A stretch of DNA of 64,000 nt, from positions 62,001 through 126,000 of the forward strand of contig JAFUAB010000002.1 of the NCBI GenBank assembly GCA_017460885.1, given 5' to 3'. Shown one piece after another: positions 1-64,000 of the stretch; the first letter of the stretch is position 1, and each line of letters begins with the position of its first letter. The position numbers were made by a program, and so were the translations under genes. This DNA comes from Lachnospiraceae bacterium (GTDB lineage Bacteria; Bacillota; Clostridia; Lachnospirales; Lachnospiraceae). The notes beneath the pieces were generated by a model. The model did not search any database, was not told the origin of the DNA, and was given only the letters and a program-made list of their open reading frames with translations.

Positions 1-177
1 GCAGGAATTTTCATCAGATATATGCTTAATGACTCCATCAGGTCATCCGACGACATAGAACGATATCTGGAGCTCAGTACTCTGGCACTCATTCCTATCG
101 ACGAGAGTGAGTTGGAGGAGGAATCAACCAAAAAGAAAAGAAAAAAGAGATCAAGAAATGCAGGAAGTAATACTTAA
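1..177 (+). CDS. Wzz/CapA-type chain-length regulator, C-terminal end (partial)
   Basis: The frame is open from the first base and ends at TAA 175-177. It encodes about 58 residues that finish in a basic, Lys/Arg-rich tail. The stretch NDSIRSSDDIERYLELSTLA followed by IPID resembles the end of Wzz/YveK polysaccharide co-polymerases, where 'D..I.s.eDve..l.lp.LG.IP' precedes the cytoplasmic tail. The downstream gene is a CapB-type tyrosine kinase that overlaps it by 20 bp, the usual partner arrangement. The transmembrane and periplasmic parts lie outside the window, so the family call rests on a short match plus context. Confidence 0.6.
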   Translation, partial: AGIFIRYMLNDSIRSSDDIERYLELSTLALIPIDESELEEESTKKKRKKRSRNAGSNT

Positions 178-1045
178 GACAAAAGGATCGTCCTTCAGGA
201 TCAAAGAAGCTTATAAATCACTCAGAACGAACGTGGAATTCTGCGGGGAGGACGTTAAGGTCATAGCAATCACCAGCTGTACTCCGAATGAAGGAAAATC
301 CAGTGTATCCATGGGGCTTGCCCAGGCATTTGCAGAAGCCGGCAAGAAGACTCTTCTGGTGGATGCGGATCTGCGCAAGAGCGTGCTGGTGTCCAGATAC
401 AGAACCGGACAGATCAGGTATGGTCTGGTGCATTTTCTGGTTGGGCAGAGAAAGGCAGAGGAGGTGTTCTGCAAGACTGATTTTCCCTCGCTTTTTGTTG
501 TGTTTGCCGGCCCTGTACCACCTAACCCGAGTGAATTGATGGGAGGGAGTAAGTTTACCAGATTCCTGGAGGATGCCAGAAAGATCTTTGACTTCATTAT
601 CGTGGATACTCCACCGCTCGGAAGTGTGATCGATGCCGCTGTAATAGCCACGAAATGTGACGGAACGGTGATGGTCATAGAGAATAACGCCGTGAGCTAC
701 CGGTTTGCACAGAATGTAAAGGAGCAGCTTGACAGATCGGGCTGTCGGATACTTGGAGCGGTACTCAATAAGGTGGATATGTCGTCCGGAGGTCATTACG
801 GTACCTACGGAAGATATTATGGAAGGTATTATGGCAGATATTACGGCAAATACTACGGTAATTACGGAGAATATGGTAATCTGCCGGACTCCTCTCTGGA
901 TAAAAATACGAATTCTGACGTCAAAGATCGAACAGACACCAAAAAGAAGTCCGGGAAAGCCGGAAAAAATGTCAAAGCATCGGCTGCTTCGAATATGAAT
1001 GATCATCCGGAAGTGGAAATGATCGATCTGAACAAAGATGAATAA
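158..1045 (+). CDS. CapB/YwqD-type bacterial tyrosine kinase (BY-kinase)
   Basis: This is a cytoplasmic P-loop kinase that with its membrane partner controls polysaccharide polymerisation and export. The Walker A motif CTPNEGKSS, the Walker A' motif LLVDADLR and the Walker B motif FIIVDTPP are all present in order. Near the C-terminus (about 783-880) runs a ladder of YYG units (YGRYYGRYYGRYYG and onward), the autophosphorylated tyrosine cluster of the family. A charged 50-residue tail follows, which is longer than usual. I chose ATG 158 because the TTG at 107 lies deep in the preceding gene and the family begins just before 'K.s..iKEAYKsLRTN'. The next gene overlaps its end by 8 bp, so the genes are co-translated. 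Confidence 0.92.
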   Translation: MQEVILKTKGSSFRIKEAYKSLRTNVEFCGEDVKVIAITSCTPNEGKSSVSMGLAQAFAEAGKKTLLVDADLRKSVLVSRYRTGQIRYGLVHFLVGQRKAEEVFCKTDFPSLFVVFAGPVPPNPSELMGGSKFTRFLEDARKIFDFIIVDTPPLGSVIDAAVIATKCDGTVMVIENNAVSYRFAQNVKEQLDRSGCRILGAVLNKVDMSSGGHYGTYGRYYGRYYGRYYGKYYGNYGEYGNLPDSSLDKNTNSDVKDRTDTKKKSGKAGKNVKASAASNMNDHPEVEMIDLNKDE

Positions 1046-2006
1046 CAGGAAATGGCCTATAGTTACAATCGGAATCATAAATGTTTTGCTGATCGTATCG
1101 GTCGCGGTCGTCAGATTTCTGGGCGATAGTAAGCCTCCGGTCATATCATTCAGCAGCAATGATATTGTTTATGAACGGGATATGGATGAAGGCCTGCTGT
1201 ATGAAGGGGTCACCGCCATGGATTCCGGCGATGGAGACGTGACGGACAGGATCCTTGTGGAAAAGATCGTCGAGGACAGGGATGGATCCAGAGCGATAGT
1301 AACCTATGCCGTCAGCGACAAGTCCGGAAACGTGGCGAAGCAGTCAAGAGTCTTTGCGGCGGATTTCAGTGAGCCGGAATCCGTGACCGTGCCTGAGTCC
1401 GTACCCGTACCTGAGGGTGAAAGCGGGGAACTGAACGCTGATTCGGATCCGGGCGAAGTGATGATGGCGGATGAAACCGGAGCGAGTGTATCGGATGACT
1501 CCGATCAGGAGGAAGTACCTCAGGATGAAGATCCGGACACAGACGAAAACCCGGCAGGGGATGAAGGGGAAACTGACAATGACGGTACGGAGCAACCGGT
1601 CAGTCTGGATGATCTGAGCAGGGACGACCTGAAGCGTCTGAAGGATGAGATCAGGTCCGAAATTCTGGAGGAAACCCGGAGAGCGGCGGAGGCGGAGGCA
1701 GCCAGAGCCGCGAATCAGGCGAGAGAGGCCGAAATCGCCGCGGCAGCAGCAGCGGAAGCCGGTGCCAGACCTGCCATAGCACTCAAAAGCAGTTCAATAT
1801 CAACCACCGTCGGAACCTATCCCGCATGGGTAAATGTCATCGGGACATTAAGCGATGATAAGGATAATTACATGACGCTGTTTCCGACATTGAAATATAC
1901 CAGATTTGACGTAAATACAAAGGGTACTTATCGCGTTGGGCTGACTGTGACGGATTCGGACGGTAATGTGTCCAATACTGCTTATGTCAATGTGACCGTT
2001 AAATGA
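1038..2006 (+). CDS. membrane-anchored Ig-like (DUF5011-type) surface protein
   Basis: The product has an N-terminal membrane anchor (about residues 7-27) with no clear cleavage site. A short beta-rich domain follows (residues 30-105, 'PPVISF...YAVSDKSGNVAKQ'), like DUF5011/cadherin-type repeats. Then come a Pro/Glu/Asp-rich linker, an Ala/Glu/Arg helix (about residues 190-240) and a second Ig-like end ('VNVIGTLSDDKDNYMTLFP...YRVGLTVTDSDGNVSN'). It starts inside the tyrosine-kinase gene and ends 3 bp before the LCP gene, so it belongs to the same operon. It is probably an extracytoplasmic accessory of the polysaccharide machine; the exact role is unknown. Confidence 0.6.
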   Translation: MNNRKWPIVTIGIINVLLIVSVAVVRFLGDSKPPVISFSSNDIVYERDMDEGLLYEGVTAMDSGDGDVTDRILVEKIVEDRDGSRAIVTYAVSDKSGNVAKQSRVFAADFSEPESVTVPESVPVPEGESGELNADSDPGEVMMADETGASVSDDSDQEEVPQDEDPDTDENPAGDEGETDNDGTEQPVSLDDLSRDDLKRLKDEIRSEILEETRRAAEAEAARAANQAREAEIAAAAAAEAGARPAIALKSSSISTTVGTYPAWVNVIGTLSDDKDNYMTLFPTLKYTRFDVNTKGTYRVGLTVTDSDGNVSNTAYVNVTVK

Positions 2007-2009
2007 CAC

Positions 2010-3212
2010 ATGAACACGGATTCGGGTGACAGTAAAATGAGTACAAGAACCAAGCGATGGCGCGACAGGAGGGCTGACGCCGAAAAGGAAGCGGTACTGA
2101 ATCCCGCTCGCGCGAAAGCCCGGAAGAGGAAAAAAAGAAAACGTATGCTTTTGATCACTGCGGTCATACTTGCTGTGATCATTTTGGGTGTGGCCGGGGG
2201 AGTCGCGGCAGCAGGCATCATAGGACGGCACAACCTCAGTGTGCAGGCGGCAAGCCCCACACCGACGCTGGTCACGGCAGAGACAGCGGAAACCGTGCTG
2301 ACTGAAGAGGAACAGCTTGAGTGGCAGGAGGGCTGGATCAGATATGCCGGAAGTATTTATGAATATGACAACTCTCTGCTGACATTCCTTTTTATGGGAG
2401 TGGACAAAAGGGATGAAACACTGCGGGAGGTCGTGGGAGCGACCAATGGCGGACAGGCGGATGCACTATTCCTGATGGTTATCGATCCGGGAGATAAAAG
2501 GGTCCGTGTTATTGCGATCAACCGTAATACGATGGTGCCGATTGAAGTATATGACGAAAACGGATCGTATGTTTCTACCGTTACGGGACAGATCAACACT
2601 CAGCATGGGTTTGGGAACGGTTTGGAGCAGAGCTGCGAGTATCAGGTCAGGGCCGTGGACAATCTGATGTATAACATACCGATCCACGGATATGTGGCTG
2701 TAAACATGGCCGCGGTCAGGACTATTACGGATGCTGTCGGCGGCGTGGATCTGACAGTGCTGGAGGATGTGACGACCAGCGGAGATCACAAGCTGATCTT
2801 CAAACAGGGTGACGAGCTGCATATGGACGGTGAGACCGCATACAGGTACGTGACCGTCAGAGACACCGCGGTAAGAGAGAGCGCAAACGGACGCCTGGAA
2901 CGTGAGAAGCAATATCTTACGGAGCTTATCGACAGGATCAAGGAACAGACGAGGTCGGACATCACAACTCCGGTGAAGCTGTATAATGCGTTGGCCGAAC
3001 AGATGGTGACCAACATAACAGCCAGTGAAGTTGCATATCTGGCGGGCATGGCCGGGAATTTCAGGTTTGATTCCGGTGATATATATACCCTGGAGGGAGA
3101 GTACGTGGCTGCAGAGGACAATCCGGATTCGGTATTTGATGAGTTCTATCCGGATGAGGACGCCCTGCAGAGGCTTATTATTGAGGTTTTTTATAAGGAA
3201 GTGCATCAATAA
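2010..3212 (+). CDS. LytR-CpsA-Psr (LCP) family glycopolymer transferase
   Basis: LCP enzymes attach undecaprenyl-linked glycopolymers to peptidoglycan or release them at the membrane surface. The product has a basic cytoplasmic N-terminus, one membrane segment (about residues 45-70) and an extracytoplasmic LCP domain. Recognisable parts are FLFMGVDKRDE, the 'RVIAINRNTMVPI' strand (IPRDT equivalent), INTQHGFG, and the Arg-rich pocket 'YVTVRDTAVRESANGRLEREKQYL' split around residues 285-310. ATG 2010 gives the longest form; ATG 2037 (MSTRTKRW) is an equally plausible start. It sits between the Ig-like protein and the sortase-like lipoprotein with 11-bp gaps or less, in the polysaccharide operon. 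Confidence 0.9.
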   Translation: MNTDSGDSKMSTRTKRWRDRRADAEKEAVLNPARAKARKRKKRKRMLLITAVILAVIILGVAGGVAAAGIIGRHNLSVQAASPTPTLVTAETAETVLTEEEQLEWQEGWIRYAGSIYEYDNSLLTFLFMGVDKRDETLREVVGATNGGQADALFLMVIDPGDKRVRVIAINRNTMVPIEVYDENGSYVSTVTGQINTQHGFGNGLEQSCEYQVRAVDNLMYNIPIHGYVAVNMAAVRTITDAVGGVDLTVLEDVTTSGDHKLIFKQGDELHMDGETAYRYVTVRDTAVRESANGRLEREKQYLTELIDRIKEQTRSDITTPVKLYNALAEQMVTNITASEVAYLAGMAGNFRFDSGDIYTLEGEYVAAEDNPDSVFDEFYPDEDALQRLIIEVFYKEVHQ

Positions 3213-3223
3213 GGGCATAAGGC

Positions 3224-4102
3224 ATGAACGAAAAACTCTTTTGTATATGCGGTCTGATCATGATCATAGGTGCAGCGATCGTTTTTGGGACGGGATGTTC
3301 CGGACGGACCGGCAATGACGATCAGCCTGATTCAATAGGAGAGGAAACACATCAGGAAAAGGAGGCGGACCCCGCGGAAGATATTTCGGAAGCCGAGACA
3401 GCCGCTCCTTGGGTAAATCAGTCAGGAACGGCGTCGGAAAGCGCCGAGGATGACCTGATAGACTTTGAAGCCCTTAAGGCAGAGAATCCGGATATATATG
3501 CATGGCTCTACATACCGGGTACGGATCTGGATTATCCCATCCTGAGAGCAAGTCAGTCAGATGATCATTATCAGACTCACGGGTCAGACGGTCAGCCTGA
3601 TGAACATGGGTGCGTATATACTGAAATGTACAACAACATGGATATGAGCGACTTCAATACGATCATCCATGGAGCGGATGACGATGAGTCAGGTCCTTTC
3701 TATGATCTGCATATGTATGAGGATCCGGATTATTTCGATGCCCATAGGACCATGTACATTGTGCTTCCGTATACAACCTTAACCTATGAGATCATCGCGG
3801 CATATTATGACGAGGGGTCAGACATAATGAGACGTCATGACTATACTACGGTATCCGGATGCAGTAAATGGATAACGGATTATGAAAACCACCGAAGCCT
3901 GGGAATGGTCCGAACAGATCCTGTTGTGCCTCTGAATGTTGAGAATTCATTTATCGTGACACTTGACGGACTGAGGGACGAGGACAGTGACCGGCAGTTC
4001 GTGGTCATAGCGTCGCTGACAGATTCGGGAAGCGCGCAGCTGACCAGATACCTGTCCGACGAGGATGACGGCTTTTACGAAAGCCTGGATCAGACCGATT
4101 GA
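3224..4102 (+). CDS. class B sortase-fold lipoprotein lacking catalytic residues
   Basis: Residues 75-265 follow the class B sortase pattern ('IYAWLYIPGTDLDYPI', 'NTIIHG', 'FYDLHMYEDPDYFDAH', 'YEIIAAYY', 'RQFVVIASL'). The catalytic His of the usual YGH is Ala151 here (NTIIHGADDD). The Cys of the usual TLSTC is Leu250 (VTLDGL). The Arg before FVV is displaced by one residue (RQFVV). The N-terminus is a hydrophobic segment ending in FGTGCSG, which could be a lipobox. I therefore infer a non-catalytic binding or scaffold protein outside the membrane. It is the last gene of the tight run from the kinase to the LCP protein. Genuine sortase activity is unlikely unless other residues substitute. Confidence 0.8.
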   Translation: MNEKLFCICGLIMIIGAAIVFGTGCSGRTGNDDQPDSIGEETHQEKEADPAEDISEAETAAPWVNQSGTASESAEDDLIDFEALKAENPDIYAWLYIPGTDLDYPILRASQSDDHYQTHGSDGQPDEHGCVYTEMYNNMDMSDFNTIIHGADDDESGPFYDLHMYEDPDYFDAHRTMYIVLPYTTLTYEIIAAYYDEGSDIMRRHDYTTVSGCSKWITDYENHRSLGMVRTDPVVPLNVENSFIVTLDGLRDEDSDRQFVVIASLTDSGSAQLTRYLSDEDDGFYESLDQTD

Positions 4103-4143
4103 TATCTATGGACGCAAGTCTGTTGATATACCACATCATTGAA

Positions 4144-4200
4144 TCCCGGTGACGCAGAACATAATCTGCTCACCGGGAATGTGGGGAGACGAACCGTCTC
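4144..4200 (+). promoter_or_regulatory. two tandem hairpins in the leader of the 4228 gene
   Basis: The first hairpin pairs TCCCGGTGA (4144-4152) with TCACCGGGA (4170-4178). It continues inward with GCAGA/TCTGC around an ACATAA loop. The second pairs GAGACG (4186-4191) with CGTCTC (4195-4200) around AAC. Neither is followed by a T-run, so these do not look like simple terminators. They may be RNA processing, stabilising or antitermination elements between the sortase-like gene and the secreted-protein gene. Confidence 0.5.
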
Positions 4201-4227
4201 AAAAATCTATAGAAAGGAGAGGAAAGA

Positions 4228-4863
4228 ATGATGAAGAAAAAGCTTGTTGCATTGATCGCTGCCGTAAGCGTAATGGCCGGTTCCATGACCGCTCTGGCAG
4301 CACCATCATCGACCGCAGCTGACGTAGCTGATACAGCAGTTGTGCCTGTTGCTTCGACCACGATCGGAACATCGGCTATGTCAGGCACAGAGCAGAAGGC
4401 TATGGACTATCGTTCGCCGGCTGCAATTCAGGCTGTTGCGCAGTCTTACGGTATGACTTATGAGGAAGTAGCCAACAACGCTGTATCGTCACCTGCAGGC
4501 ATTCCTGCGGCAGACGTATACGCTGTTTCTCAGGGTGACAAGATCCAGATCAACGGAGTGGCTTCAACCCAGCATGTTTACTTAAGAAAGCTGACTACAA
4601 AGACTCCCGGGTACAGCCAGGTCAAGGCTGACATTCCCGAAGGCGCAAAGCTGATCAACGTATTTAATGCCATCCTGCCTGTAAAAGACGGCAACACTGT
4701 AACGGTTAATTTCTATCTGCCTAAGATCACGGGCAATGAGAAACTCACCGTACAGCAGTTCTCTGAAGGTAAGTGGGTAACACTGACCATCAAGGAACTC
4801 AGGAAGAATCATGTAGTGCTTGATCTGACCAAGTCAGGTCCTGTCAGATTCATCCTTAACTAA
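4228..4863 (+). CDS. secreted protein of unknown function
   Basis: The protein starts with a classical signal peptide (MMKKKLVALIAAVSVMAGS, then MTALAAP, cleavage after ALA). It continues as a 180-residue mature domain rich in Ala, Thr and Val. The C-terminal half reads as beta strands (GDKIQINGV, HVYLRKLT, VNVNFYLPKI-like, VRFILN). I do not recognise the family. It is preceded by a strong ribosome site (GAAAGGAGAGGAAAGAATG) and two leader hairpins. It lies between the polysaccharide operon and loaP, and its codon use matches the upstream operon. A role in the extracellular matrix is inferred only from position. Confidence 0.7.
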   Translation: MMKKKLVALIAAVSVMAGSMTALAAPSSTAADVADTAVVPVASTTIGTSAMSGTEQKAMDYRSPAAIQAVAQSYGMTYEEVANNAVSSPAGIPAADVYAVSQGDKIQINGVASTQHVYLRKLTTKTPGYSQVKADIPEGAKLINVFNAILPVKDGNTVTVNFYLPKITGNEKLTVQQFSEGKWVTLTIKELRKNHVVLDLTKSGPVRFILN

Positions 4864-5281
4864 GGAACTGCGGCCTTATCTGTTTACACAGAGAGCCGGC
4901 AGGTCCTGAGACCTGCTGATCCGGATCAGCATTTCTTGAAGAAATACGCAATCTCTCCCGTTCATATCGAGCGGGAGAGATAATCCAAAACCGGAGACCC
5001 GGGATTGTTGCGCACGGCACCTTTCGGGTCATGAAGGGGACATAAGGAACTGATACGGAATAGTTCCCCGGAAGTATGGAATCGGATTTATGTGATCGAA
5101 CATGGGCATACATGAAATGTGAGTCCGTGTTTGCTCATGTGGATCCGGCTGGCGAAGCTATGCTTTAAGATCTGTGCTATTGGTGGGAAAAACAGGCAAT
5201 ATGTATTTTTTGTACAGATCCTTACTGCGATGGCGACTTTGGGGAAGCACTGTCAAAGAAAGAAGCAGCGGTGAAAATGAC
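4864..5281 (+). promoter_or_regulatory. structured leader upstream of loaP
   Basis: This 418-bp interval has no convincing gene but is dense in stable stem-loops. They are GCAGGTC/GACCTGC at 4899-4916, the perfect 16-bp palindrome GCTGATCCGGATCAGC at 4915-4930, and a 10-bp stem ATCTCTCCCG/CGGGAGAGAT at 4951-4981. None has a T-run. LoaP proteins are known to load at RNA hairpins in leaders of long operons, so this may be an autoregulatory or antitermination leader. That link is inferred. Confidence 0.45.
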
Positions 5282-5791
5282 ATGTGGTATGTGATATGGA
5301 CTATTACCAGAAATGAGCAGGATGTTCTTGACTGTATAGGAGTGACTTTTAACCCGGATAAGTATCTCAGAGCCTGGATCCCTCAGAAAAAGGTATTCTG
5401 GAGAGAGGACGGGGTTAAGTCAGTAAAGCTAAAACCGGCCTTTCCGGGATATGTATTCATAGATACCGCTGATCCGCAATATGTACATGAAAGGCTAAGG
5501 GGATACAGCAATTACATATGCGTCCTTAAAAACAGCGAAGGATATGCCCCGGTATCTGAATCCGAACAAAGGATCATCAGTCATTTTACAGGAGAAGACG
5601 GAGCGGTAGATATGTCACTGGGCGTGATCATTAACGGTGAACTCAATATTCTGGATGGTCCGCTTAAGGGTATGGAGAACAGGATCGTTAAAATCAACCG
5701 GCATCACAGGACTGCTTATGTAAAGTTCGACAGATTGCTGGGAGAGGAAAGAATCCTGACGTTTGGACTTGAGGTGGTTGAAAAAAACTGA
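5282..5791 (+). CDS. loaP: LoaP-type NusG paralogue (processive antiterminator)
   Basis: LoaP proteins ride on RNA polymerase and let it read through terminators in long polysaccharide or antibiotic operons of Firmicutes. The N-terminal NGN domain opens with MWYVIWTITRNEQDV and contains 'AFPGYVFIDTADPQYVHERLR'. The C-terminal KOW domain reads 'GPLKGMENRIVKINRHHR' followed by AYVKFDR and ILTFGLEVVE. I chose ATG 5282 because NGN domains begin at WYV; the longer open frame from 5174 adds 36 unrelated residues. The length of 169 aa matches the family. Its neighbour operons (0-4 kb and 13.5-26 kb) are the obvious targets. General NusG is ruled out by the genomic setting and the divergent KOW. Confidence 0.88.
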   Translation: MWYVIWTITRNEQDVLDCIGVTFNPDKYLRAWIPQKKVFWREDGVKSVKLKPAFPGYVFIDTADPQYVHERLRGYSNYICVLKNSEGYAPVSESEQRIISHFTGEDGAVDMSLGVIINGELNILDGPLKGMENRIVKINRHHRTAYVKFDRLLGEERILTFGLEVVEKN

Positions 5792-6040
5792 TGGCACTGA
5801 AGATGATCGTATGGACAATGCCATAGCGTTCCTGTTCGAGAAACACAACATTATAGAGCTCAAGAATCCATACGAGAAGTGGTTCTGCTTCAGTTTGGAG
5901 TTGGTAAGATCCAGATAGAATGTGATGCGCCCGTCGAGTTCAACGGATTGTGCCTGACAGTCAAGCAGTTTTGGCTTGCCGTGTGCCAGATTGAGGGATT
6001 CGAGCCTGATGGTGACCCTTGGGAATGTTGGTGTGTACAT
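5615..6040 (-). pseudogene. truncated leftward gene of unknown function (intact promoter and start)
   Basis: The first 55 residues (MYTPTFPRVTIRLESLNLAH onward, to about 5876) look coding. They follow an ideal AAAGGAG site 7 nt upstream of the ATG and a TTGACA-N17-TATACT promoter (6116-6144). Beyond 5876 the frame only runs antisense through the nuclease fragment and the end of loaP, so the tail is not a natural protein. I infer that a gene divergent from the HTH regulator at 6243 was cut off by rearrangement. I do not recognise the N-terminal family. Confidence 0.45.
5811..5918 (+). pseudogene. fragment of an Rpn/PD-(D/E)XK nuclease gene
   Basis: A short frame reads MDNAIAFLFEKHNIIELKNP and then YEKW before losing sense. 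The piece FEKHNIIELKNPYE matches the conserved E-x-K strand region of Rpn-type nuclease/transposase-like proteins common in Lachnospiraceae. Homology appears to stop near 5877, where the opposite-strand fragment begins. The fragment has no ribosome site and directly follows the loaP stop, so it is a recombination leftover. Confidence 0.45.
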
Positions 6041-6078
6041 AATAGACTCCTTTCAAAACTCAAAGAAAACTGCAGATA

Positions 6079-6160
6079 CGATTATTAAGTAATCGCATAT
6101 GAATACCATGAGGATAGTATAAAATATCCTTTTGCGATTGTCAAGTAATCGTGGTAGAAT
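6079..6160. promoter_or_regulatory. divergent promoter pair with two 17-bp operators
   Basis: Two near-identical dyads, CGATTATTAAGTAATCG (6079-6095) and CGATTGTCAAGTAATCG (6135-6151), fit CGATT-N7-AATCG. Leftward, TGTCAA/AGTATA at 6139-6144 and 6116-6121 read as TTGACA-N17-TATACT. Rightward, TTGCGA (6132-6137) and TAGAAT (6155-6160) are 17 bp apart. The second operator covers both -35 boxes, so one bound protein would shut both directions. The HTH protein encoded at 6243 is the natural candidate. Confidence 0.7.
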
Positions 6161-6242
6161 ATTAAAAGTGAGTTTAGAAGTCAGTTTAGCAGCCAGCCAG
6201 GCAGAGAGTTTGGCATTGGCAGGTGTATTTGAAGGAGGCGTT

Positions 6243-6725
6243 ATGGACGGCAAAAAGATCAAAGACGGCATTATCGATTCAGAAGCGCAGTGGGTTTCTG
6301 AAGGAATTCCAGAGGAAGAAGTCCTTCCTGACAAAAGGGAGATGACCTTTGCCAGCCGCTTGAAAGAGCTGAGGGAAGGAAAAGGATACCGGCAGGTGGA
6401 TCTCGCTGAGAGAATCGGCGTGACGAAGAATACGGTTTCTGTCTGGGAAAGGGCAGGGCGAATGCCCGATCTGGATACGCTGGAGCTTTTAGCAAAAGAA
6501 TTCAATGTGCCGTTCGATTTTCTGGTCGCTGTTGAGGACAGAAAAGAAGGGGAATCTTTGGAAGAAGTCATCGCCGGGATCAGCAATGAGTCTATCAAAA
6601 TGTCAGCAGCGAGATTTGCCAGGGAGTACAGCATGCTGAGCGACGAGATGCAGAAAGTGGTGGCGGCGACGCTTGCCACGGCATTCAGGCAGGATGAGAT
6701 GAAAGGAAGGCTCAGGAATAGCTGA
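6243..6725 (+). CDS. XRE-family transcriptional regulator
   Basis: A 160-residue protein with an XRE/Cro-type helix-turn-helix at about residues 37-92 ('FASRLKELREGKGYRQVDLA', 'ERIGVTKNTVSVWERAGRMP'). An acidic N-terminal arm precedes it and a helical C-terminal half follows that may dimerise. ATG 6243 is preceded by GAAGGAGGCGTT, a strong ribosome site. The longer frame from 6132 runs through the promoter and is rejected. It lies just downstream of a divergent promoter with two matching dyads, so autorepression is likely. It is too large to be a HigA-type antitoxin and has no toxin partner next to it. Confidence 0.85.
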   Translation: MDGKKIKDGIIDSEAQWVSEGIPEEEVLPDKREMTFASRLKELREGKGYRQVDLAERIGVTKNTVSVWERAGRMPDLDTLELLAKEFNVPFDFLVAVEDRKEGESLEEVIAGISNESIKMSAARFAREYSMLSDEMQKVVAATLATAFRQDEMKGRLRNS

Positions 6726-6754
6726 TATTGAAGTCTATTCTGTTATCCTATCAA

Positions 6755-6807
6755 AGCATATTGACAAACAGTCAGTGGTCATGTAATATGTTATATATAG
6801 CATATTG
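6755..6807 (+). promoter_or_regulatory. promoter and repeat operator of the higBA pair
   Basis: TTGACA (6761-6766) and TAATAT (6784-6789) are separated by 17 bp. The 9-mer AGCATATTG occurs on both sides, at 6755-6763 and 6799-6807. This pattern suits binding by the HigA-type antitoxin encoded downstream. Confidence 0.55.
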
Positions 6808-6818
6808 AAAGGATAGGA

Positions 6819-7172
6819 ATGGAGAAGTTTAGAACCGTATTTTATAGGGATGAAAATGGTGATAAGCCATTGGGGGATTTTATCAGATCACTCAGACCGT
6901 CCCTGAAAGCAAAGGTTGTCGGTGATTTACATTTGCTGGAAGAATTCGGCAATTACGCGCGCGAGCCTTTGAGCAAGCCATTAGGAGATGGCATATTTGA
7001 ACTCCGTACAGAGGAGAGTGGAGATACGGTTCGCATTCTTTACTTCTTTGACGAAGGTCGAATTATCATTTGTACGAATGGATGCGTGAAGAAGCAGAAA
7101 CCAACACCGAGAAGAGAAATCGACCTCGCAAAGAAGAGACGTGATCAGTATTATGCGAGGAAGGAGCGATAA
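6819..7172 (+). CDS. higB: HigB/Gp49-type mRNA endoribonuclease toxin
   Basis: The product belongs to the RelE-fold HigB/phage Gp49 group that cleaves mRNA. Diagnostic parts are 'EFGNYAREPLSKPLGDGIFE' and 'LRTEESGDTVRILYFF', followed by a basic tail (KKQKPTPRREIDLAKKRRDQ). At 117 aa it has the usual family length. The toxin gene comes first and the HTH antitoxin follows with a one-base gap, the HigBA order. ATG 6819 follows AAAGGATAGGA. The two genes probably form a functional addiction module, as neither shows damage. Confidence 0.88.
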   Translation: MEKFRTVFYRDENGDKPLGDFIRSLRPSLKAKVVGDLHLLEEFGNYAREPLSKPLGDGIFELRTEESGDTVRILYFFDEGRIIICTNGCVKKQKPTPRREIDLAKKRRDQYYARKER

Positions 7173-7173
7173 G

Positions 7174-7479
7174 ATGGCGGAAAAAAGTGATCTGGATATC
7201 CTTACAGAGGAATTGATGGAAGAGCCGGAGTTTCGCAAGGAATATGAGAAGATTCAGCCGGAATTGGATATAAAGCGTGCCTTGATGCAGGCCAGGATTC
7301 AATCTGGGATGACACAGATGCAGTTGTCAGAGGCATCGGGAATCAGCCAGGCAGATATCAGCAGATTGGAGAACGGGACAAGGAATCCCAGCCTTGGGTT
7401 GCTTAAACGTCTTGCAGAGGCAATGAATTCAACCCTTAAGATAGAGTTTATTCCGAAAATGAAGACTGGTATAAATTAA
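7174..7479 (+). CDS. higA: HigA-type XRE antitoxin
   Basis: The 101-residue protein has an acidic N-terminus ('LTEELMEEPEFRKEYEKI') that can wrap the toxin. An XRE helix-turn-helix follows ('ARIQSGMTQMQLSEASGISQ', 'ADISRLENGTRNPSLGLLKR'). ATG 7174 lies right after the higB stop and has AAGGAGCGATAAG upstream. The 7141 start would overlap higB without a ribosome site. It should neutralise HigB and repress the shared promoter at 6755-6807. Confidence 0.88.
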   Translation: MAEKSDLDILTEELMEEPEFRKEYEKIQPELDIKRALMQARIQSGMTQMQLSEASGISQADISRLENGTRNPSLGLLKRLAEAMNSTLKIEFIPKMKTGIN

Positions 7480-7689
7480 ACATTTATTGCTTGAGTTGGC
7501 TATCCAAAGGTCATGCGATGATATGGCATTTTGAGGTGAAAAGCGGTTGGTTTGGGTTTGCTACACAAATTGCTACACTCATTGCAAAATAAGGTGTAGA
7601 AATGTTTTTCGGTCTTAAGAGGACGCGGCTGAAAGCCTTATTTTAAGCACTTTCCAGCAATCGCCCCTCGACCTTGTACCGAAATTTGA

Positions 7690-8170
7690 CCGCCTCATCT
7701 TAAGTACATTAAAAAGGTAATACACATGCAGTGAAAAAAACCGCCTCATCTTAAGACCATAAGAAAGGTATTATACATGCCGCTGAAAAACATACACGCC
7801 CCATGCCAATGTAAGGAAAGAGGGTTATTTGAGCAGTTCGCGTACTGCATGTATAACCATATCCCATGAGCTTAATTACATGCGTATTTGAATGTATAAC
7901 CATATCTGGTTGGATTGATATGATACGCCGAGACCGCTATTTTACTGGGTTTTTGATTTCAGGGTGGTGGAAAGACCGAGAGATATGGTTATACATGCAA
8001 TAAGTATTTGAAGGTATAACCCGCTTTCCTGAGCTTAAGAGGATACGCTGGTGAGACGCGACTGAAAGTATCACCATTTCTTCTTGGATTGATGGGATAC
8101 GGCAGTTAGAACACAGACGAACACGGGTGAAGTTAAGACCGAGAGAAATGGTTATACATGTAATAAGGTT
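7690..8170. repeat. repeat field with GGTTATACATG motifs
   Basis: The whole stretch 7480-8512 holds no gene I can support. Within it a 51-bp unit starting CCGCCTCATCTTAAG is repeated in tandem (7690-7740 and 7741-7790). A 17-bp sequence at 7846-7862 (TGCATGTATAACCATAT) is perfectly inverted at 7983-7999. Further copies of the core occur at about 7891-7905, 8012-8019 and 8148-8162. Longer blocks ('GTATTTGAAKGTATAACC', 'TTGGATTGATRKGATACG', 'AAGACCGAGAGAWATGG') also recur. This looks like duplicated, decaying non-coding DNA or binding-site clusters. Confidence 0.6.
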
Positions 8171-8512
8171 CTCCCCACATTGAAGCTTGGGAAGGGCTGA
8201 AAGTTCTGAAAGGGCTGGGGAGTGTGTGAGACTGAAGCCAGATTAGCCCCTGAACTGCCACAAATATACATTTTGTAGTCCGGTGCTCAGTGTGAGAGAA
8301 AAATCCTGAAATGACAAAGGGTATAAGGCTGGTGAGTGAGGGCTGGAGATCAGCGAACCGTTAATCGGGCTTATGTGCCTCGCTGCGCTCCCGGTCAAGG
8401 CACTCGACTCACACAGGCACTACGCGAAGTGCAAAACTTGAAACTGGCAACAACTGTAAATTCAGTAGGAAATAGATCAAAAACGCAAGAAACCGCAGAA
8501 ATGAGGACAGAA

Positions 8513-9195
8513 ATGGCAAATCGAACAAATGTTCCCGGGGGGGGGTACTCCTTGAAGACATAAATAAAACAAGCTCTAATGGAGAGTCAGGGCGTGGGAG
8601 ACGAAAGCTTCCCACGGTAATAATTCTTACGCTCGCCGCACTGGTATTACTTGGAGCAGGCTATCTTCTCTTCAACCATGGTGGGAACGAGATAAGCACC
8701 ACGTTTGGTAACGTGCGAGGAGAATTGATCGGTTCTGAGTATGAAAGTCCTTCCGAGCCGCTGGTACCACGAGAAGAGATCAACATCCGTCCGGCTGTAA
8801 CGAACACAGGGGATGTAAGCATCTACAGTTTCATCACTGTCACTGTTCCATATAGCACAGTCGATGGGGAGATTGTTGAATGGTATGATCAAGCCCCCTC
8901 CACTGCTTGGACGATGATAGAGCGACAGGTTGATGAGGCTACAGTTACTTACGTTTATGCCTATGAATCCGAGTGGGACAGTTTGGTGGTACTGGAGAGT
9001 GGGCAAAGTAGCGAACCTCTCTTCGATGATGACCACAAGCTGACGGTAGGAGCGATAGGGCTGTTAGAAGAGTCCGATCGTACAGACAGTAGCAGGGCTA
9101 AAGTAAGGGTTGATTACCACGTCTGCCAGAGCAGGATGATGGATGGGCTTTCCGATTCTGAAGTGTTTGAGGCGATTCTGGAGGAAGAGCGATGA
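8513..9195 (+). CDS. TasA/camelysin-like surface protein, frame broken at a G9 tract
   Basis: The uninterrupted part (from GTG 8713) encodes a beta-rich extracellular domain ('PLVPREEINIRPAVTNTGDV', 'SIYSFITVTVPYSTVDGEIV') like TasA/camelysin-type proteins. The same frame upstream encodes RRKLPTVIILTLAALVLLGA, a membrane segment or signal, but it contains no start codon. The likely start is ATG 8513 (MANRTNVPGGG) after GAGGA, in another frame. The two frames meet at nine Gs (8537-8545), and ten Gs would join them. With nine Gs the product ends after 16 residues. The gene overlaps the next by ATGA, which supports a real coding unit. Phase variation and a sequencing error both explain this. Confidence 0.6.
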
Positions 9196-9689
9196 GAGAG
9201 AAGCTTTTCCCCGGAATGAGGATGGTAGTTGATAAGATGAACGATCCACAGCCCTTGGCTCAGGGGAGTCAGGGATCATTTGAAGGATATGATGGCGTGG
9301 GAGACTTGCTCATCAGTTGGGATAACGGTTCGCAGCTGAAGCTCATTCCATCAGTTGATCGTTACCACGTAATCAGCTCTGATGAAGAGATAAACACATC
9401 CCTCGCTCACCTGAGAGAAGAGCAGGAGAAGATTGACAGGGATGAAAGCTTCACATGTCCACGGTGTGGGAAGAAGAGTAGCTTCAGAACCAGAGCATTA
9501 AGCCGCATTGCAGACATCTCAGTTTGTGAGGGGTGTGGGACGATGGAAGCGATAATCCAAGCCCAGCAGAACGGTATAAGAATCAACATTCAGGGGGCTG
9601 ATGCCGACACAGCCAGAGACTTCAAAAGGATAGGATTGAGGGAGTGGAAGATAGTAAGAGAGTGGCAAGGACTTGAGGATATAGATTGA
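9192..9689 (+). CDS. DUF4314 domain protein with zinc ribbon
   Basis: Residues 5-60 ('FPGMRMVVDKMNDPQPLAQG', 'WDNGSQLKLIPSVDRYHVI') match the DUF4314 pattern, a small SH3-like domain often found in mobile elements of Clostridia. A zinc ribbon with CPRCGKKS and CEGCGTM (about residues 88-115) follows, then a helical tail. The start ATG overlaps the stop of the surface-protein gene (ATGA), so the two are translationally coupled. The function is unknown; the zinc ribbon suggests nucleic-acid or protein binding. Confidence 0.75.
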   Translation: MREKLFPGMRMVVDKMNDPQPLAQGSQGSFEGYDGVGDLLISWDNGSQLKLIPSVDRYHVISSDEEINTSLAHLREEQEKIDRDESFTCPRCGKKSSFRTRALSRIADISVCEGCGTMEAIIQAQQNGIRINIQGADADTARDFKRIGLREWKIVREWQGLEDID

Positions 9690-9781
9690 GATTTCCACAA
9701 AGAAGTATTAGGGCATAAAAATCTTTGAGGATAGTGCCATCCTCAAAAGGTAGCAAAATAAACACAGATTAAAATTTTTTC

Positions 9782-10225
9782 TTGAAACGGATAATAAGAT
9801 ATATACCGATAGCACTTGTAGTGGTTGGGATCTTATTCCTCACCACTCAGAACATAAATGATAACGCCAGATTGAGCGAAGGGCTGAGAGCGGTGCTTGT
9901 GAAGGTTTACGAACGCCTCGGAATTGATAGCAACGGAGCGTGGTGGAACGATAAGCTGGCTGTGAGGCGATTGGGTCATATACTTGAATACGGAGTGCTT
10001 GGGATTGCGAGTGGGATAGCAATGCTTGACTCGCACAGGAGTGGAAGCGGATTGTTAAAGGCTATAGGGCTGTGCATGATAATCAGTGTCTTAGACCAGA
10101 CCGTTAAGATCTTCGTACCTGTGCGACACTTTGATGTTGTAGATATCGGTTTTGATATGGCTGGGGCGGTGATTGGTATCGGACTTGTGACCGCTGTAGG
10201 AATGATGATGATGAAGAGGAGCTGA
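9782..10225 (+). CDS. VanZ-like membrane protein
   Basis: This 147-residue integral membrane protein has four hydrophobic segments and the VanZ-type signature 'RRLGHILEYGVLGIASGIAM' with later 'FDVVDIGFDMAGAVIGI'. VanZ-family proteins are linked to glycopeptide tolerance and cell-envelope functions, though most have no proven role. Only a TTG codon is available as start, and no good ribosome site precedes it, so the true start is uncertain. The gene ends in a weak GAGC/GCTC hairpin with six Ts. Confidence 0.75.
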   Translation: MKRIIRYIPIALVVVGILFLTTQNINDNARLSEGLRAVLVKVYERLGIDSNGAWWNDKLAVRRLGHILEYGVLGIASGIAMLDSHRSGSGLLKAIGLCMIISVLDQTVKIFVPVRHFDVVDIGFDMAGAVIGIGLVTAVGMMMMKRS

Positions 10226-10238
10226 AAGGCTCTTTTTT
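10219..10238 (+). terminator. short terminator after the VanZ-like gene
   Basis: GAGC (10219-10222) pairs with GCTC (10229-10232), and six Ts follow at 10233-10238. The stem is short, so efficiency may be low. Confidence 0.45.
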
Positions 10239-10260
10239 AATTGCAATAAAATGATTAACC

Positions 10261-10355
10261 CGACAAAAGGGTATTTTTCTTGAAATCGCCTTTCAAGAAT
10301 CCAGTATTTATGCGGGTTTGCTGACTGACATTCCAATAAAAAGGGGCTTTTGTCG
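10261..10355. repeat. nested inverted repeat, possible small non-autonomous element
   Basis: The arms CGACAAAAG (10261-10269) and CTTTTGTCG (10347-10355) are perfect inverted copies. They enclose a second perfect 9-bp hairpin, TTCTTGAAA/TTTCAAGAA with loop TCGCC (10277-10299). No gene lies in 10226-10535 and the structure has no T-run on either side. Confidence 0.35.
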
Positions 10356-10473
10356 TCCTAATCATAAAATGGATGTTCTTGTCTCTCACAGCCCCCTAAT
10401 ACCACCTTTGGCGGCATATTTTGTCCACATAAGAATGTAGGTCGATTTTGATTATTGAATAATAGAAGAGTGA

Positions 10474-10510
10474 AAAATAGCCTCGGCGATCAATCGTCAA
10501 GGCTTTTTTA
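10474..10510. terminator. bidirectional terminator
   Basis: AGCC (10479-10482) pairs with GGCT (10501-10504) around an inner GCGAT/ATCG-like pairing. A-runs precede it (10473-10477) and T-runs follow it (10504-10509). It can end rightward transcription from the VanZ gene and leftward transcription from the gene at 10536. Confidence 0.6.
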
Positions 10511-10535
10511 GATTGAAGTTTGATGATAGGATCAA

Positions 10536-10916
10536 TTAGAAATGTTCACCTCGCGTCTGGGAGGAAGTTGCCTGGACACCGAATGAGTAACCGATATCTC
10601 CGTTTCTTTTACGGAATGTTTTAACATATACGGGAAGGTCTACAAAACTTCCAATATCGTGATAGTCCTTGGGAGCGTATTCATCGACATAGAATCTGTG
10701 GCCATCATTATCTTGAATCGTATATGTGACTATCTCAGTCTGGGTGTTATCTCTGGTTGAAATTGTACGGCGCGTCCGTTCTATTACGAAACCGAAGATA
10801 AAAAGGCCGGACAAATGCTGATTGTCATAGTCATCCTGAGTAGTTGGTGCTTCAACACCATATGCGAGAAAGCCGTCTCGCACCTCTTGATTGTGATGTG
10901 AATTTTTCCTTGGCAT
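10536..10916 (-). CDS. hypothetical protein, single beta-rich domain
   Basis: A 126-residue soluble protein with no signal or membrane segment. Alternating hydrophobic strands ('HLSGLFIFGFVIERTRRTIS', 'FVDLPVYVKTFRKRNGDIGY') suggest an OB- or SH3-like beta fold. The start is well supported by AAAAGGAGGTTACCC just upstream of the ATG. I do not recognise the family. It lies immediately downstream of the IS110 transposase on the same strand. It may be the gene the insertion separated from the leftward promoter at 12892-12920. Confidence 0.65.
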   Translation of the reverse strand: MPRKNSHHNQEVRDGFLAYGVEAPTTQDDYDNQHLSGLFIFGFVIERTRRTISTRDNTQTEIVTYTIQDNDGHRFYVDEYAPKDYHDIGSFVDLPVYVKTFRKRNGDIGYSFGVQATSSQTRGEHF

Positions 10917-10976
10917 GGGTAACCTCCTTTTGTGGTTGAATATGCCTACAATATGGAAACCTGATTTATTTAGTCA

Positions 10977-12494
10977 TCACGCGGTGACGGTGACGCTTAA
11001 GGAAGCGTCCTTTGATTCTGGATGCAGTTTTTGGTATTCCTCGCGGTATTTCCGCTGATGAGTGATAAAGTCCTGGAGAGTGGTGAAAAACTTTCTCCCA
11101 AGACCGTTGATGCTGGCAAGGTTGCAAGACAAATATGAGGTGATTACATCGCCCGTGGTATTCAGGTCATGTTCTTGAAGGATTTTGATATAGCGTTTGA
11201 AGTCTCCATTGAGTTCTGGAAGGGCTTCAACTGGAATATCGAGGACGGTAGCATCCTTGACCATGGAATACTTTTCATATGAGAATTCCTGACCGGTCAG
11301 CATCATGTAGTACATGGCAATTGCCAGTTTGCGGGCGACGGCATGGGTTGCTTTCTTCCATTTGCCGCCACTTTGGACATACATATAACCCCATCTTCCG
11401 AAAGCCTCTGAATGGCCGCGCATGATTTTATCGGCACTGTTTACGAGGATATTGTGAAGAGGGCGACAACCGCCTCGTTTTTTGACACTTGTCACATGAC
11501 CGGCACTGACCTTAAGGCTTGGATCAAGTCCACAATAGGCACTAAGGGCTTTGCCGTTTGGAAAACGGCGAGGAGTTGAAACATATGCAAGCCAAGTGAA
11601 ACATGTTATCTCGCCAACGCCAGGAGTTGTCAGTAGGATGCGCACCATTTCTGAACCCGGAAGGGTGCCGTCCTTGGTTTCCCATTCAATGGAGCCGACT
11701 TTAGCCCTGATGCGGTCAAGGTACTCGGCAGCATAATTTGTGAATATGTCGTATTGCTCATATTCGCGCCGGATGACTTGTTTCACATCGGCTGGTAGAC
11801 CTTTTGGACAGACACCCTCATGCTTGGATGGATGATCAGAAGCCAGATCTTCGATCAGGGCACGAGTTTCCTGGTTTTTGACTACGCTACCCTTTGAGGC
11901 AGAGGTAATACCGAAGCGCACGATCATGTTATTTATCCTATTGGAGCACCGCGTGGCAAGCTTGACGAAATGCTCTCGTTCTGAAATAAGGACGCGCAAT
12001 TCTTGAACTGGAGTTGGAACTATATATGATTCAGGCCAAATATTTGATAAGTCATGAAAAGAGAGGCGCTCCGCATCGAGCACATCAGTCTTACGCTTGG
12101 TTGCCCCGGCTATTGTCGGGTTGATTACAGAAGGGTTGCCTTCCCATGCGAGAAGTATGGGCATATGGTATGTTGCTGTTGCCTCAATAACATAATGGAG
12201 AGGCTTCGAGGTGTCTGGCACTGGGTCGGAATATTTTTTGATTACATTGATGACCCATTCCCTGGCAGAGACAAGCGAAGACCATTCGGTGTCAAATTCC
12301 TTGATGTATTTGAACACCTTATTATTGCGCCTGACATGAACGCAGATGACGATAAAACGGGAATGACAGTCGATACCGACACCATAGGACTTAAGTTTTT
12401 GAACCTCGACACCATCGTCAATGATTTGGACCTCAGTTTCATTTCTTGCGAGGATAGAGGTATTGAGTAGATTTGGTGATTGATGTTTTGACAT
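10977..12494 (-). CDS. IS110-family DEDD transposase
   Basis: IS110 recombinases combine an N-terminal RuvC-like DEDD domain with a C-terminal domain carrying a catalytic serine, guided by a bridge RNA. The first acidic residue is in 'YGVGIDCHSR', followed by 'VIEATATYH' and 'KTDVLDAERL'. The C-terminal domain contains 'LLTTPGVGEITCFTWLAYVS' and 'FPNGKALSAYCGLDPSLKVS', typical of IS110/IS116/IS902. I chose ATG 12494 (MSKHQSPNLLN) with AGGA upstream; the open frame to 12665 runs through the non-coding leader. At 505 aa it is longer than most IS110 transposases (300-450) but shows no frameshift. It is probably active or only recently silenced. Confidence 0.9.
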   Translation of the reverse strand: MSKHQSPNLLNTSILARNETEVQIIDDGVEVQKLKSYGVGIDCHSRFIVICVHVRRNNKVFKYIKEFDTEWSSLVSAREWVINVIKKYSDPVPDTSKPLHYVIEATATYHMPILLAWEGNPSVINPTIAGATKRKTDVLDAERLSFHDLSNIWPESYIVPTPVQELRVLISEREHFVKLATRCSNRINNMIVRFGITSASKGSVVKNQETRALIEDLASDHPSKHEGVCPKGLPADVKQVIRREYEQYDIFTNYAAEYLDRIRAKVGSIEWETKDGTLPGSEMVRILLTTPGVGEITCFTWLAYVSTPRRFPNGKALSAYCGLDPSLKVSAGHVTSVKKRGGCRPLHNILVNSADKIMRGHSEAFGRWGYMYVQSGGKWKKATHAVARKLAIAMYYMMLTGQEFSYEKYSMVKDATVLDIPVEALPELNGDFKRYIKILQEHDLNTTGDVITSYLSCNLASINGLGRKFFTTLQDFITHQRKYREEYQKLHPESKDASLSVTVTA

Positions 12495-12890
12495 AACAAA
12501 TAATCCTGGACATATATGAAGTCCAGACCTCCTTTCTGGAAGTGCAAGTTGTAAACGGTAGTAAACGAAACTGATCATGAGTGCTGTGGCACGATTGCAA
12601 CGACATAATGTCAGCGTCTTAGCACGATGCTTCAATTGAAGCGGTATCGAGTAGACGAAACTCATCTAGGAGTTCGCAGACTTCATGACAAAAATTCGCT
12701 AATACCGCAGGCCCAGGCTGTGAGAGAGCGTTCACTCTTACGAGGACGCTAACGAAAACCGCGGGGCTCGAAACATCCGACAAAGGAGACTCATTATTGT
12801 GACATCGTAGCTGACAATAAAACACATTAGCATGATTCTGGTTGTACACCGAAATAATACTTAGGAGCTCATTCCTTGTCGAATAGGGCA
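12495..12890 (-). ncRNA. candidate IS110 bridge-RNA region
   Basis: About 400 bp between the transposase start and a strong leftward promoter hold no credible gene. In IS110-group elements the leader 5' of the transposase encodes the bridge RNA, whose two internal loops pair with target and donor DNA. The position and size fit, and the region has several potential stems. The exact RNA ends and loops were not determined. Confidence 0.45.
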
Positions 12891-12891
12891 C

Positions 12892-12920
12892 ATTATAGAC
12901 AGAATATATCTGTCTGTCAA
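12892..12920 (-). promoter_or_regulatory. consensus leftward promoter with a dyad in its spacer
   Basis: On the minus strand TTGACA (12920-12915) and TATAAT (12897-12892) are exactly 17 bp apart. The spacer is a palindrome, GACAG-N7-CTGTC. It drives transcription into the bridge-RNA region and transposase. The HTH gene at 12994 points the other way and may encode the repressor for this dyad. Confidence 0.7.
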
Positions 12921-12993
12921 GCGAAAAAATGTGGGAAATATGTAAATTTTCAGACAACTTACATATGATTCGATAGGGAAGGAAGAGTGGAAA

Positions 12994-13374
12994 ATGCCTG
13001 AAAACACAGGGGATAACGGAAAGAAATCGAAGGAGTCCATTGATCCGGTCTTGCAGCGGATTTCTGATCTTTTGAAGGCACAGGGGAAGCAGGAAAAAGA
13101 ACTAATCCAATATATTGGACTTGGAAGAGGGACTTTTACGGCATGGCGTTATAGGGGAGTTAAGACCTACACGCAGCATATTGATGAGATAGCTGAATTT
13201 CTGGATGTCTCTCCGAATTACCTTATCAGAGGCGAAGACGGAGAAATAGGGGTCGAAACATTATCAGAGGCAGAAATATGGCTGATAAAGACCTATAGGG
13301 CGGCAGATGATGTGGGAAAGAGCCATTTACGACAGACTGCCAAGTATATTGAAATGGCGACTGACGAAAACTGA
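12994..13374 (+). CDS. XRE/CI-like regulator
   Basis: A 126-residue protein with a lambda-repressor-type HTH at about residues 16-75 ('LLKAQGKQEKELIQYIGLGR', 'GTFTAWRYRGVKTYTQHIDE', 'FLDVSPNYLIRGED'). A short helical C-terminus (LSEAEIWLIKTYR) like phage CI-type proteins without peptidase domain follows. ATG 12994 follows GGAAGGAAGAG. It faces away from the IS110 element and its strong promoter with a dyad, so it may control that promoter. It could also be a leftover phage regulator unrelated to the polysaccharide genes that follow. Confidence 0.8.
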   Translation: MPENTGDNGKKSKESIDPVLQRISDLLKAQGKQEKELIQYIGLGRGTFTAWRYRGVKTYTQHIDEIAEFLDVSPNYLIRGEDGEIGVETLSEAEIWLIKTYRAADDVGKSHLRQTAKYIEMATDEN

Positions 13375-13516
13375 CGAAAAACCTACATTCTTAGATGAGG
13401 CAGAGAACTGTAGTGCTGAGACTTGAATATAGATGGGCATCAGAGGATGACATGGTGTAATGGCAAAGAGGACAATTTAGAGGAACTGAGGATTGAGCGA
13501 TAGGAGAGATGAAAAA

Positions 13517-14302
13517 ATGAATTCAGCGACGGCGGAGGCAATTGATGGTGTTTCGCATAATAGGGCATTAGCACTAAAGCATGACATGAAACCTATACAG
13601 CGGGTGGAGAGAAAGTACAGTAATATTCAGTTTGATTCCATGGGTAGAGTCATCCGTGCTTATGAAGGCATGGATATGAAAGCAGTGTATGCAGCAAAGC
13701 CTATAGCCTACAAGATTGTGAAACGGCTCTTTGATATTATCGCTTCTGCTTTAGGTCTCATTATTCTGTCTCCTTTGTTCCTTGTTATGGCTATAGCAAT
13801 AAAAATGGAAGATGGTGGTCCGGTGATATTCTCTGGGCAGCGATGGGGTAAAGATTTTAAGTACTTCCCGATGCATAAGTTCAGATCGATGTGCGTGGAT
13901 GCAGAAAGTCGCACTGCTGAGGTGGTCGGTGAGGATGATAAAAATGGTATGGCCTTTAAGGTTAAGGATGATCCAAGAATCACGAAGGTCGGAAAGTTTA
14001 TGAGGAAAACTACGATAGATGAATTACCGCAACTTTGGAACGTGCTGAAAGGGGAGATGAGTTTGGTAGGTCCCAGACCGATACAGACAACGAAGGAAGA
14101 TGGTGATCCTTATGACTTCCAAAGATGGTGCGTGAAGCCGGGGCTTACTTGTTTCTGGCAGGTTGACGGTAGGGCTGAAGTTCCGTGGGATGAATGGGTG
14201 GAGATGGATTTAAAGTATATAAATGAGATGAGTGTAGGAACTGATTTGAAATTGCTGTGGGCTACGGTACTGGCTGTTCTCGGGAAGCATGGGGCGGTGT
14301 GA
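13517..14302 (+). CDS. undecaprenyl-phosphate sugar-1-phosphate transferase (initiating enzyme)
   Basis: The enzyme moves a sugar-1-phosphate from a UDP-sugar to undecaprenyl phosphate and so starts the repeat unit. The C-terminal bacterial-sugar-transferase domain is complete: 'KRLFDIIASALGLIILSPLF' is the membrane hairpin, 'HKFRSMCVDAE' and 'DDPRITKVGKFMRKTTIDEL' lead to 'PQLWNVLKGEMSLVGPRP'. The family's final 'KPGLTCFWQVDGR' is also present. No N-terminal CoA-binding-like domain is present, so it is a short WcaJ/EpsL-type form. ATG 13517 follows TAGGAGAGATG. The next gene starts in its stop codon. Confidence 0.93.
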   Translation: MNSATAEAIDGVSHNRALALKHDMKPIQRVERKYSNIQFDSMGRVIRAYEGMDMKAVYAAKPIAYKIVKRLFDIIASALGLIILSPLFLVMAIAIKMEDGGPVIFSGQRWGKDFKYFPMHKFRSMCVDAESRTAEVVGEDDKNGMAFKVKDDPRITKVGKFMRKTTIDELPQLWNVLKGEMSLVGPRPIQTTKEDGDPYDFQRWCVKPGLTCFWQVDGRAEVPWDEWVEMDLKYINEMSVGTDLKLLWATVLAVLGKHGAV

Positions 14303-15384
14303 TGAAAACAATATTGCATATAACCGAATGTTTGGGAAGTGGAGTTCTTAATTATGTTAAGAATATTACCACTTGGCAAGTTAAAGACTATAAAGTTGTG
14401 GTAGCATATTCCACGCGTCCAGAGACTCCCGAAAATTTCAAAAATCAGTTTGATAAACGAGTACAGTTTATAAAGGTTAATGGCTTTACAAGAGAGATAG
14501 AACCAAAAAATGACTTGAAAGCATTCATACATATTAAGAAAATTGTTAAGAAGCTTAATCCAGATTTGATACATCTGCATTCCACAAAGGCCGGAATATT
14601 AGGAAGATGGGCTATTAATTGCGATAAGTATAAGGTTTTTTATTCACCACATGCTTATAGTTTTTTGATGCAAGATGTGAGTATTAGGAAAAGAAATCTA
14701 TACAAGTTGATAGAGAGGTTATCTAATAGGAAGAATTGCTTAACAATTGCGGATATAGACGGAGAGTTAGAAGCAAGCAAGCAGGTTACAAAGAATGCGA
14801 TATGCATCCCTAATGGTATAAATCCAGATGAAATGGATGAAATAATAGAACAAGCAAAGCCATTAGTAGAGAAATTTGATAAAACTACAGTTTGTCTGTC
14901 AGGGAAAATCGTCCCGCAAAAAAACCCAAAACTTTTTAATGAAATAGCAGAAGCCCTTCCGGAATATAATTTTCTTTGGATTGGAGCTGGACCTTTAGAA
15001 CATGAGCTTAAAAGTCCTAATATTACGATAACCGGATGGGTTAGAAGACCTGAAGCAGTTGCAAAAATTATGAGTTCTGATATATTCTTATTCACTTCTT
15101 TATGGGAATCCCTCTCTATAGCACTTATGGAAGTAATGTATTTGGCAAAGCCGTGCGTAGTCAGTAAATGTGATGGCAATAAGGATGTGATTAAAACAAG
15201 GGTGAATGGATATCTATGTGTTAAAAAGGAAGAATATGTTGAAGCCATAAGGAACATTATTAATGATAAGGATCTATTGCAAAAACTAGGACAGAATGCA
15301 AAGTCAGATATTATAGCTAAATACAATGTAAAACTTATCGAAAGGGAGTATCGAAATCTCTTTCATGAATTCGGAATTGAGTGA
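14302..15384 (+). CDS. family-4 glycosyltransferase (GT-B)
   Basis: A GT-B retaining transferase acting on the lipid-linked intermediate. The N-terminal domain begins 'KTILHITECLGSGVLNYVKN' and contains 'PDLIHLHSTKAGILGRWA'. The C-terminal donor domain has 'TTVCLSGKIVPQKNPKLFNE', FLWIGAGPLE and the EX7E-type 'FTSLWESLSIALMEVMYLAK'. ATG 14302 overlaps the previous stop (TGATG). Codon use turns AT-rich here and stays so to about 28 kb. The sugar specificity cannot be read from the sequence. Confidence 0.9.
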   Translation: MKTILHITECLGSGVLNYVKNITTWQVKDYKVVVAYSTRPETPENFKNQFDKRVQFIKVNGFTREIEPKNDLKAFIHIKKIVKKLNPDLIHLHSTKAGILGRWAINCDKYKVFYSPHAYSFLMQDVSIRKRNLYKLIERLSNRKNCLTIADIDGELEASKQVTKNAICIPNGINPDEMDEIIEQAKPLVEKFDKTTVCLSGKIVPQKNPKLFNEIAEALPEYNFLWIGAGPLEHELKSPNITITGWVRRPEAVAKIMSSDIFLFTSLWESLSIALMEVMYLAKPCVVSKCDGNKDVIKTRVNGYLCVKKEEYVEAIRNIINDKDLLQKLGQNAKSDIIAKYNVKLIEREYRNLFHEFGIE

Positions 15385-15454
15385 ATTCTGTAAGGATAAA
15401 AAATTGTGAGATTCATAGAATAAAAGGTGCAGGCAATATAGTTGCATAGATAAC

Positions 15455-17473
15455 ATGAGCATAAAATCAAAAATCAAAAATGATTTGTATCAAATCAATT
15501 ACATAATCCCTTTTACGCTTAAGTATCTTCAAAACGGCAAAGTAAATTATGTTAAAAAAGCATTACCGTATTTTATGAAGCTTAGAGTTGTAAAAGGAAC
15601 CGGTAATCGGGATTTATCCAAAGATATTATAAAACTTATGCAGGAGATAAGAATGAATCCAGTTAAGGGTTCTAGTTTCTTCTATACATTAGATGAATAT
15701 AAGACAGTTGCTGCAAAGGGTTCATTTATTGGGAATTGCGCAATTGATTTTGATATGATAATAAACCATGCTTTTATTGATTATGCGGAAAAGGCAATTG
15801 CTGTTGGTGGAATTTATGGTGAAAGGGCAAAAAATACGATATATGGATTGCAAGTATTAATTGACCGTTCAATTATAGCAATAGAGAATTCGACTCAGAG
15901 TTTAGACAAAGAAAGACTTATTTGGGAATTTAAGAGAATATTGAATAATCCTGCTATCCATTTTCATGAGGCTCTTCAGCGGGTTTTGTTCTTTAATCAG
16001 TATCTTTGGCAAACACGGCATAGATTAAATGGTCTTGGTCTGCTGGATAGGGTGCTTGATAAAACATATCATCATGATATAAGGGAGGGAATTATTACAA
16101 AAGAAGATGCATATGAAATGATAATAGATTTCCTGAAATGTCTATGTGAATGGTATGAGTTTAAGAGTTCATCGCTTATGGGGGATATTGGACAAATAAT
16201 CATTCTTGGTGGATTGGAATCAAAAGACAAATATTTTTGTAACGATTTAACATATTTATTTCTGAAGGCTCAAGCAGAGTTGAAAAGACCGGATCCGAAG
16301 ACGCTACTCAGAGTTAGCAGCCAGATGCCAAGGGATTTGTTAAAGGCGGCAGTTGCGGCATTGATGTCAAGTACAGGAAGCCCACTTTTATCAAATGATG
16401 ATGTGATTATTCCCGTACTATCTAAAGGTATTTTCCTAAAAAGTGATGTATATAATTATGGAGTTTCTGCATGTTGGGAGCCATTTATTCCGGGAAAATG
16501 CCTAGATCAGAATAATGTACTCAAGTTTGATTTTTTTGAAGTTCTCGAGAAAGTCTTATCACAGAATGAATTAAGTGAGGTTAGTGAATATGATGAATTA
16601 ATAAATCTGTATGATAAGCAGCTTAAGGACAGTTGGGAGGATGCGTTAGATTCCTTAAACGAGCAAAAATGGTCGGTAGATCCTTTTTTTTCTATATTGA
16701 CGGAGGGATGCACAGAGTCCGGGAAAGATATTTCTGAGGGTGGAGCCAAGTATAATAATTATGGTGTTACTACTGTCGGCATAGCTAGTACTGTAGATTC
16801 GCTATTAAATATAAAGAAATATGTGTTTGAGGATAAAGAATATAAATTAAATGAAATTAATGGTTTTCGCCTTAAAAATTATAATACTAACAAGAAACTA
16901 TTACAAAGACTGAAGACTTCAAAATGTTTTGCACATGACAGCAATTCAAGTATTGAATTAACCAATCATATCATAATTAAATCCAATGAAGTTGTGGACA
17001 AGCATATTAATAGTTTGGGTGGAATGGTGAAATATGGACTAAGTTCTCCTGATTATGTGAGAAATGGAAAGAAAACGGGTGCTGACTTTGCTGGGAGATT
17101 GTCTGGTCAACCATATGAAACACATATATCAGCATATGATGTGTCATACACGGAATTGGTTAGTTTTGCAGGAAATATCCAATATGATTCGCCGTGCGTG
17201 AATGGAAATGTAATTGATCTGATTGTACCTCCTAGTTTTATTCTCACTAATAAAGAAAAATTCATAGAGTTTATAAGGAGTTCAATAAAGCTAGGATTTT
17301 ATCAAATGCAAATGAATGTTTTAGATAGCAAAACATTGAAAGAGGCCAAAATGCATCCTGAAAGGTATAAGGGGCTAATTGTCAGGGTTTGGGGATTTAG
17401 TGCTTATTTTGTAGAACTTCCAGAAGATTATCAGGATCAGATAATTAAACGTGCAGAGAAAATCTATGAGTGA
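15455..17473 (+). CDS. glycyl radical enzyme of the CxEP (dehydratase/lyase) type
   Basis: Glycyl radical enzymes use a backbone Gly radical and a thiyl radical for difficult eliminations and C-C cleavages. The Cys loop is 'YGVSACWEPFIPGK' with Cys340 and Glu342. It matches the C-x-E-P-x-x-P-G-K loop of diol dehydratases and choline lyase, not the Cys-Cys of pyruvate formate-lyase. The radical loop is RVWGFSAYF, with Gly647 25 residues from the end. Other family landmarks are 'IHFHEALQRVLFFNQYLW' and 'KTLLRVSSQMPRDLLKAAVA'. At 672 aa it is about 100-150 residues shorter at the N-terminus than typical members. Its activase is encoded at 26583. The next genes (LicD, IspD-like, SDR) suggest work on a polyol or glycan substituent. 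The substrate is unknown. Confidence 0.88.
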   Translation: MSIKSKIKNDLYQINYIIPFTLKYLQNGKVNYVKKALPYFMKLRVVKGTGNRDLSKDIIKLMQEIRMNPVKGSSFFYTLDEYKTVAAKGSFIGNCAIDFDMIINHAFIDYAEKAIAVGGIYGERAKNTIYGLQVLIDRSIIAIENSTQSLDKERLIWEFKRILNNPAIHFHEALQRVLFFNQYLWQTRHRLNGLGLLDRVLDKTYHHDIREGIITKEDAYEMIIDFLKCLCEWYEFKSSSLMGDIGQIIILGGLESKDKYFCNDLTYLFLKAQAELKRPDPKTLLRVSSQMPRDLLKAAVAALMSSTGSPLLSNDDVIIPVLSKGIFLKSDVYNYGVSACWEPFIPGKCLDQNNVLKFDFFEVLEKVLSQNELSEVSEYDELINLYDKQLKDSWEDALDSLNEQKWSVDPFFSILTEGCTESGKDISEGGAKYNNYGVTTVGIASTVDSLLNIKKYVFEDKEYKLNEINGFRLKNYNTNKKLLQRLKTSKCFAHDSNSSIELTNHIIIKSNEVVDKHINSLGGMVKYGLSSPDYVRNGKKTGADFAGRLSGQPYETHISAYDVSYTELVSFAGNIQYDSPCVNGNVIDLIVPPSFILTNKEKFIEFIRSSIKLGFYQMQMNVLDSKTLKEAKMHPERYKGLIVRVWGFSAYFVELPEDYQDQIIKRAEKIYE

Positions 17474-17479
17474 TTTATT

Positions 17480-18322
17480 GTGGTGATGATGAACGAAAAA
17501 AAGGGATTAGACTTAACTGAAATACAAGATGCACTGTATGAAATCTTGTGTGCATTTGCTGATTTTTGCGAAGATAATGGATTAAGATATTATCTTACAG
17601 GGGGAACGCTACTTGGAGCCATAAGACACAAGGGTTTTATACCGTGGGATGATGATATTGATGTTAATATGCCTCGACCTGATTATGATAAACTATGTGA
17701 AATAGCTGATGGTTACATAGGTAAATATATGTTGGGGATAGACAAAAGACTGTATCTTAATTACGTAAGACTATCAGATTCGAATATATTTATACATATG
17801 AAATATGAAGGCTTTTTTTTTGAAAAAAGAAAGGATCTTGTAACTAATTTATATATTGATATTTGTCCTCTTGATGGATTACCGGAAAAAAAGAGTCTCT
17901 TTAGATTAGAGTGTACTCTGATGTCCCTCTTAATGGGAATGCAGGGGGTGTTATATCATGGTTTTGTAGGTAAAACGTTAGTTAAGAAAATGGCAAGGGT
18001 GCCACTATATCCATTAGCAAAAGTATTCGGAAAAGACAGATTGAGCAAGTGGTCAGATTTACTTGCTCGTCACATTGATTTTTCTAGTGCTAAACATATT
18101 GGGGCAATTTTAACATTTAATAGATTTAAAGATTATTTACCAAAGAATGAGTATCTTGAACAAGTAAAAGTTGATTTTAGAGACAGAAAGTTTTTTACGA
18201 CAGCAATGTATAAGGAACATTTAAGACTTTTGTACGGTGATGATTATATGAAATTACCTCCTGAGAATCAAAGAACTGGTATGCATACATTTAATGCCTG
18301 GAAAGAGGACATAAGAAGTTGA
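17480..18322 (+). CDS. licD: LicD-family phosphotransferase
   Basis: LicD/fukutin-type enzymes transfer a phospho-alcohol such as phosphocholine or ribitol phosphate from a CDP-linked donor to a sugar. The nucleotidyltransferase-fold motif is complete: 'LRYYLTGGTLLGAIRHKGFI' and then 'PWDDDIDVNMPRPDYDKL'. The start is uncertain among GTG 17480 and ATG 17486/17489, as no clear ribosome site is visible; it lies 6 bp after the glycyl radical enzyme. The following IspD-like cytidylyltransferase begins inside its stop codon, which strongly suggests that the pair makes and uses one CDP-linked donor. Confidence 0.9.
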   Translation: MVMMNEKKGLDLTEIQDALYEILCAFADFCEDNGLRYYLTGGTLLGAIRHKGFIPWDDDIDVNMPRPDYDKLCEIADGYIGKYMLGIDKRLYLNYVRLSDSNIFIHMKYEGFFFEKRKDLVTNLYIDICPLDGLPEKKSLFRLECTLMSLLMGMQGVLYHGFVGKTLVKKMARVPLYPLAKVFGKDRLSKWSDLLARHIDFSSAKHIGAILTFNRFKDYLPKNEYLEQVKVDFRDRKFFTTAMYKEHLRLLYGDDYMKLPPENQRTGMHTFNAWKEDIRS

Positions 18323-19035
18323 ATGTAGCAGTAATATTTGCAGGTGGAACAGGCAGGAGGATGAAGACGAGCGAGAAGCCCAAGCAGTTCTTGCTTGTGC
18401 ATGGGAAACCTATCATCGTGCATACTGTTGAAATATTTGAGACACATCCCGACATCGACGGCATTGTGATAGCTTGTCTTGAGGAGTATATAGGGCATAT
18501 GAATGACCTGGTCTATCGATACAGATTGGACAAGGTCAAAGCCATAGTTCCCGGAGGACGGACAGGCCAGCTTTCAATATACAATGGAGTGAAGAAGGCC
18601 GCAGAGCTTTATGAGGACGAAGCCACTGTGGCTCTTATTCATGATGGGGTCAGGCCATTCATCGATCATGACCTTATCAGCCGTAATATAGAATGCGTAA
18701 AGAAGAACGGGTCATGCATCACCTGCGCGCCGGCAAGTGAGACTTTCGTCATATTAAATGAGGATGCTGAAGTCGACCATATTATGAACAGAAATCTCTC
18801 GCAATCAGCCAAGGCTCCGCAGAGTTTCTATTTGCATGATATCCTGAAGAAGGAAGAACAGGCGCTTAAGGATGGATATGATGACATGATTGATTCTGTG
18901 ACCCTTATGTGCCATTATGGGCTAAAACCAGCAATAACTGAGTGCGGCTCAGACAATATAAAAATCACAACACCGAATGATTTCTATATATTTAGGGCGC
19001 TTTATGATGCCAGAGAGAATTCACAGCTGGACTGA
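18319..19035 (+). CDS. IspD/TarI-like cytidylyltransferase
   Basis: The enzyme couples CTP with a phosphorylated alcohol to give a CDP-alcohol. The nucleotide-binding start is 'VIFAGGTGRRMKTSEKPKQF', then 'PIIVHTVEIFETHPDIDGIV', 'VALIHDGVRPFID' and 'QSAKAPQSFYLHDILK'. At 238 aa it has the TarI/IspD length. In this setting, next to LicD and an SDR, a CDP-ribitol-, CDP-glycerol- or related polyol-forming role is more likely than the isoprenoid step. Translation appears to start at TTG 18319, overlapping the licD stop. GC content is clearly higher than in its neighbours, a sign of separate origin. Confidence 0.88.
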   Translation: MNVAVIFAGGTGRRMKTSEKPKQFLLVHGKPIIVHTVEIFETHPDIDGIVIACLEEYIGHMNDLVYRYRLDKVKAIVPGGRTGQLSIYNGVKKAAELYEDEATVALIHDGVRPFIDHDLISRNIECVKKNGSCITCAPASETFVILNEDAEVDHIMNRNLSQSAKAPQSFYLHDILKKEEQALKDGYDDMIDSVTLMCHYGLKPAITECGSDNIKITTPNDFYIFRALYDARENSQLD

Positions 19036-19109
19036 CAGAGCATGGCGGGAGTCACTGAGCACGACCGTAAACACAGAGCACGAAAGGATGTTAAGGAACA
19101 AAACAAGTT

Positions 19110-20126
19110 ATGAGTGATATTTTTAAGCAGGATATCGAAACGGTTGTAAACGCTGATTTCATACCTTGGGAGAAACTGAATAATAAGATTATATTTATTA
19201 CAGGAGCCACAGGGCTGATAGGTTATACGCTTGTAAATTCGCTCGTAAAAGCCAACATAGAGAAGGACTTAAACATTAACCTTATTCTGCTGGTGAGGGA
19301 TCGTAAAAAAGCAGAGAATCGGTTTGAAAATGTCATTGACATGGATGGCAGACATATTGTGTTCATAGAGAATAGTGTTGAAGGATTAGTTCCCAGGAAA
19401 TTGGACAGCCATCAGATCGATTTCATTATCCACGGTGCATCAAACACAAGTAGCAAAGGATTCGTGACGAATCCAGTAGAAACAATTGACACTGCCCTGA
19501 TCGGTACAAGGAATGTGCTTGAGATTGCAAAGGAACATAAAGTGGATGGATTTATATACCTGTCATCCATGGAAGTTTATGGTTACCCTGAGAAGGGGCA
19601 TAAGGTGACGGAGGATGAAATTGGAGATCTTACACCACTTGATGTCAGAAATAGTTATCCGATCAGCAAGGTTATGTGTGAATCGATGTGCGTGGCTTTT
19701 GCAAAGGAGTATGGTGTTTCAACGAAAATAATACGTCTGACACAGACATTTGGGCCGGGAGTGAACTATACCGATAACAGAATCTTTGCATACTTCCTGC
19801 GCTGCATGAATGAGAGGAAGGATATTGTTTTAAAGACCAAAGGAGAAACGGAAAGAAGCTATCTCTATACCACGGATGCAGTTACAGCTATATTGACTGT
19901 CCTGTTAAAAGGAGTATCGGGGGCAGCGTACAATGCTGCAAATGAAGCTACTTATTGCTCAATAAAGCAGATGGCTGAGGAAGTTGCAAAAGATGCAGGA
20001 GTGAAAGTGGTTTATGATATACAGGATGAAAAGAGCAACGGATTTCCACAAACGTTATTTATGGATTTGGATACAAGTCTGCTCCAGAACTTAGGATGGA
20101 GAGCGTATGGGGGGGTATTGGAGTGA
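19110..20126 (+). CDS. extended SDR (NAD-dependent epimerase/dehydratase), C-terminus cut at a G7 tract
   Basis: A Rossmann-fold nucleotide-sugar or polyol reductase/epimerase with 'IIFITGATGLIGYTLVNSLV', the catalytic Ser in YLSSMEVYG and the Tyr-Lys pair in SYPISKVMCE. In IspD-SDR pairs such as Bcs1 the SDR supplies the reduced polyol phosphate, but those SDRs are shorter. The frame ends at 20126 right after seven Gs (20109-20115). With eight Gs it would run on through GVMFKRMLIYFYVLKGKQE to a stop at 20177-20179. That stop overlaps the next gene's ATG (ATGA), and the family normally has such a helical tail. The present end is therefore probably not the native one. Confidence 0.85.
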   Translation: MSDIFKQDIETVVNADFIPWEKLNNKIIFITGATGLIGYTLVNSLVKANIEKDLNINLILLVRDRKKAENRFENVIDMDGRHIVFIENSVEGLVPRKLDSHQIDFIIHGASNTSSKGFVTNPVETIDTALIGTRNVLEIAKEHKVDGFIYLSSMEVYGYPEKGHKVTEDEIGDLTPLDVRNSYPISKVMCESMCVAFAKEYGVSTKIIRLTQTFGPGVNYTDNRIFAYFLRCMNERKDIVLKTKGETERSYLYTTDAVTAILTVLLKGVSGAAYNAANEATYCSIKQMAEEVAKDAGVKVVYDIQDEKSNGFPQTLFMDLDTSLLQNLGWRAYGGVLE

Positions 20127-20175
20127 TGTTTAAGAGGATGCTAATATATTTCTATGTTTTGAAGGGAAAACAGGA

Positions 20176-21213
20176 ATGAAAAAAGTGTTGATCGATGGGC
20201 GAAATTTTGACCGTAATTTTTCTGGTGGAGCGAGATATGCAAGAGAGATTGTGGTGGGATTAGATTCTATAATTAAATCTGAAGAGTATTACTTGATAGT
20301 TGACAAGGATTTAATTGGACACTGGAATTTGAATTTGAGGAACATCTCAATGATGGAATATTCCAGTAAAAATGGAATAAATAGATATATTGAATTATTT
20401 AAGCTGTGTAGGCGTGATTATTTATATATCAATTTGTTAAATGGTATGGCGGTAGGAAAGAATAATTCAATCGTTACATGGCATGATTTATTTCCATTCT
20501 ATGGTGTAATGGGATTAAATAAGTATAATACTTTTAAATTGAAATTTAAAACATATGAAGCTATATTGTTATCAAAATCACTGGTTACTGTTTCTGAATA
20601 TAGTAAAAGTACAATGATTGACAAATTACATGTTAATGAGAAAAAAATCACAGTAATTCCTAATAGCTGGCAACATATTATAAGTATCATCCCTGATGAA
20701 AAAATAATAGATGAGTATAAACTAAGAGATAGAGAATATTATTTCTTCCTAGGGCGTCTTGTAAGAAACAAGAATATAGACTGGATTTTTAGGATTGCTG
20801 ACAGTAATCGCACAGCATTGTTTGTGATAGCAGGAGCGTTGCGAAAAACAGAGAAGTTTTCATTCTATAGTGGAAAAAATAATAATATTATATATACAGG
20901 CTTCATTACGGATGAGCAAATGGCGGCACTATATATGCACTGCAAAGCCTTTCTCTTTCCTTCGTTGATGGAAGGCTTCGGAATCCCTCCGATGGAAGCC
21001 CTATATTACGGAGCGCCAATTATCATTTCAAATACATCGTCTTTGCCGGAGGTGTATGAAGATGCAGCGCATTACATTGACCCGTACAAATATGACTATG
21101 ATTTGGATGAGATATTGAAGGAACCTGTGGCAGATCCGCAGAAGATCCTTGACAAATACAGTTGGGAGAAATCTGCAAGACAGTGGTACGAACTGATAGA
21201 GAGTTTTAGATAA
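20176..21213 (+). CDS. family-4 glycosyltransferase
   Basis: A GT-B transferase of 345 aa. The N-terminal half is 'RNFSGGARYAREIVVGLDSI', with 'IVTWHDLFPFYGVMGLN' and 'LVTVSEYSKSTMIDKLHV'. The C-terminal half is 'YYFFLGRLVRNKNIDWIFRI' and the donor-site 'FPSLMEGFGIPPMEALYYGA'. This resembles mannosyl- or rhamnosyl-type GT4 enzymes of capsule loci. ATG 20176 overlaps the frame-corrected end of the SDR gene and its own stop overlaps the next start (TAATG), so the run is a tight operon. The acceptor and donor are not readable. Confidence 0.9.
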   Translation: MKKVLIDGRNFDRNFSGGARYAREIVVGLDSIIKSEEYYLIVDKDLIGHWNLNLRNISMMEYSSKNGINRYIELFKLCRRDYLYINLLNGMAVGKNNSIVTWHDLFPFYGVMGLNKYNTFKLKFKTYEAILLSKSLVTVSEYSKSTMIDKLHVNEKKITVIPNSWQHIISIIPDEKIIDEYKLRDREYYFFLGRLVRNKNIDWIFRIADSNRTALFVIAGALRKTEKFSFYSGKNNNIIYTGFITDEQMAALYMHCKAFLFPSLMEGFGIPPMEALYYGAPIIISNTSSLPEVYEDAAHYIDPYKYDYDLDEILKEPVADPQKILDKYSWEKSARQWYELIESFR

Positions 21214-22210
21214 TGGCTTATAATAATGAAAAAGTCCATATAAGAATGGCATTTATCTTGTTGCACTACATGAACGAAGCATTGACTTCAAGGGCAGTTG
21301 AGTCGATTCTTGAGTTAAAAGGCGTGGACGATTGCAGAATAGTGGTTGTTGACAATGCAAGTTCAAATGGCAGTGGAGAGAAGTTAAGGAATAAATATGA
21401 ATCCGAAATAATCCATGTGATAATATGCAATGAGAATGGCGGTTTCTCGAAAGGGAATAATGTCGGATATAGATACGTAAAGGATAATTATGATTCGGAA
21501 TTTATAGTGGCCGCTAATAACGATGTGTTGTTTCCGAATGCTGGATTCATCGAAGAAATAAGCAATCTGTACAAACGATCGCCGTTCAATGTGGGGGGGT
21601 GGATGTGTATGTGCCTGACAGGTATCTGCATCAGAACCCTATCCAACATTCAGTATCGTTCCTCAGCATAAACGAAATGAGTGCAAGAAAGGAGAAATAT
21701 CAAAGAACTGTCGAGAAGTTGGAGAAGAACTTCTCTTTTTTTGCGCTCAAAGGTTACTTGAAAGAAAAATATCGAAATAAAGTAACGGGCATTTTGCTGA
21801 GGCTGAAACGAACCATAACATCATTGATACCGCTCAGGGATCATGCTGTCGGTTATACAGGAAGGAATATGACGCCGGATGGTGGGTGCTGGTCTGAATG
21901 TAGTGACGAATGCATTCTTTTTGGCGCGTGTCTTATTTTTGACAAGGACTTCATAACGGATAACGACGTCCTGTTCGAGCCGCATACTTTTATGTATGAG
22001 GAAGAGTTTTTCTTGAAGCTGCGATGCACCTTAAATAACTATCGTATGGCGTATTATCCAGATGTCCAAGTCTGGCATACGCAGGAAGGCAGCGCAGATT
22101 TCGGTCAGCAATCCTTCAGCGAATATAGGAAATGCCGAGCCGGTAAATACTTGCAGAGGATAAAGGCAGTGGACACTTATATTGATTATTTGAGATCGCT
22201 TGGTTATTAG
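21213..22210 (+). pseudogene. family-2 glycosyltransferase split by a frameshift at a G7 tract
   Basis: Residues 1-126 form a GT2 start: 'MAFILLHYMNEALTSRAVES', 'IVVVDNASSNGSGEKL', 'GGFSKGNNVGYRY' and VAANNDVLF. The frame then runs out just after seven Gs (21593-21599). The second half continues in another frame as 'DVYVPDRYLHQNP' to RSLGY at 22210. One more G joins them as NVGGVDVYVPDRYLHQNP. This parallels HVAGPDILIPDRCFHQNP in the intact neighbour at 22392. The gene is therefore full length apart from a one-base change, either a phase-off state or a sequencing error. Confidence 0.85.
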
Positions 22211-22391
22211 CTGAGTGGCCAATGCTTCAACCGGCATGTAAGCTGCCGACATATATGCATATGCGTTAATACTGTTTATACTGTAAATACAGTTTATACC
22301 ATTCAAACTGTTAAATCAGCTAACACAGAGGTAAAACACCTGGAGATCCATTGACTTGTGAGATGCCCGTTTTGTAGGGAGGGTATCTCTG

Positions 22392-23507
22392 ATGGAAAAT
22401 CGGGAAAAACAGAGGTGTTCTGTATGTTTTATCATCTTAAATTACAACGAAATAGAGCTTACAAAAAAATGTGTGAAATCAATATTTAAGCTTGAGAATG
22501 CCGCTGTCAACAAGTCGGATGCACCACAGGCTGATGAACCATACGTTATCATCCTGGATAATGCATCTCCGAACGGATGCGGGGAGCAATTATTTAAGGA
22601 GTATGAAAGTAATAACAGAGTAAAGGTAATACTGAATAAAGAAAATTCCGGCTTCGCTGCCGGGAATAACATTGCATTCAGTTATGCAAAGGAAAATATA
22701 GATGCTGATTTCATTATAGCGGTCAATTCGGACGTGTTATTTATTCAGCACGGCTTTGTCAGGAAATTATTTGATTTATATGAGGAATACCCCTTTCACG
22801 TAGCGGGTCCGGATATTTTGATTCCAGACAGATGCTTTCACCAGAATCCCCGCATGACAGTAGATGGATATCCATCTGTAGAACAGGTTTACACGATGAA
22901 GAGGGAATGGGAGGCAAGCGCAAAGCATCTTCATGACCGGGATATGTTTGCTTTCAAGAAATATGTGAGGGAACGATATCGCTTCACATGGTGGATGCGG
23001 GCGTTATTTAGAATAAAGAGAACGCTGGAACAAACGGTGAGTTCCGTGCATCATAAAAGCAAGGGCCCCATAAAGCTCGGAGCATCCTCTGACAGCTTCC
23101 ACTCTACAGCATCATCACCAATAGAGAATGAAAATGTACAGCTCTTAGATACGGTTGATATCAATAAGCTTGGACTGTACAAAAAACAGCTCAAGAACGT
23201 GTGTTTGCAAGGGCCCTGTATTATCTTCGATAGGCGTTATATTGCAGAGAGAGATGTGCTTTTCAATCCTCTGACATTCATGTATTTTGAGGAGCAGATT
23301 CTTTGTCTGGACTGTTATCTTAACAATTGGAAAACGATATATTTTCCGCAACTGAAAGTCGTGCATCTTGATAGCGGATCGACATATAATGGACGGATGG
23401 GTTTTGAGGAATTCTGCCAGAAGAAGGAACAGAGCTATAGGCGTGGAATCGAAGGTACAGATGTGTACTTGGAATACTTGGGCAGGCATCTATTATCTGA
23501 TGAATAG
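22392..23507 (+). CDS. family-2 glycosyltransferase
   Basis: An intact 371-residue GT2 enzyme and a diverged tandem paralogue of the preceding gene. Motifs are 'VCFIILNYNEIELTKKCVKS', 'VIILDNASPNGCGEQLF', 'GFAAGNNIAFSY' and the DXD-like VNSDVLF. A long insert follows (about residues 165-260), then 'CIIFDRRYIAERDVLFNPLT' and 'FMYFEEQILCLDCYLNN'. ATG 22392 has AGGGAGG upstream. The 181 bp before it contain a short inverted repeat (CTGTAAATACAG region) but no gene. Its role is sugar addition at the cytoplasmic membrane face. Confidence 0.9.
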   Translation: MENREKQRCSVCFIILNYNEIELTKKCVKSIFKLENAAVNKSDAPQADEPYVIILDNASPNGCGEQLFKEYESNNRVKVILNKENSGFAAGNNIAFSYAKENIDADFIIAVNSDVLFIQHGFVRKLFDLYEEYPFHVAGPDILIPDRCFHQNPRMTVDGYPSVEQVYTMKREWEASAKHLHDRDMFAFKKYVRERYRFTWWMRALFRIKRTLEQTVSSVHHKSKGPIKLGASSDSFHSTASSPIENENVQLLDTVDINKLGLYKKQLKNVCLQGPCIIFDRRYIAERDVLFNPLTFMYFEEQILCLDCYLNNWKTIYFPQLKVVHLDSGSTYNGRMGFEEFCQKKEQSYRRGIEGTDVYLEYLGRHLLSDE

Positions 23508-23651
23508 CATTTATGAACCTAAGTCAGTATTGTTGAGCTGCCAATTTACCTATATAACTACAATTGTATTCTTTATGAAATGTCGTAGAGATATTGGCAC
23601 ATAAATATAATGTTTTTTGGTGTCATCTTAGGAAAAATATTAGGAGGATAA

Positions 23652-24959
23652 TTGGAAAGGAAATATAAAATATCTATCAATATACCAATCTTTATGATTT
23701 CTATGCTCATACTTCTCGTTATTTTCTGCAAGTATAATATCGAATCACGTATGGGCTATATAATTTTCCCGGTTGAATTTATATTTGCATTTGTACTGTA
23801 TTCCAGACAAACTGAGGATGGAAGACTGAATGGTGTATCTGTTAGAAGAGTGATATACGTATATTTTTTCTTTATGATATACAGAATATTTGTATCTGCG
23901 CTTATAACAGGGAGTCTTTACGATGGAACCAAAAAGATATTGTATTATGAGGTAGGCGTTCTGTTTCTTCTATATTTTGCAGTTTGCCTTACAAATGCAG
24001 AAGATATAATAATTACTCTTCGGAATATAGGAATTGTAAATGCGGTCCTCGGAGTTTATGAGACAATTACCCGTTCTAGTATTTTTATGAGATTTATTGA
24101 TGTTGAGAACCGAATACAATTTTCTAATTTATTAGGAACAGAAAATAACAGGGCAAGGACAATTTTTTTCCATCCAATTATTTGTGCAGTGTTTTGTACT
24201 TATATTTGGTGTATACTTTTGTACTATCCAATGAAGGGTAAATGGATAAATACGATATCTCAGATTGCTCTGATAATATGCCTTATGGGGACGAAGTCCC
24301 GAAGTTCCTGGATTTCTTTTGCTATTGTAAATGTTATTTACCTCGTACAAAGGCTATCAAAAAAGAAAGGCACTATTGAAATTGGTAATATATTCTATGG
24401 ATTAGTTTTTGCAATTTTTATGATTGTTATATTTATTATCCAAAGAGACTATATATTGAGTGCGGGTAGAGTGTTATTAAATCGTTGGATGCTTGTATTA
24501 GATGCTGATGATGCGGGGAATTATAATAGAATAACAATGATAAGAAATGGGCTACAGGATTTCGCCGGATGGGGTGTATTAAGCAAGATTTTCGGCAAGG
24601 GATATTTGTATGCGTATAATTTGCTTCAAAGACACTCAATACGAGGATGGACAACAGCGGTTGATAATTCATATCTTACCGCACTATTGGATTATGGTAT
24701 CGGCGGATTGTTGTTTCTTTTCTATTTTATATACATTTCTATTAAGAGCATACACAGTCGCAGTAGGCTGCATAAGATGTGTGGGTTAAGTATTTTGAGC
24801 CTTTTTATTTCGGGTTTTTTTTATGAAATGTTTTCATGGTTTACACCAAATTTTCTGTTGGCGCTTTCCTTTTGTCTAATCTCTGTACATTTCGAAGAGA
24901 ATGATTCTTTTGATTGCAATACAGAAGTAAATGGCACAATAATGACAGATATAATGTGA
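23652..24959 (+). CDS. Wzy-type O-antigen/EPS polymerase
   Basis: A 435-residue integral membrane protein with about ten hydrophobic segments. A large extracytoplasmic loop near the C-terminal third holds 'GWGVLSKIFGKGYLYAYNLL' and 'GWTTAVDNSYLTALLDYGIG'. The latter matches the O-antigen ligase/polymerase pattern 'hN.yl..l...Gi.g'. The conserved LMGTKSRSSWISF corresponds to the 'l..t.SRga' motif. Translation starts at TTG 23652 after AGGAGG. It sits next to the flippase, so the repeat units are polymerised outside the membrane by a Wzx/Wzy pathway. Confidence 0.85.
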   Translation: MERKYKISINIPIFMISMLILLVIFCKYNIESRMGYIIFPVEFIFAFVLYSRQTEDGRLNGVSVRRVIYVYFFFMIYRIFVSALITGSLYDGTKKILYYEVGVLFLLYFAVCLTNAEDIIITLRNIGIVNAVLGVYETITRSSIFMRFIDVENRIQFSNLLGTENNRARTIFFHPIICAVFCTYIWCILLYYPMKGKWINTISQIALIICLMGTKSRSSWISFAIVNVIYLVQRLSKKKGTIEIGNIFYGLVFAIFMIVIFIIQRDYILSAGRVLLNRWMLVLDADDAGNYNRITMIRNGLQDFAGWGVLSKIFGKGYLYAYNLLQRHSIRGWTTAVDNSYLTALLDYGIGGLLFLFYFIYISIKSIHSRSRLHKMCGLSILSLFISGFFYEMFSWFTPNFLLALSFCLISVHFEENDSFDCNTEVNGTIMTDIM

Positions 24960-25011
24960 ATTCAAACACGAATAAAGTCAGTATAAAACCTCAGAGAAAA
25001 AGATAAAATGT

Positions 25012-26406
25012 ATGCGAAGTAAATTAAGAAAGGGCATTGCTCAGGTTCTTTTAGCTAATGCTATAAATCTAATTATTTCTGTCTTTAACGGCTTTATAAT
25101 TCCAAAATTTCTATCCATTCCAACATATGCAAATTACAAAACATTTCTACTCTATACAAGCTATGTTGGTATTTTACATTTTGGGTTTATTGACGGAGTA
25201 TACATTCGATATGGGGGAAAGAACCTAGAAGAATTGTCAAGAAAAGAATTATCCTCTATTCAGAAGACACTTTTTGTATTTCAGTTCCTGATAACCGCAA
25301 TAGGGGTTATCGTATCCCCCTTCATTCATGATATATATCTATTCATCGCCGTTCTATGCGTAATGCCAACTAATCTGCAAATGTTTTTTCGTATCTTGTT
25401 TCAAGCGACTGGGGAGTTTAAGCAATATAGGAGGATATTGAATGCACAATCTATAACCGTTTTCGTTTTCAATATACTTCTTATTTTGGCTTTGCGAAAC
25501 GATGATGCCAGAGTCTATGCTATTGGCTACTTTGTTATTAGCGTCATTGTATGGTTGCTCTTTGCTTATGATATCCGAGACTTGTTTGTAAAAACCACGA
25601 TAAAGCTGGTAGATATTGTTAGAATGCTTAAAGAATATATTGGTCTTGGCATGATCATTATGTTTGGGAACTTTATGTCCATATGGATTACAAGTATAGA
25701 CAGATGGTTCGTGAAATTCCGATGTTCTGAGAATGAGTTTGCATATTATTCTTTTGCCGTATCTATGTTGAAGCTGGTAAATGCCGTGTTTGGAGCGTTT
25801 TCCGTTACGCTTTACAATTATTTTTGTGAGCATCATAATAATAAGCAGGTAAAGGATATAAGGAAGAAAATAATCATTATCGGTGCGATTATCGTTTCCT
25901 GTTCATTTCCATTAAGGCTTGTGGTAGATGTTTTTCTTACCAAATATATCCCATCGGAGACAGTGATGATGTATCTGATCTTGTCCCAGCTTTTTGTGGT
26001 CATTATTAATTCGATTTATATGAATCTATATAAAGCCTTAAATCTGCAGAAAAGGTATTTGAGGATTATGATAGAGACATCTATTATAGCTGTGGTGGCG
26101 AACTTTATTTTCGGATGGATATTTGATTTTTCAATGGTTTCGTTTTCATATGCCACTTTCTTGACTATGTTTATCTGGTTGTGCAGATGTCAGATTGATT
26201 TGAGGGAGTATAGGCTGGAAACGAGAGAATGGATATATGTCATTTTGACAGTTTGTATTTTTTTCATTTCATGCAGGTTTACATCTATCATCGGCTTTAT
26301 TAGCTATTTGGCACTTGTTTTCCTTGTGGCACTGGTAATGTTTAAGGATGATATGATGTCTTTGCTTCATATGAGTATCTCATTAGTAAGAAGAGGAAAG
26401 CATTAG
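25012..26406 (+). CDS. Wzx-type polysaccharide flippase
   Basis: A 464-residue MOP-superfamily transporter with about 12-14 hydrophobic segments. The opening 'LRKGIAQVLLANAINLIISV' followed by FNGFIIPKFLS is typical of Wzx, with conserved 'WITSIDRWFVKFRCSENEFA' in the middle. It moves the lipid-linked repeat unit across the membrane for Wzy. The start at ATG 25012 has only a weak ribosome site. The gene is directly followed by the glf remnant, so it was probably once coupled to that gene. Confidence 0.88.
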   Translation: MRSKLRKGIAQVLLANAINLIISVFNGFIIPKFLSIPTYANYKTFLLYTSYVGILHFGFIDGVYIRYGGKNLEELSRKELSSIQKTLFVFQFLITAIGVIVSPFIHDIYLFIAVLCVMPTNLQMFFRILFQATGEFKQYRRILNAQSITVFVFNILLILALRNDDARVYAIGYFVISVIVWLLFAYDIRDLFVKTTIKLVDIVRMLKEYIGLGMIIMFGNFMSIWITSIDRWFVKFRCSENEFAYYSFAVSMLKLVNAVFGAFSVTLYNYFCEHHNNKQVKDIRKKIIIIGAIIVSCSFPLRLVVDVFLTKYIPSETVMMYLILSQLFVVIINSIYMNLYKALNLQKRYLRIMIETSIIAVVANFIFGWIFDFSMVSFSYATFLTMFIWLCRCQIDLREYRLETREWIYVILTVCIFFISCRFTSIIGFISYLALVFLVALVMFKDDMMSLLHMSISLVRRGKH

Positions 26407-26576
26407 TGATAATTATAGTGGGCGTAGGTCTTTTTGGATCAGTTTGAGCAAGGGAATTAACTGATAATTGGTATAAGGTTCTTATTCTTGGATGTTATAA
26501 GGTTTATGACATGGATAAAGTGATTGAAGAAGCACAAGATATATGTTGTAAGATACCATTTTCATCGGAATCTTGA
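26406..26576 (+). pseudogene. glf: UDP-galactopyranose mutase remnant (internal deletion)
   Basis: One frame reads IIIVGVGLFGSV, an in-frame TGA, then ARELTDNWYKVLILG. This is the FAD-binding start of Glf. The next codons give YKVYDMDKVIEEAQDICC, which matches the very end of Glf ('eYkYyDMD.vI..AL'). The 340 or so residues between are gone. The locus has thus lost its own supply of UDP-galactofuranose. The remnant lies between the flippase and the radical-SAM activase. Confidence 0.7.
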
Positions 26577-26582
26577 TAAGTT

Positions 26583-27443
26583 ATGGGAAATGATAGTGTT
26601 TTAATCACCAAAATCCAGCGTTTCTCTCTTCATGATGGTTCAGGGATCCGTACAACTGCATTCTTAAAAGGCTGTCCATTACGTTGTCCTTGGTGTTGCA
26701 ATCCTGAGAATCTAACACTTTCACCAGAACCTTATGTTAAGGACGGCATCGAAGGTATATACGGTGAAAAACTTACACCTGACGAACTGTTAACTGAGCT
26801 TCTGAAAGATAAGCCTTTCTATGGCGGCGATATAACTGAAGCAAAGGACTATTCTATAACATCTGCATCTGAGATAGATCGTCTTCCCGGAGGAGTCACT
26901 TTCTCAGGCGGTGAAGCACTATTGCAAATGCAGAATCTCGTTCCAGTCTGTGAGAGACTGAAAGAGGAGGGGGTTCACATAGCATTAGAGACGAGCCTGT
27001 TCTCTTCTCCTGAGTCTATAGCTTTAGCTGTTGAATTTATCGACTTCTTCTATATTGATGTAAAGATAATGGACGAACACCGTTGCAGGGATATACTTAA
27101 TGGCAATATAAATGTCTATAATGATAACTTGTCCACAGTATTTAATTCTGGTAAACCTGTGATTCTTCGAGTTCCAGTGATTGGTGGCTTTACTGATGAT
27201 GTGGAGAACAGAAAAGCAGTAGCAGAGCTGATAAAGAGCTTAAAAGATCGATCTAATAATGTCTTGAAAATTGAACTGCTTAAGGAACACAATTTGGGAC
27301 TTTCCAAATACGAGAGCTTAAGAGCTGCTGGAAGTGATATAGCTTTGCCAGAGTATAAAGGCATGAGCGATGAGTTTATGGAGGCATATAAGGCTGAGGT
27401 TAAAGCGGTTACAGATTTGCCGGTTGAGGTGATGAAGATCTGA
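26583..27443 (+). CDS. glycyl-radical-enzyme activating enzyme (radical SAM)
   Basis: The protein generates the Gly radical on its partner enzyme using S-adenosylmethionine and a [4Fe-4S] cluster. The cluster motif C31-x3-C35-x2-C38 lies in 'FLKGCPLRCPWCCNPENL'. The preceding 'RFSLHDGSGIRTTAFL' and the later GGVTFSGGEALLQ are the activase signatures. It lacks the second ferredoxin-like Cys set carried by most dehydratase activases, so it resembles the short PFL-AE form. The only partner in view is the glycyl radical enzyme at 15455, 9 kb upstream on the same strand. ATG 26583 lies directly after the glf remnant. Its 3' neighbour starts at the very next base. Confidence 0.92.
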   Translation: MGNDSVLITKIQRFSLHDGSGIRTTAFLKGCPLRCPWCCNPENLTLSPEPYVKDGIEGIYGEKLTPDELLTELLKDKPFYGGDITEAKDYSITSASEIDRLPGGVTFSGGEALLQMQNLVPVCERLKEEGVHIALETSLFSSPESIALAVEFIDFFYIDVKIMDEHRCRDILNGNINVYNDNLSTVFNSGKPVILRVPVIGGFTDDVENRKAVAELIKSLKDRSNNVLKIELLKEHNLGLSKYESLRAAGSDIALPEYKGMSDEFMEAYKAEVKAVTDLPVEVMKI

Positions 27444-28211
27444 ATGAGCATGACCTCCATCCTTACAAATCTCTTCTGGGCAATCTTTAGCGCTGTTTGT
27501 GGTGTCATTCTTGCCAAGATTCTGGAAAGATGGGAGCGTAAACGCCGCTACATTGTCTATTGGGTAAAGGTTTATGAAATTCCACCACAAAGCGGTTCGG
27601 AAGATTCCAGTGCTAGATCAGAGCCGAAGAAGAGAATCAGAATTATCTTCCACAATCTATGCGAAACAAAACTGACAGAAGATGACATATCCCAAACTAA
27701 TCCGATTACTATAGAGATTAAGGGAGACAGAAACGATATAACTGGGGCTAATGAAGCTCCTATCAGGGCAGAAAACGTCGCTGCCATTGCGTTCAAGTTC
27801 AACACCGAAATGAAATCAGGAGAGAAGAACCCCAATGGTTTCAAGTTGGAACCAGTAGATGCCGGACTCCGGCTTGATTTCCAATACTGGCTAAAGAATG
27901 AAGTAGTAGTTTTTCATGTTGATAGGCCTGCAACCGTTAAAATCACTGGAACACTGATTGAAGGCGCTATCATTTCTAATAAAGACTTAGAAGCCATGTA
28001 CCGCAGGAAGTATATCACATTGAGAAACGCTATCAGTATCATTACCATCATTTTAATGATGTTTATTGCTTTAATGGGGCAGAACATGGCGCAAAGCGGC
28101 CGTGAGATGAATGTGTTGATTTCTGTGATTGCAGCTACTTTACCGGGAATCATCGTTCTTGGCGTATGGCTGAATATATACTATAAAGCATTGATTAAAT
28201 TTGTGAAGTGA
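27444..28211 (+). CDS. membrane protein of unknown function (three TM segments)
   Basis: A 255-residue protein with an N-terminal membrane segment (about residues 6-26). A soluble beta-rich middle follows ('KKRIRIIFHNLCETKLTEDD', 'VVVFHVDRPATVKITGTLIE'), then two C-terminal membrane segments (about 197-217 and 225-247). I do not recognise it. It begins at the base after the activase stop and precedes another small membrane protein. The layout, a soluble sensor-like domain held between membrane anchors, resembles accessory membrane effectors, but no family assignment is justified. Confidence 0.65.
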   Translation: MSMTSILTNLFWAIFSAVCGVILAKILERWERKRRYIVYWVKVYEIPPQSGSEDSSARSEPKKRIRIIFHNLCETKLTEDDISQTNPITIEIKGDRNDITGANEAPIRAENVAAIAFKFNTEMKSGEKNPNGFKLEPVDAGLRLDFQYWLKNEVVVFHVDRPATVKITGTLIEGAIISNKDLEAMYRRKYITLRNAISIITIILMMFIALMGQNMAQSGREMNVLISVIAATLPGIIVLGVWLNIYYKALIKFVK

Positions 28212-28259
28212 TAATCATATGAGTTTTATTCTGACTATGTACTATGAGGCAGATCAAAG

Positions 28260-28856
28260 TTGATAAGATTCTTAGAACTAATTGCAGCTCTTCTTGGGCT
28301 TGTACCAAATATAAAGGCAAATGTTGAGATAGCAGAGGATCTGAAAGTTAAACCGAAAAAGCTTAAACGAATAATAGTCTTTGTTATCCTTATTTTTCTT
28401 GCTATTTTAATTTCATGCACAATATTTCACAACATAGATAATTCAGTTGTAAATGGTAAGATTTACAGCTCCCATGATTGGCGAAAGATGAAATCGCAAG
28501 CTGATAATGTGGCATTAGGAACGAGGCATTATGTCAATATTGGGAAAAATGACGAAGCAATTTATTGTCTTGATATTAAAAACAACGGACAGATTTCGCT
28601 AAAAGTAGGATGTAACACAGAAAATAGGGATGCATTCGAGGATAAACATCTGTATGAAGATGGATGGCGAGTTTTACTTCTTGACGCAAAGCAGGAAATA
28701 ATAGCGGATTTATACATTTCCGACGATGTTCCGATTCCAACAGGGGTATTGAGCATTGATGCCGGGAATTATTACATTCTTTTTCAGCTGATTGATGAAA
28801 GCGTAAGATACGATGACACAATTTGGTTTGAGGTGAAGTATTCGAAGAGTAGTTAA
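28260..28856 (+). CDS. single-pass membrane protein of unknown function
   Basis: A 198-residue protein with a short cytoplasmic N-terminus, one membrane segment (about residues 38-58, VFVILIFLAILISCTIF) and an outward beta-sandwich-like domain ('EAIYCLDIKNNGQISLKVGC', 'GNYYILFQLIDESVRYDDTI'). The start appears to be TTG 28260, since no in-frame ATG precedes the membrane segment. It probably pairs with the membrane protein just upstream. The role is unknown. Confidence 0.55.
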   Translation: MIRFLELIAALLGLVPNIKANVEIAEDLKVKPKKLKRIIVFVILIFLAILISCTIFHNIDNSVVNGKIYSSHDWRKMKSQADNVALGTRHYVNIGKNDEAIYCLDIKNNGQISLKVGCNTENRDAFEDKHLYEDGWRVLLLDAKQEIIADLYISDDVPIPTGVLSIDAGNYYILFQLIDESVRYDDTIWFEVKYSKSS

Positions 28857-29021
28857 ATAATTTTTAGGAAGATGAGAAATGGTGTCACCCAGTAATTAAT
28901 ATGCGAAAAATCAGAGCGGATGTCGCCCTACTATAAATCTGTGGAAATGCCGATAATAGCTGAGAGCAGCGGAAAGTACCTGAAAACGGCAATTTGGCAG
29001 TTTGGCAGTTTCAAAAAATGT

Positions 29022-29050
29022 TTGACATCTCCGACATAATCCTATATAAT
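29022..29050 (+). promoter_or_regulatory. perfect sigma-70 promoter for a leaderless mRNA
   Basis: TTGACA (29022-29027) and TATAAT (29045-29050) are 17 bp apart. The ATG of the next gene begins 8 bases after the -10 box, exactly where transcription should start. The mRNA would have no 5' leader. Just upstream, the 8-mer TTTGGCAG is repeated twice. Confidence 0.8.
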
Positions 29051-29057
29051 CAATCTT

Positions 29058-29264
29058 ATGAAGTTGACCTATGACCCATTGTGGGATACGTTAAAAGAAA
29101 AGCGGCTGAAGAAGACAGACTTATGTGAAAGAGCCGGGCTATCGAGAAGCACCCTGGCCAAGATGGGCAAGGAAGAGTACGTGGCTCTCGAAGTAGTTGA
29201 ACGAATCTGTAATGGCCTTTCCTGCCAGGTTCAGGATGTGATAGGGGTGAAAGCCGACTCGTGA
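29058..29264 (+). CDS. small YozG-like XRE regulator
   Basis: A 68-residue single-domain HTH protein ('LKEKRLKKTDLCERAGLSRS', 'TLAKMGKEEYVALEVVERIC', then NGLSCQVQDVIGV). It matches the compact Cro/YozG type. The perfect promoter immediately before ATG 29058 predicts a leaderless message, and no ribosome site exists. Such regulators often act with a neighbouring membrane protein. The only candidates are the two membrane proteins upstream on the same strand. Confidence 0.85.
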   Translation: MKLTYDPLWDTLKEKRLKKTDLCERAGLSRSTLAKMGKEEYVALEVVERICNGLSCQVQDVIGVKADS

Positions 29265-29372
29265 CCCATAACCTTGTAAGGATCAAAAATAGAATGTAAA
29301 GGAACTAAAAAGCCCCTGAGAAGGAAGCAGGATCGAAGGAGCACAGGAACCAAATAGTGAAAGTTATAATGC

Positions 29373-29591
29373 ATGAAAAGCTTAAAAATATCCAAGAAGG
29401 AAGCGGAGAAGGTCACGCATGATATTAACAATGTGTGGCACGCCAGGTATGAGAATGTGGAGATCGGTTATATCTATACCCACACTCATAAAGCAAATAG
29501 TCCGTCATATAAGTATGTTTTCAAGAACTACGGGTTTGACAACTATGAATTCATAGGGAAATACCCGACTGCTGATAGGAGTAGGAGGTGA
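29373..29591 (+). CDS. small hypothetical protein
   Basis: A 72-residue basic protein ('KISKKEAEKVTHDINNVWHA', 'IGYIYTHTHKANSPSYKYVF'), with mixed helix and strand prediction. The ribosome site is weak. It precedes the acidic small protein at 29596 by 4 bp, so the two are probably one transcript. I do not recognise either. The opposite charge of the two products is compatible with a toxin-antitoxin-like pair, but no family motif supports that. Confidence 0.5.
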   Translation: MKSLKISKKEAEKVTHDINNVWHARYENVEIGYIYTHTHKANSPSYKYVFKNYGFDNYEFIGKYPTADRSRR

Positions 29592-29595
29592 CGAA

Positions 29596-29895
29596 ATGAA
29601 AATGACGGTTGATATGATAGATATGAGAGAGAAGTTGGCTTCATTGCCTTACAGTTATGATGATTTCGTCAGATTCACAATGGAGTGCATTGAGCAGGAG
29701 GACGGAGTTAAAGAGGTTATAGATAATCAATTTCGGATAAAACCGGATTCGGATACGAATGACATCACTAAGGTAGTGGTCGAATTCCTTGGTTTGGGTG
29801 AACCGCTCGAAATCGTTGACGATGATGAGATTGACGACGAAGAAGAAATGCTTGTCGGGGCTTCATCAAGGAGTTTTGCGAGAGCGGCGTATTAA
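29596..29895 (+). CDS. small acidic hypothetical protein
   Basis: A 99-residue protein with a very acidic tail (EIVDDDEIDDEEEML) and a helical start ('MIDMREKLASLPYSYDDFVR'). The start is strongly supported by GTAGGAGGTGACGAAATG. No membrane segment or signal is present. It follows a basic small protein. No function is assigned. Confidence 0.6.
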   Translation: MKMTVDMIDMREKLASLPYSYDDFVRFTMECIEQEDGVKEVIDNQFRIKPDSDTNDITKVVVEFLGLGEPLEIVDDDEIDDEEEMLVGASSRSFARAAY

Positions 29896-30039
29896 TATTT
29901 TCCAAGCACATCAACCCTTTGCCACTGCGGCTCTGTACGAGGGCAAATCAGGTGATGGATCATATAATTGGTGATTAAGGGCGTAAGTTCGGTCGATGCA
30001 TAGTTCAAAGCCATGCTCGGTGGCGAAGCTATATCTGTG

Positions 30040-30173
30040 TTCAGCTTTAAATAAGTCTTTAACCAGATAGAGCAAAAAATGTAAATAAGTCATTAAAAAA
30101 GTAAATAAGTCTTTAACTGGAAATATAATCTCCACCATAATCCCCACCATAATCCCCACCATAATCCCCACCA
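30040..30173. repeat. tandem repeats: AAATAAGTC series and a 12-bp unit
   Basis: Three copies of AAATAAGTCWTTAA lie between about 30046 and 30115. They are followed by 3.5 exact copies of CCACCATAATCC (30132-30173). The interval 29896-30542 has no gene. It carries several unrelated tandem repeats in a row, suggesting slippage-prone or protein-binding DNA. Confidence 0.75.
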
Positions 30174-30321
30174 AGGGATTTTGAATTTTTGAACTTTGGA
30201 AGAGTAGGAAGTAGTGAGTGAGATTTTTTAAGAACCTATTTAAATTTGAACACAAAATCAGCAAAGTTCACAGCAGCACACAGAAAAAATGAAGTCGGAT
30301 TTTTCTGTGGAAAACATTATC

Positions 30322-30498
30322 GTATTGATTGTAACGGGTACTGATAAAGCCAAAGATTTCTGTGAGAGTCCATAATGTATTGATTGTAACGGGTGCTGAA
30401 ATTCTTGTCACACACACGGGAATTGAAGGGAGGGCAGAGACGTAAAAGATTGTAAAGCATTGTAAAGCTTTGTAAAGCATTGTAAAGCATTGTAAAGC
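30322..30498. repeat. 22-bp duplicate and five copies of ATTGTAAAGC
   Basis: GTATTGATTGTAACGGGT followed by RCTGA occurs at 30322-30343 and again at 30377-30398. Five 10-bp units of ATTGTAAAGC (one with TTT) run from 30449 to 30498, in phase with the DNA helix. They sit 45 bp upstream of the HTH gene at 30543 and could be iteron-like sites for it. Confidence 0.7.
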
Positions 30499-30542
30499 AT
30501 TGAAGGGAGCAGAGATGTAAGGGAGTGCGGAAGGAAGTATAA

Positions 30543-31643
30543 ATGTCAAGAAAGAAGAAGCCGGAACTGAATCAAAGTGTTATAACCGAGGAGTTGCTGG
30601 ATAAGGTGGCGGCGTTTTACTCATCATCCTCATCTCTGTCATCCCTGTCAGCCTTGTCATCTCTGTCAGCCTTGTCATCCCCTGATGGAGATGAGCGAGG
30701 AAAGTCCGAGGTTCCTGTGAGAGACGAGCGGGGCAAGGATGTCGAGCGGGGCAAGGATGTCGAGCGGGGCAAGGACGGTAAGGAAAACAAGGATGTTAAG
30801 GGGAGCAAGGACGTCAAGGAGAGTAAGAACTGTGCATCCCTGCGAGAGGTTGCGAAACACTTCAATGTCTCGATTCTGAAGGCGAAGAAGCTCCTCATTA
30901 CAGCAGGTGTGTATCCCATGACGGATCAGATCGACCTTATCCAAAGCTTGAAAAGCGATGGATTAACTGAGAAGCAGATCGCTGACAGGTTAGGCGTGTC
31001 GGTCGCTGCCGTCAATGCTTCTCTGCCTTATGAGAAAGTGGTTTATAAGCTCACCATCCCACATCCCCTGCCTAATCCTTATACCACATCGAATGGTCAG
31101 AGCGGAGCAGGTGGAGCAGGTGTAGCAGGTGGCGCAGGTGGAGCAGGTGAGGTCGTGTCTGCCCGAACTGTTGAAGCGGATAGGGTGGATCTTCATCGGA
31201 GGCGGTGGAGGGCTGTGTCCGTTCTTAAAAACACGATTGAAGCCGGTAAGGTTGGAACGGGTGGAGCGAGAGGTACTGCTGTTGATGGGGTTTCATGGCG
31301 TGAGGCTTTATGGAAGGCGATAGAACTGTTTCAGGGCTTTGAATTCGTGACGGTTGGAAGGGGGAAGAACAGGACTGGGGCGACGGCTTTTAAGTATGAG
31401 CTGAAAAGGAGTTCCCGGACAGGGATGGAGACGTCTGAACTGATCATAAGTACGAGAGCAGCCGGAAAAACAGTGACGCGGAGCTCGGTTGAGCTGGCTT
31501 TAAGTCGTTACCTGGCTGTTCAGGATGAGTGTGGGTATGTACGCGGTCCGAAAGCTGCGGGAGAAGTGTTTGGAGCGTCGTATCTGTATGGGATTTTTCT
31601 GGCGTGGGGAGTGATAAAAAGTGCTCCATCCGTTTCTGAGTGA
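30543..31643 (+). CDS. HTH DNA-binding protein with expanded low-complexity linkers
   Basis: This belongs to a conserved clostridial group of unknown role: two successive HTH parts ('LREVAKHFNVSILKAKKLLI', 'GLTEKQIADRLGVSVAAVNA', SLPYEKVVYKL) and a C-terminal domain ('LWKAIELFQGFEFVTVG', 'TVTRSSVELALSRYLAVQ', 'AAGEVFGASYLYGIFLAWGV'). Linkers are swollen by DNA repeats: a Ser/Leu run (residues 27-46), DVERGKDVERGKD (about 68-80) and a Gly/Ala run (about 185-203). The repeats keep the frame, so selection on the protein is likely. Iteron-like arrays sit just upstream. A replication or element-control role is possible but not shown. Confidence 0.65.
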   Translation: MSRKKKPELNQSVITEELLDKVAAFYSSSSSLSSLSALSSLSALSSPDGDERGKSEVPVRDERGKDVERGKDVERGKDGKENKDVKGSKDVKESKNCASLREVAKHFNVSILKAKKLLITAGVYPMTDQIDLIQSLKSDGLTEKQIADRLGVSVAAVNASLPYEKVVYKLTIPHPLPNPYTTSNGQSGAGGAGVAGGAGGAGEVVSARTVEADRVDLHRRRWRAVSVLKNTIEAGKVGTGGARGTAVDGVSWREALWKAIELFQGFEFVTVGRGKNRTGATAFKYELKRSSRTGMETSELIISTRAAGKTVTRSSVELALSRYLAVQDECGYVRGPKAAGEVFGASYLYGIFLAWGVIKSAPSVSE

Positions 31644-31821
31644 ACGGTGTGGACATCTGAGAAGTGGTGACGGCATTCCTTCCAAAGCGTTATCAAGCCT
31701 TGTAAGCAGGTGGTCAGACTCTCACAGGGGTGGATGTAACAGACAAAAGCTGATGAAGTTTGGATGGTTGAGGGGCTTAAAGCCCTTGTCTCCCACAGGA
31801 AAGGAATGCTGTCAAGCGTGA

Positions 31822-32445
31822 TTAAGGATCATGAACAAGGCAGATGCGGGACAGATAACCCTCTATAATCCTGCGCAGGGCAGACTCGATATCCGGTTTC
31901 CCGTCATTTAAGCACCACTCGAATACGCATCCCTTTACGATGGTGCAGATGTCCATGCAGACCGTGTGGAGCGTGCGGAGGTCTGCGCCCTGGATGATAA
32001 TTCCGGCTTCCAGCGCATCCATCATTTCTTTTTCACTTCTTGCCATGACGGTCCCCGGGGCGAATGCCCCATCCACTTCTCCCATATAAGCAGAAAGGGA
32101 CTGGTTTCCCGTGGAATAGAAGCTCTTCATGAAATCCAGTCCCAGATCCATGTACCTGTGGATCAGGTGCATGTAAAGCTCCGTAATCCTGCCTGCAATA
32201 TCGGTCAGCGGCGTTTCAAGATCAAGCTCAAACGATGTTTCCCGGAGAAAGTGCATGAGCAGGTCATCCTTATCCCGAAAATAATGGTAGAAAGTCCCTA
32301 TGGACAGGTCAGCGTTCGTGCAGACATTTCTGACGGTGACTGCATCAGCCCCGGATTTCTTGATTATCTTGATTGTTGCCTCTATGATCTTATCCCGGCT
32401 GTTGTTTTCGTCACCCTTGGCCGGGCGTCCGCTTCTTTTTGGCAT
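31822..32445 (-). CDS. TetR-family repressor
   Basis: A 207-residue regulator with a TetR HTH at about residues 18-62 ('DKIIEATIKIIKKSGADAVT', 'VRNVCTNADLSIGTFYHYFR') and a helical ligand domain. It is divergent from the FrnE-like/MBL operon at 32702. Three dyads of the TAGAAC-GTTCTA type lie between, one filling the spacer of the operon promoter. It should repress that operon until a small-molecule or oxidative ligand binds. The ATG at 32445 has GATTGATAACGG upstream, a weak ribosome site. Confidence 0.88.
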   Translation of the reverse strand: MPKRSGRPAKGDENNSRDKIIEATIKIIKKSGADAVTVRNVCTNADLSIGTFYHYFRDKDDLLMHFLRETSFELDLETPLTDIAGRITELYMHLIHRYMDLGLDFMKSFYSTGNQSLSAYMGEVDGAFAPGTVMARSEKEMMDALEAGIIIQGADLRTLHTVCMDICTIVKGCVFEWCLNDGKPDIESALRRIIEGYLSRICLVHDP

Positions 32446-32553
32446 ACCGTTATCAATCCTTCCTGCTTGTGGTGTTTGTGCTCATACCGTTCCTGTTGCC
32501 CAAGTACTGCCTATGCGCTGAGAAAGAGAGTGTAATCGCATCGTGACTTTTTT

Positions 32554-32633
32554 TAGAACGGGTTTTATTTATCTGTTGACATTATAGAACGTGTTTGATA
32601 TACTGTCAAACGAAATATATAGAACAAGTTCTA
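32554..32633 (+). promoter_or_regulatory. TTGACA-N17-TATACT promoter with three TetR-type operators
   Basis: The promoter boxes are TTGACA 32576-32581 and TATACT 32599-32604. Operators are TAGAACGGGTTTTA (32554-32567), TAGAACGTGTTTGA (32585-32598) and the perfect palindrome TAGAACAAGTTCTA (32620-32633). The middle one lies in the promoter spacer and the last covers the initial transcribed region. The layout suits tight repression by the TetR protein encoded at 31822. Confidence 0.8.
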
Positions 32634-32701
32634 TTAAAAGATGAATGGAGCGAATGGAGCGAATGGAGCTTGTGAAACGTGTGGGAAGGGAGGCAGAGGC
32701 A

Positions 32702-33424
32702 ATGGAAGCAATGAAAATAACGTACTGGTCTGATTATGCGTGCCCATACTGCTATATCGGGGAGGCAAGGCTGAAAAAGGCTATCAGCCAGATTCAGCAG
32801 ATGCCCGAGTACAGCGGCATGGATGTGGAGATTGAGATGAAAGCGTTCCAACTGGATCCGACAGCGGGCGATCATGCGGCGGGAGACACGCAGACGAGGT
32901 TTGCACATAAGTACGGCATATCCATGGAAGAGGCAGGGGAGACGATTGAACATATCTCCGCTATGGGGAGAGAGGAAGGGCTGGATTTTAAATATGCGAC
33001 AACTCTCTTTACCAACACGATGGATGCGCATAGGCTGACTAAGCTGGCACAGAGCAAGAATGATCCAGCTCTTTCCGAGAAGCTGGAAGAGGCACTTTAC
33101 AAAGCCTATTTCACCGACAATAAGGAACTTGCCGACAAGGGGCTGCTTCAGGATATTGGTGAGAAGTGCGGGCTTGACGCCGGAGAAGTGAAGGCTGTCC
33201 TTGATTCCGATAAGTACAGGAATGAAGTGCTTCTGGACGAGCGGGAAGCGGCAAGATATGGCATTCATGCGGTACCTTTCTTTGTTATCGGTCAGAACGG
33301 CATCTCTGGCGCGCAGAGCGTGGATGGAATGAAAGCGGCGATCATGAAGACACTGGACGAGACGGCAGGGAAAACGGTCAGTCAGGGCATGGCCTGTGGT
33401 CCTGAAGGCTGCCGCATAAGGTGA
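32702..33424 (+). CDS. FrnE/DsbA-family thiol oxidoreductase
   Basis: A thioredoxin-fold protein with the active site CPYC in 'MKITYWSDYACPYCYIGEAR'. The DsbA helical insert follows, and the cis-Pro loop is 'GIHAVPFFVIGQNGISGAQS'. This is the cytoplasmic FrnE type, without signal peptide. I chose ATG 32702, 8 nt after GGGAGG. The longer frame from 32645 encodes a repetitive MERMERME start without a ribosome site. The following MBL-fold gene lies 4 bp downstream. Control by the divergent TetR protein suggests a response to thiol or electrophile stress. Confidence 0.85.
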   Translation: MEAMKITYWSDYACPYCYIGEARLKKAISQIQQMPEYSGMDVEIEMKAFQLDPTAGDHAAGDTQTRFAHKYGISMEEAGETIEHISAMGREEGLDFKYATTLFTNTMDAHRLTKLAQSKNDPALSEKLEEALYKAYFTDNKELADKGLLQDIGEKCGLDAGEVKAVLDSDKYRNEVLLDEREAARYGIHAVPFFVIGQNGISGAQSVDGMKAAIMKTLDETAGKTVSQGMACGPEGCRIR

Positions 33425-33428
33425 AGCC

Positions 33429-34055
33429 ATGGTAGCTGAGGTTGCGGTAAAGGGATATTTCGAGGAGAACTGCTTTTTCTATATTGACGATAAGACACAG
33501 CATGGATTCCTGATCGATCCCGGAGCGGAGGCGGACAGGCTTCTTTCCATCATCCAAGGGAGAGGCTGGATGATTGAGAAGATCCTGCTGACGCATGGGC
33601 ATTTTGATCACATGGGCGCGGTGGATGGGGTAACAGCGGCTCTTGGCATTCCTGTCCTTGCCCACAGGCGCTCCGATGAATACCTGCTTGATGCGAGGAA
33701 AAACCTGTCAGCGCTTTGCGGACCAGCGATAATTGTGGAGGGTGTCCAGTATATGGATGACGGGGATGAGATATGTCTGGAAGCAGATCCTGAGTTTCGG
33801 CTTAAAGTGATATATGTCCCCGGCCATACAACGGATTCCGTGATGTTTTATTCCAAGGCGGATGGCGTGGCGTTTGTCGGCGATACGATCTTCAGAGGAA
33901 GCATCGGGAATTACCAGTATCCGGGCGGGAATAAGAAAGACCTGCAGGAGAGTATTATTAAGCGGATATTCACGCTTCCGGATGATACAGTGCTGTGTTC
34001 CGGGCATTCAGGACAGACATCGGTAGGCGAGGAGAGGAGAAGATATAGGTATTAA
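33429..34055 (+). CDS. MBL-fold hydrolase (glyoxalase II/YcbL-like)
   Basis: A compact 208-residue metallo-beta-lactamase-fold protein with the metal motif THGHFDHMGA and later His/Asp ligands in 'VIYVPGHTTDSVMFYS' and 'AFVGDTIFRGSIGNYQYPGG', ending with LCSGHSGQTS. This matches the short YcbL/glyoxalase-II type that hydrolyses thioesters. It follows the FrnE-like gene by 4 bp in the TetR-controlled operon, and a strong terminator follows. A joint role in thiol detoxification is inferred. Confidence 0.87.
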   Translation: MVAEVAVKGYFEENCFFYIDDKTQHGFLIDPGAEADRLLSIIQGRGWMIEKILLTHGHFDHMGAVDGVTAALGIPVLAHRRSDEYLLDARKNLSALCGPAIIVEGVQYMDDGDEICLEADPEFRLKVIYVPGHTTDSVMFYSKADGVAFVGDTIFRGSIGNYQYPGGNKKDLQESIIKRIFTLPDDTVLCSGHSGQTSVGEERRRYRY

Positions 34056-34060
34056 GAAAG

Positions 34061-34099
34061 GACCTGGCAGTGGCGATGAGCTGCTTCCGGGTCTTTTTT
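34061..34099 (+). terminator. terminator of the frnE-MBL operon
   Basis: GACCTGG (34061-34067) pairs with CCGGGTC (34087-34093) with one G-U pair. Six Ts follow at 34094-34099. Confidence 0.8.
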
Positions 34100-34138
34100 G
34101 CCTTTCCGGCGCTTCCCCGGCTCCGCTCCCGGTGAACA

Positions 34139-34180
34139 GGCCGTCATCTGTGGATTTTTCGCCGGTGACGGTCTTTTTTT
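34139..34180 (+). terminator. second terminator hairpin
   Basis: GGCCGTCA (34139-34146) pairs with TGACGGTC (34166-34173), and seven Ts follow. It insulates the island genes to the right from the operon on the left. Confidence 0.7.
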
Positions 34181-34295
34181 GTGCCATTTGGTTAGCAAAG
34201 GCTAACGAAACTTCTTGTACTTATCCACCAGAAATCCGGTCGCAGCCGAGCCACATCTTTGTGCAGTTTATGCCGCAGAATTACAACATTTCCGC

Positions 34296-34323
34296 TTGCT
34301 AAAACCCTTGAAAAGAGTGATAT
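34296..34323 (+). promoter_or_regulatory. shared island promoter, copy 1 (most divergent)
   Basis: TTGCTA (34296-34301) and TGATAT (34318-34323) are 16 bp apart. The CCGAAAGGCAG and CACAGC-AAGCAC-AGGAGG context further down matches the copies at 53449, 54227 and 55513. It precedes the small gene at 34378. The upstream hairpin seen at the other three is less clear here. Confidence 0.55.
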
Positions 34324-34377
34324 ATGTGTATGCCGAAAGGCAGAAAACCACAGCGATAAGCACAGGAGGAGCGGAAG

Positions 34378-34797
34378 ATGAGCAGAGACCACAGGCATTG
34401 GAGCAATGAGGACTTAAGAAGCTGGATGATAAGCACTGACTTCCCGGATTATGAAGACTGCGGGCACTTCAGCACCATGATCTACAACGGAGCTTTCACC
34501 ACACTGACCTTCATCAAGAAGAAGGAAGGCACGCCGGGAACCGAAGAGGACAGACCTTCCTACGCGGTGGTTTCAAGCATCAGGAAGCACTTCATGGACA
34601 GGCTTTCCGGTAACTACTTCGCGCACGAGGCACAGATGGTCAAGACCCTCACGAAAGAGGAAGGAAACCTGCTCTGGAAGGCAATCAAGAGCACCGAGTG
34701 GACGAGCAAGAACCACACCTACTGCTACGATTTAGGGAGGGCATTGGATCGCTTGCCGAGCAACAGCACCTTGAAGAACAAGTTCGTAGGGGCTTAA
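34378..34797 (+). CDS. hypothetical island protein
   Basis: A 139-residue soluble protein ('HRHWSNEDLRSWMISTDFPD', 'DRLSGNYFAHEAQMVKTLTK', 'SKNHTYCYDLGRALDRLPSN'). Tryptophan- and charge-rich, no motif that I recognise. ATG 34378 follows CACAGGAGGAGCGGAAG. It is expressed from a promoter of the same design as three other groups of small genes between 53.4 and 56 kb, which places it in the same phage-derived regulon. Confidence 0.65.
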   Translation: MSRDHRHWSNEDLRSWMISTDFPDYEDCGHFSTMIYNGAFTTLTFIKKKEGTPGTEEDRPSYAVVSSIRKHFMDRLSGNYFAHEAQMVKTLTKEEGNLLWKAIKSTEWTSKNHTYCYDLGRALDRLPSNSTLKNKFVGA

Positions 34798-34866
34798 AAA
34801 GCCCTCACAAGCCCTCAGAGGGGAAGCAGGAAGCATGACTGTGAGAGACAAAAGGAACTTTAAATT

Positions 34867-35097
34867 ATGAAGAAGATATTTGACAGAAAAATTGCATCTG
34901 AAAGGATCAGGATTGGGATAGGAGATGATGATGCGCACACGGTGGCAGAAAAAACAGGGATTAGTGAAGCTGAGGTCAAGCGGATATTAAATGGCACGGA
35001 TGAGATGGCTTATTCAGAGCCCCTGATAGCCATTGCCAGAACTTATGGTGTCTCGATGGACTGGATTCTGGGGCTGACAGATGAGATGAGACGATAG
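34867..35097 (+). CDS. small XRE-like HTH protein
   Basis: A 76-residue protein with an HTH resembling the XRE type ('DAHTVAEKTGISEAEVKRIL', 'NGTDEMAYSEPLIAIARTYG', VSMDWILGLTDEMRR). The ending is the canonical 'yg.s.DwlLG.td' of XRE proteins. The basic N-terminus is short. The ribosome site AAAGGAAC is fair. It may be a regulator of the island; its own target is unknown. Confidence 0.7.
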   Translation: MKKIFDRKIASERIRIGIGDDDAHTVAEKTGISEAEVKRILNGTDEMAYSEPLIAIARTYGVSMDWILGLTDEMRR

Positions 35098-35136
35098 ATT
35101 TTGCCAATTCTGTTCCCGAAGAAGTGTGGAAAGCTG

Positions 35137-35922
35137 TCAGGGGGTTGCGGTAATCTTTCCACCCTTATATTCATACACAGTCTTTGTGAGCGTTCCTTCA
35201 TGATTTAACATATTCCTTGCCTGCTCCACACTCAGGCCATTAGTGAGGAGAATTAGCCTGTCATTTAGAGCGATGATCAGATATCCGTCACCCAGATATT
35301 CCACAGCCTCTTTAAGAACGCCTCCATCCAGCAATCCGGAAGAGGCATAAACATCCGCTGTCAGGAACACGCCATCTGATGTGACTACGGAGCCGGTGGT
35401 GGGATTTAAAATGGGAGTGTTTGCCTTGGCTAAAGGGAGCAGATCGTCAACGGTACAATTTAAAACTGCAAGCGAGTCTGCTGTGATAGGAGATATGACA
35501 CATCCATTGACGAGTTCGAAGATGCCGGAGGCGAATAGTTCTCCGGAGAGTTCGGTAAGGGTGGTGGCTGATTCGTTTTCTGAGGAGTGGGTATCCGCTA
35601 CCTTTCCTTCTACAGAATTTATCGCATCTTCCACAGAGTTCACCGCATCCGCAGAGTTCGCAGAGTCTTTCACGTCCTCCGCAGTGCAGTCCGCGTCCTC
35701 CTCAGAGCAGCCATCTGGAGGATTTGTGGGAGACAAGTCCTTCTCCACCCTTCCTTTGCCGATAAGCATATAAAACGTGATCGCCATATCAAAAAAGGGG
35801 ATTGACGGCAGATCCGTATCTCCCGGACTCAAGCGGTAACAGATGAGATTTTTGAAATCATCTAAGGTGTAAGGGGAGGTCACATTTTTCTCCTTGCATC
35901 TCTGCATCTCACATAGCGGCAC
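35137..35922 (-). CDS. DUF5688-like protein
   Basis: A 261-residue cytoplasmic protein with a short N-terminal domain ('SPYTLDDFKNLICYRLSPGD') and an acidic, Ser/Glu-rich linker (residues 68-125). The C-terminal domain ('GVLKEAVEYLGDGYLIIALN', 'LLTNGLSVEQARNMLNHEGT', LTKTVYEYKGG) resembles the C-terminal half of DUF5688 proteins common in Lachnospiraceae islands. The start could be the first Met or MQRCKEKN five codons later. It is the last gene of the leftward island operon. No function is known. Confidence 0.55.
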   Translation of the reverse strand: MPLCEMQRCKEKNVTSPYTLDDFKNLICYRLSPGDTDLPSIPFFDMAITFYMLIGKGRVEKDLSPTNPPDGCSEEDADCTAEDVKDSANSADAVNSVEDAINSVEGKVADTHSSENESATTLTELSGELFASGIFELVNGCVISPITADSLAVLNCTVDDLLPLAKANTPILNPTTGSVVTSDGVFLTADVYASSGLLDGGVLKEAVEYLGDGYLIIALNDRLILLTNGLSVEQARNMLNHEGTLTKTVYEYKGGKITATP

Positions 35923-35984
35923 AGTCTAAAGTCGGTAGCATTTCTGTGTGTATCAAAACATATCAGTGCCGGCATCGACAGTTT

Positions 35985-36245
35985 TCACTCGCTCAGTATA
36001 TCATCCATCTCTTCAAGCTCCTGATCGGTCATGGCGGTGATATCTGATCTGCTCATACCGTGTGGGAGATGAGCGAGGTAGTATTCACGGAGCGACTTGA
36101 TATGCTCGGCGTAGGTGAGTTCGTTCCCGTCCTCGTCCACATCGCTTATGATGGCGATCCTGCCTTCGGTCTTACAGAAGGGGCAGGCATCTGGAGCGGA
36201 CTCTGCATCAAAAGACCTCTCACATTTCAAGCACTGATAGTACAT
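35985..36245 (-). CDS. small zinc-ribbon (rubredoxin-like) protein
   Basis: An 86-residue protein that opens with a zinc ribbon, 'MYYQCLKCERSFDAESAPDA' followed by CPFCKTEGRI, then a helical segment. The start at 36245 is supported by AAGGAGATACCC. The longer frame to 36329 overlaps the next gene and lacks a ribosome site. It lies in a leftward run of small island genes. Zinc binding is likely; the partner is unknown. Confidence 0.7.
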   Translation of the reverse strand: MYYQCLKCERSFDAESAPDACPFCKTEGRIAIISDVDEDGNELTYAEHIKSLREYYLAHLPHGMSRSDITAMTDQELEEMDDILSE

Positions 36246-36255
36246 GGGTATCTCC

Positions 36256-36819
36256 TTATTTCTTTGCTGCCGTCTTGCTTTTTGCAGCGGATATTTCCTT
36301 CCCGCAGTAGTAGCAGTAAATCTTATCACAACCCTTCCGGCTGGTTCTGAACGATTCCCCGCAGGATTTGCATTCGAATAATTCAGCGTCCGCGCTCATT
36401 TCCCAAGGATTCTCGCCCTCGTCGTCAGTGTCATCCTCGGCTTCTTCATCCACAAGTTCTACTCCATCAGATTCCGGCCACCAGCCATCGTCATCATAGT
36501 CTTCATCTTCATCGTCATCCCATTCATCCTCGTACTCGTCCTCATCATCCCAGCTGTGGGATTTCTTGCGTTCAAAATCAAATTTCCCGCGCTCGTCGTC
36601 ATATGGGCTGAATCCGGTACCTTGTACTCCGCAGTATGGGCAGTAGGTATAGGTCTCAATCCCCATAGCTCCCATGAAGGTGCCTTCCTCTCTGGTGAAG
36701 TTGTCGCTGTAGCACTCAATCTTAAGCCTGCGCTCACACTTGTGACAAGAGGAGAGGTGTACTGACGGGTTCTCCTTGCTGACAATGTATTCTTCTGAGT
36801 TATCTGATTTTTTGCTCAT
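36256..36819 (-). CDS. acidic protein with two zinc-binding modules
   Basis: A 187-residue protein with an N-terminal CHKC...CPYC cluster (about residues 25-63). An extremely acidic middle follows (EDEYEDEWDDDEDEDYDDDG), then a C-terminal CKSC...CYYC cluster (about 149-172) and an Ala/Lys tail. The acidic block could mimic nucleic acid, a feature of anti-restriction proteins, but no family match supports that. It belongs to the leftward operon with the zinc-ribbon and coiled small proteins. Confidence 0.65.
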   Translation of the reverse strand: MSKKSDNSEEYIVSKENPSVHLSSCHKCERRLKIECYSDNFTREEGTFMGAMGIETYTYCPYCGVQGTGFSPYDDERGKFDFERKKSHSWDDEDEYEDEWDDDEDEDYDDDGWWPESDGVELVDEEAEDDTDDEGENPWEMSADAELFECKSCGESFRTSRKGCDKIYCYYCGKEISAAKSKTAAKK

Positions 36820-36830
36820 TCCTGTTTACC

Positions 36831-37055
36831 TCATTCCTCATTAAAATCTTCAATCCCATAATTAATGGCGTCCGATGATGTGGATGTCTCAAAATCTGCA
36901 TCGGACAGATCCGAGAGGGCGTGTTTCAGTTCAGTTATCGCATTCCTGATATAACGGTTTGCCTTCTCATTTTTGCCGTTTGCGGCAATATTCTCAAGCA
37001 GATCGGCATCGAATTCCAATTCGCCGATGATGCTGGTCAGTTCGTCATACTTCAT
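36831..37055 (-). CDS. small acidic helical protein
   Basis: A 74-residue protein made of helices ('DELTSIIGELEFDADLLENI', 'AITELKHALSDLSDADFETS') with an acidic end. The ATG overlaps the stop of the preceding gene (ATGA), so it is translationally coupled. I do not recognise the family. Confidence 0.6.
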   Translation of the reverse strand: MKYDELTSIIGELEFDADLLENIAANGKNEKANRYIRNAITELKHALSDLSDADFETSTSSDAINYGIEDFNEE

Positions 37056-37465
37056 CTGTGTAAATCCTCTATCAGTTCTTTTGCGATTTTATACGCTTCA
37101 TCAAGCTTATCGGCAAGCTTCACCACACGCTGATGCAGGTCATCAAGGCCGGTGAACGTAAACGCCTGTCCCATGCCAAATTCCGGCCATTCCTCATAAA
37201 ACTCATAAGCGGGTTGGAAGCGGGAGCGAAGCTCTCGTAGCGTTTTCTGCTGTCTTCGCTTGCCACCATCAATAAGTCCCACATAGTCGTGGATATACAG
37301 GCTACCGGGAACATTGGTATGCCAGCCGTCTATAAGGTCTATATATCCCCAGCCGATTGCAGGACGCTCATAGCGAACGGAGAAGCCCTGACGGTCATAA
37401 AAAGTGATACCCAAGGCTTTAAGGTAATCGGCGTAGGATTTAAGGATCTCGGATTCTCTTTTCAT
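37052..37465 (-). CDS. hypothetical protein coupled to the double-HTH gene
   Basis: A 137-residue protein with a mixed fold ('ESEILKSYADYLKALGITFY', 'GYIDLIDGWHTNVPGSLYIH', 'LHQRVVKLADKLDEAYKIAK'). I chose ATG 37465 because it overlaps the stop of the HTH gene upstream (ATGA). The longer frame only extends into that gene. It may be the effector partner of the HTH protein, as the gene order resembles regulator-effector pairs. No motif identifies it. Confidence 0.6.
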   Translation of the reverse strand: MKRESEILKSYADYLKALGITFYDRQGFSVRYERPAIGWGYIDLIDGWHTNVPGSLYIHDYVGLIDGGKRRQQKTLRELRSRFQPAYEFYEEWPEFGMGQAFTFTGLDDLHQRVVKLADKLDEAYKIAKELIEDLHR

Positions 37466-37887
37466 TTCCTTGGATGCCCCTTCCCAAACAGGATCCATTC
37501 GGCAGAGAAGCCGTAGAGAGCCTGCATCTTCATGGCCACAGGTTGTGAGATTTCCTGGTCGCCTCTTTCCAACATTCCCAGATACTGTGCGCTGATGCCG
37601 AGCTTTTCTGCCATATCTTTCTGTTTTAATCCCAGTTCATCCCTCGCCTGACGTAGTCTGCTTTTCTCACCCTTCGGGGCGATTCCGTACATCAGCCATC
37701 TGGCATCGATTCCGTATAAATCACGCATCTTCACGGCAATGGGCTCTGATATGGGCTGCCGTTCCGTTTCGATCAGGCTGAGATAAGCAGGACTCAGTTC
37801 CAGGGCTTTTGCCAGATCCTTCTGACTGATGCCGATTCTTTTTCGTGCTTCTTTGAGCCTTGCTCCGCCACCGTACTTTGAAATCAT
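37462..37887 (-). CDS. tandem double-XRE protein
   Basis: A 141-residue protein with two XRE domains in a row: 'RLKEARKRIGISQKDLAKAL' with 'LSPAYLSLIETERQPISEPI', and 'RLRQARDELGLKQKDMAEKL' with 'GISAQYLGMLERGDQEISQP'. Both halves end in a similar 'MrdLYGidArWlmyG' type sequence, so the gene arose by internal duplication. One chain could bind a full dyad like a covalent dimer. It is the first gene of a coupled trio running leftward. Confidence 0.85.
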   Translation of the reverse strand: MISKYGGGARLKEARKRIGISQKDLAKALELSPAYLSLIETERQPISEPIAVKMRDLYGIDARWLMYGIAPKGEKSRLRQARDELGLKQKDMAEKLGISAQYLGMLERGDQEISQPVAMKMQALYGFSAEWILFGKGHPRK

Positions 37888-37905
37888 AACACCTCCAGTG
37901 CTGAT

Positions 37906-38334
37906 TTACGCATTCTGTTTCCCCGTGACCTTTTCTATGTACTTCCTGGCCACTTCATCGGCGGTTCCATGGATCATCTCCATCATCTGGTAGTTGAATT
38001 TCAGGTAGGTCAGTTCCTTTGGATCGGTGTCAAGCAGCTTGGCGGCATCTTCCTCTGGCATTTTCAGCTTCTCAGACAGCAGAAGTATATGCTTGTACCT
38101 CTGGTGGTCGAGGCTGTGTTCCGTGACCGAGTTATAAAACTCTTCTTCTTCATCGGATACGTGCCTGACATCCATCATTTTCTCGCCAATGTCGAGGATC
38201 TCCGTGGCCTTTTCCCGCAGGATCTCGTCATCACTTTCGAGGATCGTATTTATCAGATCCGATGTGTCCGGTTTCAGATCATCAATCATCTGGGCAAGCT
38301 CGTCCATGTTATTCAGAATATCTATAGCATTCAT
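37906..38334 (-). CDS. acidic helical protein of unknown function
   Basis: A 142-residue, strongly helical and acidic protein ('DILNNMDELAQMIDDLKPDT', 'HILLLSEKLKMPEEDAAKLL', 'GTADEVARKYIEKVTGKQ'). The start follows AAAGGAGAATGA. It lies between the SRAP gene and the double-HTH gene in the leftward island operon. No family is recognised. Confidence 0.6.
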   Translation of the reverse strand: MNAIDILNNMDELAQMIDDLKPDTSDLINTILESDDEILREKATEILDIGEKMMDVRHVSDEEEEFYNSVTEHSLDHQRYKHILLLSEKLKMPEEDAAKLLDTDPKELTYLKFNYQMMEMIHGTADEVARKYIEKVTGKQNA

Positions 38335-38377
38335 TTCATTCTCCTTTGTTGCGGTTGCCTGAAATATCTTACCGTAT

Positions 38378-39007
38378 TCACGCCTTTTCCGCTACCATTT
38401 CTGTCAAGGCGGCACTGATTATATCCTCAGCCTTGATCTCCGGGTTGATCCAATCGGCTATCGCCTCCTCTGGCATGACCACAGGCATCCTGTCGTGGAT
38501 CTTTTTGAGTTCCTCGCTAGGCTCTCTGGTCAGGACAGTGAACACAGGATAGGTAAGGCCTCGGTATTCCTGTAGCTGATAGAGCCCTGCAAGATAGGTG
38601 ATGGTGCTGTTTCTGGGCTGGATTGCATACTTATCGCCCGTTTTCGTCTTTCCATCCGGGCGTTTGAAATGCTCCCACTCAAAATAGTAAGACGCAGGGA
38701 TAATGCAGCGGCGTGTGAGCCAGGAATCCTTAAAAGAGCTTTTATCCTTCGCCGTCTCAACTCTTGCATTCACGACCGGGCGATCTAGCCCTTTCACATC
38801 GAATCCCCAGACCATCGGGAATACGGTCTGCTTCTTGTTCTGGCTGGTGGCGATCACCGGCACCATGTCCGTTGGGAATATCTCGCCCTCCGTCTTGAGG
38901 GGCTTCCCGAGGGTGATGACCATCTTCTTTCCGAGTACGCTGTTTCTAGCTTCATCCACATAGGGCTTAAGCTCCGGCGACATTTCTATGTAATATCTGC
39001 AGCACAT
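38378..39007 (-). CDS. SRAP/HMCES-family abasic-site protein (YedK-like)
   Basis: SRAP proteins crosslink their N-terminal Cys to abasic sites in single-stranded DNA and protect replication forks. The protein begins MCCRYYIE (MCGRY equivalent, Cys2 after Met removal). It contains 'GFDVKGLDRPVVNARVETAK', 'RCIIPASYYFEWEHFKRPDG' and the catalytic His in KIHDRMPVVMPEEAI. Length 209 aa is normal. Upstream lie YolD-like and Y-family polymerase genes, which gives a lesion-tolerance block carried on the island. Confidence 0.9.
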   Translation of the reverse strand: MCCRYYIEMSPELKPYVDEARNSVLGKKMVITLGKPLKTEGEIFPTDMVPVIATSQNKKQTVFPMVWGFDVKGLDRPVVNARVETAKDKSSFKDSWLTRRCIIPASYYFEWEHFKRPDGKTKTGDKYAIQPRNSTITYLAGLYQLQEYRGLTYPVFTVLTREPSEELKKIHDRMPVVMPEEAIADWINPEIKAEDIISAALTEMVAEKA

Positions 39008-39031
39008 CTTATATTCCTCATTCTGGCGATC

Positions 39032-39529
39032 CTACGGCACATCATCAAACATCTCGAACACAGGACTCTCAACCGAGAGCAGGTCAGCCATATCGATCAG
39101 TTCCTCATTGATCCTGATCGTGTGCGTAAGAACAGCGTCCACGCTCCACACCTGTCCGCTCAGTTTCCTTATCTTCCCCAGTTCCTCACAGTCTTGCCCG
39201 CCGTCCACGCCCTCAAAATACTTCACGGTCGCCATGACCTGGTTCTTCCGGGCTTCTTTCCCGTTCCGTGTCAACCTTGCGAGAATTCCCAGCCTCCGAT
39301 CCAGTTCCTCCTTCTCAAACTCGCCAAGATCCGGCTTGCACACGAACAGCTCCTCCTGCGCTTCGATAGCCTCGTCAAAGCCCTTCAGCGCGTCGAACGG
39401 GGCGTAGATCTTAGCCCATCGGCTTGCGGGCATCGGCGGGTGCTTGATCCTGAAGCTGTCCCAGCCATAATGCCGAGGCATTCCCTTCTCGTACACGCTC
39501 TTGTATTTAAATCCGGATGGCATCACCAT
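39032..39529 (-). CDS. YolD-like protein
   Basis: The middle 'ASRWAKIYAPFDALKGFDEA' is the YolD signature ('RakifaPFaALkG.eEai'). The C-terminal strands ('KIRKLSGQVWSVD...THTIRINEELIDMADLL') match the YolD beta domain. YolD genes are regularly paired with Y-family polymerase genes in Firmicutes, as here, and are thought to modulate the polymerase. The ribosome site before ATG 39529 includes GAAGGGGAAGGAG. Confidence 0.8.
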   Translation of the reverse strand: MVMPSGFKYKSVYEKGMPRHYGWDSFRIKHPPMPASRWAKIYAPFDALKGFDEAIEAQEELFVCKPDLGEFEKEELDRRLGILARLTRNGKEARKNQVMATVKYFEGVDGGQDCEELGKIRKLSGQVWSVDAVLTHTIRINEELIDMADLLSVESPVFEMFDDVP

Positions 39530-39576
39530 TTCCGCTCCTTCCCCTCGTCAGAGCAGTGGGAGAGGAATGGTGATTT

Positions 39577-40974
39577 TCAGGCTTTGTGACCGCCTATCTG
39601 CATGTTCCTTTCCATCTGCGTCGCTCCTTCGAGCAGGTTCTTTCCCTTGAAAATTGAATTAGCGCCGTATCTGCGCCTCAGTTCAATAATCGCCGACTGC
39701 AAATGCCGCTCCTTTTCCAGCGCGTCATAGTCGATGAAGAGGCTCATCTGGTACGAGCCCATGTCCTCATGCACGCCTTCCGCACAGACTCCGAGCCTGC
39801 GGTATAAGAGCCGATGGTCGGTCTTTCTGTCGAACGAATCCAGTATCAGTGGAGCAACGGTTGACTCGCTGTTCGTGTCCATCGGCATCCTGACAGTCCC
39901 GTTATTGTGCCTTGGATGGAGCCGTCCATAAAAGTCCACAGAAACGGGCCCGTCATAATTCGGAAGTTCCTCCAGAGACTTGTAATCGTAGCTCACCCAC
40001 CATGTGAACTTGGGGGAGGTGAGGTTCTTTGCGAACATGTCCCCGCACAGGGAATCTATCATTTCCGATAATACGTTCCTCGCCTCTGCGTATTTGTACG
40101 GCCTCGGAAGCACCTGGCCGTTTGACAGGCTGTGTGAGTCCGAGTGGTAGTTCTTGATGTCCTCCATCGTCACCGGATCCTGTCCCCAGACATGGGACAG
40201 CATGATCTCCCCGTCTATTCCGAAAGTCCTATAGAACCATTCCTCGTCCCATTGGGAACGTTCGGCGGCCTCGCCCAAAGTCCGTATGTTTGCCCTTTCC
40301 ATCCTCCTCGCCTTTCCGGGACCGATCATCCAGAAATCGGTGAGAGGGCGGTGGTCCCACAGCCTGTAGCAGTACGATTCTTCGTCCAGTTCCGCGATAC
40401 GGACTCCGTCGGAATCGGGCTGTGCTTTCTTTGCCACTATGTCCATCGCCACCTTCGCAAGGTAGATGTTCGTGCCTATGCCCACGGTGGCTGTGATTCC
40501 TGTGGTCTTCAGGACGTCCCGAATTATGGTCATCGCCATCAGATGTGACGGGGACACGCCCTGTTTCAGGGCTTCCGCCTCGTAATGGCCAAGGTAAGGC
40601 GTGGCATCGATAAATGATTCATCAATGCTGTACACATGGACCTCCTCCGGGGCTGCGTATTTCAGGATGATAGAGTAAATCTGCGCCGAAACCTGCTCAT
40701 ACAGCGCCATTCTCGGGACTGCGGTTATGTATGAGACCTTAGGATGGCGCTTTTCGTAGTCGGCTATGGCTCTTTTTGCTTCAAATAATCTCGGCCTTCC
40801 GGGCACGCCGATGGCTTTCAGGCTTGGGCTCACGGCCAGGCAGATCGTCTGGTCGGAGCGGGAGTCGTCCGCAACTAATAGGTTGGTGGTCAGCGGGTCG
40901 AGTCCCCTTGCCACGCATTCCACGGAGGCATAGAATGACTTCATGTCGATAGCGATATATGATCTTGAGTCCAT
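39577..40974 (-). CDS. Y-family DNA polymerase (UmuC/UvrX-like)
   Basis: An error-prone translesion polymerase of 465 aa. The catalytic palm starts 'SYIAIDMKSFYASVECVARG', and the second acidic pair is in EVHVYSIDESFIDATPYLG. A helix-hairpin-helix follows ('FWMIGPGKARRMERANIRTL', GEAAERS), then the little-finger domain. The long insert after VADDSRSDQ is typical of the Firmicutes UvrX type. It ends 48 bp before the YolD gene. With SRAP and ImmA/IrrE nearby, expression probably follows DNA damage. Confidence 0.92.
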   Translation of the reverse strand: MDSRSYIAIDMKSFYASVECVARGLDPLTTNLLVADDSRSDQTICLAVSPSLKAIGVPGRPRLFEAKRAIADYEKRHPKVSYITAVPRMALYEQVSAQIYSIILKYAAPEEVHVYSIDESFIDATPYLGHYEAEALKQGVSPSHLMAMTIIRDVLKTTGITATVGIGTNIYLAKVAMDIVAKKAQPDSDGVRIAELDEESYCYRLWDHRPLTDFWMIGPGKARRMERANIRTLGEAAERSQWDEEWFYRTFGIDGEIMLSHVWGQDPVTMEDIKNYHSDSHSLSNGQVLPRPYKYAEARNVLSEMIDSLCGDMFAKNLTSPKFTWWVSYDYKSLEELPNYDGPVSVDFYGRLHPRHNNGTVRMPMDTNSESTVAPLILDSFDRKTDHRLLYRRLGVCAEGVHEDMGSYQMSLFIDYDALEKERHLQSAIIELRRRYGANSIFKGKNLLEGATQMERNMQIGGHKA

Positions 40975-40986
40975 TGTCCGTCTCCC

Positions 40987-41523
40987 TCAAATGCTGTCTG
41001 CCCGATCCTCGATTCTCCCGAGGAACCTGCTGTTTACCTGGAAAGGCAGGTCAACGTCCCTCATCTGGGACAACTTAAGGGCGAGCATGTTCACGTTCAC
41101 ATCGAGCGCGCTTGCCGCCTGAACTATGTCGTATCCCCCGCGCAGGTAATCCATCATCTCATTCGTGTCAATCAGAAGGTTGGCCGCGAACAGGTTGGCC
41201 TCGTATTCCGTCCTGTCCTTTATATCGAACAGCTCCATCTCCGCGATCCTCTTGAACCTCCCGTCATTACCCCTCTTCAGCCTTTCGGGCTGGAGGATGA
41301 TGTGCCCAAGCTCGTGCGCGCAGGTCATCCGCTGCATCTGGCGGGAGAGGTGTTCGTTGATAAAGATGAAGTAATTGTTCAGGATGTTCGTGCAGTATCC
41401 CTTCTGCCGCTTCAGTTCCAGGAACTTGACGGCATAGCCCCTGAGATGCGCTATCTGGAACGGATCCCGGGTGCCGTATTCGATGATCAGGTTCGCCGGC
41501 TCGAGGACAAGCCTGTCATTCAT
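40987..41523 (-). CDS. ImmA/IrrE-family metallopeptidase
   Basis: A 178-residue zinc peptidase with the HExxH motif in MTCAHELGHIILQPERL and the second acidic ligand in 'EYEANLFAANLLID'. ImmA-type enzymes cut phage or ICE repressors after DNA damage. The start ATG 41523 overlaps the end of the XRE gene upstream, the classic ImmR-ImmA arrangement. The Y-polymerase gene follows 12 bp later. It is likely the switch for the island's leftward and rightward promoters. Confidence 0.9.
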   Translation of the reverse strand: MNDRLVLEPANLIIEYGTRDPFQIAHLRGYAVKFLELKRQKGYCTNILNNYFIFINEHLSRQMQRMTCAHELGHIILQPERLKRGNDGRFKRIAEMELFDIKDRTEYEANLFAANLLIDTNEMMDYLRGGYDIVQAASALDVNVNMLALKLSQMRDVDLPFQVNSRFLGRIEDRADSI

Positions 41524-41944
41524 TGGCGTCCTCCCCGTCATCCTTAAGGTAGCGCTTGTTTATGTACTTGCGGTTGTTCTTCTTGGCCTCCCAGTACGCC
41601 TCCTGCATGGACTGCATGATTGCGTCCATGTCCTCCTCGTCCATTTCTCCTCCTGCCCACATGGCCGCGATGTCGTTCACCATGTCCATTGCCTGCTTCG
41701 CGCCGCGTCCGCCATACTGCTCGCTCGCGCGGAGGACGAATGCGGCGTTCTCGTCCAAAAGAACGTCCTCGCTTATGCCCAGGGCCGCGGCGAGGCGCGC
41801 GTAGGTTTCGCGGTGGCGCGGGAGCCGCCCTCCTGTTTCATAGTTCTGGACCGTCCGCAGCGTGACGCCCGATGCCTCCGCAAGCTCCCTCTGGGATATC
41901 CCTTTTGCCGTCCTGGCGTTCTTGATCTTTTCGCTGAATTCCAT
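41516..41944 (-). CDS. ImmR-like XRE repressor
   Basis: A 142-residue repressor with an XRE domain ('EKIKNARTAKGISQRELAEA', 'SGVTLRTVQNYETGGRLPRH') and an acidic, helical C-terminus. ATG 41944 has GAAAGGAAGGAATCAC upstream; the open frame to 42082 crosses the promoter region. It is coupled to an ImmA/IrrE peptidase and faces away from the rightward promoters at 41994 and 42246. It is the best candidate for the island's master repressor. Repeated sequences such as GTTTCGTATTG, CGAAACACAG and GAAACTG near 41970-42110 may be its sites. Confidence 0.88.
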   Translation of the reverse strand: MEFSEKIKNARTAKGISQRELAEASGVTLRTVQNYETGGRLPRHRETYARLAAALGISEDVLLDENAAFVLRASEQYGGRGAKQAMDMVNDIAAMWAGGEMDEEDMDAIMQSMQEAYWEAKKNNRKYINKRYLKDDGEDANE

Positions 41945-41993
41945 GTGATTCCTTCCTTTCTGAATCAGTTTCATAAATTGTGCAAGTTTCGTA

Positions 41994-42022
41994 TTGACAT
42001 AGCAAAGAGCGATTGTTATAAT
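41994..42022 (+). promoter_or_regulatory. rightward consensus promoter next to the repressor
   Basis: TTGACA (41994-41999) and TATAAT (42017-42022) are 17 bp apart. It reads toward 42301, leaving a leader of about 270 nt. It overlaps the region just upstream of the ImmR-like gene, so repressor binding here would control the rightward arm. Confidence 0.75.
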
Positions 42023-42245
42023 CAATTTCGCAACATACGCAACTGATAAACGAATGATAACAGCAAAAAGTGGGATTGTCAATATTTTTTTGAGAAGATA
42101 CGAAACACAGTTGATTCAGATCTGCGCTTGGGCAGAGGAGGAGTATTTTCACATTAAGAGAAAGAGATTATGAAGGGTTTTTCGAGTGAAATTACAGTCA
42201 GGACAATTAAGTAGACCGAGTAGACCAAAATAACCAAAAGAACTA

Positions 42246-42274
42246 TTGACAAAACAATAGAATGATAATAGAAT
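42246..42274 (+). promoter_or_regulatory. promoter of the 42301 gene
   Basis: TTGACA (42246-42251) and TAGAAT (42269-42274) with a 17-bp spacer end 26 bp before the start codon. ATAGAATG and AGAATGATAATAGAATG repeats overlap the -10 region. The interval 41945-42300 holds no gene besides these promoters. Confidence 0.7.
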
Positions 42275-42300
42275 GGATGAAGGAAAGGAGGAATGACAAT

Positions 42301-43284
42301 ATGGCCACACCGGAAGTTAAGGATTTTTCAAATGACTATGGGGACATAAAGATCATACAGGTAAACAGCATCTGGGATATCCGGGAAGCCAAGGGGAATC
42401 TGGAAGAGCTGGAACAGGAAGCAGAGGAGGCGGCGATGGACATGGATGAAGCCATGAAGCCCATTGCCGAGACTCTGAAGAAGGCGGCAGAAGCCCAGCA
42501 GGCTCAAATAGACGGATACAAAGGGTATCTGAACGCATTTTCATCTAAATACTTGTCACGCAACATCGAACACCTGATAAAGCTTGCCAAGCTGAACATG
42601 TATGATTTGGACAATGCGGCTGGCGTCAGCAGGGGATACATTGCAAAAGGAGCGGGGGAGGACTCGAAGAAAAGGCTTTCAATAGACGTTGTATGGAAGA
42701 TAGCAAGGGCATTCAATGTCAACATAGACGACCTTGTGAATGCGGACCTGTCCGAGCCCACGGGGCAGCTTAAGGAGATGCTGGATTTTGTCGAGGGGCT
42801 GAAAGCATCCATCGACAGGCATGAGTCCCATTGGGAGATATACGAACAGGAGACGGACGAGACGGGATACCTGCTTTTCCACAAGGACAAGGATGGTGAG
42901 ATCATATATATCAATGATAGCTACCGGGATGCAAAATTATCGCCGGTGAAGGATATTTATTACGCCGATATCCATGGGATGAGGATGCTCATTGTCAAGC
43001 TGGCAGATGAAACCTATGGCGGATATGAATACGATCTCTATGGTTATGATTTAGAAGCGGAATATAACATAAACTACAGCAAAGATGATGCGCTCGCACA
43101 CATATGCGGCAGCGCGCTTGATTTTTCGGGGCAGCTTGGGGCAAGGCTTGAGAAGCTATACAATGCTGCGTCAGCCCATGAGCGGGACTTTGTGATAACG
43201 GAAAAGGCCAGGGGCTTTATGGACAGGGTGCTGGGGAAAACTGAGCCACAGCAATCAGATGATGAAGGACTGCCGTTCATATGA
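42301..43284 (+). CDS. HTH protein with coiled coil, first gene of the rightward arm
   Basis: A 327-residue protein: a helical coiled-coil start (about residues 25-70, 'LEELEQEAEEAAMDMDEAMK'), an XRE-type HTH (about 80-140, 'NIEHLIKLAKLNMYDLDNAA', 'GVSRGYIAKGAGEDSKKRLS') and a C-terminal domain I do not recognise. It ends in DDEGLPFI, which resembles an SSB-type acidic C-terminal tip and might contact SSB partners. ATG 42301 follows GGAAAGGAGGAATGACAAT. The in-frame ATG at 42262 lies inside the promoter and is rejected. Confidence 0.75.
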   Translation: MATPEVKDFSNDYGDIKIIQVNSIWDIREAKGNLEELEQEAEEAAMDMDEAMKPIAETLKKAAEAQQAQIDGYKGYLNAFSSKYLSRNIEHLIKLAKLNMYDLDNAAGVSRGYIAKGAGEDSKKRLSIDVVWKIARAFNVNIDDLVNADLSEPTGQLKEMLDFVEGLKASIDRHESHWEIYEQETDETGYLLFHKDKDGEIIYINDSYRDAKLSPVKDIYYADIHGMRMLIVKLADETYGGYEYDLYGYDLEAEYNINYSKDDALAHICGSALDFSGQLGARLEKLYNAASAHERDFVITEKARGFMDRVLGKTEPQQSDDEGLPFI

Positions 43285-43344
43285 TATGGGTCTATGGAAC
43301 AGATTCTATGACAGTATATTTGGCAAAACATTTGGAGGAACACC

Positions 43345-43542
43345 ATGAAGAAGGATATAAGTGGAAAGGGTGACCGCAGGCTCAAGACCAGGCGCAACGA
43401 AGCCACATATGGATACTATGGAACCATCGGTCAGAAGCCGGTGGCGCATATAAGAACAAATGGCAAGGAGGACATTCTGACGGCGGAAGAGTTCATTGAG
43501 GACCTTTACGGGAAGAAAGTAAAGGAGATAGTTTTCGAGTAG
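43345..43542 (+). CDS. small hypothetical protein
   Basis: A 65-residue basic protein ('GDRRLKTRRNEATYGYYGTI', 'GKEDILTAEEFIEDLYGKKV'). The ribosome site GGAGGAACACC is good. The pattern of an Arg/Lys start and an acidic helix is seen in small phage proteins. No function is assigned. Confidence 0.6.
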   Translation: MKKDISGKGDRRLKTRRNEATYGYYGTIGQKPVAHIRTNGKEDILTAEEFIEDLYGKKVKEIVFE

Positions 43543-43656
43543 AAGAGGGGGTACAGCCTCCGGGCAGGAGGCGTATGTCCGCGCGTGTCTAGGGGATCAC
43601 CACTGTTCCTTAATCGGATCATGTAGGTTGTCAGCCGTCGCGGGCCAGTTCAATAG

Positions 43657-43755
43657 GCTACGAGCTTAGCCGACGAGAAGGCAACGCCTCCGAAGCCTGA
43701 GCCCGGGTTCGTGGACATCCCGGAGGGAGTGGACGAGGAGCTCCCGTTCAATTGA
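43657..43755 (+). pseudogene. ssb: C-terminal fragment of a single-stranded DNA-binding protein
   Basis: After a TAG at 43654 the frame reads ATSLADEKATPPKPEPGF, then VDIPEGVDEELPFN and stop. DEELPF is the SSB tip that recruits repair and replication partners, preceded by the usual Pro-rich linker. The OB-fold is missing. The upstream 43543-43656 is GC-rich, with a GCCTCC/GGAGGC hairpin, and contains no gene. I read this as the scar of an internal deletion that removed most of ssb. Confidence 0.7.
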
Positions 43756-43772
43756 ACGGACTGTATGGAAAT

Positions 43773-43800
43773 CCGGGCGGGCGGTCACAAGCCCGCTCGG
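43773..43800 (+). promoter_or_regulatory. strong hairpin just before the helicase ribosome site
   Basis: A 10-bp stem (CCGGGCGGGC / GCCCGCTCGG, one G-U pair) closes an 8-nt loop. It lies 9 bases before the AAAGGAGG of the helicase gene. There is no T-run, so a role in translation or mRNA stability is more likely than termination. Confidence 0.45.
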
Positions 43801-43822
43801 AGTTTGAAAGGAGGTGGATCCC

Positions 43823-45043
43823 ATGCAGGCGAGGGATTATCAGATAAAGGCGCGCGATGCGATCCACGATGAATGGGCGCAGGGGCGCACAAGGACAATG
43901 ATGGTGCTCCCGACAGGGTGTGGGAAGACCATAGTGGCAGCAGGCATAACGAAGGATCAGGTAGATGCGGGAGAGAGGGTACTGTTCGTGGCCCACAGAG
44001 GGGAGCTCCTGACGCAGGCGATGGACAAGATAAAGTCCGTATCGGGCATAGACTGCGCGCTGGAAAAGGCTGAGAACACGAGCGTGGGGAGCCTGTTTCC
44101 CGTCACAGTAGGATCGATACAGACACTCTGCTGGACAAGCAGGCTTGAAAGGTTCGAGCCGGATCACTTCGGCACAATCATCGTGGATGAGGCGCACCAC
44201 GTGATGAGCGACAGCTACCAGGTGATGCTGGATTATTTCGGAGGGGCGAAAGTCCTGGGAATGACAGCCACGGCCGACAGGGCGGACAAAAAAAGCCTGT
44301 CTGAATTCTTCGATTCCTGCGCCTTTGAGTACTCCATGCGGAAGGCCATAACCGATGGCTACCTGGTGCCCATCAAGGCGCAGATGATACCGCTGGAGCT
44401 CGACCTTACAAAGGTGAAGATGAGCCAGGGGGATTATTCCCTGGGGGACACGGCCCATGCGCTGGAGCCGTACTTGGAACAGATCGCGGAGCAGATGACA
44501 AAATACTGTATGGACCGCAAGACCGTGGTGTTCCTGCCTCTTGTAAAGATATCGCAGGAGTTCACGGCGATACTTAACCGCTGCGGCTTCAATGCCATCG
44601 AGGTCAACGGGAACAGCCCTGACAGGGAGCAGATCCTGGCAGATTTCGATGCCGGGTATTACAACGTCTTATGCAACTCCATGCTGTTGACGGAGTCATC
44701 GCTACGTGAGTTTGCCAATATCAAGCCGGTCAATTTCTGGTTCAAATATCCAGTCCATGTCCTGGATGGAAGCGGGGAGCTGGAGAAAATGGGAGCGGAA
44801 GGCTCTCAGAAGGGAAATCTGTCGAAGAGCAGCAAGAGAGTTTCCCCGGAGGAGCGCATGGAGTCAATTTACAAAGCATTTGAGGCCTGCTCCCTTAATG
44901 AACCGGTCACAGTAAAGGATATGGCCAAATATCTGGATGTATCAGAACGCACAATAAGGACCAGAGTAGGGGAGATGGAGAATGAGTTTTATATAAAATC
45001 CGGGTTTGTATTCGAGGTAAAGAATAAGGAAAAAGGGGATTAA
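43823..45043 (+). CDS. SF2 helicase truncated after motif V and fused to a replication-ATPase tail
   Basis: Residues 1-288 are an SF2 helicase: MMVLPTGCGKTIVAAG (motif I), IIVDEAHHVM (II), VLGMTATADRADK (III) and 'YNVLCNSMLLTE' leading into motif V. The expected G-W/F-D and the motif VI Arg finger (QxxGRxxR) never follow. Instead the chain goes on with 'SSLREFANIKPVNFWFKYPV', 'GSQKGNLSKSSKRVSPEERM' and an HTH-like end ('VKDMAKYLDVSERTIRTRVG'). That tail resembles the end of a RepA/RecA-like ATPase. The join is near 44698. Helicase activity is probably lost. ATG 43823 follows AAAGGAGGTGGATCCC. Confidence 0.8.
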   Translation: MQARDYQIKARDAIHDEWAQGRTRTMMVLPTGCGKTIVAAGITKDQVDAGERVLFVAHRGELLTQAMDKIKSVSGIDCALEKAENTSVGSLFPVTVGSIQTLCWTSRLERFEPDHFGTIIVDEAHHVMSDSYQVMLDYFGGAKVLGMTATADRADKKSLSEFFDSCAFEYSMRKAITDGYLVPIKAQMIPLELDLTKVKMSQGDYSLGDTAHALEPYLEQIAEQMTKYCMDRKTVVFLPLVKISQEFTAILNRCGFNAIEVNGNSPDREQILADFDAGYYNVLCNSMLLTESSLREFANIKPVNFWFKYPVHVLDGSGELEKMGAEGSQKGNLSKSSKRVSPEERMESIYKAFEACSLNEPVTVKDMAKYLDVSERTIRTRVGEMENEFYIKSGFVFEVKNKEKGD

Positions 45044-45139
45044 TCCTATTTCCCAAATCTGAAAGAAAATTACAGAGAAAAAGGCAGACAACCCTAAATT
45101 CCCCTTTTGGAGGGGAAAGGCACTGAAATAGGATGACTT

Positions 45140-45238
45140 GCCTTTTTCCTCCTCAAAGCAGAAAAAGGCTTTATATATAGCTAACGCTTCCGTTCCGGGA
45201 GTTCCGAGTGTGGGAAGGGCTAAAAGCCTGCCCTTCCC
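45140..45238. repeat. two perfect 9-bp hairpins in a gene-free interval
   Basis: GCCTTTTTC/GAAAAAGGC (45140-45148 and 45161-45169) and GGGAAGGGC/GCCCTTCCC (45212-45220 and 45230-45238) are perfect stems. Neither has a T-run of terminator length. The interval 45044-45418 holds no gene besides the repeated start codons to the right. Confidence 0.5.
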
Positions 45239-45320
45239 CACAACGAAACTGGAACCCCGGGCTGGAAGCGCATGTAGGGATTTTTCAAGAATTCACCAGT
45301 ATTCTGAGAACAAGCACGAG

Positions 45321-45436
45321 ATGGAGTTTTTTATGAAGTGGAGGGGGATTATATGGGGTTTTTCGTGATGAGGAAGATTTTATGGAGTTTTTTATGAATC
45401 ATACGAAAGGGGGATTACATGGAGTTTTTCATGAAG
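45321..45436 (+). repeat. four copies of a translation-start segment
   Basis: ATGGAGTTTTTTATGAA occurs at 45321 and 45382. Close variants occur at 45353 (ATGGGGTTTTTCGTGAT) and 45419 (ATGGAGTTTTTCATGAA), with GAGGGGGATTATATG and AAGGGGGATTACATG before two of them. Each copy would start a short peptide MEFFM-. Only the last continues into the RusA-like frame. This is a local duplication of a ribosome site and start. Confidence 0.65.
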
Positions 45437-45700
45437 ATGAATCCGCCGACTGCCACGGCGCAGGAGCGGAAGATAAAGATAATCAACGGACGCCCGGTAT
45501 TCTTTGACACGCAAAAGGTCAGGGAAGCCCGGGCGATTTTAATGAACCACCTGTCGATGCACAAGCCGCGTAGGCCATTGGAGGGACCGATAGGCGGAAT
45601 TAATAAAGCCGCGCCGGATGGAGATATGGCATGCGCGCCTGCCGATGCACAAAGGGAGCGTGCAGGGCGGCGCGCGACCGGTGATCATCGTGAGCAATGA
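45419..45700 (+). pseudogene. RusA-type resolvase N-terminal fragment
   Basis: Residues 6-59 ('MNPPTATAQERKIKIINGRP', VFFDTQKVREARAILMNHLS, MHKPRRPLEGPIG) match the start of RusA Holliday-junction resolvases of Clostridia phages. After about 45597 the frame only shadows the PemK gene. The catalytic Asp residues in the rest of RusA are missing. This is another deletion joint, here with the toxin gene. Confidence 0.7.
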
Positions 45701-45941
45701 CGCCTGCAACGAGGCATCGGGAATCGTGACGGTGATCCCGCTCACGAGCCAGATGAAGCGGCTGAACCTGCCGACACACATACTGATACATCTTGGGGAC
45801 GGTGATTCCGTCGCCTTGGCGGAGCAGGTCATGACGATAGACCAGAGGCTATTGGATCACAGGATGGGAAGGTGCGACAGGGAAACGGAGATCGAGGATG
45901 CGATGAAGGTGCAGCTGGGATTGCGGGGAGGAGAAGGATGA
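45618..45941 (+). CDS. PemK/MazF-family toxin
   Basis: An mRNA interferase of the PemK/MazF group. MEIWHARLPMHKG opens the beta barrel, then 'GGARPVIIVSNDACNEASGI', 'VTVIPLTSQMKRLNLPTHIL' and SVALAEQVMTIDQRLL. These are the standard family steps. The 107-residue length fits. No antitoxin gene is visible upstream; the RusA fragment occupies that place, so the antitoxin was probably removed by the same deletion, or the protein is a solitary phage PemK. ATG 45618 lacks a clear ribosome site. Confidence 0.82.
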   Translation: MEIWHARLPMHKGSVQGGARPVIIVSNDACNEASGIVTVIPLTSQMKRLNLPTHILIHLGDGDSVALAEQVMTIDQRLLDHRMGRCDRETEIEDAMKVQLGLRGGEG

Positions 45942-46135
45942 AGAACATATCAATCAACGTAGGCTTCGGCTTTGTGGAGGCGCTTTCCGTTGCGTTTATC
46001 GTACTGAAGCTCTGCGGAATCATCACCTGGCCATGGTTCTGGGTACTGTCCCCGATATGGCTGCAGCTGATCCTCGGTGTGATCGGTCTCATCGCATTCG
46101 TGATCGCGGTCTCCAGAATTTATGAGGATTTTTGA
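45938..46135 (+). CDS. small two-TM phage-type membrane protein
   Basis: A 65-residue protein with two membrane segments ('VEALSVAFIVLKLCGIITWP', 'WVLSPIWLQLILGVIGLIAF') around WPWFWVLSP. It matches small phage proteins annotated as transmembrane Fragile-X-F-like. ATG 45938 overlaps the end of the PemK gene and has GGGGAGGAGAAGG upstream. A holin-like or membrane-modifying role is possible. Confidence 0.7.
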   Translation: MKNISINVGFGFVEALSVAFIVLKLCGIITWPWFWVLSPIWLQLILGVIGLIAFVIAVSRIYEDF

Positions 46136-46165
46136 GCAGACAACTATACGAGGGAGGTGGGCATT

Positions 46166-46351
46166 ATGCAGAAGACAATATTAGTCAGGGGACCGTTGAG
46201 CGACAAGTTCAATAAGGGATCGATTGCCGACCGAGTGAACGAGGTATTGAAGGAGAACCAGGGATGGCGATTGGAGAACGCAGTGCCTGTTGCGGCGAAT
46301 AATGTGGACAGCACGCTGCTCCTGGTGCTTGCGGAACAGAAAAGGCTATGA
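46166..46351 (+). CDS. small hypothetical protein
   Basis: A 61-residue protein with a beta-alpha-beta feel ('QKTILVRGPLSDKFNKGSIA', 'ENAVPVAANNVDSTLLLVLA'). ATG 46166 is preceded by GAGGGAGGTGGGCATT. No family is recognised. The gene ends 3 bp from the stop of toxN on the other strand. Confidence 0.6.
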   Translation: MQKTILVRGPLSDKFNKGSIADRVNEVLKENQGWRLENAVPVAANNVDSTLLLVLAEQKRL

Positions 46352-46354
46352 TGG

Positions 46355-46909
46355 TCATTCTTTAGGGGCGTACTTCTCCAGGACTGACTCGAGGTTCTTG
46401 AAGTCGCAGCATCGTGAACGCAGGAAAGAATTAGCTTTCTTGCCGGTGATAAGACGATAGAGCTTGTTGGCTTTCCTGACAATGGCGTCCTGATTCTGGT
46501 GGCAGAAGGTGAGTTGGTTTCTGGCGAGGATCTTGTACTGGATCATCGCCTGTGAATCCCCCTTGTGGGGGTTTACATCGAGGAGCCTGATCACATCATC
46601 TCGAACAGGAATCATATCATTGAAGTTAAGGACTCCGATGAGCTTCCCTTTCGGGGAATAAACCTTGGAGAAGTCCACAGCATTGTTCATGGTATTGTGC
46701 TTTTCTTTTGGGGAGCTTAATGGGACGCAGTACTGCTTGTCGCCACAGATGACGATGACACCGATGAAGGGGCGGATGTCCTTTCCGCTTTGCGGGGAAA
46801 CTGAAAATACATGATTGTGTTTCTTCCCCCGACGTCGTTCCTCGGCAATGGAGAGGTTTCGGACATACTTCATGTCTATCGTATATAAGGCGAGACGCTT
46901 CTGTTCCAT
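46355..46909 (-). CDS. toxN: ToxN/AbiQ-family type III toxin
   Basis: ToxN is an endoribonuclease kept inactive in a complex with repeat-derived ToxI RNA; such systems abort phage infection. The protein opens 'LALYTIDMKYVRNLSIAEER' (family: 'fy.id..Yi..L'). It has RPFIGVIVICGDKQYCVPLS followed by SPKEKH, the catalytic region, and KGKLIGVLNFNDMIPV. The helical end has 'AMIQYKILARNQLTFCHQNQ'. ATG 46909 follows TTTTTTAGGAGTAAAACC. Upstream come a terminator and three 50-nt repeats, the full ToxIN order. Confidence 0.9.
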   Translation of the reverse strand: MEQKRLALYTIDMKYVRNLSIAEERRRGKKHNHVFSVSPQSGKDIRPFIGVIVICGDKQYCVPLSSPKEKHNTMNNAVDFSKVYSPKGKLIGVLNFNDMIPVRDDVIRLLDVNPHKGDSQAMIQYKILARNQLTFCHQNQDAIVRKANKLYRLITGKKANSFLRSRCCDFKNLESVLEKYAPKE

Positions 46910-46921
46910 GGTTTTACTCCT

Positions 46922-46950
46922 AAAAAATGGGCTGTGCCGAAACACAGCCC
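46922..46950 (-). terminator. ToxI-toxN intergenic terminator
   Basis: GGGCTGTG (46929-46936) pairs with CACAGCCC (46943-46950). On the minus strand a run of Us follows. In type III systems this attenuator sets a high ToxI to toxN transcript ratio. Confidence 0.85.
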
Positions 46951-47097
46951 GTTATCATTTCCACTTTGACAGCGATTGCCACCCGGTAGGACCCACCGCT
47001 CTTATGATTGCCACTTCGATTCGTGAACGAACCCAGTAGGCCCCACTGCTCTTATCATTGTCACTTCGGTTTCACAGAAACCCAGTAGACCCCACTG
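46949..47097 (-). ncRNA. toxI: ToxI antitoxin RNA, three tandem repeats
   Basis: Read leftward, three units of 49, 50 and 50 nt occupy 47097-47049, 47048-46999 and 46998-46949. Each starts like CAGTGGGGYCTACTGGGT, has a variable middle, and ends like CGAAGTGRCAATSATAAGAG. The unit nearest toxN is the most diverged (CGGTGGGTCCTACCGGGT). Repeat size, copy number and place between a promoter and a terminator fit ToxI, which ToxN cuts into single-repeat antitoxin pseudoknots. Confidence 0.85.
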
Positions 47098-47105
47098 CTG
47101 ATAAC

Positions 47106-47134
47106 AGTATAAGGGATAGGCGGGGGGAAATCAA
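47106..47134 (-). promoter_or_regulatory. ToxI/toxN promoter
   Basis: On the minus strand TTGATT (47134-47129) and TATACT (47111-47106) are 17 bp apart. Transcription would start about 8 bases later, directly before the first ToxI repeat. Confidence 0.75.
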
Positions 47135-47231
47135 GAGTCTGTGGGAAATTTCATAAGATTTTAACAGGCTATTTTTCAGGTTATTACAGGACATTTTAAC
47201 AGGCTATGTCAGGAAAGCGGAGGTGCCAGTC

Positions 47232-47597
47232 ATGCCAAGGAAAGCAAGGAAGCCCTGCGGGTATCCCGGATGCCCGGAGCTTATCGAGATTGGGCAGAAG
47301 TACTGCCCGGTACATAGAGAAAAGTGCGGTGAGGACAGACCAGGCGCGGCACAGCGGGGATACGATGGCAAGTGGCGGAAGTTTAGGGCGTGGTACATCA
47401 AGACCCACCAGCCCTGCTTCTGTACGGAGTGTCTGAAGGAAGGACAGTACGTGATGGCGACCGATCTGGATCACATTAAAACTGTTCGGGATCACCCGGA
47501 GCTTCGGTTCGATCCTGACAACATCAATCCGCTCTGCCACCGTCACCATTCGGAGAAGACGCAGAGGGAGGACAGGAACCCGGAGTACCGTTACTGA
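47232..47597 (+). CDS. HNH endonuclease (phage type)
   Basis: A 121-residue HNH nuclease with a zinc finger start ('PCGYPGCPELIEIGQKYCPV'), a second Cys pair (CFCTECLKEGQYV) and the HNH core 'ATDLDHIKTVRDHPELRFDP', then DNINPLCHRHHSEKT. In phages this gene lies beside the small terminase and assists packaging. ATG 47232 follows CGGAGGTGCC. The next genes (47968, 48261) keep the packaging order, although the rest of the head module is gone. Confidence 0.88.
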   Translation: MPRKARKPCGYPGCPELIEIGQKYCPVHREKCGEDRPGAAQRGYDGKWRKFRAWYIKTHQPCFCTECLKEGQYVMATDLDHIKTVRDHPELRFDPDNINPLCHRHHSEKTQREDRNPEYRY

Positions 47598-47825
47598 GGA
47601 GGGCGTGTTTGATTTCCGCCTATTCCCTCGGGGGATAGGAAAAAATCAAACGAGCGGCTGCCGGAGCCATGCGCGTATATACGACAAACCCAGCAACCAC
47701 GGGGGCCCGGGCTCTGTTTATAACGCCCGAAAGCCCGGAGACCGGCGCCCAGGCAGACGCGCAACTTTCGGTTTTCAAACGGGGGATTGACGGTCGAATT
47801 TAGGGACATACTGGTATGCCGAAAA

Positions 47826-47855
47826 AGCCTGCATTTCATTGTAGGCTTTTTTTCT
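47826..47855. terminator. bidirectional terminator
   Basis: AGCCT (47826-47830) pairs with AGGCT (47843-47847), with an A-run before and seven Ts after. The interval 47598-47967 also holds a CCTAT...ATAGG hairpin near 47620-47640 and an AT-rich stem TTTGAAAAAA/TTTTTTTCAAA near 47883-47910. TCAAACG recurs four times. I see no gene in it. Confidence 0.65.
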
Positions 47856-47967
47856 TTTCAGGAGAGGCCCACGTGGGGCTTCCGTTTGAAAAAAGGCGAT
47901 TTTTTTCAAAAATAATCAAACGAATTCAAACGGACAGCCCCAAGGGAGAGCGAGGTGAGAACTGGTG

Positions 47968-48261
47968 ATGAACGCATGGCAGAAGCAGAGGATAAGGGAG
48001 ATGCGTCTGCGCGGGGATGGATACAAGAAAATCGGTGATGCGATAGGAGCCACGACTGATGCCGTGAAGGGCTACTGCCAAAGGCACGGTATGGCTGGCT
48101 TCGGATGGGCGTCAAAGATAGATGTGAATATCGAAAAGCAGCAGGTGAGATGTAAATGCTGCGGCAGGATAGTCAGGATGAATGAGATGGGCAGGAAGAG
48201 GATGTTCTGCTCCGATGCCTGCAAGCACAGGTATTACAGGAGAGAGGGGGATAAAGACTGA
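47968..48261 (+). CDS. phage HTH and zinc-finger protein
   Basis: A 97-residue protein. The N-terminal half is a sigma-region-4-like HTH ('QRIREMRLRGDGYKKIGDAI', GATTDAVKGYCQRHG) and the C-terminal half a zinc finger (CKCCGRIV ... FCSDACKHRYY). Such proteins lie between HNH and small terminase genes in Clostridia phages. ATG 47968 is likelier than GTG 47965. Its stop shares a base with the next start. It probably binds DNA near packaging or late-gene sites. Confidence 0.75.
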   Translation: MNAWQKQRIREMRLRGDGYKKIGDAIGATTDAVKGYCQRHGMAGFGWASKIDVNIEKQQVRCKCCGRIVRMNEMGRKRMFCSDACKHRYYRREGDKD

Positions 48262-48980
48262 TGGCAAAGGACGGATCGCACCGCGGCGGCGCAAGGCCGG
48301 GAGCGGGCAGGAAAAAGAAGCCTCTGGCGGAGAAGCTGGCAGAGGGCAAGAGCACAAAGGTGATGATGGCTCCCGCCGAGCTTGAGATGGTGGATATGCC
48401 GGAGATCAGCGAGTTCATGACGGACATGCAGAGGGACGGCTCAACGCTCCATGCCAGAGATGTGTATATGGTAAATAGCGAGATGACCCTCGGCAGCCTT
48501 TTTGACGGCTCCGGGGGTTTTCCTTTGAGCGGGATGCTGGCAGGCATAGAGCCGGTCTGGTCATCGGAGATCGAGCCGTATCCCATCAGGGTAACTACAA
48601 AACGGCTGCCGCAGGTGAAGCACTATGGGGATGTGTCCGTGCTCAATGGCGCGGATCTCCCTCCCGTGGACATCATCACCTTTGGAAGCCCATGCCAGGA
48701 TCTGAGCATCGCCGGGAAAAGAGCAGGGATACATGATGGCGCAAGGTCAAACCTGTTCTTCGAGGCGGTAAGGATCATAAAGGAAATGAGGGAGGCAACA
48801 GATGGAAAATATCCAAGATACGCAGTCTGGGAAAACGTGCCGGGAGCTCTCAGCTCAAACAACGGGGATGACTTCAGGTGTGTCCTCGAAGAGCTATGCC
48901 ACGGTGAAGTTCGGCTCATACCTCGTGCAGACGAGGGCGGCGCGCAACACGGCCTACACCCTCGAATGCCCGCTGGATAA
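48261..48980 (+). pseudogene. chimera of small terminase start and truncated C5-DNA methylase
   Basis: Residues 1-70 are a P27-type small terminase start ('HRGGARPGAGRKKKPLAEKL', 'MPEISEFMTDMQRDGSTLHA', RDVY). Without a break the chain becomes a cytosine-C5 methylase: 'MTLGSLFDGSGGFPLSGMLA' (motif I), 'IITFGSPCQDLSIAGKRAGI' (motif IV with the PCQ cysteine) and AVWENVPGALSSN (motif VI). It is lost after FRCVLEEL (about 48897), before motifs VIII-X and the target-recognition domain. The last residues only shadow the LRR gene. Both joints are in frame. Neither part should work as native enzyme. Confidence 0.8.
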
Positions 48981-50826
48981 CGTAAATGACACTGAAATCT
49001 ACATCTACAGCGCATCCCAGCTCTCCGACGTGGGCGACCTGTCAGGCCTTAAGGTCGGCTATGCGGAGTTCTCCTACGCCACGAGGCTGCGCTCGTTAAA
49101 GCTCGGCGACCCAGGACGCTATTACACGAACGGGAACCTGAAGGAGCTGCACCTTGGAAACAACACCCTCCTGCAGACGATCGATATCAGGAACTGCGCG
49201 GGTCTTGGGACGGGAGACCAGAAAACGGTGGACTTATCGGGATGCGTGAACATCGAGAACGTCTACTTCGACGGCACGGCCATCGCGGGGCTTACGCTCC
49301 CGAACGGCGGTGCGATAAAGGTCCTGCACCTGCCGGGGACGATAACGGCGCTCGTTGTCCTCAACCAGGGCCAGATCACGGACTTCACCTGCCCGGATGT
49401 GACGAATGTCACAACGCTGCGGCTGGAGAACGTGTCGGATGCCATCGACAGCCTGGGGATCCTTAATTCCATCCCGGCAAGCTCCCGCGTGAGGCTCATA
49501 GGCTTCACATGGGAGGCAGAGCTGGCATCGGAGATCAGCGGCATGCTTGACGTCCTCGACACGATGAGGGGGCTCGACCAGAACGGCAGCAACGTGGCAG
49601 CCGCGCAGGTATATGGCACGATCCATGTGCCGACCGTCACTGGGAGCGTCGTGGCATCGGCAAACAGGAGGTACCCGGACATCACGATAGACTATGACCA
49701 CATCACTGCGGTCATCTACTACTACAGCGATGACGGGCTGTCCTTCCTCGGGTCGGAGACGATAACGGACGGTGCGAACGCACAGATGTCCCTGACGCAT
49801 GAGAAGGCATCCACCTCGGAATACACCTATTCCTTTGCGGGGTGGGCGGCAAGCCCGAATGCGGAGACTGCTGACCCGGACATATTGGTCAACGTGAGGG
49901 CGGACAGGAACGTGTACGAGGTCTATGCGGCAACGCCGAGGACATACACAGTGCGCTTCTGGAACGGATCAACGCTCCTAAAGACCTACACCAACGTGCC
50001 TTACGGTTCCTCCGTCACCTACGACGTGGCAGCCGAGGGGACGCCGGTCTGGACAGGCGCGGGATCGTCAGCAGACTACCTGTTCACGGGATTCTCGCCA
50101 GATGGGAGCAACGTCACGGGAGTCACGGACTGCTATGCGCAGTTCGAGTACGTGGCACAGCAGTACAAGGCATTCCTCGAGGGAACCCTGGCGCAGTACA
50201 CCGACAGGACGGGTCTTGCGACGATAGCGGAGAACGCATTCCTGAACCTGGCTGCCCTCGCAGACGTGAGCTTCCCGTCCCTTACGGCGGTTCCCGTGGG
50301 AGGGTTCCAGTACTGCCAGGCATTGGAGAGCGTGAGCCTGCCGGAGGTAACGAGCGTGGGCAACTACGGATTCTTCCAGTGCAGCGCATTGAAGTCCCTC
50401 GACCTGCCGAAGGCCACGCTTCTCGGTGCGACAAGCACGCTCGGGTACTGCACGGCTCTCACGACTGCTCTGTTCCCGAACCTCGTGGGGACGTCCTCGA
50501 ACGGATCTCTTTCCACGGGCATTTTTGCCGGGGACACGGCGATAGCAACGCTGGACATCGGAAAGGTCAAGAGCCTGGGCTCGAACGACTTCACGGCGCT
50601 CCGTGGGCTCACCACGCTCATCATAAGGAACGAGGATGCGGTGATAACCACAAGCGGATCCAGCTCACTGTTCTATTCATCGGGCCCGATATCGAGGAGC
50701 AACGGCCACATCATCGTGCCGGATGACCTCGTGGAGGCCTACCAGACGACGGGCAAGTGGGCGAACTACTCCGCCTGCATCGAGCCCATAAGCGACTACC
50801 CGGAGTATGAGATAGCGGCAGGATAA
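48802..50826 (+). CDS. BspA-type LRR tail/adhesin protein, 5'-truncated
   Basis: From about residue 35 (48900) the chain is a repeat protein: irregular LRRs ('LKVGYAEFSYATRLRSLKLG', 'LKELHLGNNTLLQTIDIRNC') and Ig/InlB-type beta repeats ('YTVRFWNGSTLLKTYTNVPY'). BspA-like LRR_5 units follow ('LADVSFPSLTAVPVGGFQYC', 'LESVSLPEVTSVGNYGFFQC'). It ends with a 'pdd.v.aY...w' type BspA terminus. Such proteins serve as phage tail or surface binding proteins. The first 33 residues merely shadow the methylase remnant, so the native start was lost in the deletion. Whether it is translated now is unclear. Confidence 0.78.
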   Translation: MENIQDTQSGKTCRELSAQTTGMTSGVSSKSYATVKFGSYLVQTRAARNTAYTLECPLDNVNDTEIYIYSASQLSDVGDLSGLKVGYAEFSYATRLRSLKLGDPGRYYTNGNLKELHLGNNTLLQTIDIRNCAGLGTGDQKTVDLSGCVNIENVYFDGTAIAGLTLPNGGAIKVLHLPGTITALVVLNQGQITDFTCPDVTNVTTLRLENVSDAIDSLGILNSIPASSRVRLIGFTWEAELASEISGMLDVLDTMRGLDQNGSNVAAAQVYGTIHVPTVTGSVVASANRRYPDITIDYDHITAVIYYYSDDGLSFLGSETITDGANAQMSLTHEKASTSEYTYSFAGWAASPNAETADPDILVNVRADRNVYEVYAATPRTYTVRFWNGSTLLKTYTNVPYGSSVTYDVAAEGTPVWTGAGSSADYLFTGFSPDGSNVTGVTDCYAQFEYVAQQYKAFLEGTLAQYTDRTGLATIAENAFLNLAALADVSFPSLTAVPVGGFQYCQALESVSLPEVTSVGNYGFFQCSALKSLDLPKATLLGATSTLGYCTALTTALFPNLVGTSSNGSLSTGIFAGDTAIATLDIGKVKSLGSNDFTALRGLTTLIIRNEDAVITTSGSSSLFYSSGPISRSNGHIIVPDDLVEAYQTTGKWANYSACIEPISDYPEYEIAAG

Positions 50827-50915
50827 AAGGAGAATTCATCCCCTGTACAGCGTGGACGGATGCGGTTTGATGGCCGCGTCGTGGACGGCTGTGCAGGGGG
50901 CATAGGAGGTATGAA

Positions 50916-51764
50916 ATGGCTGACACGAAACTGACATACAGCGACGCCGTGATCATGAAGGCATTGCTCTCGAAGGACTTCTCCCTCATCGGAGGGGCTT
51001 TCGAGGACAGCGCTCTTACGGCGATAAAGAAGTGCGCATTCCAGGGGGCGGGGGCGACGCTGGCAAAGATCGTCCTCCCATCGATAACGGCGATACCGTC
51101 AGGGGCGCTCCGTGACTGCACGGGGCTCACGACTCTTGATATCACATGGGGCGAGATCCTGACGATGGGCAGCGACGCCTTAAGGGGCGCAAGGCTCCCG
51201 GACAGTGCGCTTACGCTCTCAAAGCTCACGTCCATCGGGGACGGGGCGTTTGCGGGCTGCACGGCGCTGAAGAGCTTCTCGGCTCCCGTACTGAGCTCAT
51301 CCGGCGGCACAGACGCTGCATATGGCACGGCACAGCAGGGGGTATTCAGGGACTGCACGGGGCTTACGAGCGTGAGCCTTCCGGCCATCAGGACGACGTC
51401 GCAGTACTTTTTCCGGGGATGCACGGCACTTGCGGACGTGACCTTAACAGGACTCACCCAGATCGGGGGATTCACCTTCTACAACTGCACAGGACTCACG
51501 AAGCTGAAGTTCCCTGCGGCGGTTACGAACGTGAGCGGCAACGTGTTCAACGGATGCACGAGCCTGACCGCGGTCATCTTCCCGAACATCACGTCGGTGC
51601 CCACGGCGACCACGGCATCCTTCACGGGAAGCCCGATCTTAAGCGGCTCCTGCTATGTGTACGTGCCTGAGTCCCTGCTTTCCAGCGTGAAGGCGGCGAG
51701 CAACTGGTCAGCGGTGGCGGATATGATAAGGGCATGTGAGGATTACCCGGAGATATGCGGCTGA
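50916..51764 (+). CDS. BspA-type LRR protein (phage tail-associated)
   Basis: A 282-residue protein that begins 'MADTKLTYSDAVIMKALLSK' and is otherwise made of LRR_5 repeats of the form 'AFxgCTxLtsvxLPaxtxigxxaF'. It ends with 'PILSGSCYVYVPESLLSSVK'. It lacks a signal peptide, which suits a tail fibre or receptor-binding protein rather than a secreted adhesin. It follows a longer protein of the same type, and the two likely formed a tail-tip pair. ATG 50916 has TAGGAGGTATGAA upstream. Confidence 0.82.
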   Translation: MADTKLTYSDAVIMKALLSKDFSLIGGAFEDSALTAIKKCAFQGAGATLAKIVLPSITAIPSGALRDCTGLTTLDITWGEILTMGSDALRGARLPDSALTLSKLTSIGDGAFAGCTALKSFSAPVLSSSGGTDAAYGTAQQGVFRDCTGLTSVSLPAIRTTSQYFFRGCTALADVTLTGLTQIGGFTFYNCTGLTKLKFPAAVTNVSGNVFNGCTSLTAVIFPNITSVPTATTASFTGSPILSGSCYVYVPESLLSSVKAASNWSAVADMIRACEDYPEICG

Positions 51765-51818
51765 GAATCAAACGGGCTGTGAGGCAAGGAAGATCCCATT
51801 CACAGCCCTTTAGTATTA

Positions 51819-52100
51819 TTATTCGATGTTTAATGTGTCACGGTGGCTTCCTGTCCTTGAAAGGATCAGGGTGAGTTCTTTTTCATTGGCCTTGTAAATG
51901 AGGACCCAGTCGCCTTCGATGTGGCATTCACGGAAACCGGCCCAGTTATGATGGAGAGGGTGGTCCCTGTATTTTTTATCGAGGGGTTTCTGCTGTTGCA
52001 GCGTGGTGATGACGGGCTTCAGCAGACTGACGTCCTTGCCCTGTTTTACGAGCCTCTTGTAGTCTCTTTTGAACTGGGTGGTCTGGATGATGTCAAGCAT
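51819..52100 (-). CDS. YafQ-family toxin
   Basis: A 93-residue RelE-superfamily mRNA interferase. 'MLDIIQTTQFKRDYKRLVKQ' is the YafQ start, 'LLKPVITTLQQQKPLDKKYR' and 'DHPLHHNWAGFRECHIEGDW' the core, and VLIYKANEKELTLILSRTGSH the end. The catalytic His and Asp of YafQ (DHPL, CHIEGDW) are present. ATG 52100 overlaps the antitoxin stop by 8 bp. The pair looks intact. Confidence 0.9.
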   Translation of the reverse strand: MLDIIQTTQFKRDYKRLVKQGKDVSLLKPVITTLQQQKPLDKKYRDHPLHHNWAGFRECHIEGDWVLIYKANEKELTLILSRTGSHRDTLNIE

Positions 52101-52428
52101 TGGCAAGCTCCTCCGCCGCGATCTCCGCATCGTTTTCCGCAAAGAGCTCATCGACTGAACTGTAGCGTTTTGCCAGGATGCGGCCTGCCTCTATGTCGAG
52201 GGTCTCACGCATGGCCTCGAGGGTCTCCCGGCTGTAGTTCTCCATTCTCAGGTCGAAGGGGATGCCACCTACATTGAGGGATTTCTCAAAGAAGACCTTG
52301 ACCGCTTCCGTGAGGGTCATGCCGAGCCCGGCATAGAGCAGTTCCAGGGAGGCTTTTTTGTCTTCCTCTATCCTCATGCTGAAGTTGGCCGTTTTTATGG
52401 GCTTTGATTGGGTTGGTGTGTTTGCCAT
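52093..52428 (-). CDS. dinJ: RelB/DinJ-family antitoxin
   Basis: A 111-residue antitoxin with a ribbon-helix-helix start ('ANFSMRIEEDKKASLELLYA', 'GLGMTLTEAVKVFFEKSLNV', GGIPFDLRM) and an acidic flexible tail that binds the toxin. It has GAAAGGACGGTGACCC upstream of ATG 52428 and a TTGCAA-N17-TATAAT promoter at 52492-52464. It should repress that promoter together with YafQ. Confidence 0.9.
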   Translation of the reverse strand: MANTPTQSKPIKTANFSMRIEEDKKASLELLYAGLGMTLTEAVKVFFEKSLNVGGIPFDLRMENYSRETLEAMRETLDIEAGRILAKRYSSVDELFAENDAEIAAEELANA

Positions 52429-52463
52429 TTGGGTCACCGTCCTTTCAAATAGTCTGTGCCGTA

Positions 52464-52492
52464 ATTATAACGCTCGTGTCTGACTTTTGCAA
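52464..52492 (-). promoter_or_regulatory. promoter of the dinJ-yafQ pair
   Basis: On the minus strand TTGCAA (52492-52487) and TATAAT (52469-52464) have a 17-bp spacer and lie 36 bp upstream of the antitoxin start. Confidence 0.75.
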
Positions 52493-52546
52493 TACGGCGT
52501 TTGATAAATGCCTGCATTTTAACAATTTAATAACAATGGTGTTGAG

Positions 52547-52579
52547 GCATCACTCCCACGCGGGGCGGTGCCTTTTTTA
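52547..52579 (+). terminator. terminator before the DNA methylase gene
   Basis: GGCATC-type arm (52547-52554) pairs with GGTGCC (52567-52573) using one G-U pair, and six Ts follow. It separates the methylase gene from anything to the left on the plus strand. Confidence 0.55.
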
Positions 52580-52607
52580 TGCCCATCTGGGGGCGGGGAG
52601 GATAGAG

Positions 52608-53375
52608 ATGGAGAATACAGTAAAGTGCGAACTTATTCATGATAACTTTCAGAACATCGCAGGATACAACGTGCCGAGGGCGCAGCTTGTGATAGCCGAC
52701 ATCCCGTACAACCTCGGGGACAGGTTTTATGCTTCCCGAAGGGACTGGTATGTGGACGGCGACAACAGGAACGGGGAGGATGCCAAGAAGGCGCACAAGG
52801 CGGCATTCCATACGGACTACAGCTTCAACCTTGCGGAGTTCCTGCATTATGCGTCCCGGATGCTTAAGAAGGAGCCGGGGAAAGGGGAGAAGGACGCTCC
52901 ATGCCTCATCGTGTTCTACGCATTCGAGCAGATGCTTGACCTGATGATGCTGGCTGAGAAGGAGGGGTTCAGGCACCACATCAGCCTGACCTTTACGAAG
53001 AACTTCTCCCCGCAGGTCCTTAAAAGCAACATGCGGATCGTGGGGGCAACGGAATATGCCCTTGTGCTGTACAAGGACAAGCTGCCGAAGTTCAGGAATC
53101 TTGGGGAGGATGGCAAGAAGCACATGGTGTTCGACTGGTTCGAGTACAGACGCGATGGGAAGGAAATCCCGAAGATCCATCCTACTCAGAAGCCCGTGAA
53201 TCTGCTGATGAAGCTGATAAGCATCTTCACGGATCCGGGCGATGTGGTCATAGACCCCTGCGCAGGATCAGGCTCCACGCTACGCGCCGCGAGGGAGCTG
53301 GGACGGAATTCCTATGGCTTTGAGAGCAATGCGGAGTTCTATAACAGGGCGGTGGGACAGATGCTTGCGTCATAA
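52608..53375 (+). CDS. N4/N6 amino-DNA methyltransferase (phage type)
   Basis: A 255-residue beta-group methylase. The catalytic motif is DIPYNLG (residues 31-37, a DPPY variant with Ile), and the SAM-binding motif near the end is 'VVIDPCAGSGSTLRAARELG', followed by the 'ygfE.n.efy..a' signature. KIHPTQKPVNLLMKLISIFT is the usual target-site approach. ATG 52608 has GGGGAGGATAG upstream; the frame from 52404 has no ribosome site. It may shield phage DNA from host restriction. No partner nuclease is adjacent. Confidence 0.9.
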   Translation: MENTVKCELIHDNFQNIAGYNVPRAQLVIADIPYNLGDRFYASRRDWYVDGDNRNGEDAKKAHKAAFHTDYSFNLAEFLHYASRMLKKEPGKGEKDAPCLIVFYAFEQMLDLMMLAEKEGFRHHISLTFTKNFSPQVLKSNMRIVGATEYALVLYKDKLPKFRNLGEDGKKHMVFDWFEYRRDGKEIPKIHPTQKPVNLLMKLISIFTDPGDVVIDPCAGSGSTLRAARELGRNSYGFESNAEFYNRAVGQMLAS

Positions 53376-53376
53376 A

Positions 53377-53476
53377 CTGCACAGATCATGGGGCGGTATT
53401 CTCCTACATCTTTGTGCAGCATTTGCCTCACATATTTGCAGATATGAGTTGCTATCCTGTGCCGTAACGGTAATAT
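53377..53476 (+). promoter_or_regulatory. shared island promoter with upstream hairpin, copy 2
   Basis: A hairpin closed by CTGCACA (53377-53383) and TGTGCAG (53413-53419) lies 30 bp upstream of TTGCTA (53449-53454) and TAATAT (53471-53476), spacer 16. The 25 bp at 53459-53483 are identical to 55523-55547. The leader then carries CGAAAGGAAAGCACAGC and AGGAGG. Confidence 0.7.
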
Positions 53477-53518
53477 GTCCATACCGAAAGGAAAGCACAG
53501 CCAAAGGAGGGCAGAGGC

Positions 53519-53779
53519 ATGAGGTACATCGACAGGACAGGATGCAAAAGCATGAGCGACAGGGGAGAGGACAGGGAGATCCAGAGACTCGGGAAGCTCA
53601 CACGGACGGCCACGAAGATAGCGGAGCAGAACCGCCTCGGAGTCCTCAAGAACGGCAGAGGCTACTACCTGGTGATCAGGGAATGCGGACTCGGGGCCTA
53701 CAGGGACATGCTGAAGGACCTCGGAGAGGTTGACGAATACCTCAAGCACCTCGATGACCACGAGGACGCAAGGCTGTAA
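53519..53779 (+). CDS. small island protein
   Basis: An 86-residue charged helical protein ('DREIQRLGKLTRTATKIAEQ', 'MLKDLGEVDEYLKHLDDHED') with a short beta piece (GRGYYLVIREC). ATG 53519 follows AAAGGAGGGCAGAGGC. It is the first gene behind copy 2 of the shared promoter. I do not recognise it. Confidence 0.6.
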   Translation: MRYIDRTGCKSMSDRGEDREIQRLGKLTRTATKIAEQNRLGVLKNGRGYYLVIRECGLGAYRDMLKDLGEVDEYLKHLDDHEDARL

Positions 53780-53794
53780 AGGAGGATGGAGACC

Positions 53795-54028
53795 ATGACA
53801 AGGCAGAAGAAGGAACTGATCAGAAAGATTAAAGAGAATGAAAACTTCATCGCAGCGGATGAGGCACTCGGCTGCGGCTTTGCTCCCGCGGGCTTTTACG
53901 AGCCGCTGGAGAGGGAAGCGTGGGGACTGAGGGACGAGCTTGCCCGGCTCAGCGGATACAGGGATGCGATGGAGATGATGTATGACACGAGGGGATATGC
54001 AGCAGACCCGGAGATCCCGTTTTTATGA
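53795..54028 (+). CDS. small helical island protein
   Basis: A 77-residue protein ('RQKKELIRKIKENENFIAAD', 'GFYEPLEREAWGLRDELARL') likely forming a helical hairpin. ATG 53795 is 9 nt behind AAAGGAGG, whereas ATG 53786 sits directly on it. It shares the 'GAGACCATGAC' start context with the gene at 54301. No family is recognised. Confidence 0.6.
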   Translation: MTRQKKELIRKIKENENFIAADEALGCGFAPAGFYEPLEREAWGLRDELARLSGYRDAMEMMYDTRGYAADPEIPFL

Positions 54029-54040
54029 GAGGAGGTTACT

Positions 54041-54152
54041 ATGGGCATAGTAACTATGGACAAGGTAAACTATGGATATGTCAGCGAAAGGCTAAGGCAA
54101 AGAGCTCCTGTATCTTAGGAGGGAGCTTGAAGCCTTAAGGCAGGAGCGCTGA
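54041..54152 (+). pseudogene. tiny coiled-coil gene with a frameshift
   Basis: ATG 54041 has GAGAGGAGGTTACT upstream and opens MGIVTMDKVNYGYVSERLR. The sense then continues one frame away as KELLYLRRELEALRQER to TGA 54150-54152. The joint is near 54095. The intact form would be a helical peptide of about 37 residues, like its small neighbours. Confidence 0.4.
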
Positions 54153-54154
54153 AT

Positions 54155-54256
54155 TGTACACAAATAAGGGGCTTAACGGTTCCTTATCCTTGTGTACATT
54201 ATGAGCCGACAATTTGCAGATATAAGTTGCTATGGCCTCCGATAGTACGGTAATGT
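54155..54256 (+). promoter_or_regulatory. shared island promoter with upstream hairpin, copy 3
   Basis: TGTACACAA/TTGTGTACA (54155-54163 and 54190-54198) closes a hairpin with an inner ATAAGG/CCTTAT stem. TTGCTA (54227-54232) and TAATGT (54251-54256) follow with an 18-bp spacer. AAAAGACAAGCACAACC and AAGGAGG come next, as in the other copies. Confidence 0.65.
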
Positions 54257-54300
54257 ACACACTACCAAAAGACAAGCACAACCGAAGGAGGGCAGAGACC

Positions 54301-54501
54301 ATGACGAGATTTGAAAAAGACCTGCAGACAGCAAAAACAGACATCGATGAACTGGACTTCATCTTAAGAGACCGCAAGGCAGAGCTTGACAGGCTTTGGG
54401 AGAAGGGAAAGGCAGAGAAGAACGGTTTCCGCCAGACCTGCATCGCACAGGAATACACAAGACTGAAAGCGCAGTACGATGAGCTTTCCGAGTACATTTG
54501 A
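54301..54501 (+). CDS. small coiled-coil island protein
   Basis: A 66-residue protein that is one long heptad-type helix region ('FEKDLQTAKTDIDELDFILR', 'DRKAELDRLWEKGKAEKNGF'). ATG 54301 follows GAAGGAGGGCAGAGACC; the frame from 54232 runs through the promoter. It is driven by copy 3 of the shared promoter and followed by the gene at 54515. Confidence 0.6.
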   Translation: MTRFEKDLQTAKTDIDELDFILRDRKAELDRLWEKGKAEKNGFRQTCIAQEYTRLKAQYDELSEYI

Positions 54502-54514
54502 GGGAGGACCAGAG

Positions 54515-54739
54515 ATGAAGCAGATGAAGAACCTGACCTACAGGAACCTGATGAGCGTGATCCACAAGATCGAGGCGAAGGGATACACCTTCGAGGAAGC
54601 GGAGCCGATGGCGAGGAGGATATTTGAGGACTTCAAGGCACAGCCGCTGGGCTTGAGCATAGAGAGCCGGATCGGGATGATCCTGAGCAAAGCGGAATGG
54701 GAAGCGCAGATGGAAAATGTAGTTGACTGGGTCAAATGA
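54515..54739 (+). CDS. small island protein
   Basis: A 74-residue protein ('MKNLTYRNLMSVIHKIEAKG', 'YTFEEAEPMARRIFEDFKAQ') with mostly helical content. ATG 54515 follows GAGGGAGGACCAGAG. Its end overlaps the vapC stop on the other strand. No family is recognised. Confidence 0.6.
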   Translation: MKQMKNLTYRNLMSVIHKIEAKGYTFEEAEPMARRIFEDFKAQPLGLSIESRIGMILSKAEWEAQMENVVDWVK

Positions 54740-55136
54740 CCCAATCCTCAACATTTAGCCTTTCGACTCGGTTAAACTCCCGTGTATTGTGAGTAACCAG
54801 CGTAAAATTCCGGGAACGAGCATGGGCGGCAATAAGCATATCATTTCCACCAATTATGATCCCGGCGGTTTTTAGCTTTTGCCTTATATCCCCATACTCA
54901 AAGGCTGCGTCTGAATCGAAAGGCAAAATTGCAATGTTTGAGAGAAACATCAGCAGAGCCATCCTGTTCTTTTCAGGCTTAGAGCTTCTATATACGCCAA
55001 ATTCAAGCTCTGCCATTGTTATAGATGAGATGCAGATTTCAGACGGATCATGCTGCAGAAGCCTTTCCAATACGCAAGCGGGTTCTCTGTTTTTGGCGTA
55101 AGCTATGGTGCAGGTATCCAACATATAGCGGATCAT
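54732..55136 (-). CDS. vapC: VapC-type PIN-domain toxin
   Basis: A 134-residue PIN-domain ribonuclease. The four acidic positions are visible in MIRYMLDTCTIAY (Asp7), 'ISSITMAELEFGVYRSSKPE' (Glu), 'AGIIIGGNDMLIAAHARSRN' (Asp) and LVTHNTREFNRV. VapC toxins usually cleave initiator tRNA or rRNA. The start overlaps the vapB stop (ATGA). The module looks complete. Confidence 0.92.
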   Translation of the reverse strand: MIRYMLDTCTIAYAKNREPACVLERLLQHDPSEICISSITMAELEFGVYRSSKPEKNRMALLMFLSNIAILPFDSDAAFEYGDIRQKLKTAGIIIGGNDMLIAAHARSRNFTLVTHNTREFNRVERLNVEDWVI

Positions 55137-55366
55137 ATGACAACCTCACGTTCTTCCAGAGGAAGCTGTCCTATCTCTTCAGATAAAAAATCATCCGTAA
55201 AGAGATCAAGGCTTGTGAGAAGACTCTGCCAGCGATCTTCTTTTGGAAACAGCATAACTACATTGCCAATGCGGTTAACAAATACCTCTTCGTTGTCAAA
55301 CCGGCAGGTTTTTGGAAGACGTACCGCTTGACTGCCGCCATTTGAGAATACTTTTGCTACATCCAT
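55133..55366 (-). CDS. vapB: VapB/MazE-type AbrB antitoxin
   Basis: A 77-residue antitoxin with a swapped-hairpin AbrB start ('MDVAKVFSNGGSQAVRLPKT', CRFDNEEVFVNRIGN) and a toxin-binding tail. AAAAGGAGGTAATTATC precedes the ATG. The promoter region contains AAGTATATACTT and AGTATA half sites that it may bind with VapC. Confidence 0.9.
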   Translation of the reverse strand: MDVAKVFSNGGSQAVRLPKTCRFDNEEVFVNRIGNVVMLFPKEDRWQSLLTSLDLFTDDFLSEEIGQLPLEEREVVI

Positions 55367-55389
55367 GATAATTACCTCCTTTTAATATA

Positions 55390-55419
55390 AGTATAGACTA
55401 AAGTATATACTTCTGTCAA
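55390..55419 (-). promoter_or_regulatory. vapBC promoter and palindromic operator
   Basis: On the minus strand TTGACA (55419-55414) and TATACT (55395-55390) are 18 bp apart. The spacer holds the palindrome AAGTATATACTT (55401-55412), a likely VapB site. Confidence 0.7.
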
Positions 55420-55441
55420 GAGGGTGATTATCTGTGTGATC

Positions 55442-55540
55442 TACACCAGATAAGGGGCATGACAGCCTCTTATTTTTGTGTACTTTATGGCAGTAAATAT
55501 CGCAGAATCCGCTTGCTATCGTGTGCCGTAACGGTAATAT
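55442..55540 (+). promoter_or_regulatory. shared island promoter with upstream hairpin, copy 4
   Basis: TACAC/GTGTA (55442-55446 and 55478-55482) closes a hairpin whose inner stem is ATAAGGGGC/GCCTCTTAT (55450-55458 and 55465-55473), followed by five Ts. TTGCTA (55513-55518) and TAATAT (55535-55540) follow, spacer 16. It shares 25 identical bases with copy 2. Confidence 0.7.
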
Positions 55541-55589
55541 GTCCATAACAAAAGACAAGCACAGCCCGCGGGGCAAGGAGGATAAAGCG

Positions 55590-55979
55590 ATGACGAGCAG
55601 ATTTCAGCAGGAACTTTCAGGAAGCCTTGGAGAGTATTGGAAGGCCGCAGCCGAGAAGGAGATCGAGAAGATGAGCCAGAGGGCGCTGGACGGCGAGATC
55701 TTCTTCGGAGCGGACGGGGTTTGCAGATGGAAGAGCAACAACAGGATCCTCCCCACGGAATGCCGCCAGAAGCTCGCCTACACGCCTTACAGAGACCTTT
55801 TCAACGAGGAAGCCTGCAGGGCAGCGGAGGAGAAGGAAACAGCGGAGGCACTTGAAGCCTACCGCAGGAGCCGCCGGGAGACAACCCTCGAGGAGAGGAT
55901 GGAGATGCAGGCAGCCTTCGGAAAGGGTTATGGCTACGAGAAAAAAGGCACAGGCGGGGCAGACGGCTCCCATCAATGA
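55590..55979 (+). CDS. hypothetical island protein
   Basis: A 129-residue, highly charged helical protein ('RFQQELSGSLGEYWKAAAEK', 'KSNNRILPTECRQKLAYTPY', 'ETTLEERMEMQAAFGKGYGY'). ATG 55590 follows GGGGCAAGGAGGATAAAGC. Its last 50 bp overlap the next gene in another frame. It is the first gene behind copy 4 of the shared promoter. No family is recognised. Confidence 0.6.
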   Translation: MTSRFQQELSGSLGEYWKAAAEKEIEKMSQRALDGEIFFGADGVCRWKSNNRILPTECRQKLAYTPYRDLFNEEACRAAEEKETAEALEAYRRSRRETTLEERMEMQAAFGKGYGYEKKGTGGADGSHQ

Positions 55980-56202
55980 GGCAAAGGCTCTGGCGGAGGC
56001 GCTTAGTCCGCAGGGAACGAGCGCGGACAAGCCCGCAGTAGAGGCAGAGCAGCCCACAGTGGAGAGAGTGGAACAGCCCACAGTGGATACGGAGCAGCCC
56101 ACGGCAGAGGCGTCAGAGGCACCGACGGAGACAGCGACGAAGGCTGAGGCGGAAACAGCGGCGAAGGCCAGTCTGCGATATGCTCGGATGGGACAGCTTT
56201 GA
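55930..56202 (+). CDS. Glu/Ala/Pro-repeat protein, probably truncated
   Basis: A 90-residue disordered protein with a basic start (MATRKKAQAGQ) and repeats of the type EQPTVE/EQPTVDTEQPTAE, then an Ala/Glu/Thr tail. At 56171 the coding sense appears to switch frame into VCDMLGWDSFDEKRFEEEG and MDLKIEGEKLSMMTV (stop 56272-56274). That piece looks like the end of a separate structured domain. A one-base change or a deletion joint may have split the gene. From 56275 to 56620 only a terminator and an inverted repeat are seen. Confidence 0.5.
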   Translation: MATRKKAQAGQTAPINEAKALAEALSPQGTSADKPAVEAEQPTVERVEQPTVDTEQPTAEASEAPTETATKAEAETAAKASLRYARMGQL

Positions 56203-56358
56203 CGAGAAGCGGTTCGAGGAAGAGGGAATGGACCTTAAAATAGAGGGCGAGAAACTGAGTATGATGACAGTATAGGAACATTTCCCGGATGTGCGGAGTG
56301 GAGTGATTTCGGCTCCAAGGTGAGCGATAAGGACGGATGAAATGAATAACGCAAATGA

Positions 56359-56403
56359 GTGGCGGCTATGGGTCTTAAAAGGATCTGTGGCCGCCGCTTT
56401 TTT
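56359..56403 (+). terminator. terminator at the end of the island
   Basis: GTGGCGGC (56359-56366) pairs with GCCGCCGC (56390-56397) with one G-U pair, and six Ts follow. It closes the rightward island transcript. Confidence 0.8.
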
Positions 56404-56484
56404 GCGTTTAAAGAGGAATTTTGGACTCGGGGCTATAGTTCCCAGTATTTGAGCCGATAATAGATATGTATGATTATGCAAATC

Positions 56485-56556
56485 AGCCCTGTGTCGCGTT
56501 ATGGAGAGTGGATTCGTGGAAACGGGCGGATAAGGCTCTTCATATCGCGACTGTGG
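56485..56556. repeat. 72-bp inverted-repeat element, copy A
   Basis: AGCCCTGTGTCGCG (56485-56498) and CTCTTCATATCGCGACTGTG followed by G (56536-56556) form imperfect inverted arms (CC..TGTGTCGCG against CGCGACTGTGG). The same two arms, 20 of 21 and 14 of 14 bases identical, recur at 61029-61100. The middle differs. It marks the left edge of the cargo block. Confidence 0.7.
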
Positions 56557-56620
56557 GGCTTGTTTTCGTTGAGAAATGAGCACTTTTTTGGTAAAATTAT
56601 AAGCGTTATTTCCTTATGGA

Positions 56621-56968
56621 ATGGCGAAGGAGGAAGGAATCAGATTGATAACGGTAAATATCAGATACACAGGAACTAATGGATCGGCGCGTGCATTTGC
56701 GGATGAGATGATATCATCCGGCACAGCGGACGCAATCCGGGCAGAGGATGGGAACATCAGATATGAGTACTATGCATCGTTCGATGACCCTGAAACCGTG
56801 CTGCTCATAGATTCGTGGAGAGATCAGGAAGCCATCGACATCCACCACAAGACTCCGATGATGGAGAAGATAGCCGTGTTGCGGGAGAAGTACGATCTCC
56901 ATATGACCGTGGAGCGGTATCAGTCAATGGCAGATAACGTAGAAGATGAGAAGTTTATCAGGAAGTGA
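56621..56968 (+). CDS. antibiotic-biosynthesis-monooxygenase-fold protein (YgiN-like)
   Basis: A ferredoxin-like alpha/beta protein ('IRLITVNIRYTGTNGSARAF', 'GNIRYEYYASFDDPETVLLI', 'DSWRDQEAIDIHHKTPMMEK'). The W-x-x-Q/E-A-x-x-x-H motif is the ABM signature. Related YgiN proteins act on quinols. The start is unsettled: ATG 56621 overlaps the ribosome-like AAGGAGGAAGG, which would better serve TTG 56645 directly before ITVNIRY. It opens a block of small redox and detoxification genes. Confidence 0.85.
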   Translation: MAKEEGIRLITVNIRYTGTNGSARAFADEMISSGTADAIRAEDGNIRYEYYASFDDPETVLLIDSWRDQEAIDIHHKTPMMEKIAVLREKYDLHMTVERYQSMADNVEDEKFIRK

Positions 56969-56974
56969 TGGGCA

Positions 56975-57433
56975 GTGAAAGTCGTAGAATACGATAAAAA
57001 GTACAGACAGGACTTCATAGATTTCAATTCATCGTGGATAATTGAAAACTTCGGACATCTGGAGCCGGAGGATTTTGAGACGTTTGAAAAGATCGAGGAT
57101 GAACTGGATGAAGGTGCCATGATTTATTTCGCTGTGGACGATGGGGGAACGGCTCTTGCTACCTGCATGGCAAAGCCCATGGACGGAGACACATGGGAAA
57201 TATGCAAACTGGGGTCAAACAAGAATGTGCCACATAAAGGGGCGGGAAGCGCGGTTTTTGAATCCGCCATGAAATGGGCAGAGGATCATGGGGCGGGTAG
57301 GCTGTTTATCATTTCAAACAGCACGCTGAGCCCCGCACTCCATATTTACGGAAAGTATGGCTTCAAGGAAATAAAACTGGATGACTATGAGTACGAACGC
57401 GGGGACATAGCATTTGAGAAGGTATTGAAATAA
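56975..57433 (+). CDS. GNAT-family acetyltransferase
   Basis: A 152-residue GNAT protein ('KVVEYDKKYRQDFIDFNSSW', 'AMIYFAVDDGGTALATCMAK', 'CKLGSNKNVPHKGAGSAVFE'). The acetyl-CoA loop has 'HKGAGSAVFESAMKWAEDHG' in place of Q/RxxGxG/A, and 'NSTLSPALHIYGKYGFKEIK' is the usual end. Translation starts at GTG 56975, 6 bp after the monooxygenase-like gene. The substrate is unknown. Confidence 0.87.
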   Translation: MKVVEYDKKYRQDFIDFNSSWIIENFGHLEPEDFETFEKIEDELDEGAMIYFAVDDGGTALATCMAKPMDGDTWEICKLGSNKNVPHKGAGSAVFESAMKWAEDHGAGRLFIISNSTLSPALHIYGKYGFKEIKLDDYEYERGDIAFEKVLK

Positions 57434-57454
57434 ACAGATAGGAGAAGTTTGGCA

Positions 57455-58147
57455 ATGGACTATGAGATCATCCAGATAAATCGGAACAGTTGGAGAATTG
57501 AGGATCACGGGGTACGGTTCTTCCTGCTGACAGGAGCAGAAAAAGCCCTGCTTATAGATTCCGGCATGCAGGTTCATAATGCGAAGGATATAGCCGCTAC
57601 CCTTACATCCCTGCCGATAGAGCTTTTGAACACTCATGCAGACATGGACCACATCGGAAGCAACGAGCAGTTTGAGGCATTCTATATGCATCCGGCAGAG
57701 GAAGAGAATTACAGGAGGTATGGCAAGGGCGGCAGACTGATGCCAATTCAAGACGGAGATGAGCTGGATCTGGGCGGCAGGAAACTCCGGATCATCCATC
57801 TTCCCGGCCATACGGCGGGGAGCGTTGCAGTCCTTGACATTGACGCCAGAGTTCTTATAAGTGGGGATCCCGTGCAGGAGCATGGAAGGATATTCATGTT
57901 CGGATCCCACAGAAACATGGATGACTACATTGAAAGCCTTGGAAGGCTGAGTGCGATGGCATCTGATTTTGATGAACTGTGGCCGTCTCATGCCGATATC
58001 CCCATCAAGCCTGACATCATAGGAAGGCTTCTTGATGGGGCAAAGAGGGTGGCAGAAGGCGGGATGACCGGAACGCCGGAGGAGTTCCACGGACAGAGGA
58101 TTGTTGCATATGATCTAGGATTCGCGGTTCTGCTCTGTGACGAGTGA
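57455..58147 (+). CDS. MBL-fold hydrolase
   Basis: A 230-residue metallo-beta-lactamase-fold enzyme. The metal motif is LLNTHADMDHIGSNEQF, with Ala in place of the first His region's usual Gly (THADMDHIG). Later ligands are 'RIIHLPGHTAGSVAVLDIDA', VLISGDPVQEHG and LWPSHADIPIKP. ATG 57455 follows AGGAGAAGTTTGGCA. It lies in the cargo operon after the GNAT gene. A hydrolytic detoxification role is likely, with no defined substrate. Confidence 0.87.
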   Translation: MDYEIIQINRNSWRIEDHGVRFFLLTGAEKALLIDSGMQVHNAKDIAATLTSLPIELLNTHADMDHIGSNEQFEAFYMHPAEEENYRRYGKGGRLMPIQDGDELDLGGRKLRIIHLPGHTAGSVAVLDIDARVLISGDPVQEHGRIFMFGSHRNMDDYIESLGRLSAMASDFDELWPSHADIPIKPDIIGRLLDGAKRVAEGGMTGTPEEFHGQRIVAYDLGFAVLLCDE

Positions 58148-58157
58148 GGAGAATATA

Positions 58158-58634
58158 ATGTTCAGACAAATGAGGCGGTTCAAGCAGCAGATCAGTGATG
58201 AGGAATGCATCAGGATACTTAAGGAACAGCCGAGGGGCGTACTTTCAGTTATCGGAGATAATGGGTATCCTTATGGAATTCCTCTTGATCATTGGTATTC
58301 GGAAAGCGACAACAGGCTGTATTTTCACTGTGCAAAAGAGGGGCATAAACTTGATGCCATTAAGGCGTGCGACAAGGTAAGTTACTGTGTATATGATGAG
58401 GGCTACCGCAGGGAAGGCGAGTGGGCTCTGAATATCAACAGCGTTGTTATATTCGGCAGGATGCATGTCGTAGAGGACGAAGGCAGGAAGCGCATCATAT
58501 GCGAAAACTTATGCAGAAAATTCACAGATGATGAAGCCTTCCTTGAAAGGGAAATGAAAAACGCATTCCCGCGAGTGTGCTGTTTGGAAATAGAAATAGA
58601 GCATATGACCGGAAAACTTGTAAACGAATCATAA
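58158..58634 (+). CDS. pyridoxamine-5-phosphate-oxidase-like flavin-binding protein (NimA-like)
   Basis: A 158-residue split-barrel flavoprotein ('MRRFKQQISDEECIRILKEQ', 'GVLSVIGDNGYPYGIPLDHW', 'NRLYFHCAKEGHKLDAIKAC'). This matches the PPOX/NimA-type family that includes nitroimidazole resistance proteins. The flavin-binding 'FHCAKEGHK' strand is present. ATG 58158 follows GAGTGAGGAGAATATA. A second member of the same fold follows at 58652. Confidence 0.88.
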   Translation: MFRQMRRFKQQISDEECIRILKEQPRGVLSVIGDNGYPYGIPLDHWYSESDNRLYFHCAKEGHKLDAIKACDKVSYCVYDEGYRREGEWALNINSVVIFGRMHVVEDEGRKRIICENLCRKFTDDEAFLEREMKNAFPRVCCLEIEIEHMTGKLVNES

Positions 58635-58651
58635 AAAGGAGGGAAACACTT

Positions 58652-59044
58652 ATGCAAAGAGTAGCGGATTTCTTAAAAAAAGCGGAGACTTATTACCTGG
58701 CGACAGTCGAGGGAGACCAGCCGAGGGTCAGGCCTTTCGGGACAGCCCACATCTTTGAGGGCAAGCTGTACATTCAGACGGGCAAGGTGAAGGATGTGTC
58801 GAAGCAGATCCACGCCAATCCGAAGGTTGAGGTTTGTGCATTTAAGGACGGCAAATGGCTCCGCGTGGCGGGAGAGCTTGTCGAGGATGATCGTGTTGAA
58901 GCCCGCCAGTCGATGCTTGACGCATATCCCTCGCTGCAATCCATGTATAAGGCTGATGACGGCAACACCGAGGTGTTCTATTTCAAGGATGCCACGGCGA
59001 CATTCAGCTCCTTTACGGATGCGCCGGAGGTTGTGAAGTTTTAA
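58652..59044 (+). CDS. PPOX-fold flavin-binding protein
   Basis: A 130-residue single-domain split-barrel protein ('RVADFLKKAETYYLATVEGD', 'QPRVRPFGTAHIFEGKLYIQ', 'TGKVKDVSKQIHANPKVEVC'). This is the short PPOX class found widely in Clostridia, binding FMN or F420-like cofactors. ATG 58652 follows AAAAGGAGGGAAACACTT. Its neighbour at 58158 is a distant paralogue. Redox protection is the likely theme of the block. Confidence 0.88.
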   Translation: MQRVADFLKKAETYYLATVEGDQPRVRPFGTAHIFEGKLYIQTGKVKDVSKQIHANPKVEVCAFKDGKWLRVAGELVEDDRVEARQSMLDAYPSLQSMYKADDGNTEVFYFKDATATFSSFTDAPEVVKF

Positions 59045-59071
59045 AGTGTCTTTGATGGTGAGGGCAGATAA

Positions 59072-59482
59072 ATGATACAGCCGATAATGAAGGATGTCCT
59101 TTTCCTGGGCCAGAAATCAGAGGACGCCACAGAGTTTGATAAGCATATAATCACAGACCTGCGTGACACCCTGGCTGCCCATCGGGAACACTGCGTGGGA
59201 ATGGCGGCAAACATGATCGGACAGAAAAAGCGGATCATTATCGTTTCGCTCGGTTTGATAGATATGGTGATGGTAAATCCTGTGATCATCCAGAAATCGC
59301 AGCCGTATGAGACTGAGGAAGGCTGCCTCTCTTTGCAGGGCATGAGGAAGACGACCCGCTTCCGTAAGATCAGTGTCAGATATAAGGATGAGTCATTCCA
59401 GGAGCATACGCAGAAATACGAAGGGCAGATTGCGCAGATCATCCAGCACGAGTGTGACCACTTGGAGGGTATTATCATATGA
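59072..59482 (+). CDS. def: peptide deformylase variant
   Basis: The enzyme removes the formyl group from new proteins. Motif 2 (EEGCLSL, metal-binding Cys) and motif 3 (QHECDHLEG, two His ligands and catalytic Glu) are intact. Motif 1 is CVGMAANMIG instead of GVGLAAPQIG, so the oxyanion-hole Gln is Met. At 136 aa it is a short form ending at motif 3. It is probably an accessory copy, perhaps less sensitive to deformylase inhibitors. The stop overlaps the next start (ATGA). Confidence 0.9.
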   Translation: MIQPIMKDVLFLGQKSEDATEFDKHIITDLRDTLAAHREHCVGMAANMIGQKKRIIIVSLGLIDMVMVNPVIIQKSQPYETEEGCLSLQGMRKTTRFRKISVRYKDESFQEHTQKYEGQIAQIIQHECDHLEGIII

Positions 59483-59787
59483 CGGATAACCGGCGTGAGT
59501 GGTCGAGGGCGAGAGATGAGCTTGTGGCGGCAATCAGGCAGCTTGGGTTTCCGGAGGAACTTGGGGCGCAGATTGCAAAGCAGCTTGGAAGCCCGAAGGC
59601 AATGAGCAGGATGATGGGGTATCTTCATAATGTAAAACCGAGGAGCGCAGAATTGATCGTTGATGAGATGCTTGCGATCTGCAGCGAAATCGAGGCGTGG
59701 AAGGAAAAGAAGGCAAGCGAGGAGGCAAACGCCAGATATAACGAAATGCTCTATCATGGGCTTGAAGATTGGGCTGGTGACGTATAA
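59479..59787 (+). CDS. hypothetical protein coupled to the deformylase variant
   Basis: A 102-residue helical protein ('RREWSRARDELVAAIRQLGF', 'ELGAQIAKQLGSPKAMSRMM', 'ELIVDEMLAICSEIEAWKEK'). Its start overlaps the deformylase stop and its stop is 2 bp from the next start, so the trio is translated together. I recognise it only as a conserved Lachnospiraceae-type small protein of unknown role, with a possible HTH in the middle. Confidence 0.65.
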   Translation: MTDNRREWSRARDELVAAIRQLGFPEELGAQIAKQLGSPKAMSRMMGYLHNVKPRSAELIVDEMLAICSEIEAWKEKKASEEANARYNEMLYHGLEDWAGDV

Positions 59788-59789
59788 AC

Positions 59790-60398
59790 ATGACACGCAA
59801 AGAAACACTCTATGATAAAGACATCAGGGAGCCGCTGTTTTCTTTCCTGGAGGAGACATTCGGCAAGGTCAGGATACTCGAAGAGAAGAGGACGGGAAGC
59901 GCGAGAGCGGATGTGGTGATGATCACGCCGAAACTGCTGTACGGCATAGAGATAAAAAGTGATGCGGATACATATACCCGCCTGGAAAAGCAGGTGAAGA
60001 ACTATGACTGGTATTATGACAGGAACATAGCTGTTGTTGGCACGTCTCATGCAGCCCACATCAAAGAGCATGTGCCCGATCATTGGGGGATAATCACTGT
60101 GGAGTCGGACGAGAACGGGGATGTGGATTTCTACATCTTTCGTGACGCATCCCCGAATCCGAAAGTCAAAGACAAGAGGAAGATCACGATCCTGTGGAGG
60201 ACGGAGCTAAATCGCTTGCTTGAGAGGAACAGTCTCCCATGATATAAACAGAAGAGCAAGCTCTTTGTGCAGGAAAAACTGTTAGAAAAAGTGCCCGCGG
60301 ATGTGTTGTGGCTGCAGGCCTATGATGAGCTTTTCGAGAGGGATTACAACACGATAGGGCAGGAGATAGAGGATTTCCGGAAGAGCAAAGGAAGGTAA
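59790..60398 (+). pseudogene. sce7726-family protein with an in-frame stop
   Basis: Residues 1-150 (59790-60242) match the sce7726 family: 'MTRKETLYDKDIREPLFSFL', 'ARADVVMITPKLLYGIEIKS' (the E-x-K nuclease-like strand) and 'YDWYYDRNIAVVGTSHAAHI'. A TGA at 60240-60242 interrupts it. The same frame then continues with YKQKSKLFVQEKLLEKVPAD and LFERDYNTIGQEIEDFRKSK to TAA 60396-60398, which is the expected family C-terminus. A CGA or AGA to TGA change explains this. The short product may still fold. Confidence 0.75.
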
Positions 60399-60438
60399 TA
60401 TTGTCAGGCTGATTGGAAGGAATCCGGAGGAGATATAG

Positions 60439-60900
60439 GTGGGCAGATTAAAAGAACTTCGAAAATATGTGGATAATGAGCTGAATCAGATCGGGGATGC
60501 CGACAAACGCAACAGTGCTATAGTACATCTGTATGGCGTGTCCCTTGCCGCTACAATGATTGCCAAGAAGAGGGGGCTTGATCCGGAGATTGTGTCAATG
60601 GCTGCAATGCTCCATGACCTTCACGCATATAAGAGCGGATCTTATGATGACCATGCCCACAAGGGCGCAGATCTGGCAAGGGATATACTTGGAAAATTGA
60701 ACCTGACGGATGAGGCAGAGACGGAGACAATCTGCTCCGCCATATATCATCACGATGACAAGCTGACAGTGGACAGCCCTATGGATGAGGTGTTGAAGGA
60801 TGCTGATGTTGTTCACCACTGCATGAACGACCTATCAAAGCCAATCAAAGAGAAGGAGCAGGCTCGGTATGATAAGCTATGTGCCGAGTTTGGGATGTGA
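60439..60900 (+). CDS. HD-domain phosphohydrolase
   Basis: A 153-residue HD-superfamily protein. The metal His/Asp set is visible as SAIVHLYGVSLAA, MAAMLHDLHAYKSG, DDHAHKGADLARDI and AIYHHDDKL, with VLKDADVVHH late in the chain. Relatives hydrolyse nucleotides or phosphomonoesters. Translation starts at GTG 60439 after GGAGGAGATATAG. It is the last gene of the cargo block before repeat copy B. Confidence 0.87.
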   Translation: MGRLKELRKYVDNELNQIGDADKRNSAIVHLYGVSLAATMIAKKRGLDPEIVSMAAMLHDLHAYKSGSYDDHAHKGADLARDILGKLNLTDEAETETICSAIYHHDDKLTVDSPMDEVLKDADVVHHCMNDLSKPIKEKEQARYDKLCAEFGM

Positions 60901-61028
60901 GATAGGGAGCTTCATAACGGTAGACCTGAGAATTCGTATGGAAGGCTGCCCAGGGAAAGTCGGGACTTATGATTATCTGGATGAGCTTAGACATAGAATA
61001 TAACAAGGCTGTGCGGAGAATGAAGTAA

Positions 61029-61100
61029 AGCCCTGTGTCGCGACAAAACCTCTCTCTGCGTGGAATTGTCGGCATTCCTCTCTTCATAACGCGACTGTGG
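61029..61100. repeat. 72-bp inverted-repeat element, copy B
   Basis: AGCCCTGTGTCGCG (61029-61042) and CTCTTCATAACGCGACTGTG followed by G (61080-61100) match the arms of copy A at 56485-56556. The same orientation is kept. It marks the right edge of the cargo block. Confidence 0.7.
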
Positions 61101-61130
61101 CCATCGATGGTTTAAGGGATGGGGCAAGAG

Positions 61131-61604
61131 TGGTCTTGAAGCAATCCGCACATTCTGGCAACGATGGTTTTATGGCAATCCTGAAAGGTTTCAGAGCAAT
61201 CCGCGTCAGGAGGCAAGAAGAGTTTTAAGGCAGTCCCCACAGCAGGACAATGGTAGTTTTAAGGCAATCGGTAGCATGGATAAGAAGAGTTTTAAGGCAA
61301 TCCATACATTAAGGCAAGAGCGGTTTTAAGGCGATCCATTGTGGCTTCAGAGCAATCCGCGCCGTAGGATATCGATGGTTTTAGGGCAATCTGCATTATA
61401 GGGTAACGATGGTCTTAGAGCAATCCATACCGTAAGGAAATGATGGTTTTGAAGCAATCCGTCAGAGGGCAACAGAAGTATCAGAGCAGTCCGAGGTGGT
61501 CTGAGGGCAATCATAAATGTAGTTTCAAGGCAATCAGCATGGAGGACGAGGGTGGTTTTAAAGCTATCCACACCATAGGGTAAAAACGGTTTCAAGGCAG
61601 TCAG
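61131..61604. repeat. array of 16 degenerate 17-bp motifs spaced by about 22 or 34 bp
   Basis: The motif is roughly TGGTTTTAAGGCAATCC. I count copies starting near 61131, 61165, 61187, 61220, 61253, 61288, 61321, 61342, 61376, 61410, 61443, 61475, 61497, 61520, 61553 and 61588. Start-to-start distances cluster at 21-23 and 32-35 bp, which is two or three helical turns. Between many copies a weaker RGGCAACGA-type element appears. No gene lies in 60901-61686. The copies are too diverged for a CRISPR and have no cas genes. A protein-binding array is my best guess. Confidence 0.75.
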
Positions 61605-61686
61605 AACAATTGAAAAACGGGCGTTTTTATGGTGGGATAGACTATAAGCAAAGGGTTATATATCACGAGATAGGAGGTGGAGAATT

Positions 61687-61878
61687 ATGGCAACGTCATC
61701 TATCTTTGAAAGTGTAAAAATAAAGGGCGAGGACAAGGCGGCTGCCTTCATGGACGCATATGAGTCGTCTCTTGAAGATGCCCGGAAGAATCCAAGAAAA
61801 AGCGAGAAACTGATTATCAGTGATCCTGAAACGCTCAAAAAAGTTATGAAGAAGTGGCGGAAGTATCATGTCGGATAA
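61687..61878 (+). CDS. small antitoxin-like protein
   Basis: A 63-residue protein ('FESVKIKGEDKAAAFMDAYE', 'DPETLKKVMKKWRKYHVG') with a short strand-helix-helix plan. ATG 61687 follows ATAGGAGGTGGAGAATT. The next gene overlaps its end by 11 bp. This order and size resemble small antitoxins partnered with GNAT-like toxins in Lachnospiraceae. The identification is tentative. Confidence 0.55.
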   Translation: MATSSIFESVKIKGEDKAAAFMDAYESSLEDARKNPRKSEKLIISDPETLKKVMKKWRKYHVG

Positions 61879-62125
61879 GCAGTTTCCGGTTGCACATATT
61901 CTGGACTTGATTGATAGCAGCGGAGAAGATGAGGTGAGAGATCGTCTTTCCGTTTTTTCATGCCCACTTAATCCTGAAGTTGACGTAAGGGTAAAAAGGG
62001 TTTACGGACTATCCTCTTCTTCATTGAAAAACAGCCGTTTTTATGGTATGATGACGATGGTGCAGAGGATGATTTTTTGGAGGATTTCGGATGGCGGCGA
62101 AGGATATAGCCGAGAAGGATCTTGA
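61868..62125 (+). CDS. truncated GNAT-toxin-like protein
   Basis: The first 40 residues ('MSDKQFPVAHILDLIDSSGE', 'DEVRDRLSVFSCPLNPEVD') resemble the start of small GNAT-like toxins that follow an antitoxin of the 61687 type. After about 61990 the sequence no longer fits and runs through the promoter of the next gene. The acetyltransferase core is therefore missing. It is probably a broken toxin gene. Confidence 0.4.
   Translation: MSDKQFPVAHILDLIDSSGEDEVRDRLSVFSCPLNPEVDVRVKRVYGLSSSSLKNSRFYGMMTMVQRMIFWRISDGGEGYSREGS
62024..62052 (+). promoter_or_regulatory. promoter of the Rpn gene, with a decayed duplicate at 61612
   Basis: TTGAAA (62024-62029) and TATGAT (62047-62052) are 17 bp apart. Nearly the same sequence (TTGAAAAACGGGCGTTTTTA then TGGTGGGAT) occurs at 61612-61640, so the antitoxin/toxin fragment lies between two copies of this promoter. 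Confidence 0.65.
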
Positions 62126-62993
62126 AGCAATAAATGATGTTTTTGCAGATATAGTGAATAACCTGTTGTTTGATGGCATAGAGTGTGTCAAAGAGGATGA
62201 GCTGGAACAGGGAAGGGAAAGGTCGTCATATCTGTCTGAGCCGAAGGAGATAAGGGATCAGGAGCGCGACTTGTCCAAATACTGGAAACAGAATGAAATC
62301 CGCATCGCATATGTCGGCTTTGAAAACGAGACCGAGCCGGAGGACGATATGCCATTCCGTAATATCGGATATGACGGCGCGGCATACAGGGATCAGATTT
62401 CGTATGAGACCGATGAAAATGGGAAGAGACGTAAAGTCATCGAAAGATACCCGGTAGTGACGCTTGTCCTATATATGGGGTATAAGAAACGATGGGATAA
62501 AGCAAAGACCATCTATGAGGTTCTGGGGGATAAGCTGGATGAGAAGTTAAAGCCTTTTGTCCACGATTATCCGATAAACCTGTTTGAGATAGCGTATTTA
62601 ACGGACAAGCAGGTGGAGAAATTTAAGAGTGATTTCAGGATTGTGGCAGATTATCTCGTCCAGATGAGGAAGGATAACAGTTACACTCCACCATCGTGGC
62701 AGATTAAGCATGTGCGTGAGGTATTGAGCTTAATGGCGGCATTGACCAGGGATACCAGATTCAGGGATGTGGCCATTGAGATGAAGAAAGGAGATGAGCC
62801 CAAGAATATGTGTGAAGTATTGGATAGGGTTGAGAACAAGGGAGTTACAAAAGGGAAGAAGGATACGGCTGATCTGATGGCCTTTCTTGTACAGAACGGT
62901 AGGGCAGATGATGTCGTAAAAGCATCGAACGATGAGAGCTTTTTAGATAAGCTCCTTGCAGATTTCAAGGGTGGTCTTCTGAAGGCTCATTGA
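62091..62993 (+). CDS. Rpn-family PD-(D/E)XK nuclease / transposase-like protein
   Basis: A 300-residue protein of the Rpn group abundant in Lachnospiraceae, whose members promote RecA-independent recombination. It opens 'MAAKDIAEKDLEAINDVFAD' and contains 'IRIAYVGFENETEPEDDMPF', 'RYPVVTLVLYMGYKKRWDKA' and 'LKPFVHDYPINLFEIAYLTD', all typical of the family. A helical C-terminus follows. ATG 62091 follows TTGGAGGATTTCGG. A strong terminator ends it. The PD-(D/E)XK core is degenerate at the first acidic position, so activity is uncertain. Confidence 0.85.
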   Translation: MAAKDIAEKDLEAINDVFADIVNNLLFDGIECVKEDELEQGRERSSYLSEPKEIRDQERDLSKYWKQNEIRIAYVGFENETEPEDDMPFRNIGYDGAAYRDQISYETDENGKRRKVIERYPVVTLVLYMGYKKRWDKAKTIYEVLGDKLDEKLKPFVHDYPINLFEIAYLTDKQVEKFKSDFRIVADYLVQMRKDNSYTPPSWQIKHVREVLSLMAALTRDTRFRDVAIEMKKGDEPKNMCEVLDRVENKGVTKGKKDTADLMAFLVQNGRADDVVKASNDESFLDKLLADFKGGLLKAH

Positions 62994-63020
62994 TGTGAAA
63001 ATACGCAAAGCAGATTAACC

Positions 63021-63067
63021 AAAAGCCTCCGATCCCTTTATTAGAAGAAGGGACACCGGGGGCTTTT
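63021..63067 (+). terminator. terminator after the Rpn gene
   Basis: AAAAGCC (63021-63027) pairs with GGCTTTT (63061-63067), with further pairing inside (CCG/CGG, TCCCTT/AAGGGA). The A-run on the left makes it usable in both directions. Confidence 0.75.
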
Positions 63068-63180
63068 GTCATACCTCACAAACTTTCCGTGGCCTTTGAA
63101 AAATGCCTTGCTATGTAGCGGACTCTCTGATAAAGTCAGTGGCTAAACAAAGACCACGCAGCGAAAGGAGAGCGGTATGG

Positions 63181-63855
63181 ATGGGTTCAACAGAGGCAGA
63201 GGCTGTAAAGCTCTTTGCTAACACATATCTCGCCCTTCGGGTGGCGTATTTCAACGAGCTTGATACCTACGCAGAGTCCAAAGGGCTTAATACTGTTGAT
63301 ATCATAAACGGGATAAGCCTTGATCCACGAATCGGTGATGGCTATAACGCACCATCCTGCGGCTTTGGAGGTTACTGCTTGCCGAAAGACTCCAAGCAGC
63401 TGGCGGCTAATTTTATGGATGTGCCGGAGAAGCTCATCAGTGACGTTGTGGAAAGCAATAGGACTCGTAAGGACTTCATCGCAGAGCAGGTGTTAAAGTT
63501 TGCCGGATTTTATGAACCGGTCGCATCCGGCGGTTATAACCGTGGCGATCTTTCAGCAGCGGACTGGAAACCGCTGATCATTGGCGTGTACCGCCTTACC
63601 ATGAAAAGCGGATCCGATAACTTCCGGAACAGCTCCATACAGGGCATCATGAAGCGCATAAAGGCAAAAGGCGTGGAAGTGATAGTTTATGAGCCGGGGC
63701 TGGAAGATGGGAGCAGATTCTTCGGTTCAGAGGTTGTGAATGATCTGGAGAAGTTCAAGAGTCGTTCGAAGGTCATAGTGGCGAATCGTTATGATGAGGA
63801 GCTAGATGATTGTAGAAGTAAGGTGTATACGAGGGATTTGTTTGGACGGGATTGA
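63181..63855 (+). pseudogene. ugd: UDP-glucose 6-dehydrogenase lacking the NAD-binding domain
   Basis: The chain matches the middle and C-terminal part of Ugd: '[20 protein letters not shown]', '[20 protein letters not shown]', [15 protein letters not shown] (the catalytic Cys loop) and the end domain '[20 protein letters not shown]'. The first 170 or so residues with the Rossmann GxGxxG are absent. ATG 63181 has GAAAGGAGAGCGGT upstream, so a 224-residue protein may still be made. It cannot bind NAD, hence no UDP-glucuronate synthesis. The frame from 63103 adds only unrelated residues. Confidence 0.82.
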
Positions 63856-63933
63856 CGGCGTTTTAGAGCAGGTGATGACCATTCTGAGCAGTTTTTGAGC
63901 TGATTTCAAGCCGTTTTCAGTAAAAATCCCGAT

Positions 63934-63962
63934 TTGACAAAGCCCTTGGCAGATGATAAGAT
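63934..63962 (+). promoter_or_regulatory. rightward promoter leaving the window
   Basis: TTGACA (63934-63939) and TAAGAT (63957-63962) are 17 bp apart. The gene it drives lies beyond base 64000. Confidence 0.65.
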
Positions 63963-64000
63963 AAGAGCAAATAAAAAGGATGCCACCGACGAAACGGTCA

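Follow-up and report, generated by a model that had tools for sequence, protein, structure and literature searches.

A clade of short glycyl radical enzymes (GREs), encoded in the glycan loci of many anaerobes, points to an undescribed radical step that makes rare surface sugars. The member studied here is encoded at 15455-17473 (+ strand) of a 64,000-nucleotide stretch of contig JAFUAB010000002.1 from a Lachnospiraceae bacterium, referred to below as the window. A role of the clade in surface-glycan assembly is strongly supported. We regard the protein as a radical sugar-tailoring enzyme that probably strips a sugar of a hydroxyl before the unit is exported, a substrate and a reaction that we infer. 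To the full reading, in which a working short-clade GRE is dedicated to the surface glycans of anaerobes and removes a sugar hydroxyl by radical 1,2-elimination, we assign a probability of about 0.5. Computation here established its family and clade, the catalytic residues, the activase, the glycan setting and the gene fusions.

Open reading frame, Pfam and alignment confirm an intact 672-aa GRE with Cys340-x-Glu342-Pro and Gly647, as a preliminary description of this DNA had claimed. The protein matches the Pfam families PFL-like (E 1.7e-61) and Gly_radical (E 4.7e-12); C340, E342, P343 and G647 align with C489, E491, P492 and G821 of CutC (L135), and C340, E342 and G647 with C435, E437 and G766 of HypD (L143). 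The C-terminal glycine radical loop, catalytic cysteine and fold of the GRE superfamily are accompanied by a further hallmark, a cognate radical-SAM activase. This 286-aa protein lies where the same description had placed it, at 26583-27443 (+ strand), and scores 202.6 bits against a TIGR02494 cut-off of 174.35. Its single CX3CX2C cluster motif is C31-x3-C35-x2-C38, and with six cysteines in all the protein could not accommodate a two-cluster ferredoxin insert. It shares an ORF cluster with the activases of other GRE loci; an activase was found in 75 of the 83 loci sampled, with CX3CX2C in 73 of the 75.

The short clade is distinct, with all 31 sampled members grouping together in the tree (100/100). 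These 31 belong to the 61 proteins of alignment A2, which holds the window GRE and 60 of the 73 full-length members. The CXE motif, C340-W341-E342, is present in 61/61; this motif on the Cys loop is a conserved feature of GRE eliminases, according to excerpts of PMC8473560 and PMC7077986. Both the tree, a check that the preliminary description had called for, and the NCBIfam models, with scores far below their cut-offs, place the enzyme outside the named GRE families scanned. Models for CutC, HypD, HpsG/HpfG, HPAD, indoleacetate decarboxylase and PRK09983 (named formate C-acetyltransferase) gave between 125 and 194 bits, where their cut-offs lie at 1000 to 1150. PFL proteins carry a Cys-Cys pair (C409-C410 in the PflB compared), whereas A339-C340 occupies this position in 61/61 clade members, and TIGR01255 gave 33.3 bits against a cut-off of 994.2; PFL membership was rejected. 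At a strict cut-off of E 1e-150, the source genome alone matched in a phylum-wide sample (1/398), and no relative turned up when viral contigs were scanned twice. An apparent second GRE copy in the genome was dismissed, as it sits on a duplicated contig.

Among known enzymes, PflD and YbiW offer an instructive comparison. They cleave 1,5-anhydromannitol-6-P and 1,5-anhydroglucitol-6-P (Ma et al. 2024, as given in excerpts of PMC12441222), so that they share with the window GRE the fold and the CXE motif and act on a sugar ring; 8id0, of the same group, is its best PDB profile match (290.9 bits). Unlike it, they serve PTS-linked catabolism, measure 765 and 810 aa and hold a separate place in the tree. 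Membership of this group was rejected, since both fall outside the clade of tiers 1 and 2 and PflD His156 and Asp433 are replaced by Asn94 and Asn354. The first of these positions, the beta-1 contact site, is Asn in 59 of the 61 aligned short-clade GREs, while the alignment shows His in PflD, YbiW and HypD and Asp in CutC. The top Foldseek matches of the window GRE were glycerol and 1,2-propanediol dehydratase (1r8w, 5i2g), which share its CxEP motif at ~22% identity. Glycerol dehydratase likewise has His and Asp, taken to be substrate contacts, where the aligned positions of the window GRE hold Asn. Fold comparison was also tried as a means of choosing between an eliminase and a decarboxylase, and both score alike. 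The earlier remark that the enzyme is shorter than known dehydratases holds for those compared: two blocks of ~36 aa each, present in PflD, CutC and HypD, account for most of the difference, and the second ends shortly before the beta-1 contact. The sister clade, 'tier 2' (L015-L026, L029), consists of uncharacterised short GREs of 663-784 aa. All 13 carry the CWE and RVWG motifs, Asn94 and Asn354, but they lack the family-specific R176, Q186, K237, F571 and D588, and 0/9 of their loci match glycan-gene profiles, against 80/83 for the window clade. Sister-clade context was taken from these 9 loci, and three of them contributed the 10 proteins searched with Pfam.

The locus survey took the best 80 of 169 relatives and yielded 78 loci; a first survey had given ten, of which the six duplicating named loci were dropped. 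The final 83 distinct loci include one short-clade member with an internal stop in its GRE (L120, identical to L040) and loci cut by contig ends. They are mostly from Bacillota, and named strains among them are Lachnoclostridium sp. An196 (L109), [Clostridium] aerotolerans DSM 5434 (L113) and Breznakiella homolactica (L127). Other glycan-assembly genes occur in 80/83 sampled loci and a recognised Wzx flippase in 56/83, so that the embedding of GRE and activase in a glycan locus, first described for this window, proves general. The GRE is fused to a glycosyltransferase in three sampled loci, with a GT2 as the fused partner in L108, and the activase in one, giving four fused ORFs in distinct genomes. 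As controls we used 40 loci from the PF01943 matches listed, chosen by frame length and contig room; all are from the host's family, two pairs neighbour or overlap each other, and the GRE loci span wider taxa. Our own Wzx profile matches 33/40 controls, and 22/40 hold other glycan genes. The commonest partner of the GRE is a galactofuranosyltransferase-like GT2 (GT2a), found in 40/83 sampled loci against 0/40 controls. Partner profiles were derived from the same loci in which partners were counted, a caveat partly answered for GT2a by a check on 63 loci kept out of profile building, which recovered 16, 18 and 20 of them against 0/40 controls. The GRE also co-varies with a glycosyltransferase in a Mantel test that leaves host relatedness in.

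In the window, GRE and activase both lie inside a low-GC Wzx/Wzy locus flanked by an IS110-type transposase; the genes listed below are all on the + strand. A polyprenyl-phosphate sugar-1-phosphate transferase that initiates the repeat unit (13493-14302; PF02397, E 4.3e-66) is followed by a confirmed GT4 glycosyltransferase (14257-15384), whose ORF cluster is also represented directly upstream of the GRE in L054 and L061. Between GRE and activase lie genes for a LicD-family phosphotransferase (17480-18322; PF04991), an IspD/TarI-like cytidylyltransferase (18319-19035), a short-chain dehydrogenase/reductase (SDR; 19110-20126), a second GT4 (20176-21213), two GT2 glycosyltransferases (21213-22210 and 22392-23507), a Wzy-type polymerase (23652-24959; PF04932, Wzy_C) and a Wzx-like flippase candidate (25012-26406). 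The preliminary description had named these genes, and most of its assignments stand. The candidate Wzx is recognised by its 10 hydrophobic segments and position, with no match to Pfam or to our own Wzx profile, and the GT2 at 21213-22210 must be corrected, since a G run (21593-21599) divides it between two frames. GRE and activase do share a locus, but the activase lies far from the GRE. This distance counts against the preferred reading, as does the absence of a strong GlfT-like GT2a from the window, where the GT2 at 22392-23507 reaches only 71 bits to the GT2a profile.

Radical formation, sugar substrate, elimination and timing are proposed as follows. The activase would put a radical on Gly647, from where it would move to Cys340, and the thiyl radical formed there would take a hydrogen atom from a sugar C-H bond. 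With Glu342 of the CXE motif as the putative base, the sugar radical would most likely lose a neighbouring hydroxyl by 1,2-elimination, and the resulting deoxy-carbonyl sugar might be kept, reduced or aminated. The reaction would take place in the cytosol, ahead of export of the repeat unit by the Wzx flippase, on a nucleotide- or lipid-linked sugar handled by a neighbouring glycosyltransferase. Some observations weigh against this chemistry. Neither a reductase nor an aminotransferase regularly accompanies the GRE (SDR in 24/83 sampled loci). In addition, the contacts Asn94 and Asn354 are unlike those of known eliminases, and an H160Q substitution abolishes HypD activity (excerpts of PMC7077986), so the reaction may be of another kind than elimination.

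The preliminary description had offered a different assembly line, in which a polyol is first dehydrated by the GRE and then reduced by the SDR, after which the IspD-like enzyme would form a CDP-alcohol for transfer by LicD. The four genes are indeed adjacent in the window, and LicD, IspD and SDR co-occur also in L089 and L106, but the co-occurrence survey it suggested found all three partners in only 3/83 sampled loci. Against control glycan loci none is enriched (SDR 24/83 vs 6/22, LicD 10/83 vs 4/22, IspD 10/83 vs 2/22), which marks them as neighbours and not conserved partners. The SDR belongs with the NDP-sugar epimerases/dehydratases (PF01370) and is no obvious polyol reductase. A scan of 200 genomes found it in 19 others, none with this GRE clade; in 11 SDR loci examined from these (2.6-4.0 kb each), IspD adjoins it in 10, LicD was recognised in 3 and no GRE was found. 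We rejected this assembly line as very unlikely. It is more improbable still that a fermentative or catabolic GRE is merely trapped in the locus without a glycan role. Most characterised GREs of the PFL/dehydratase type are catabolic, two sampled sister-clade loci (L045, L049), with kinase, importer and isomerase neighbours, are sugar-use loci, and the region has a low GC content and a flanking transposase; yet the 80/83 glycan loci, the four fused ORFs and the co-variation with a glycosyltransferase all speak against a trapped enzyme.

In a special case of the preferred reading, the substrate would be galactofuranose (Galf), either as UDP-Galf or just transferred; the GRE would attack its exocyclic C5-C6 diol and pass the sugar to, or receive it from, a GlfT-like transferase. 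Galf C5-C6 is a 1,2-diol, like the substrates of glycerol and propanediol dehydratases, and GT2a, for which GlfT1/GlfT2 serve as the model, has a GlfT2-like fold and NxGG-GG, DDD, DDxEY and RN motifs, a resemblance rather than proof of the donor sugar. GT2a did not qualify as GlfT1 (70.8 and 82.2 bits against an NCBIfam cut-off of 330), and titles and abstract openings of the matching open-access papers revealed no glycyl radical–galactofuranose link. UDP-galactopyranose mutase occurs in 357/397 family genomes and in 10/11 GRE-positive ones (p 1.0); being near-ubiquitous, it makes genome co-occurrence uninformative, and we rejected its mere presence as a sign of Galf. This special case seems doubtful. 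Unlikely, in our estimate, is a radical epimerase, in which the thiyl would remove a sugar C-H hydrogen that returns on the other face to give a rare L-sugar, inverting C5 of D-galactose to L-altrose, a sugar that Butyrivibrio fibrisolvens CF3 produces, or of D-glucuronate to L-iduronate. The changed contacts Asn94 and Asn354 permit chemistry besides assisted elimination, and no constant downstream reductase would be necessary, but the invariant CXE glutamate suits elimination. We know of no GRE epimerase. A broader formulation, which we think less likely than not, is that an undescribed GRE family in mostly gut anaerobes edits glycan sugars by a thiyl radical, in many loci Galf handled by a GlfT-like transferase fused or adjacent to the GRE, through C5-C6 hydroxyl removal or C5 inversion of the L-altrose type.

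The characterised PFL/dehydratase-type GREs compared here serve fermentation or nutrient breakdown; biosynthesis is the role of class III ribonucleotide reductases, which are more distant. To our knowledge, no glycyl radical step has been known in surface-polysaccharide biosynthesis, and the open-access literature, among the matches listed, held no description of short-clade GREs in glycan loci. If the broader formulation of thiyl-radical sugar editing is true, this would be the first such step and would open a way to rare deoxy- or L-sugars. With an entire GRE clade coupled and fused to glycan assembly, radical C-H chemistry would extend to bacterial surface polysaccharides, and the sugars made by this oxygen-sensitive enzyme would be restricted to anaerobic conditions. 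The clade would also give the rare sugars of gut bacteria a testable origin, and such sugars may influence how immune systems recognise these bacteria and how phages attach to them.

The glycyl radical enzyme (GRE) machinery, its activase, its separate clade, its glycan context and several gene fusions could all be established by computation. In the window, the glycan genes form a single same-strand run from 13493 to 27443, in the order sugar-1-phosphate transferase, GT4, GRE, LicD, IspD-like, SDR, GT4, two GT2, Wzy, Wzx candidate and activase. The GRE gene (15455-17473, + strand) is intact and encodes 672 aa, and the radical-SAM activase gene (26583-27443, + strand) encodes 286 aa. GC content is 0.34-0.41 across the run versus 0.43-0.60 elsewhere in the window, and an IS110-type transposase gene (10977-12665) lies upstream, bordering the low-GC glycan region on its left. 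One of the two GT2 genes is split at a run of G (21593-21599). The two copies in the assembly show a two-base difference there, and neither has a single open frame; this run could be phase-variable or an artefact of assembly. The entire window is present twice in its own assembly, as nearly identical copies on contigs C50 and C33 (~100% identity), and contigs C32 and C38 likewise pair by equal scores; assembly contamination is 6.64. This assembly is duplicated or mixed, and since C50 and C33 duplicate the whole window, the second GRE copy was not counted as a biological one.

The placement of GRE and activase inside a glycan locus, proposed in the preliminary description, extends well beyond the window. 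After removal of six duplicates of named loci, 83 distinct loci were available, the window's among them. In the stretches covered, 80 of these carry genes for GT2, Wzx, GLF (UDP-galactopyranose mutase), sugar transferase, LicD or DUF4422, and 75 carry the activase; three of the eight loci lacking the latter are contigs of <6 kb. The three loci without such glycan genes are L059, L068 (3.3 kb) and L125, the last of which nonetheless carries a WbsX-type glycosyltransferase, as seen in its copy L042. Wzx was recognized in 56 loci, the window's own candidate not among them, and directly adjoins the GRE in 36. In L043, L102 and L108 a single ORF joins an N-terminal GT2 part to a C-terminal GRE part, and in L041 (= L121) GT2 is fused to the activase. 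One glycan locus, L061, holds two different members of the clade (3463-5493 and 13019-15049) about 7.5 kb apart; L056 also has a second member, cut by the end of the stretch. A ~130-aa protein with a Rossmann-like motif of the GAGDLGR type adjoins the GRE in 12 loci (L041:8580-8978, L107, L111, L112, L115, L117, L118, L122-L125 and L128); two copies scanned had no Pfam match, and the domain also occurs C-terminally in some GT2 proteins. Among the matches listed from the open-access literature, titles and abstract starts describe no GRE from a locus for capsule, O-antigen or another surface glycan; most subscription papers fall outside this scope.

Against NCBIfam full-length GRE equivalogs the enzyme scores 33 to 194 bits, with cut-offs of 994 to 1150. 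A maximum-likelihood tree of 60 GREs unites the 31 members sampled in a single clade (100/100), apart from CutC, HypD, PflB, PflD and YbiW, and gives them further short GREs from the same family of bacteria as sister group (100/100). The latter (L015-L026 and L029) are an uncharacterized clade with CWE and RVWG motifs. The same glycan genes occur in 0/9 sister-clade loci; L049 has FGGY kinase and aldo-keto reductase genes, and L045 has sugar ABC importer and fucose-isomerase-like genes. The sister clade probably serves an undescribed sugar catabolism. Among 397 genomes of the host's family, 11 (its own included) encode relatives scoring at least 430 bits, and the next score, across a gap, is 263 bits. 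A phylum-wide sample at a very strict cut-off returned no genome besides its own (1/398), and the family is thus patchy. The genome_contigs collection, described as representing each of 84,980 species by a single genome, yielded 169 relatives; the 78 loci taken from the best of these come mostly from Bacillota MAGs and some isolates, together with the complete genome of Breznakiella homolactica and records named Methanobrevibacter, Thermoplasmata, Synergistaceae or Fretibacterium, and Eggerthellaceae. The members on contigs labelled as archaeal (Methanobrevibacter, Thermoplasmata) are L067, L068, L071, L083, L086 and L102, which may reflect either inter-domain transfer or misbinning.

Alignment numbering agrees in equating CutC C489, E491, D216 and T502 with C340, E342, N94 and N353 of the window GRE. 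C340, W341, E342, N354 and G647 are invariant in 61/61 members, and N94 is Asn in 59/61. In all 61 members and 13/13 sister-clade rows a Trp follows the Cys and a Trp precedes the radical Gly, a feature seen in 0/5 reference GREs compared. The beta-1 contact is His in PflD, YbiW and HypD, Asp in CutC and Asn in the window clade (the roles of CutC D216 and HypD His160 are taken from passages of PMC8473560 and PMC7077986), while the position of PflD Asp433 is Asn354. Blocks 58-94 and 112-147 of E. coli PflD, shortly ahead of His156, are missing, which largely explains the short length. An AF2 model (pLDDT 92.2, pTM 0.92) resembles GREs throughout, and fold comparison did not tell reaction classes apart. 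The best PDB profile match is 8id0, PflD with bound 1,5-anhydromannitol-6-phosphate (290.9 bits), by a small lead over E. coli PflD (274.2), 2f3o (273.5) and glycerol dehydratase (264.1).

An assembly line had also been suggested, in which the GRE dehydrates a polyol, the SDR reduces the product, the IspD-like enzyme makes a CDP-alcohol and LicD transfers it. The survey argues against it: none of LicD, IspD and SDR is commoner in GRE loci than in control glycan loci of the host's family chosen as PF01943 matches, and all three accompany the GRE in only 3/83 loci (the window, L089 and L106). A close SDR relative is found in 20/200 genomes, its own included, and the other 19 show no overlap with the 11 GRE-positive genomes. 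In 11 SDR loci from those genomes, IspD adjoins the SDR in 10 and LicD was recognized in three, with no GRE within the 2.6-4.0 kb stretches. Near the GRE in L042, one ORF (13543-14949) combines cytidylyltransferase and short-chain dehydrogenase, which are separate genes in the window.

GRE chemistry runs from a Gly radical through a Cys thiyl to a substrate C-H, as described in PMC8473560. The substrate of the window clade may be a sugar, given the glycan context, the sugar-use neighbors in two sister-clade loci and the likeness to PflD and YbiW, and the CXE motif suggests that the reaction would be an elimination. Since the GRE has no hydrophobic segments and Wzx adjoins it in many loci, it would be expected to act on its substrate before export.
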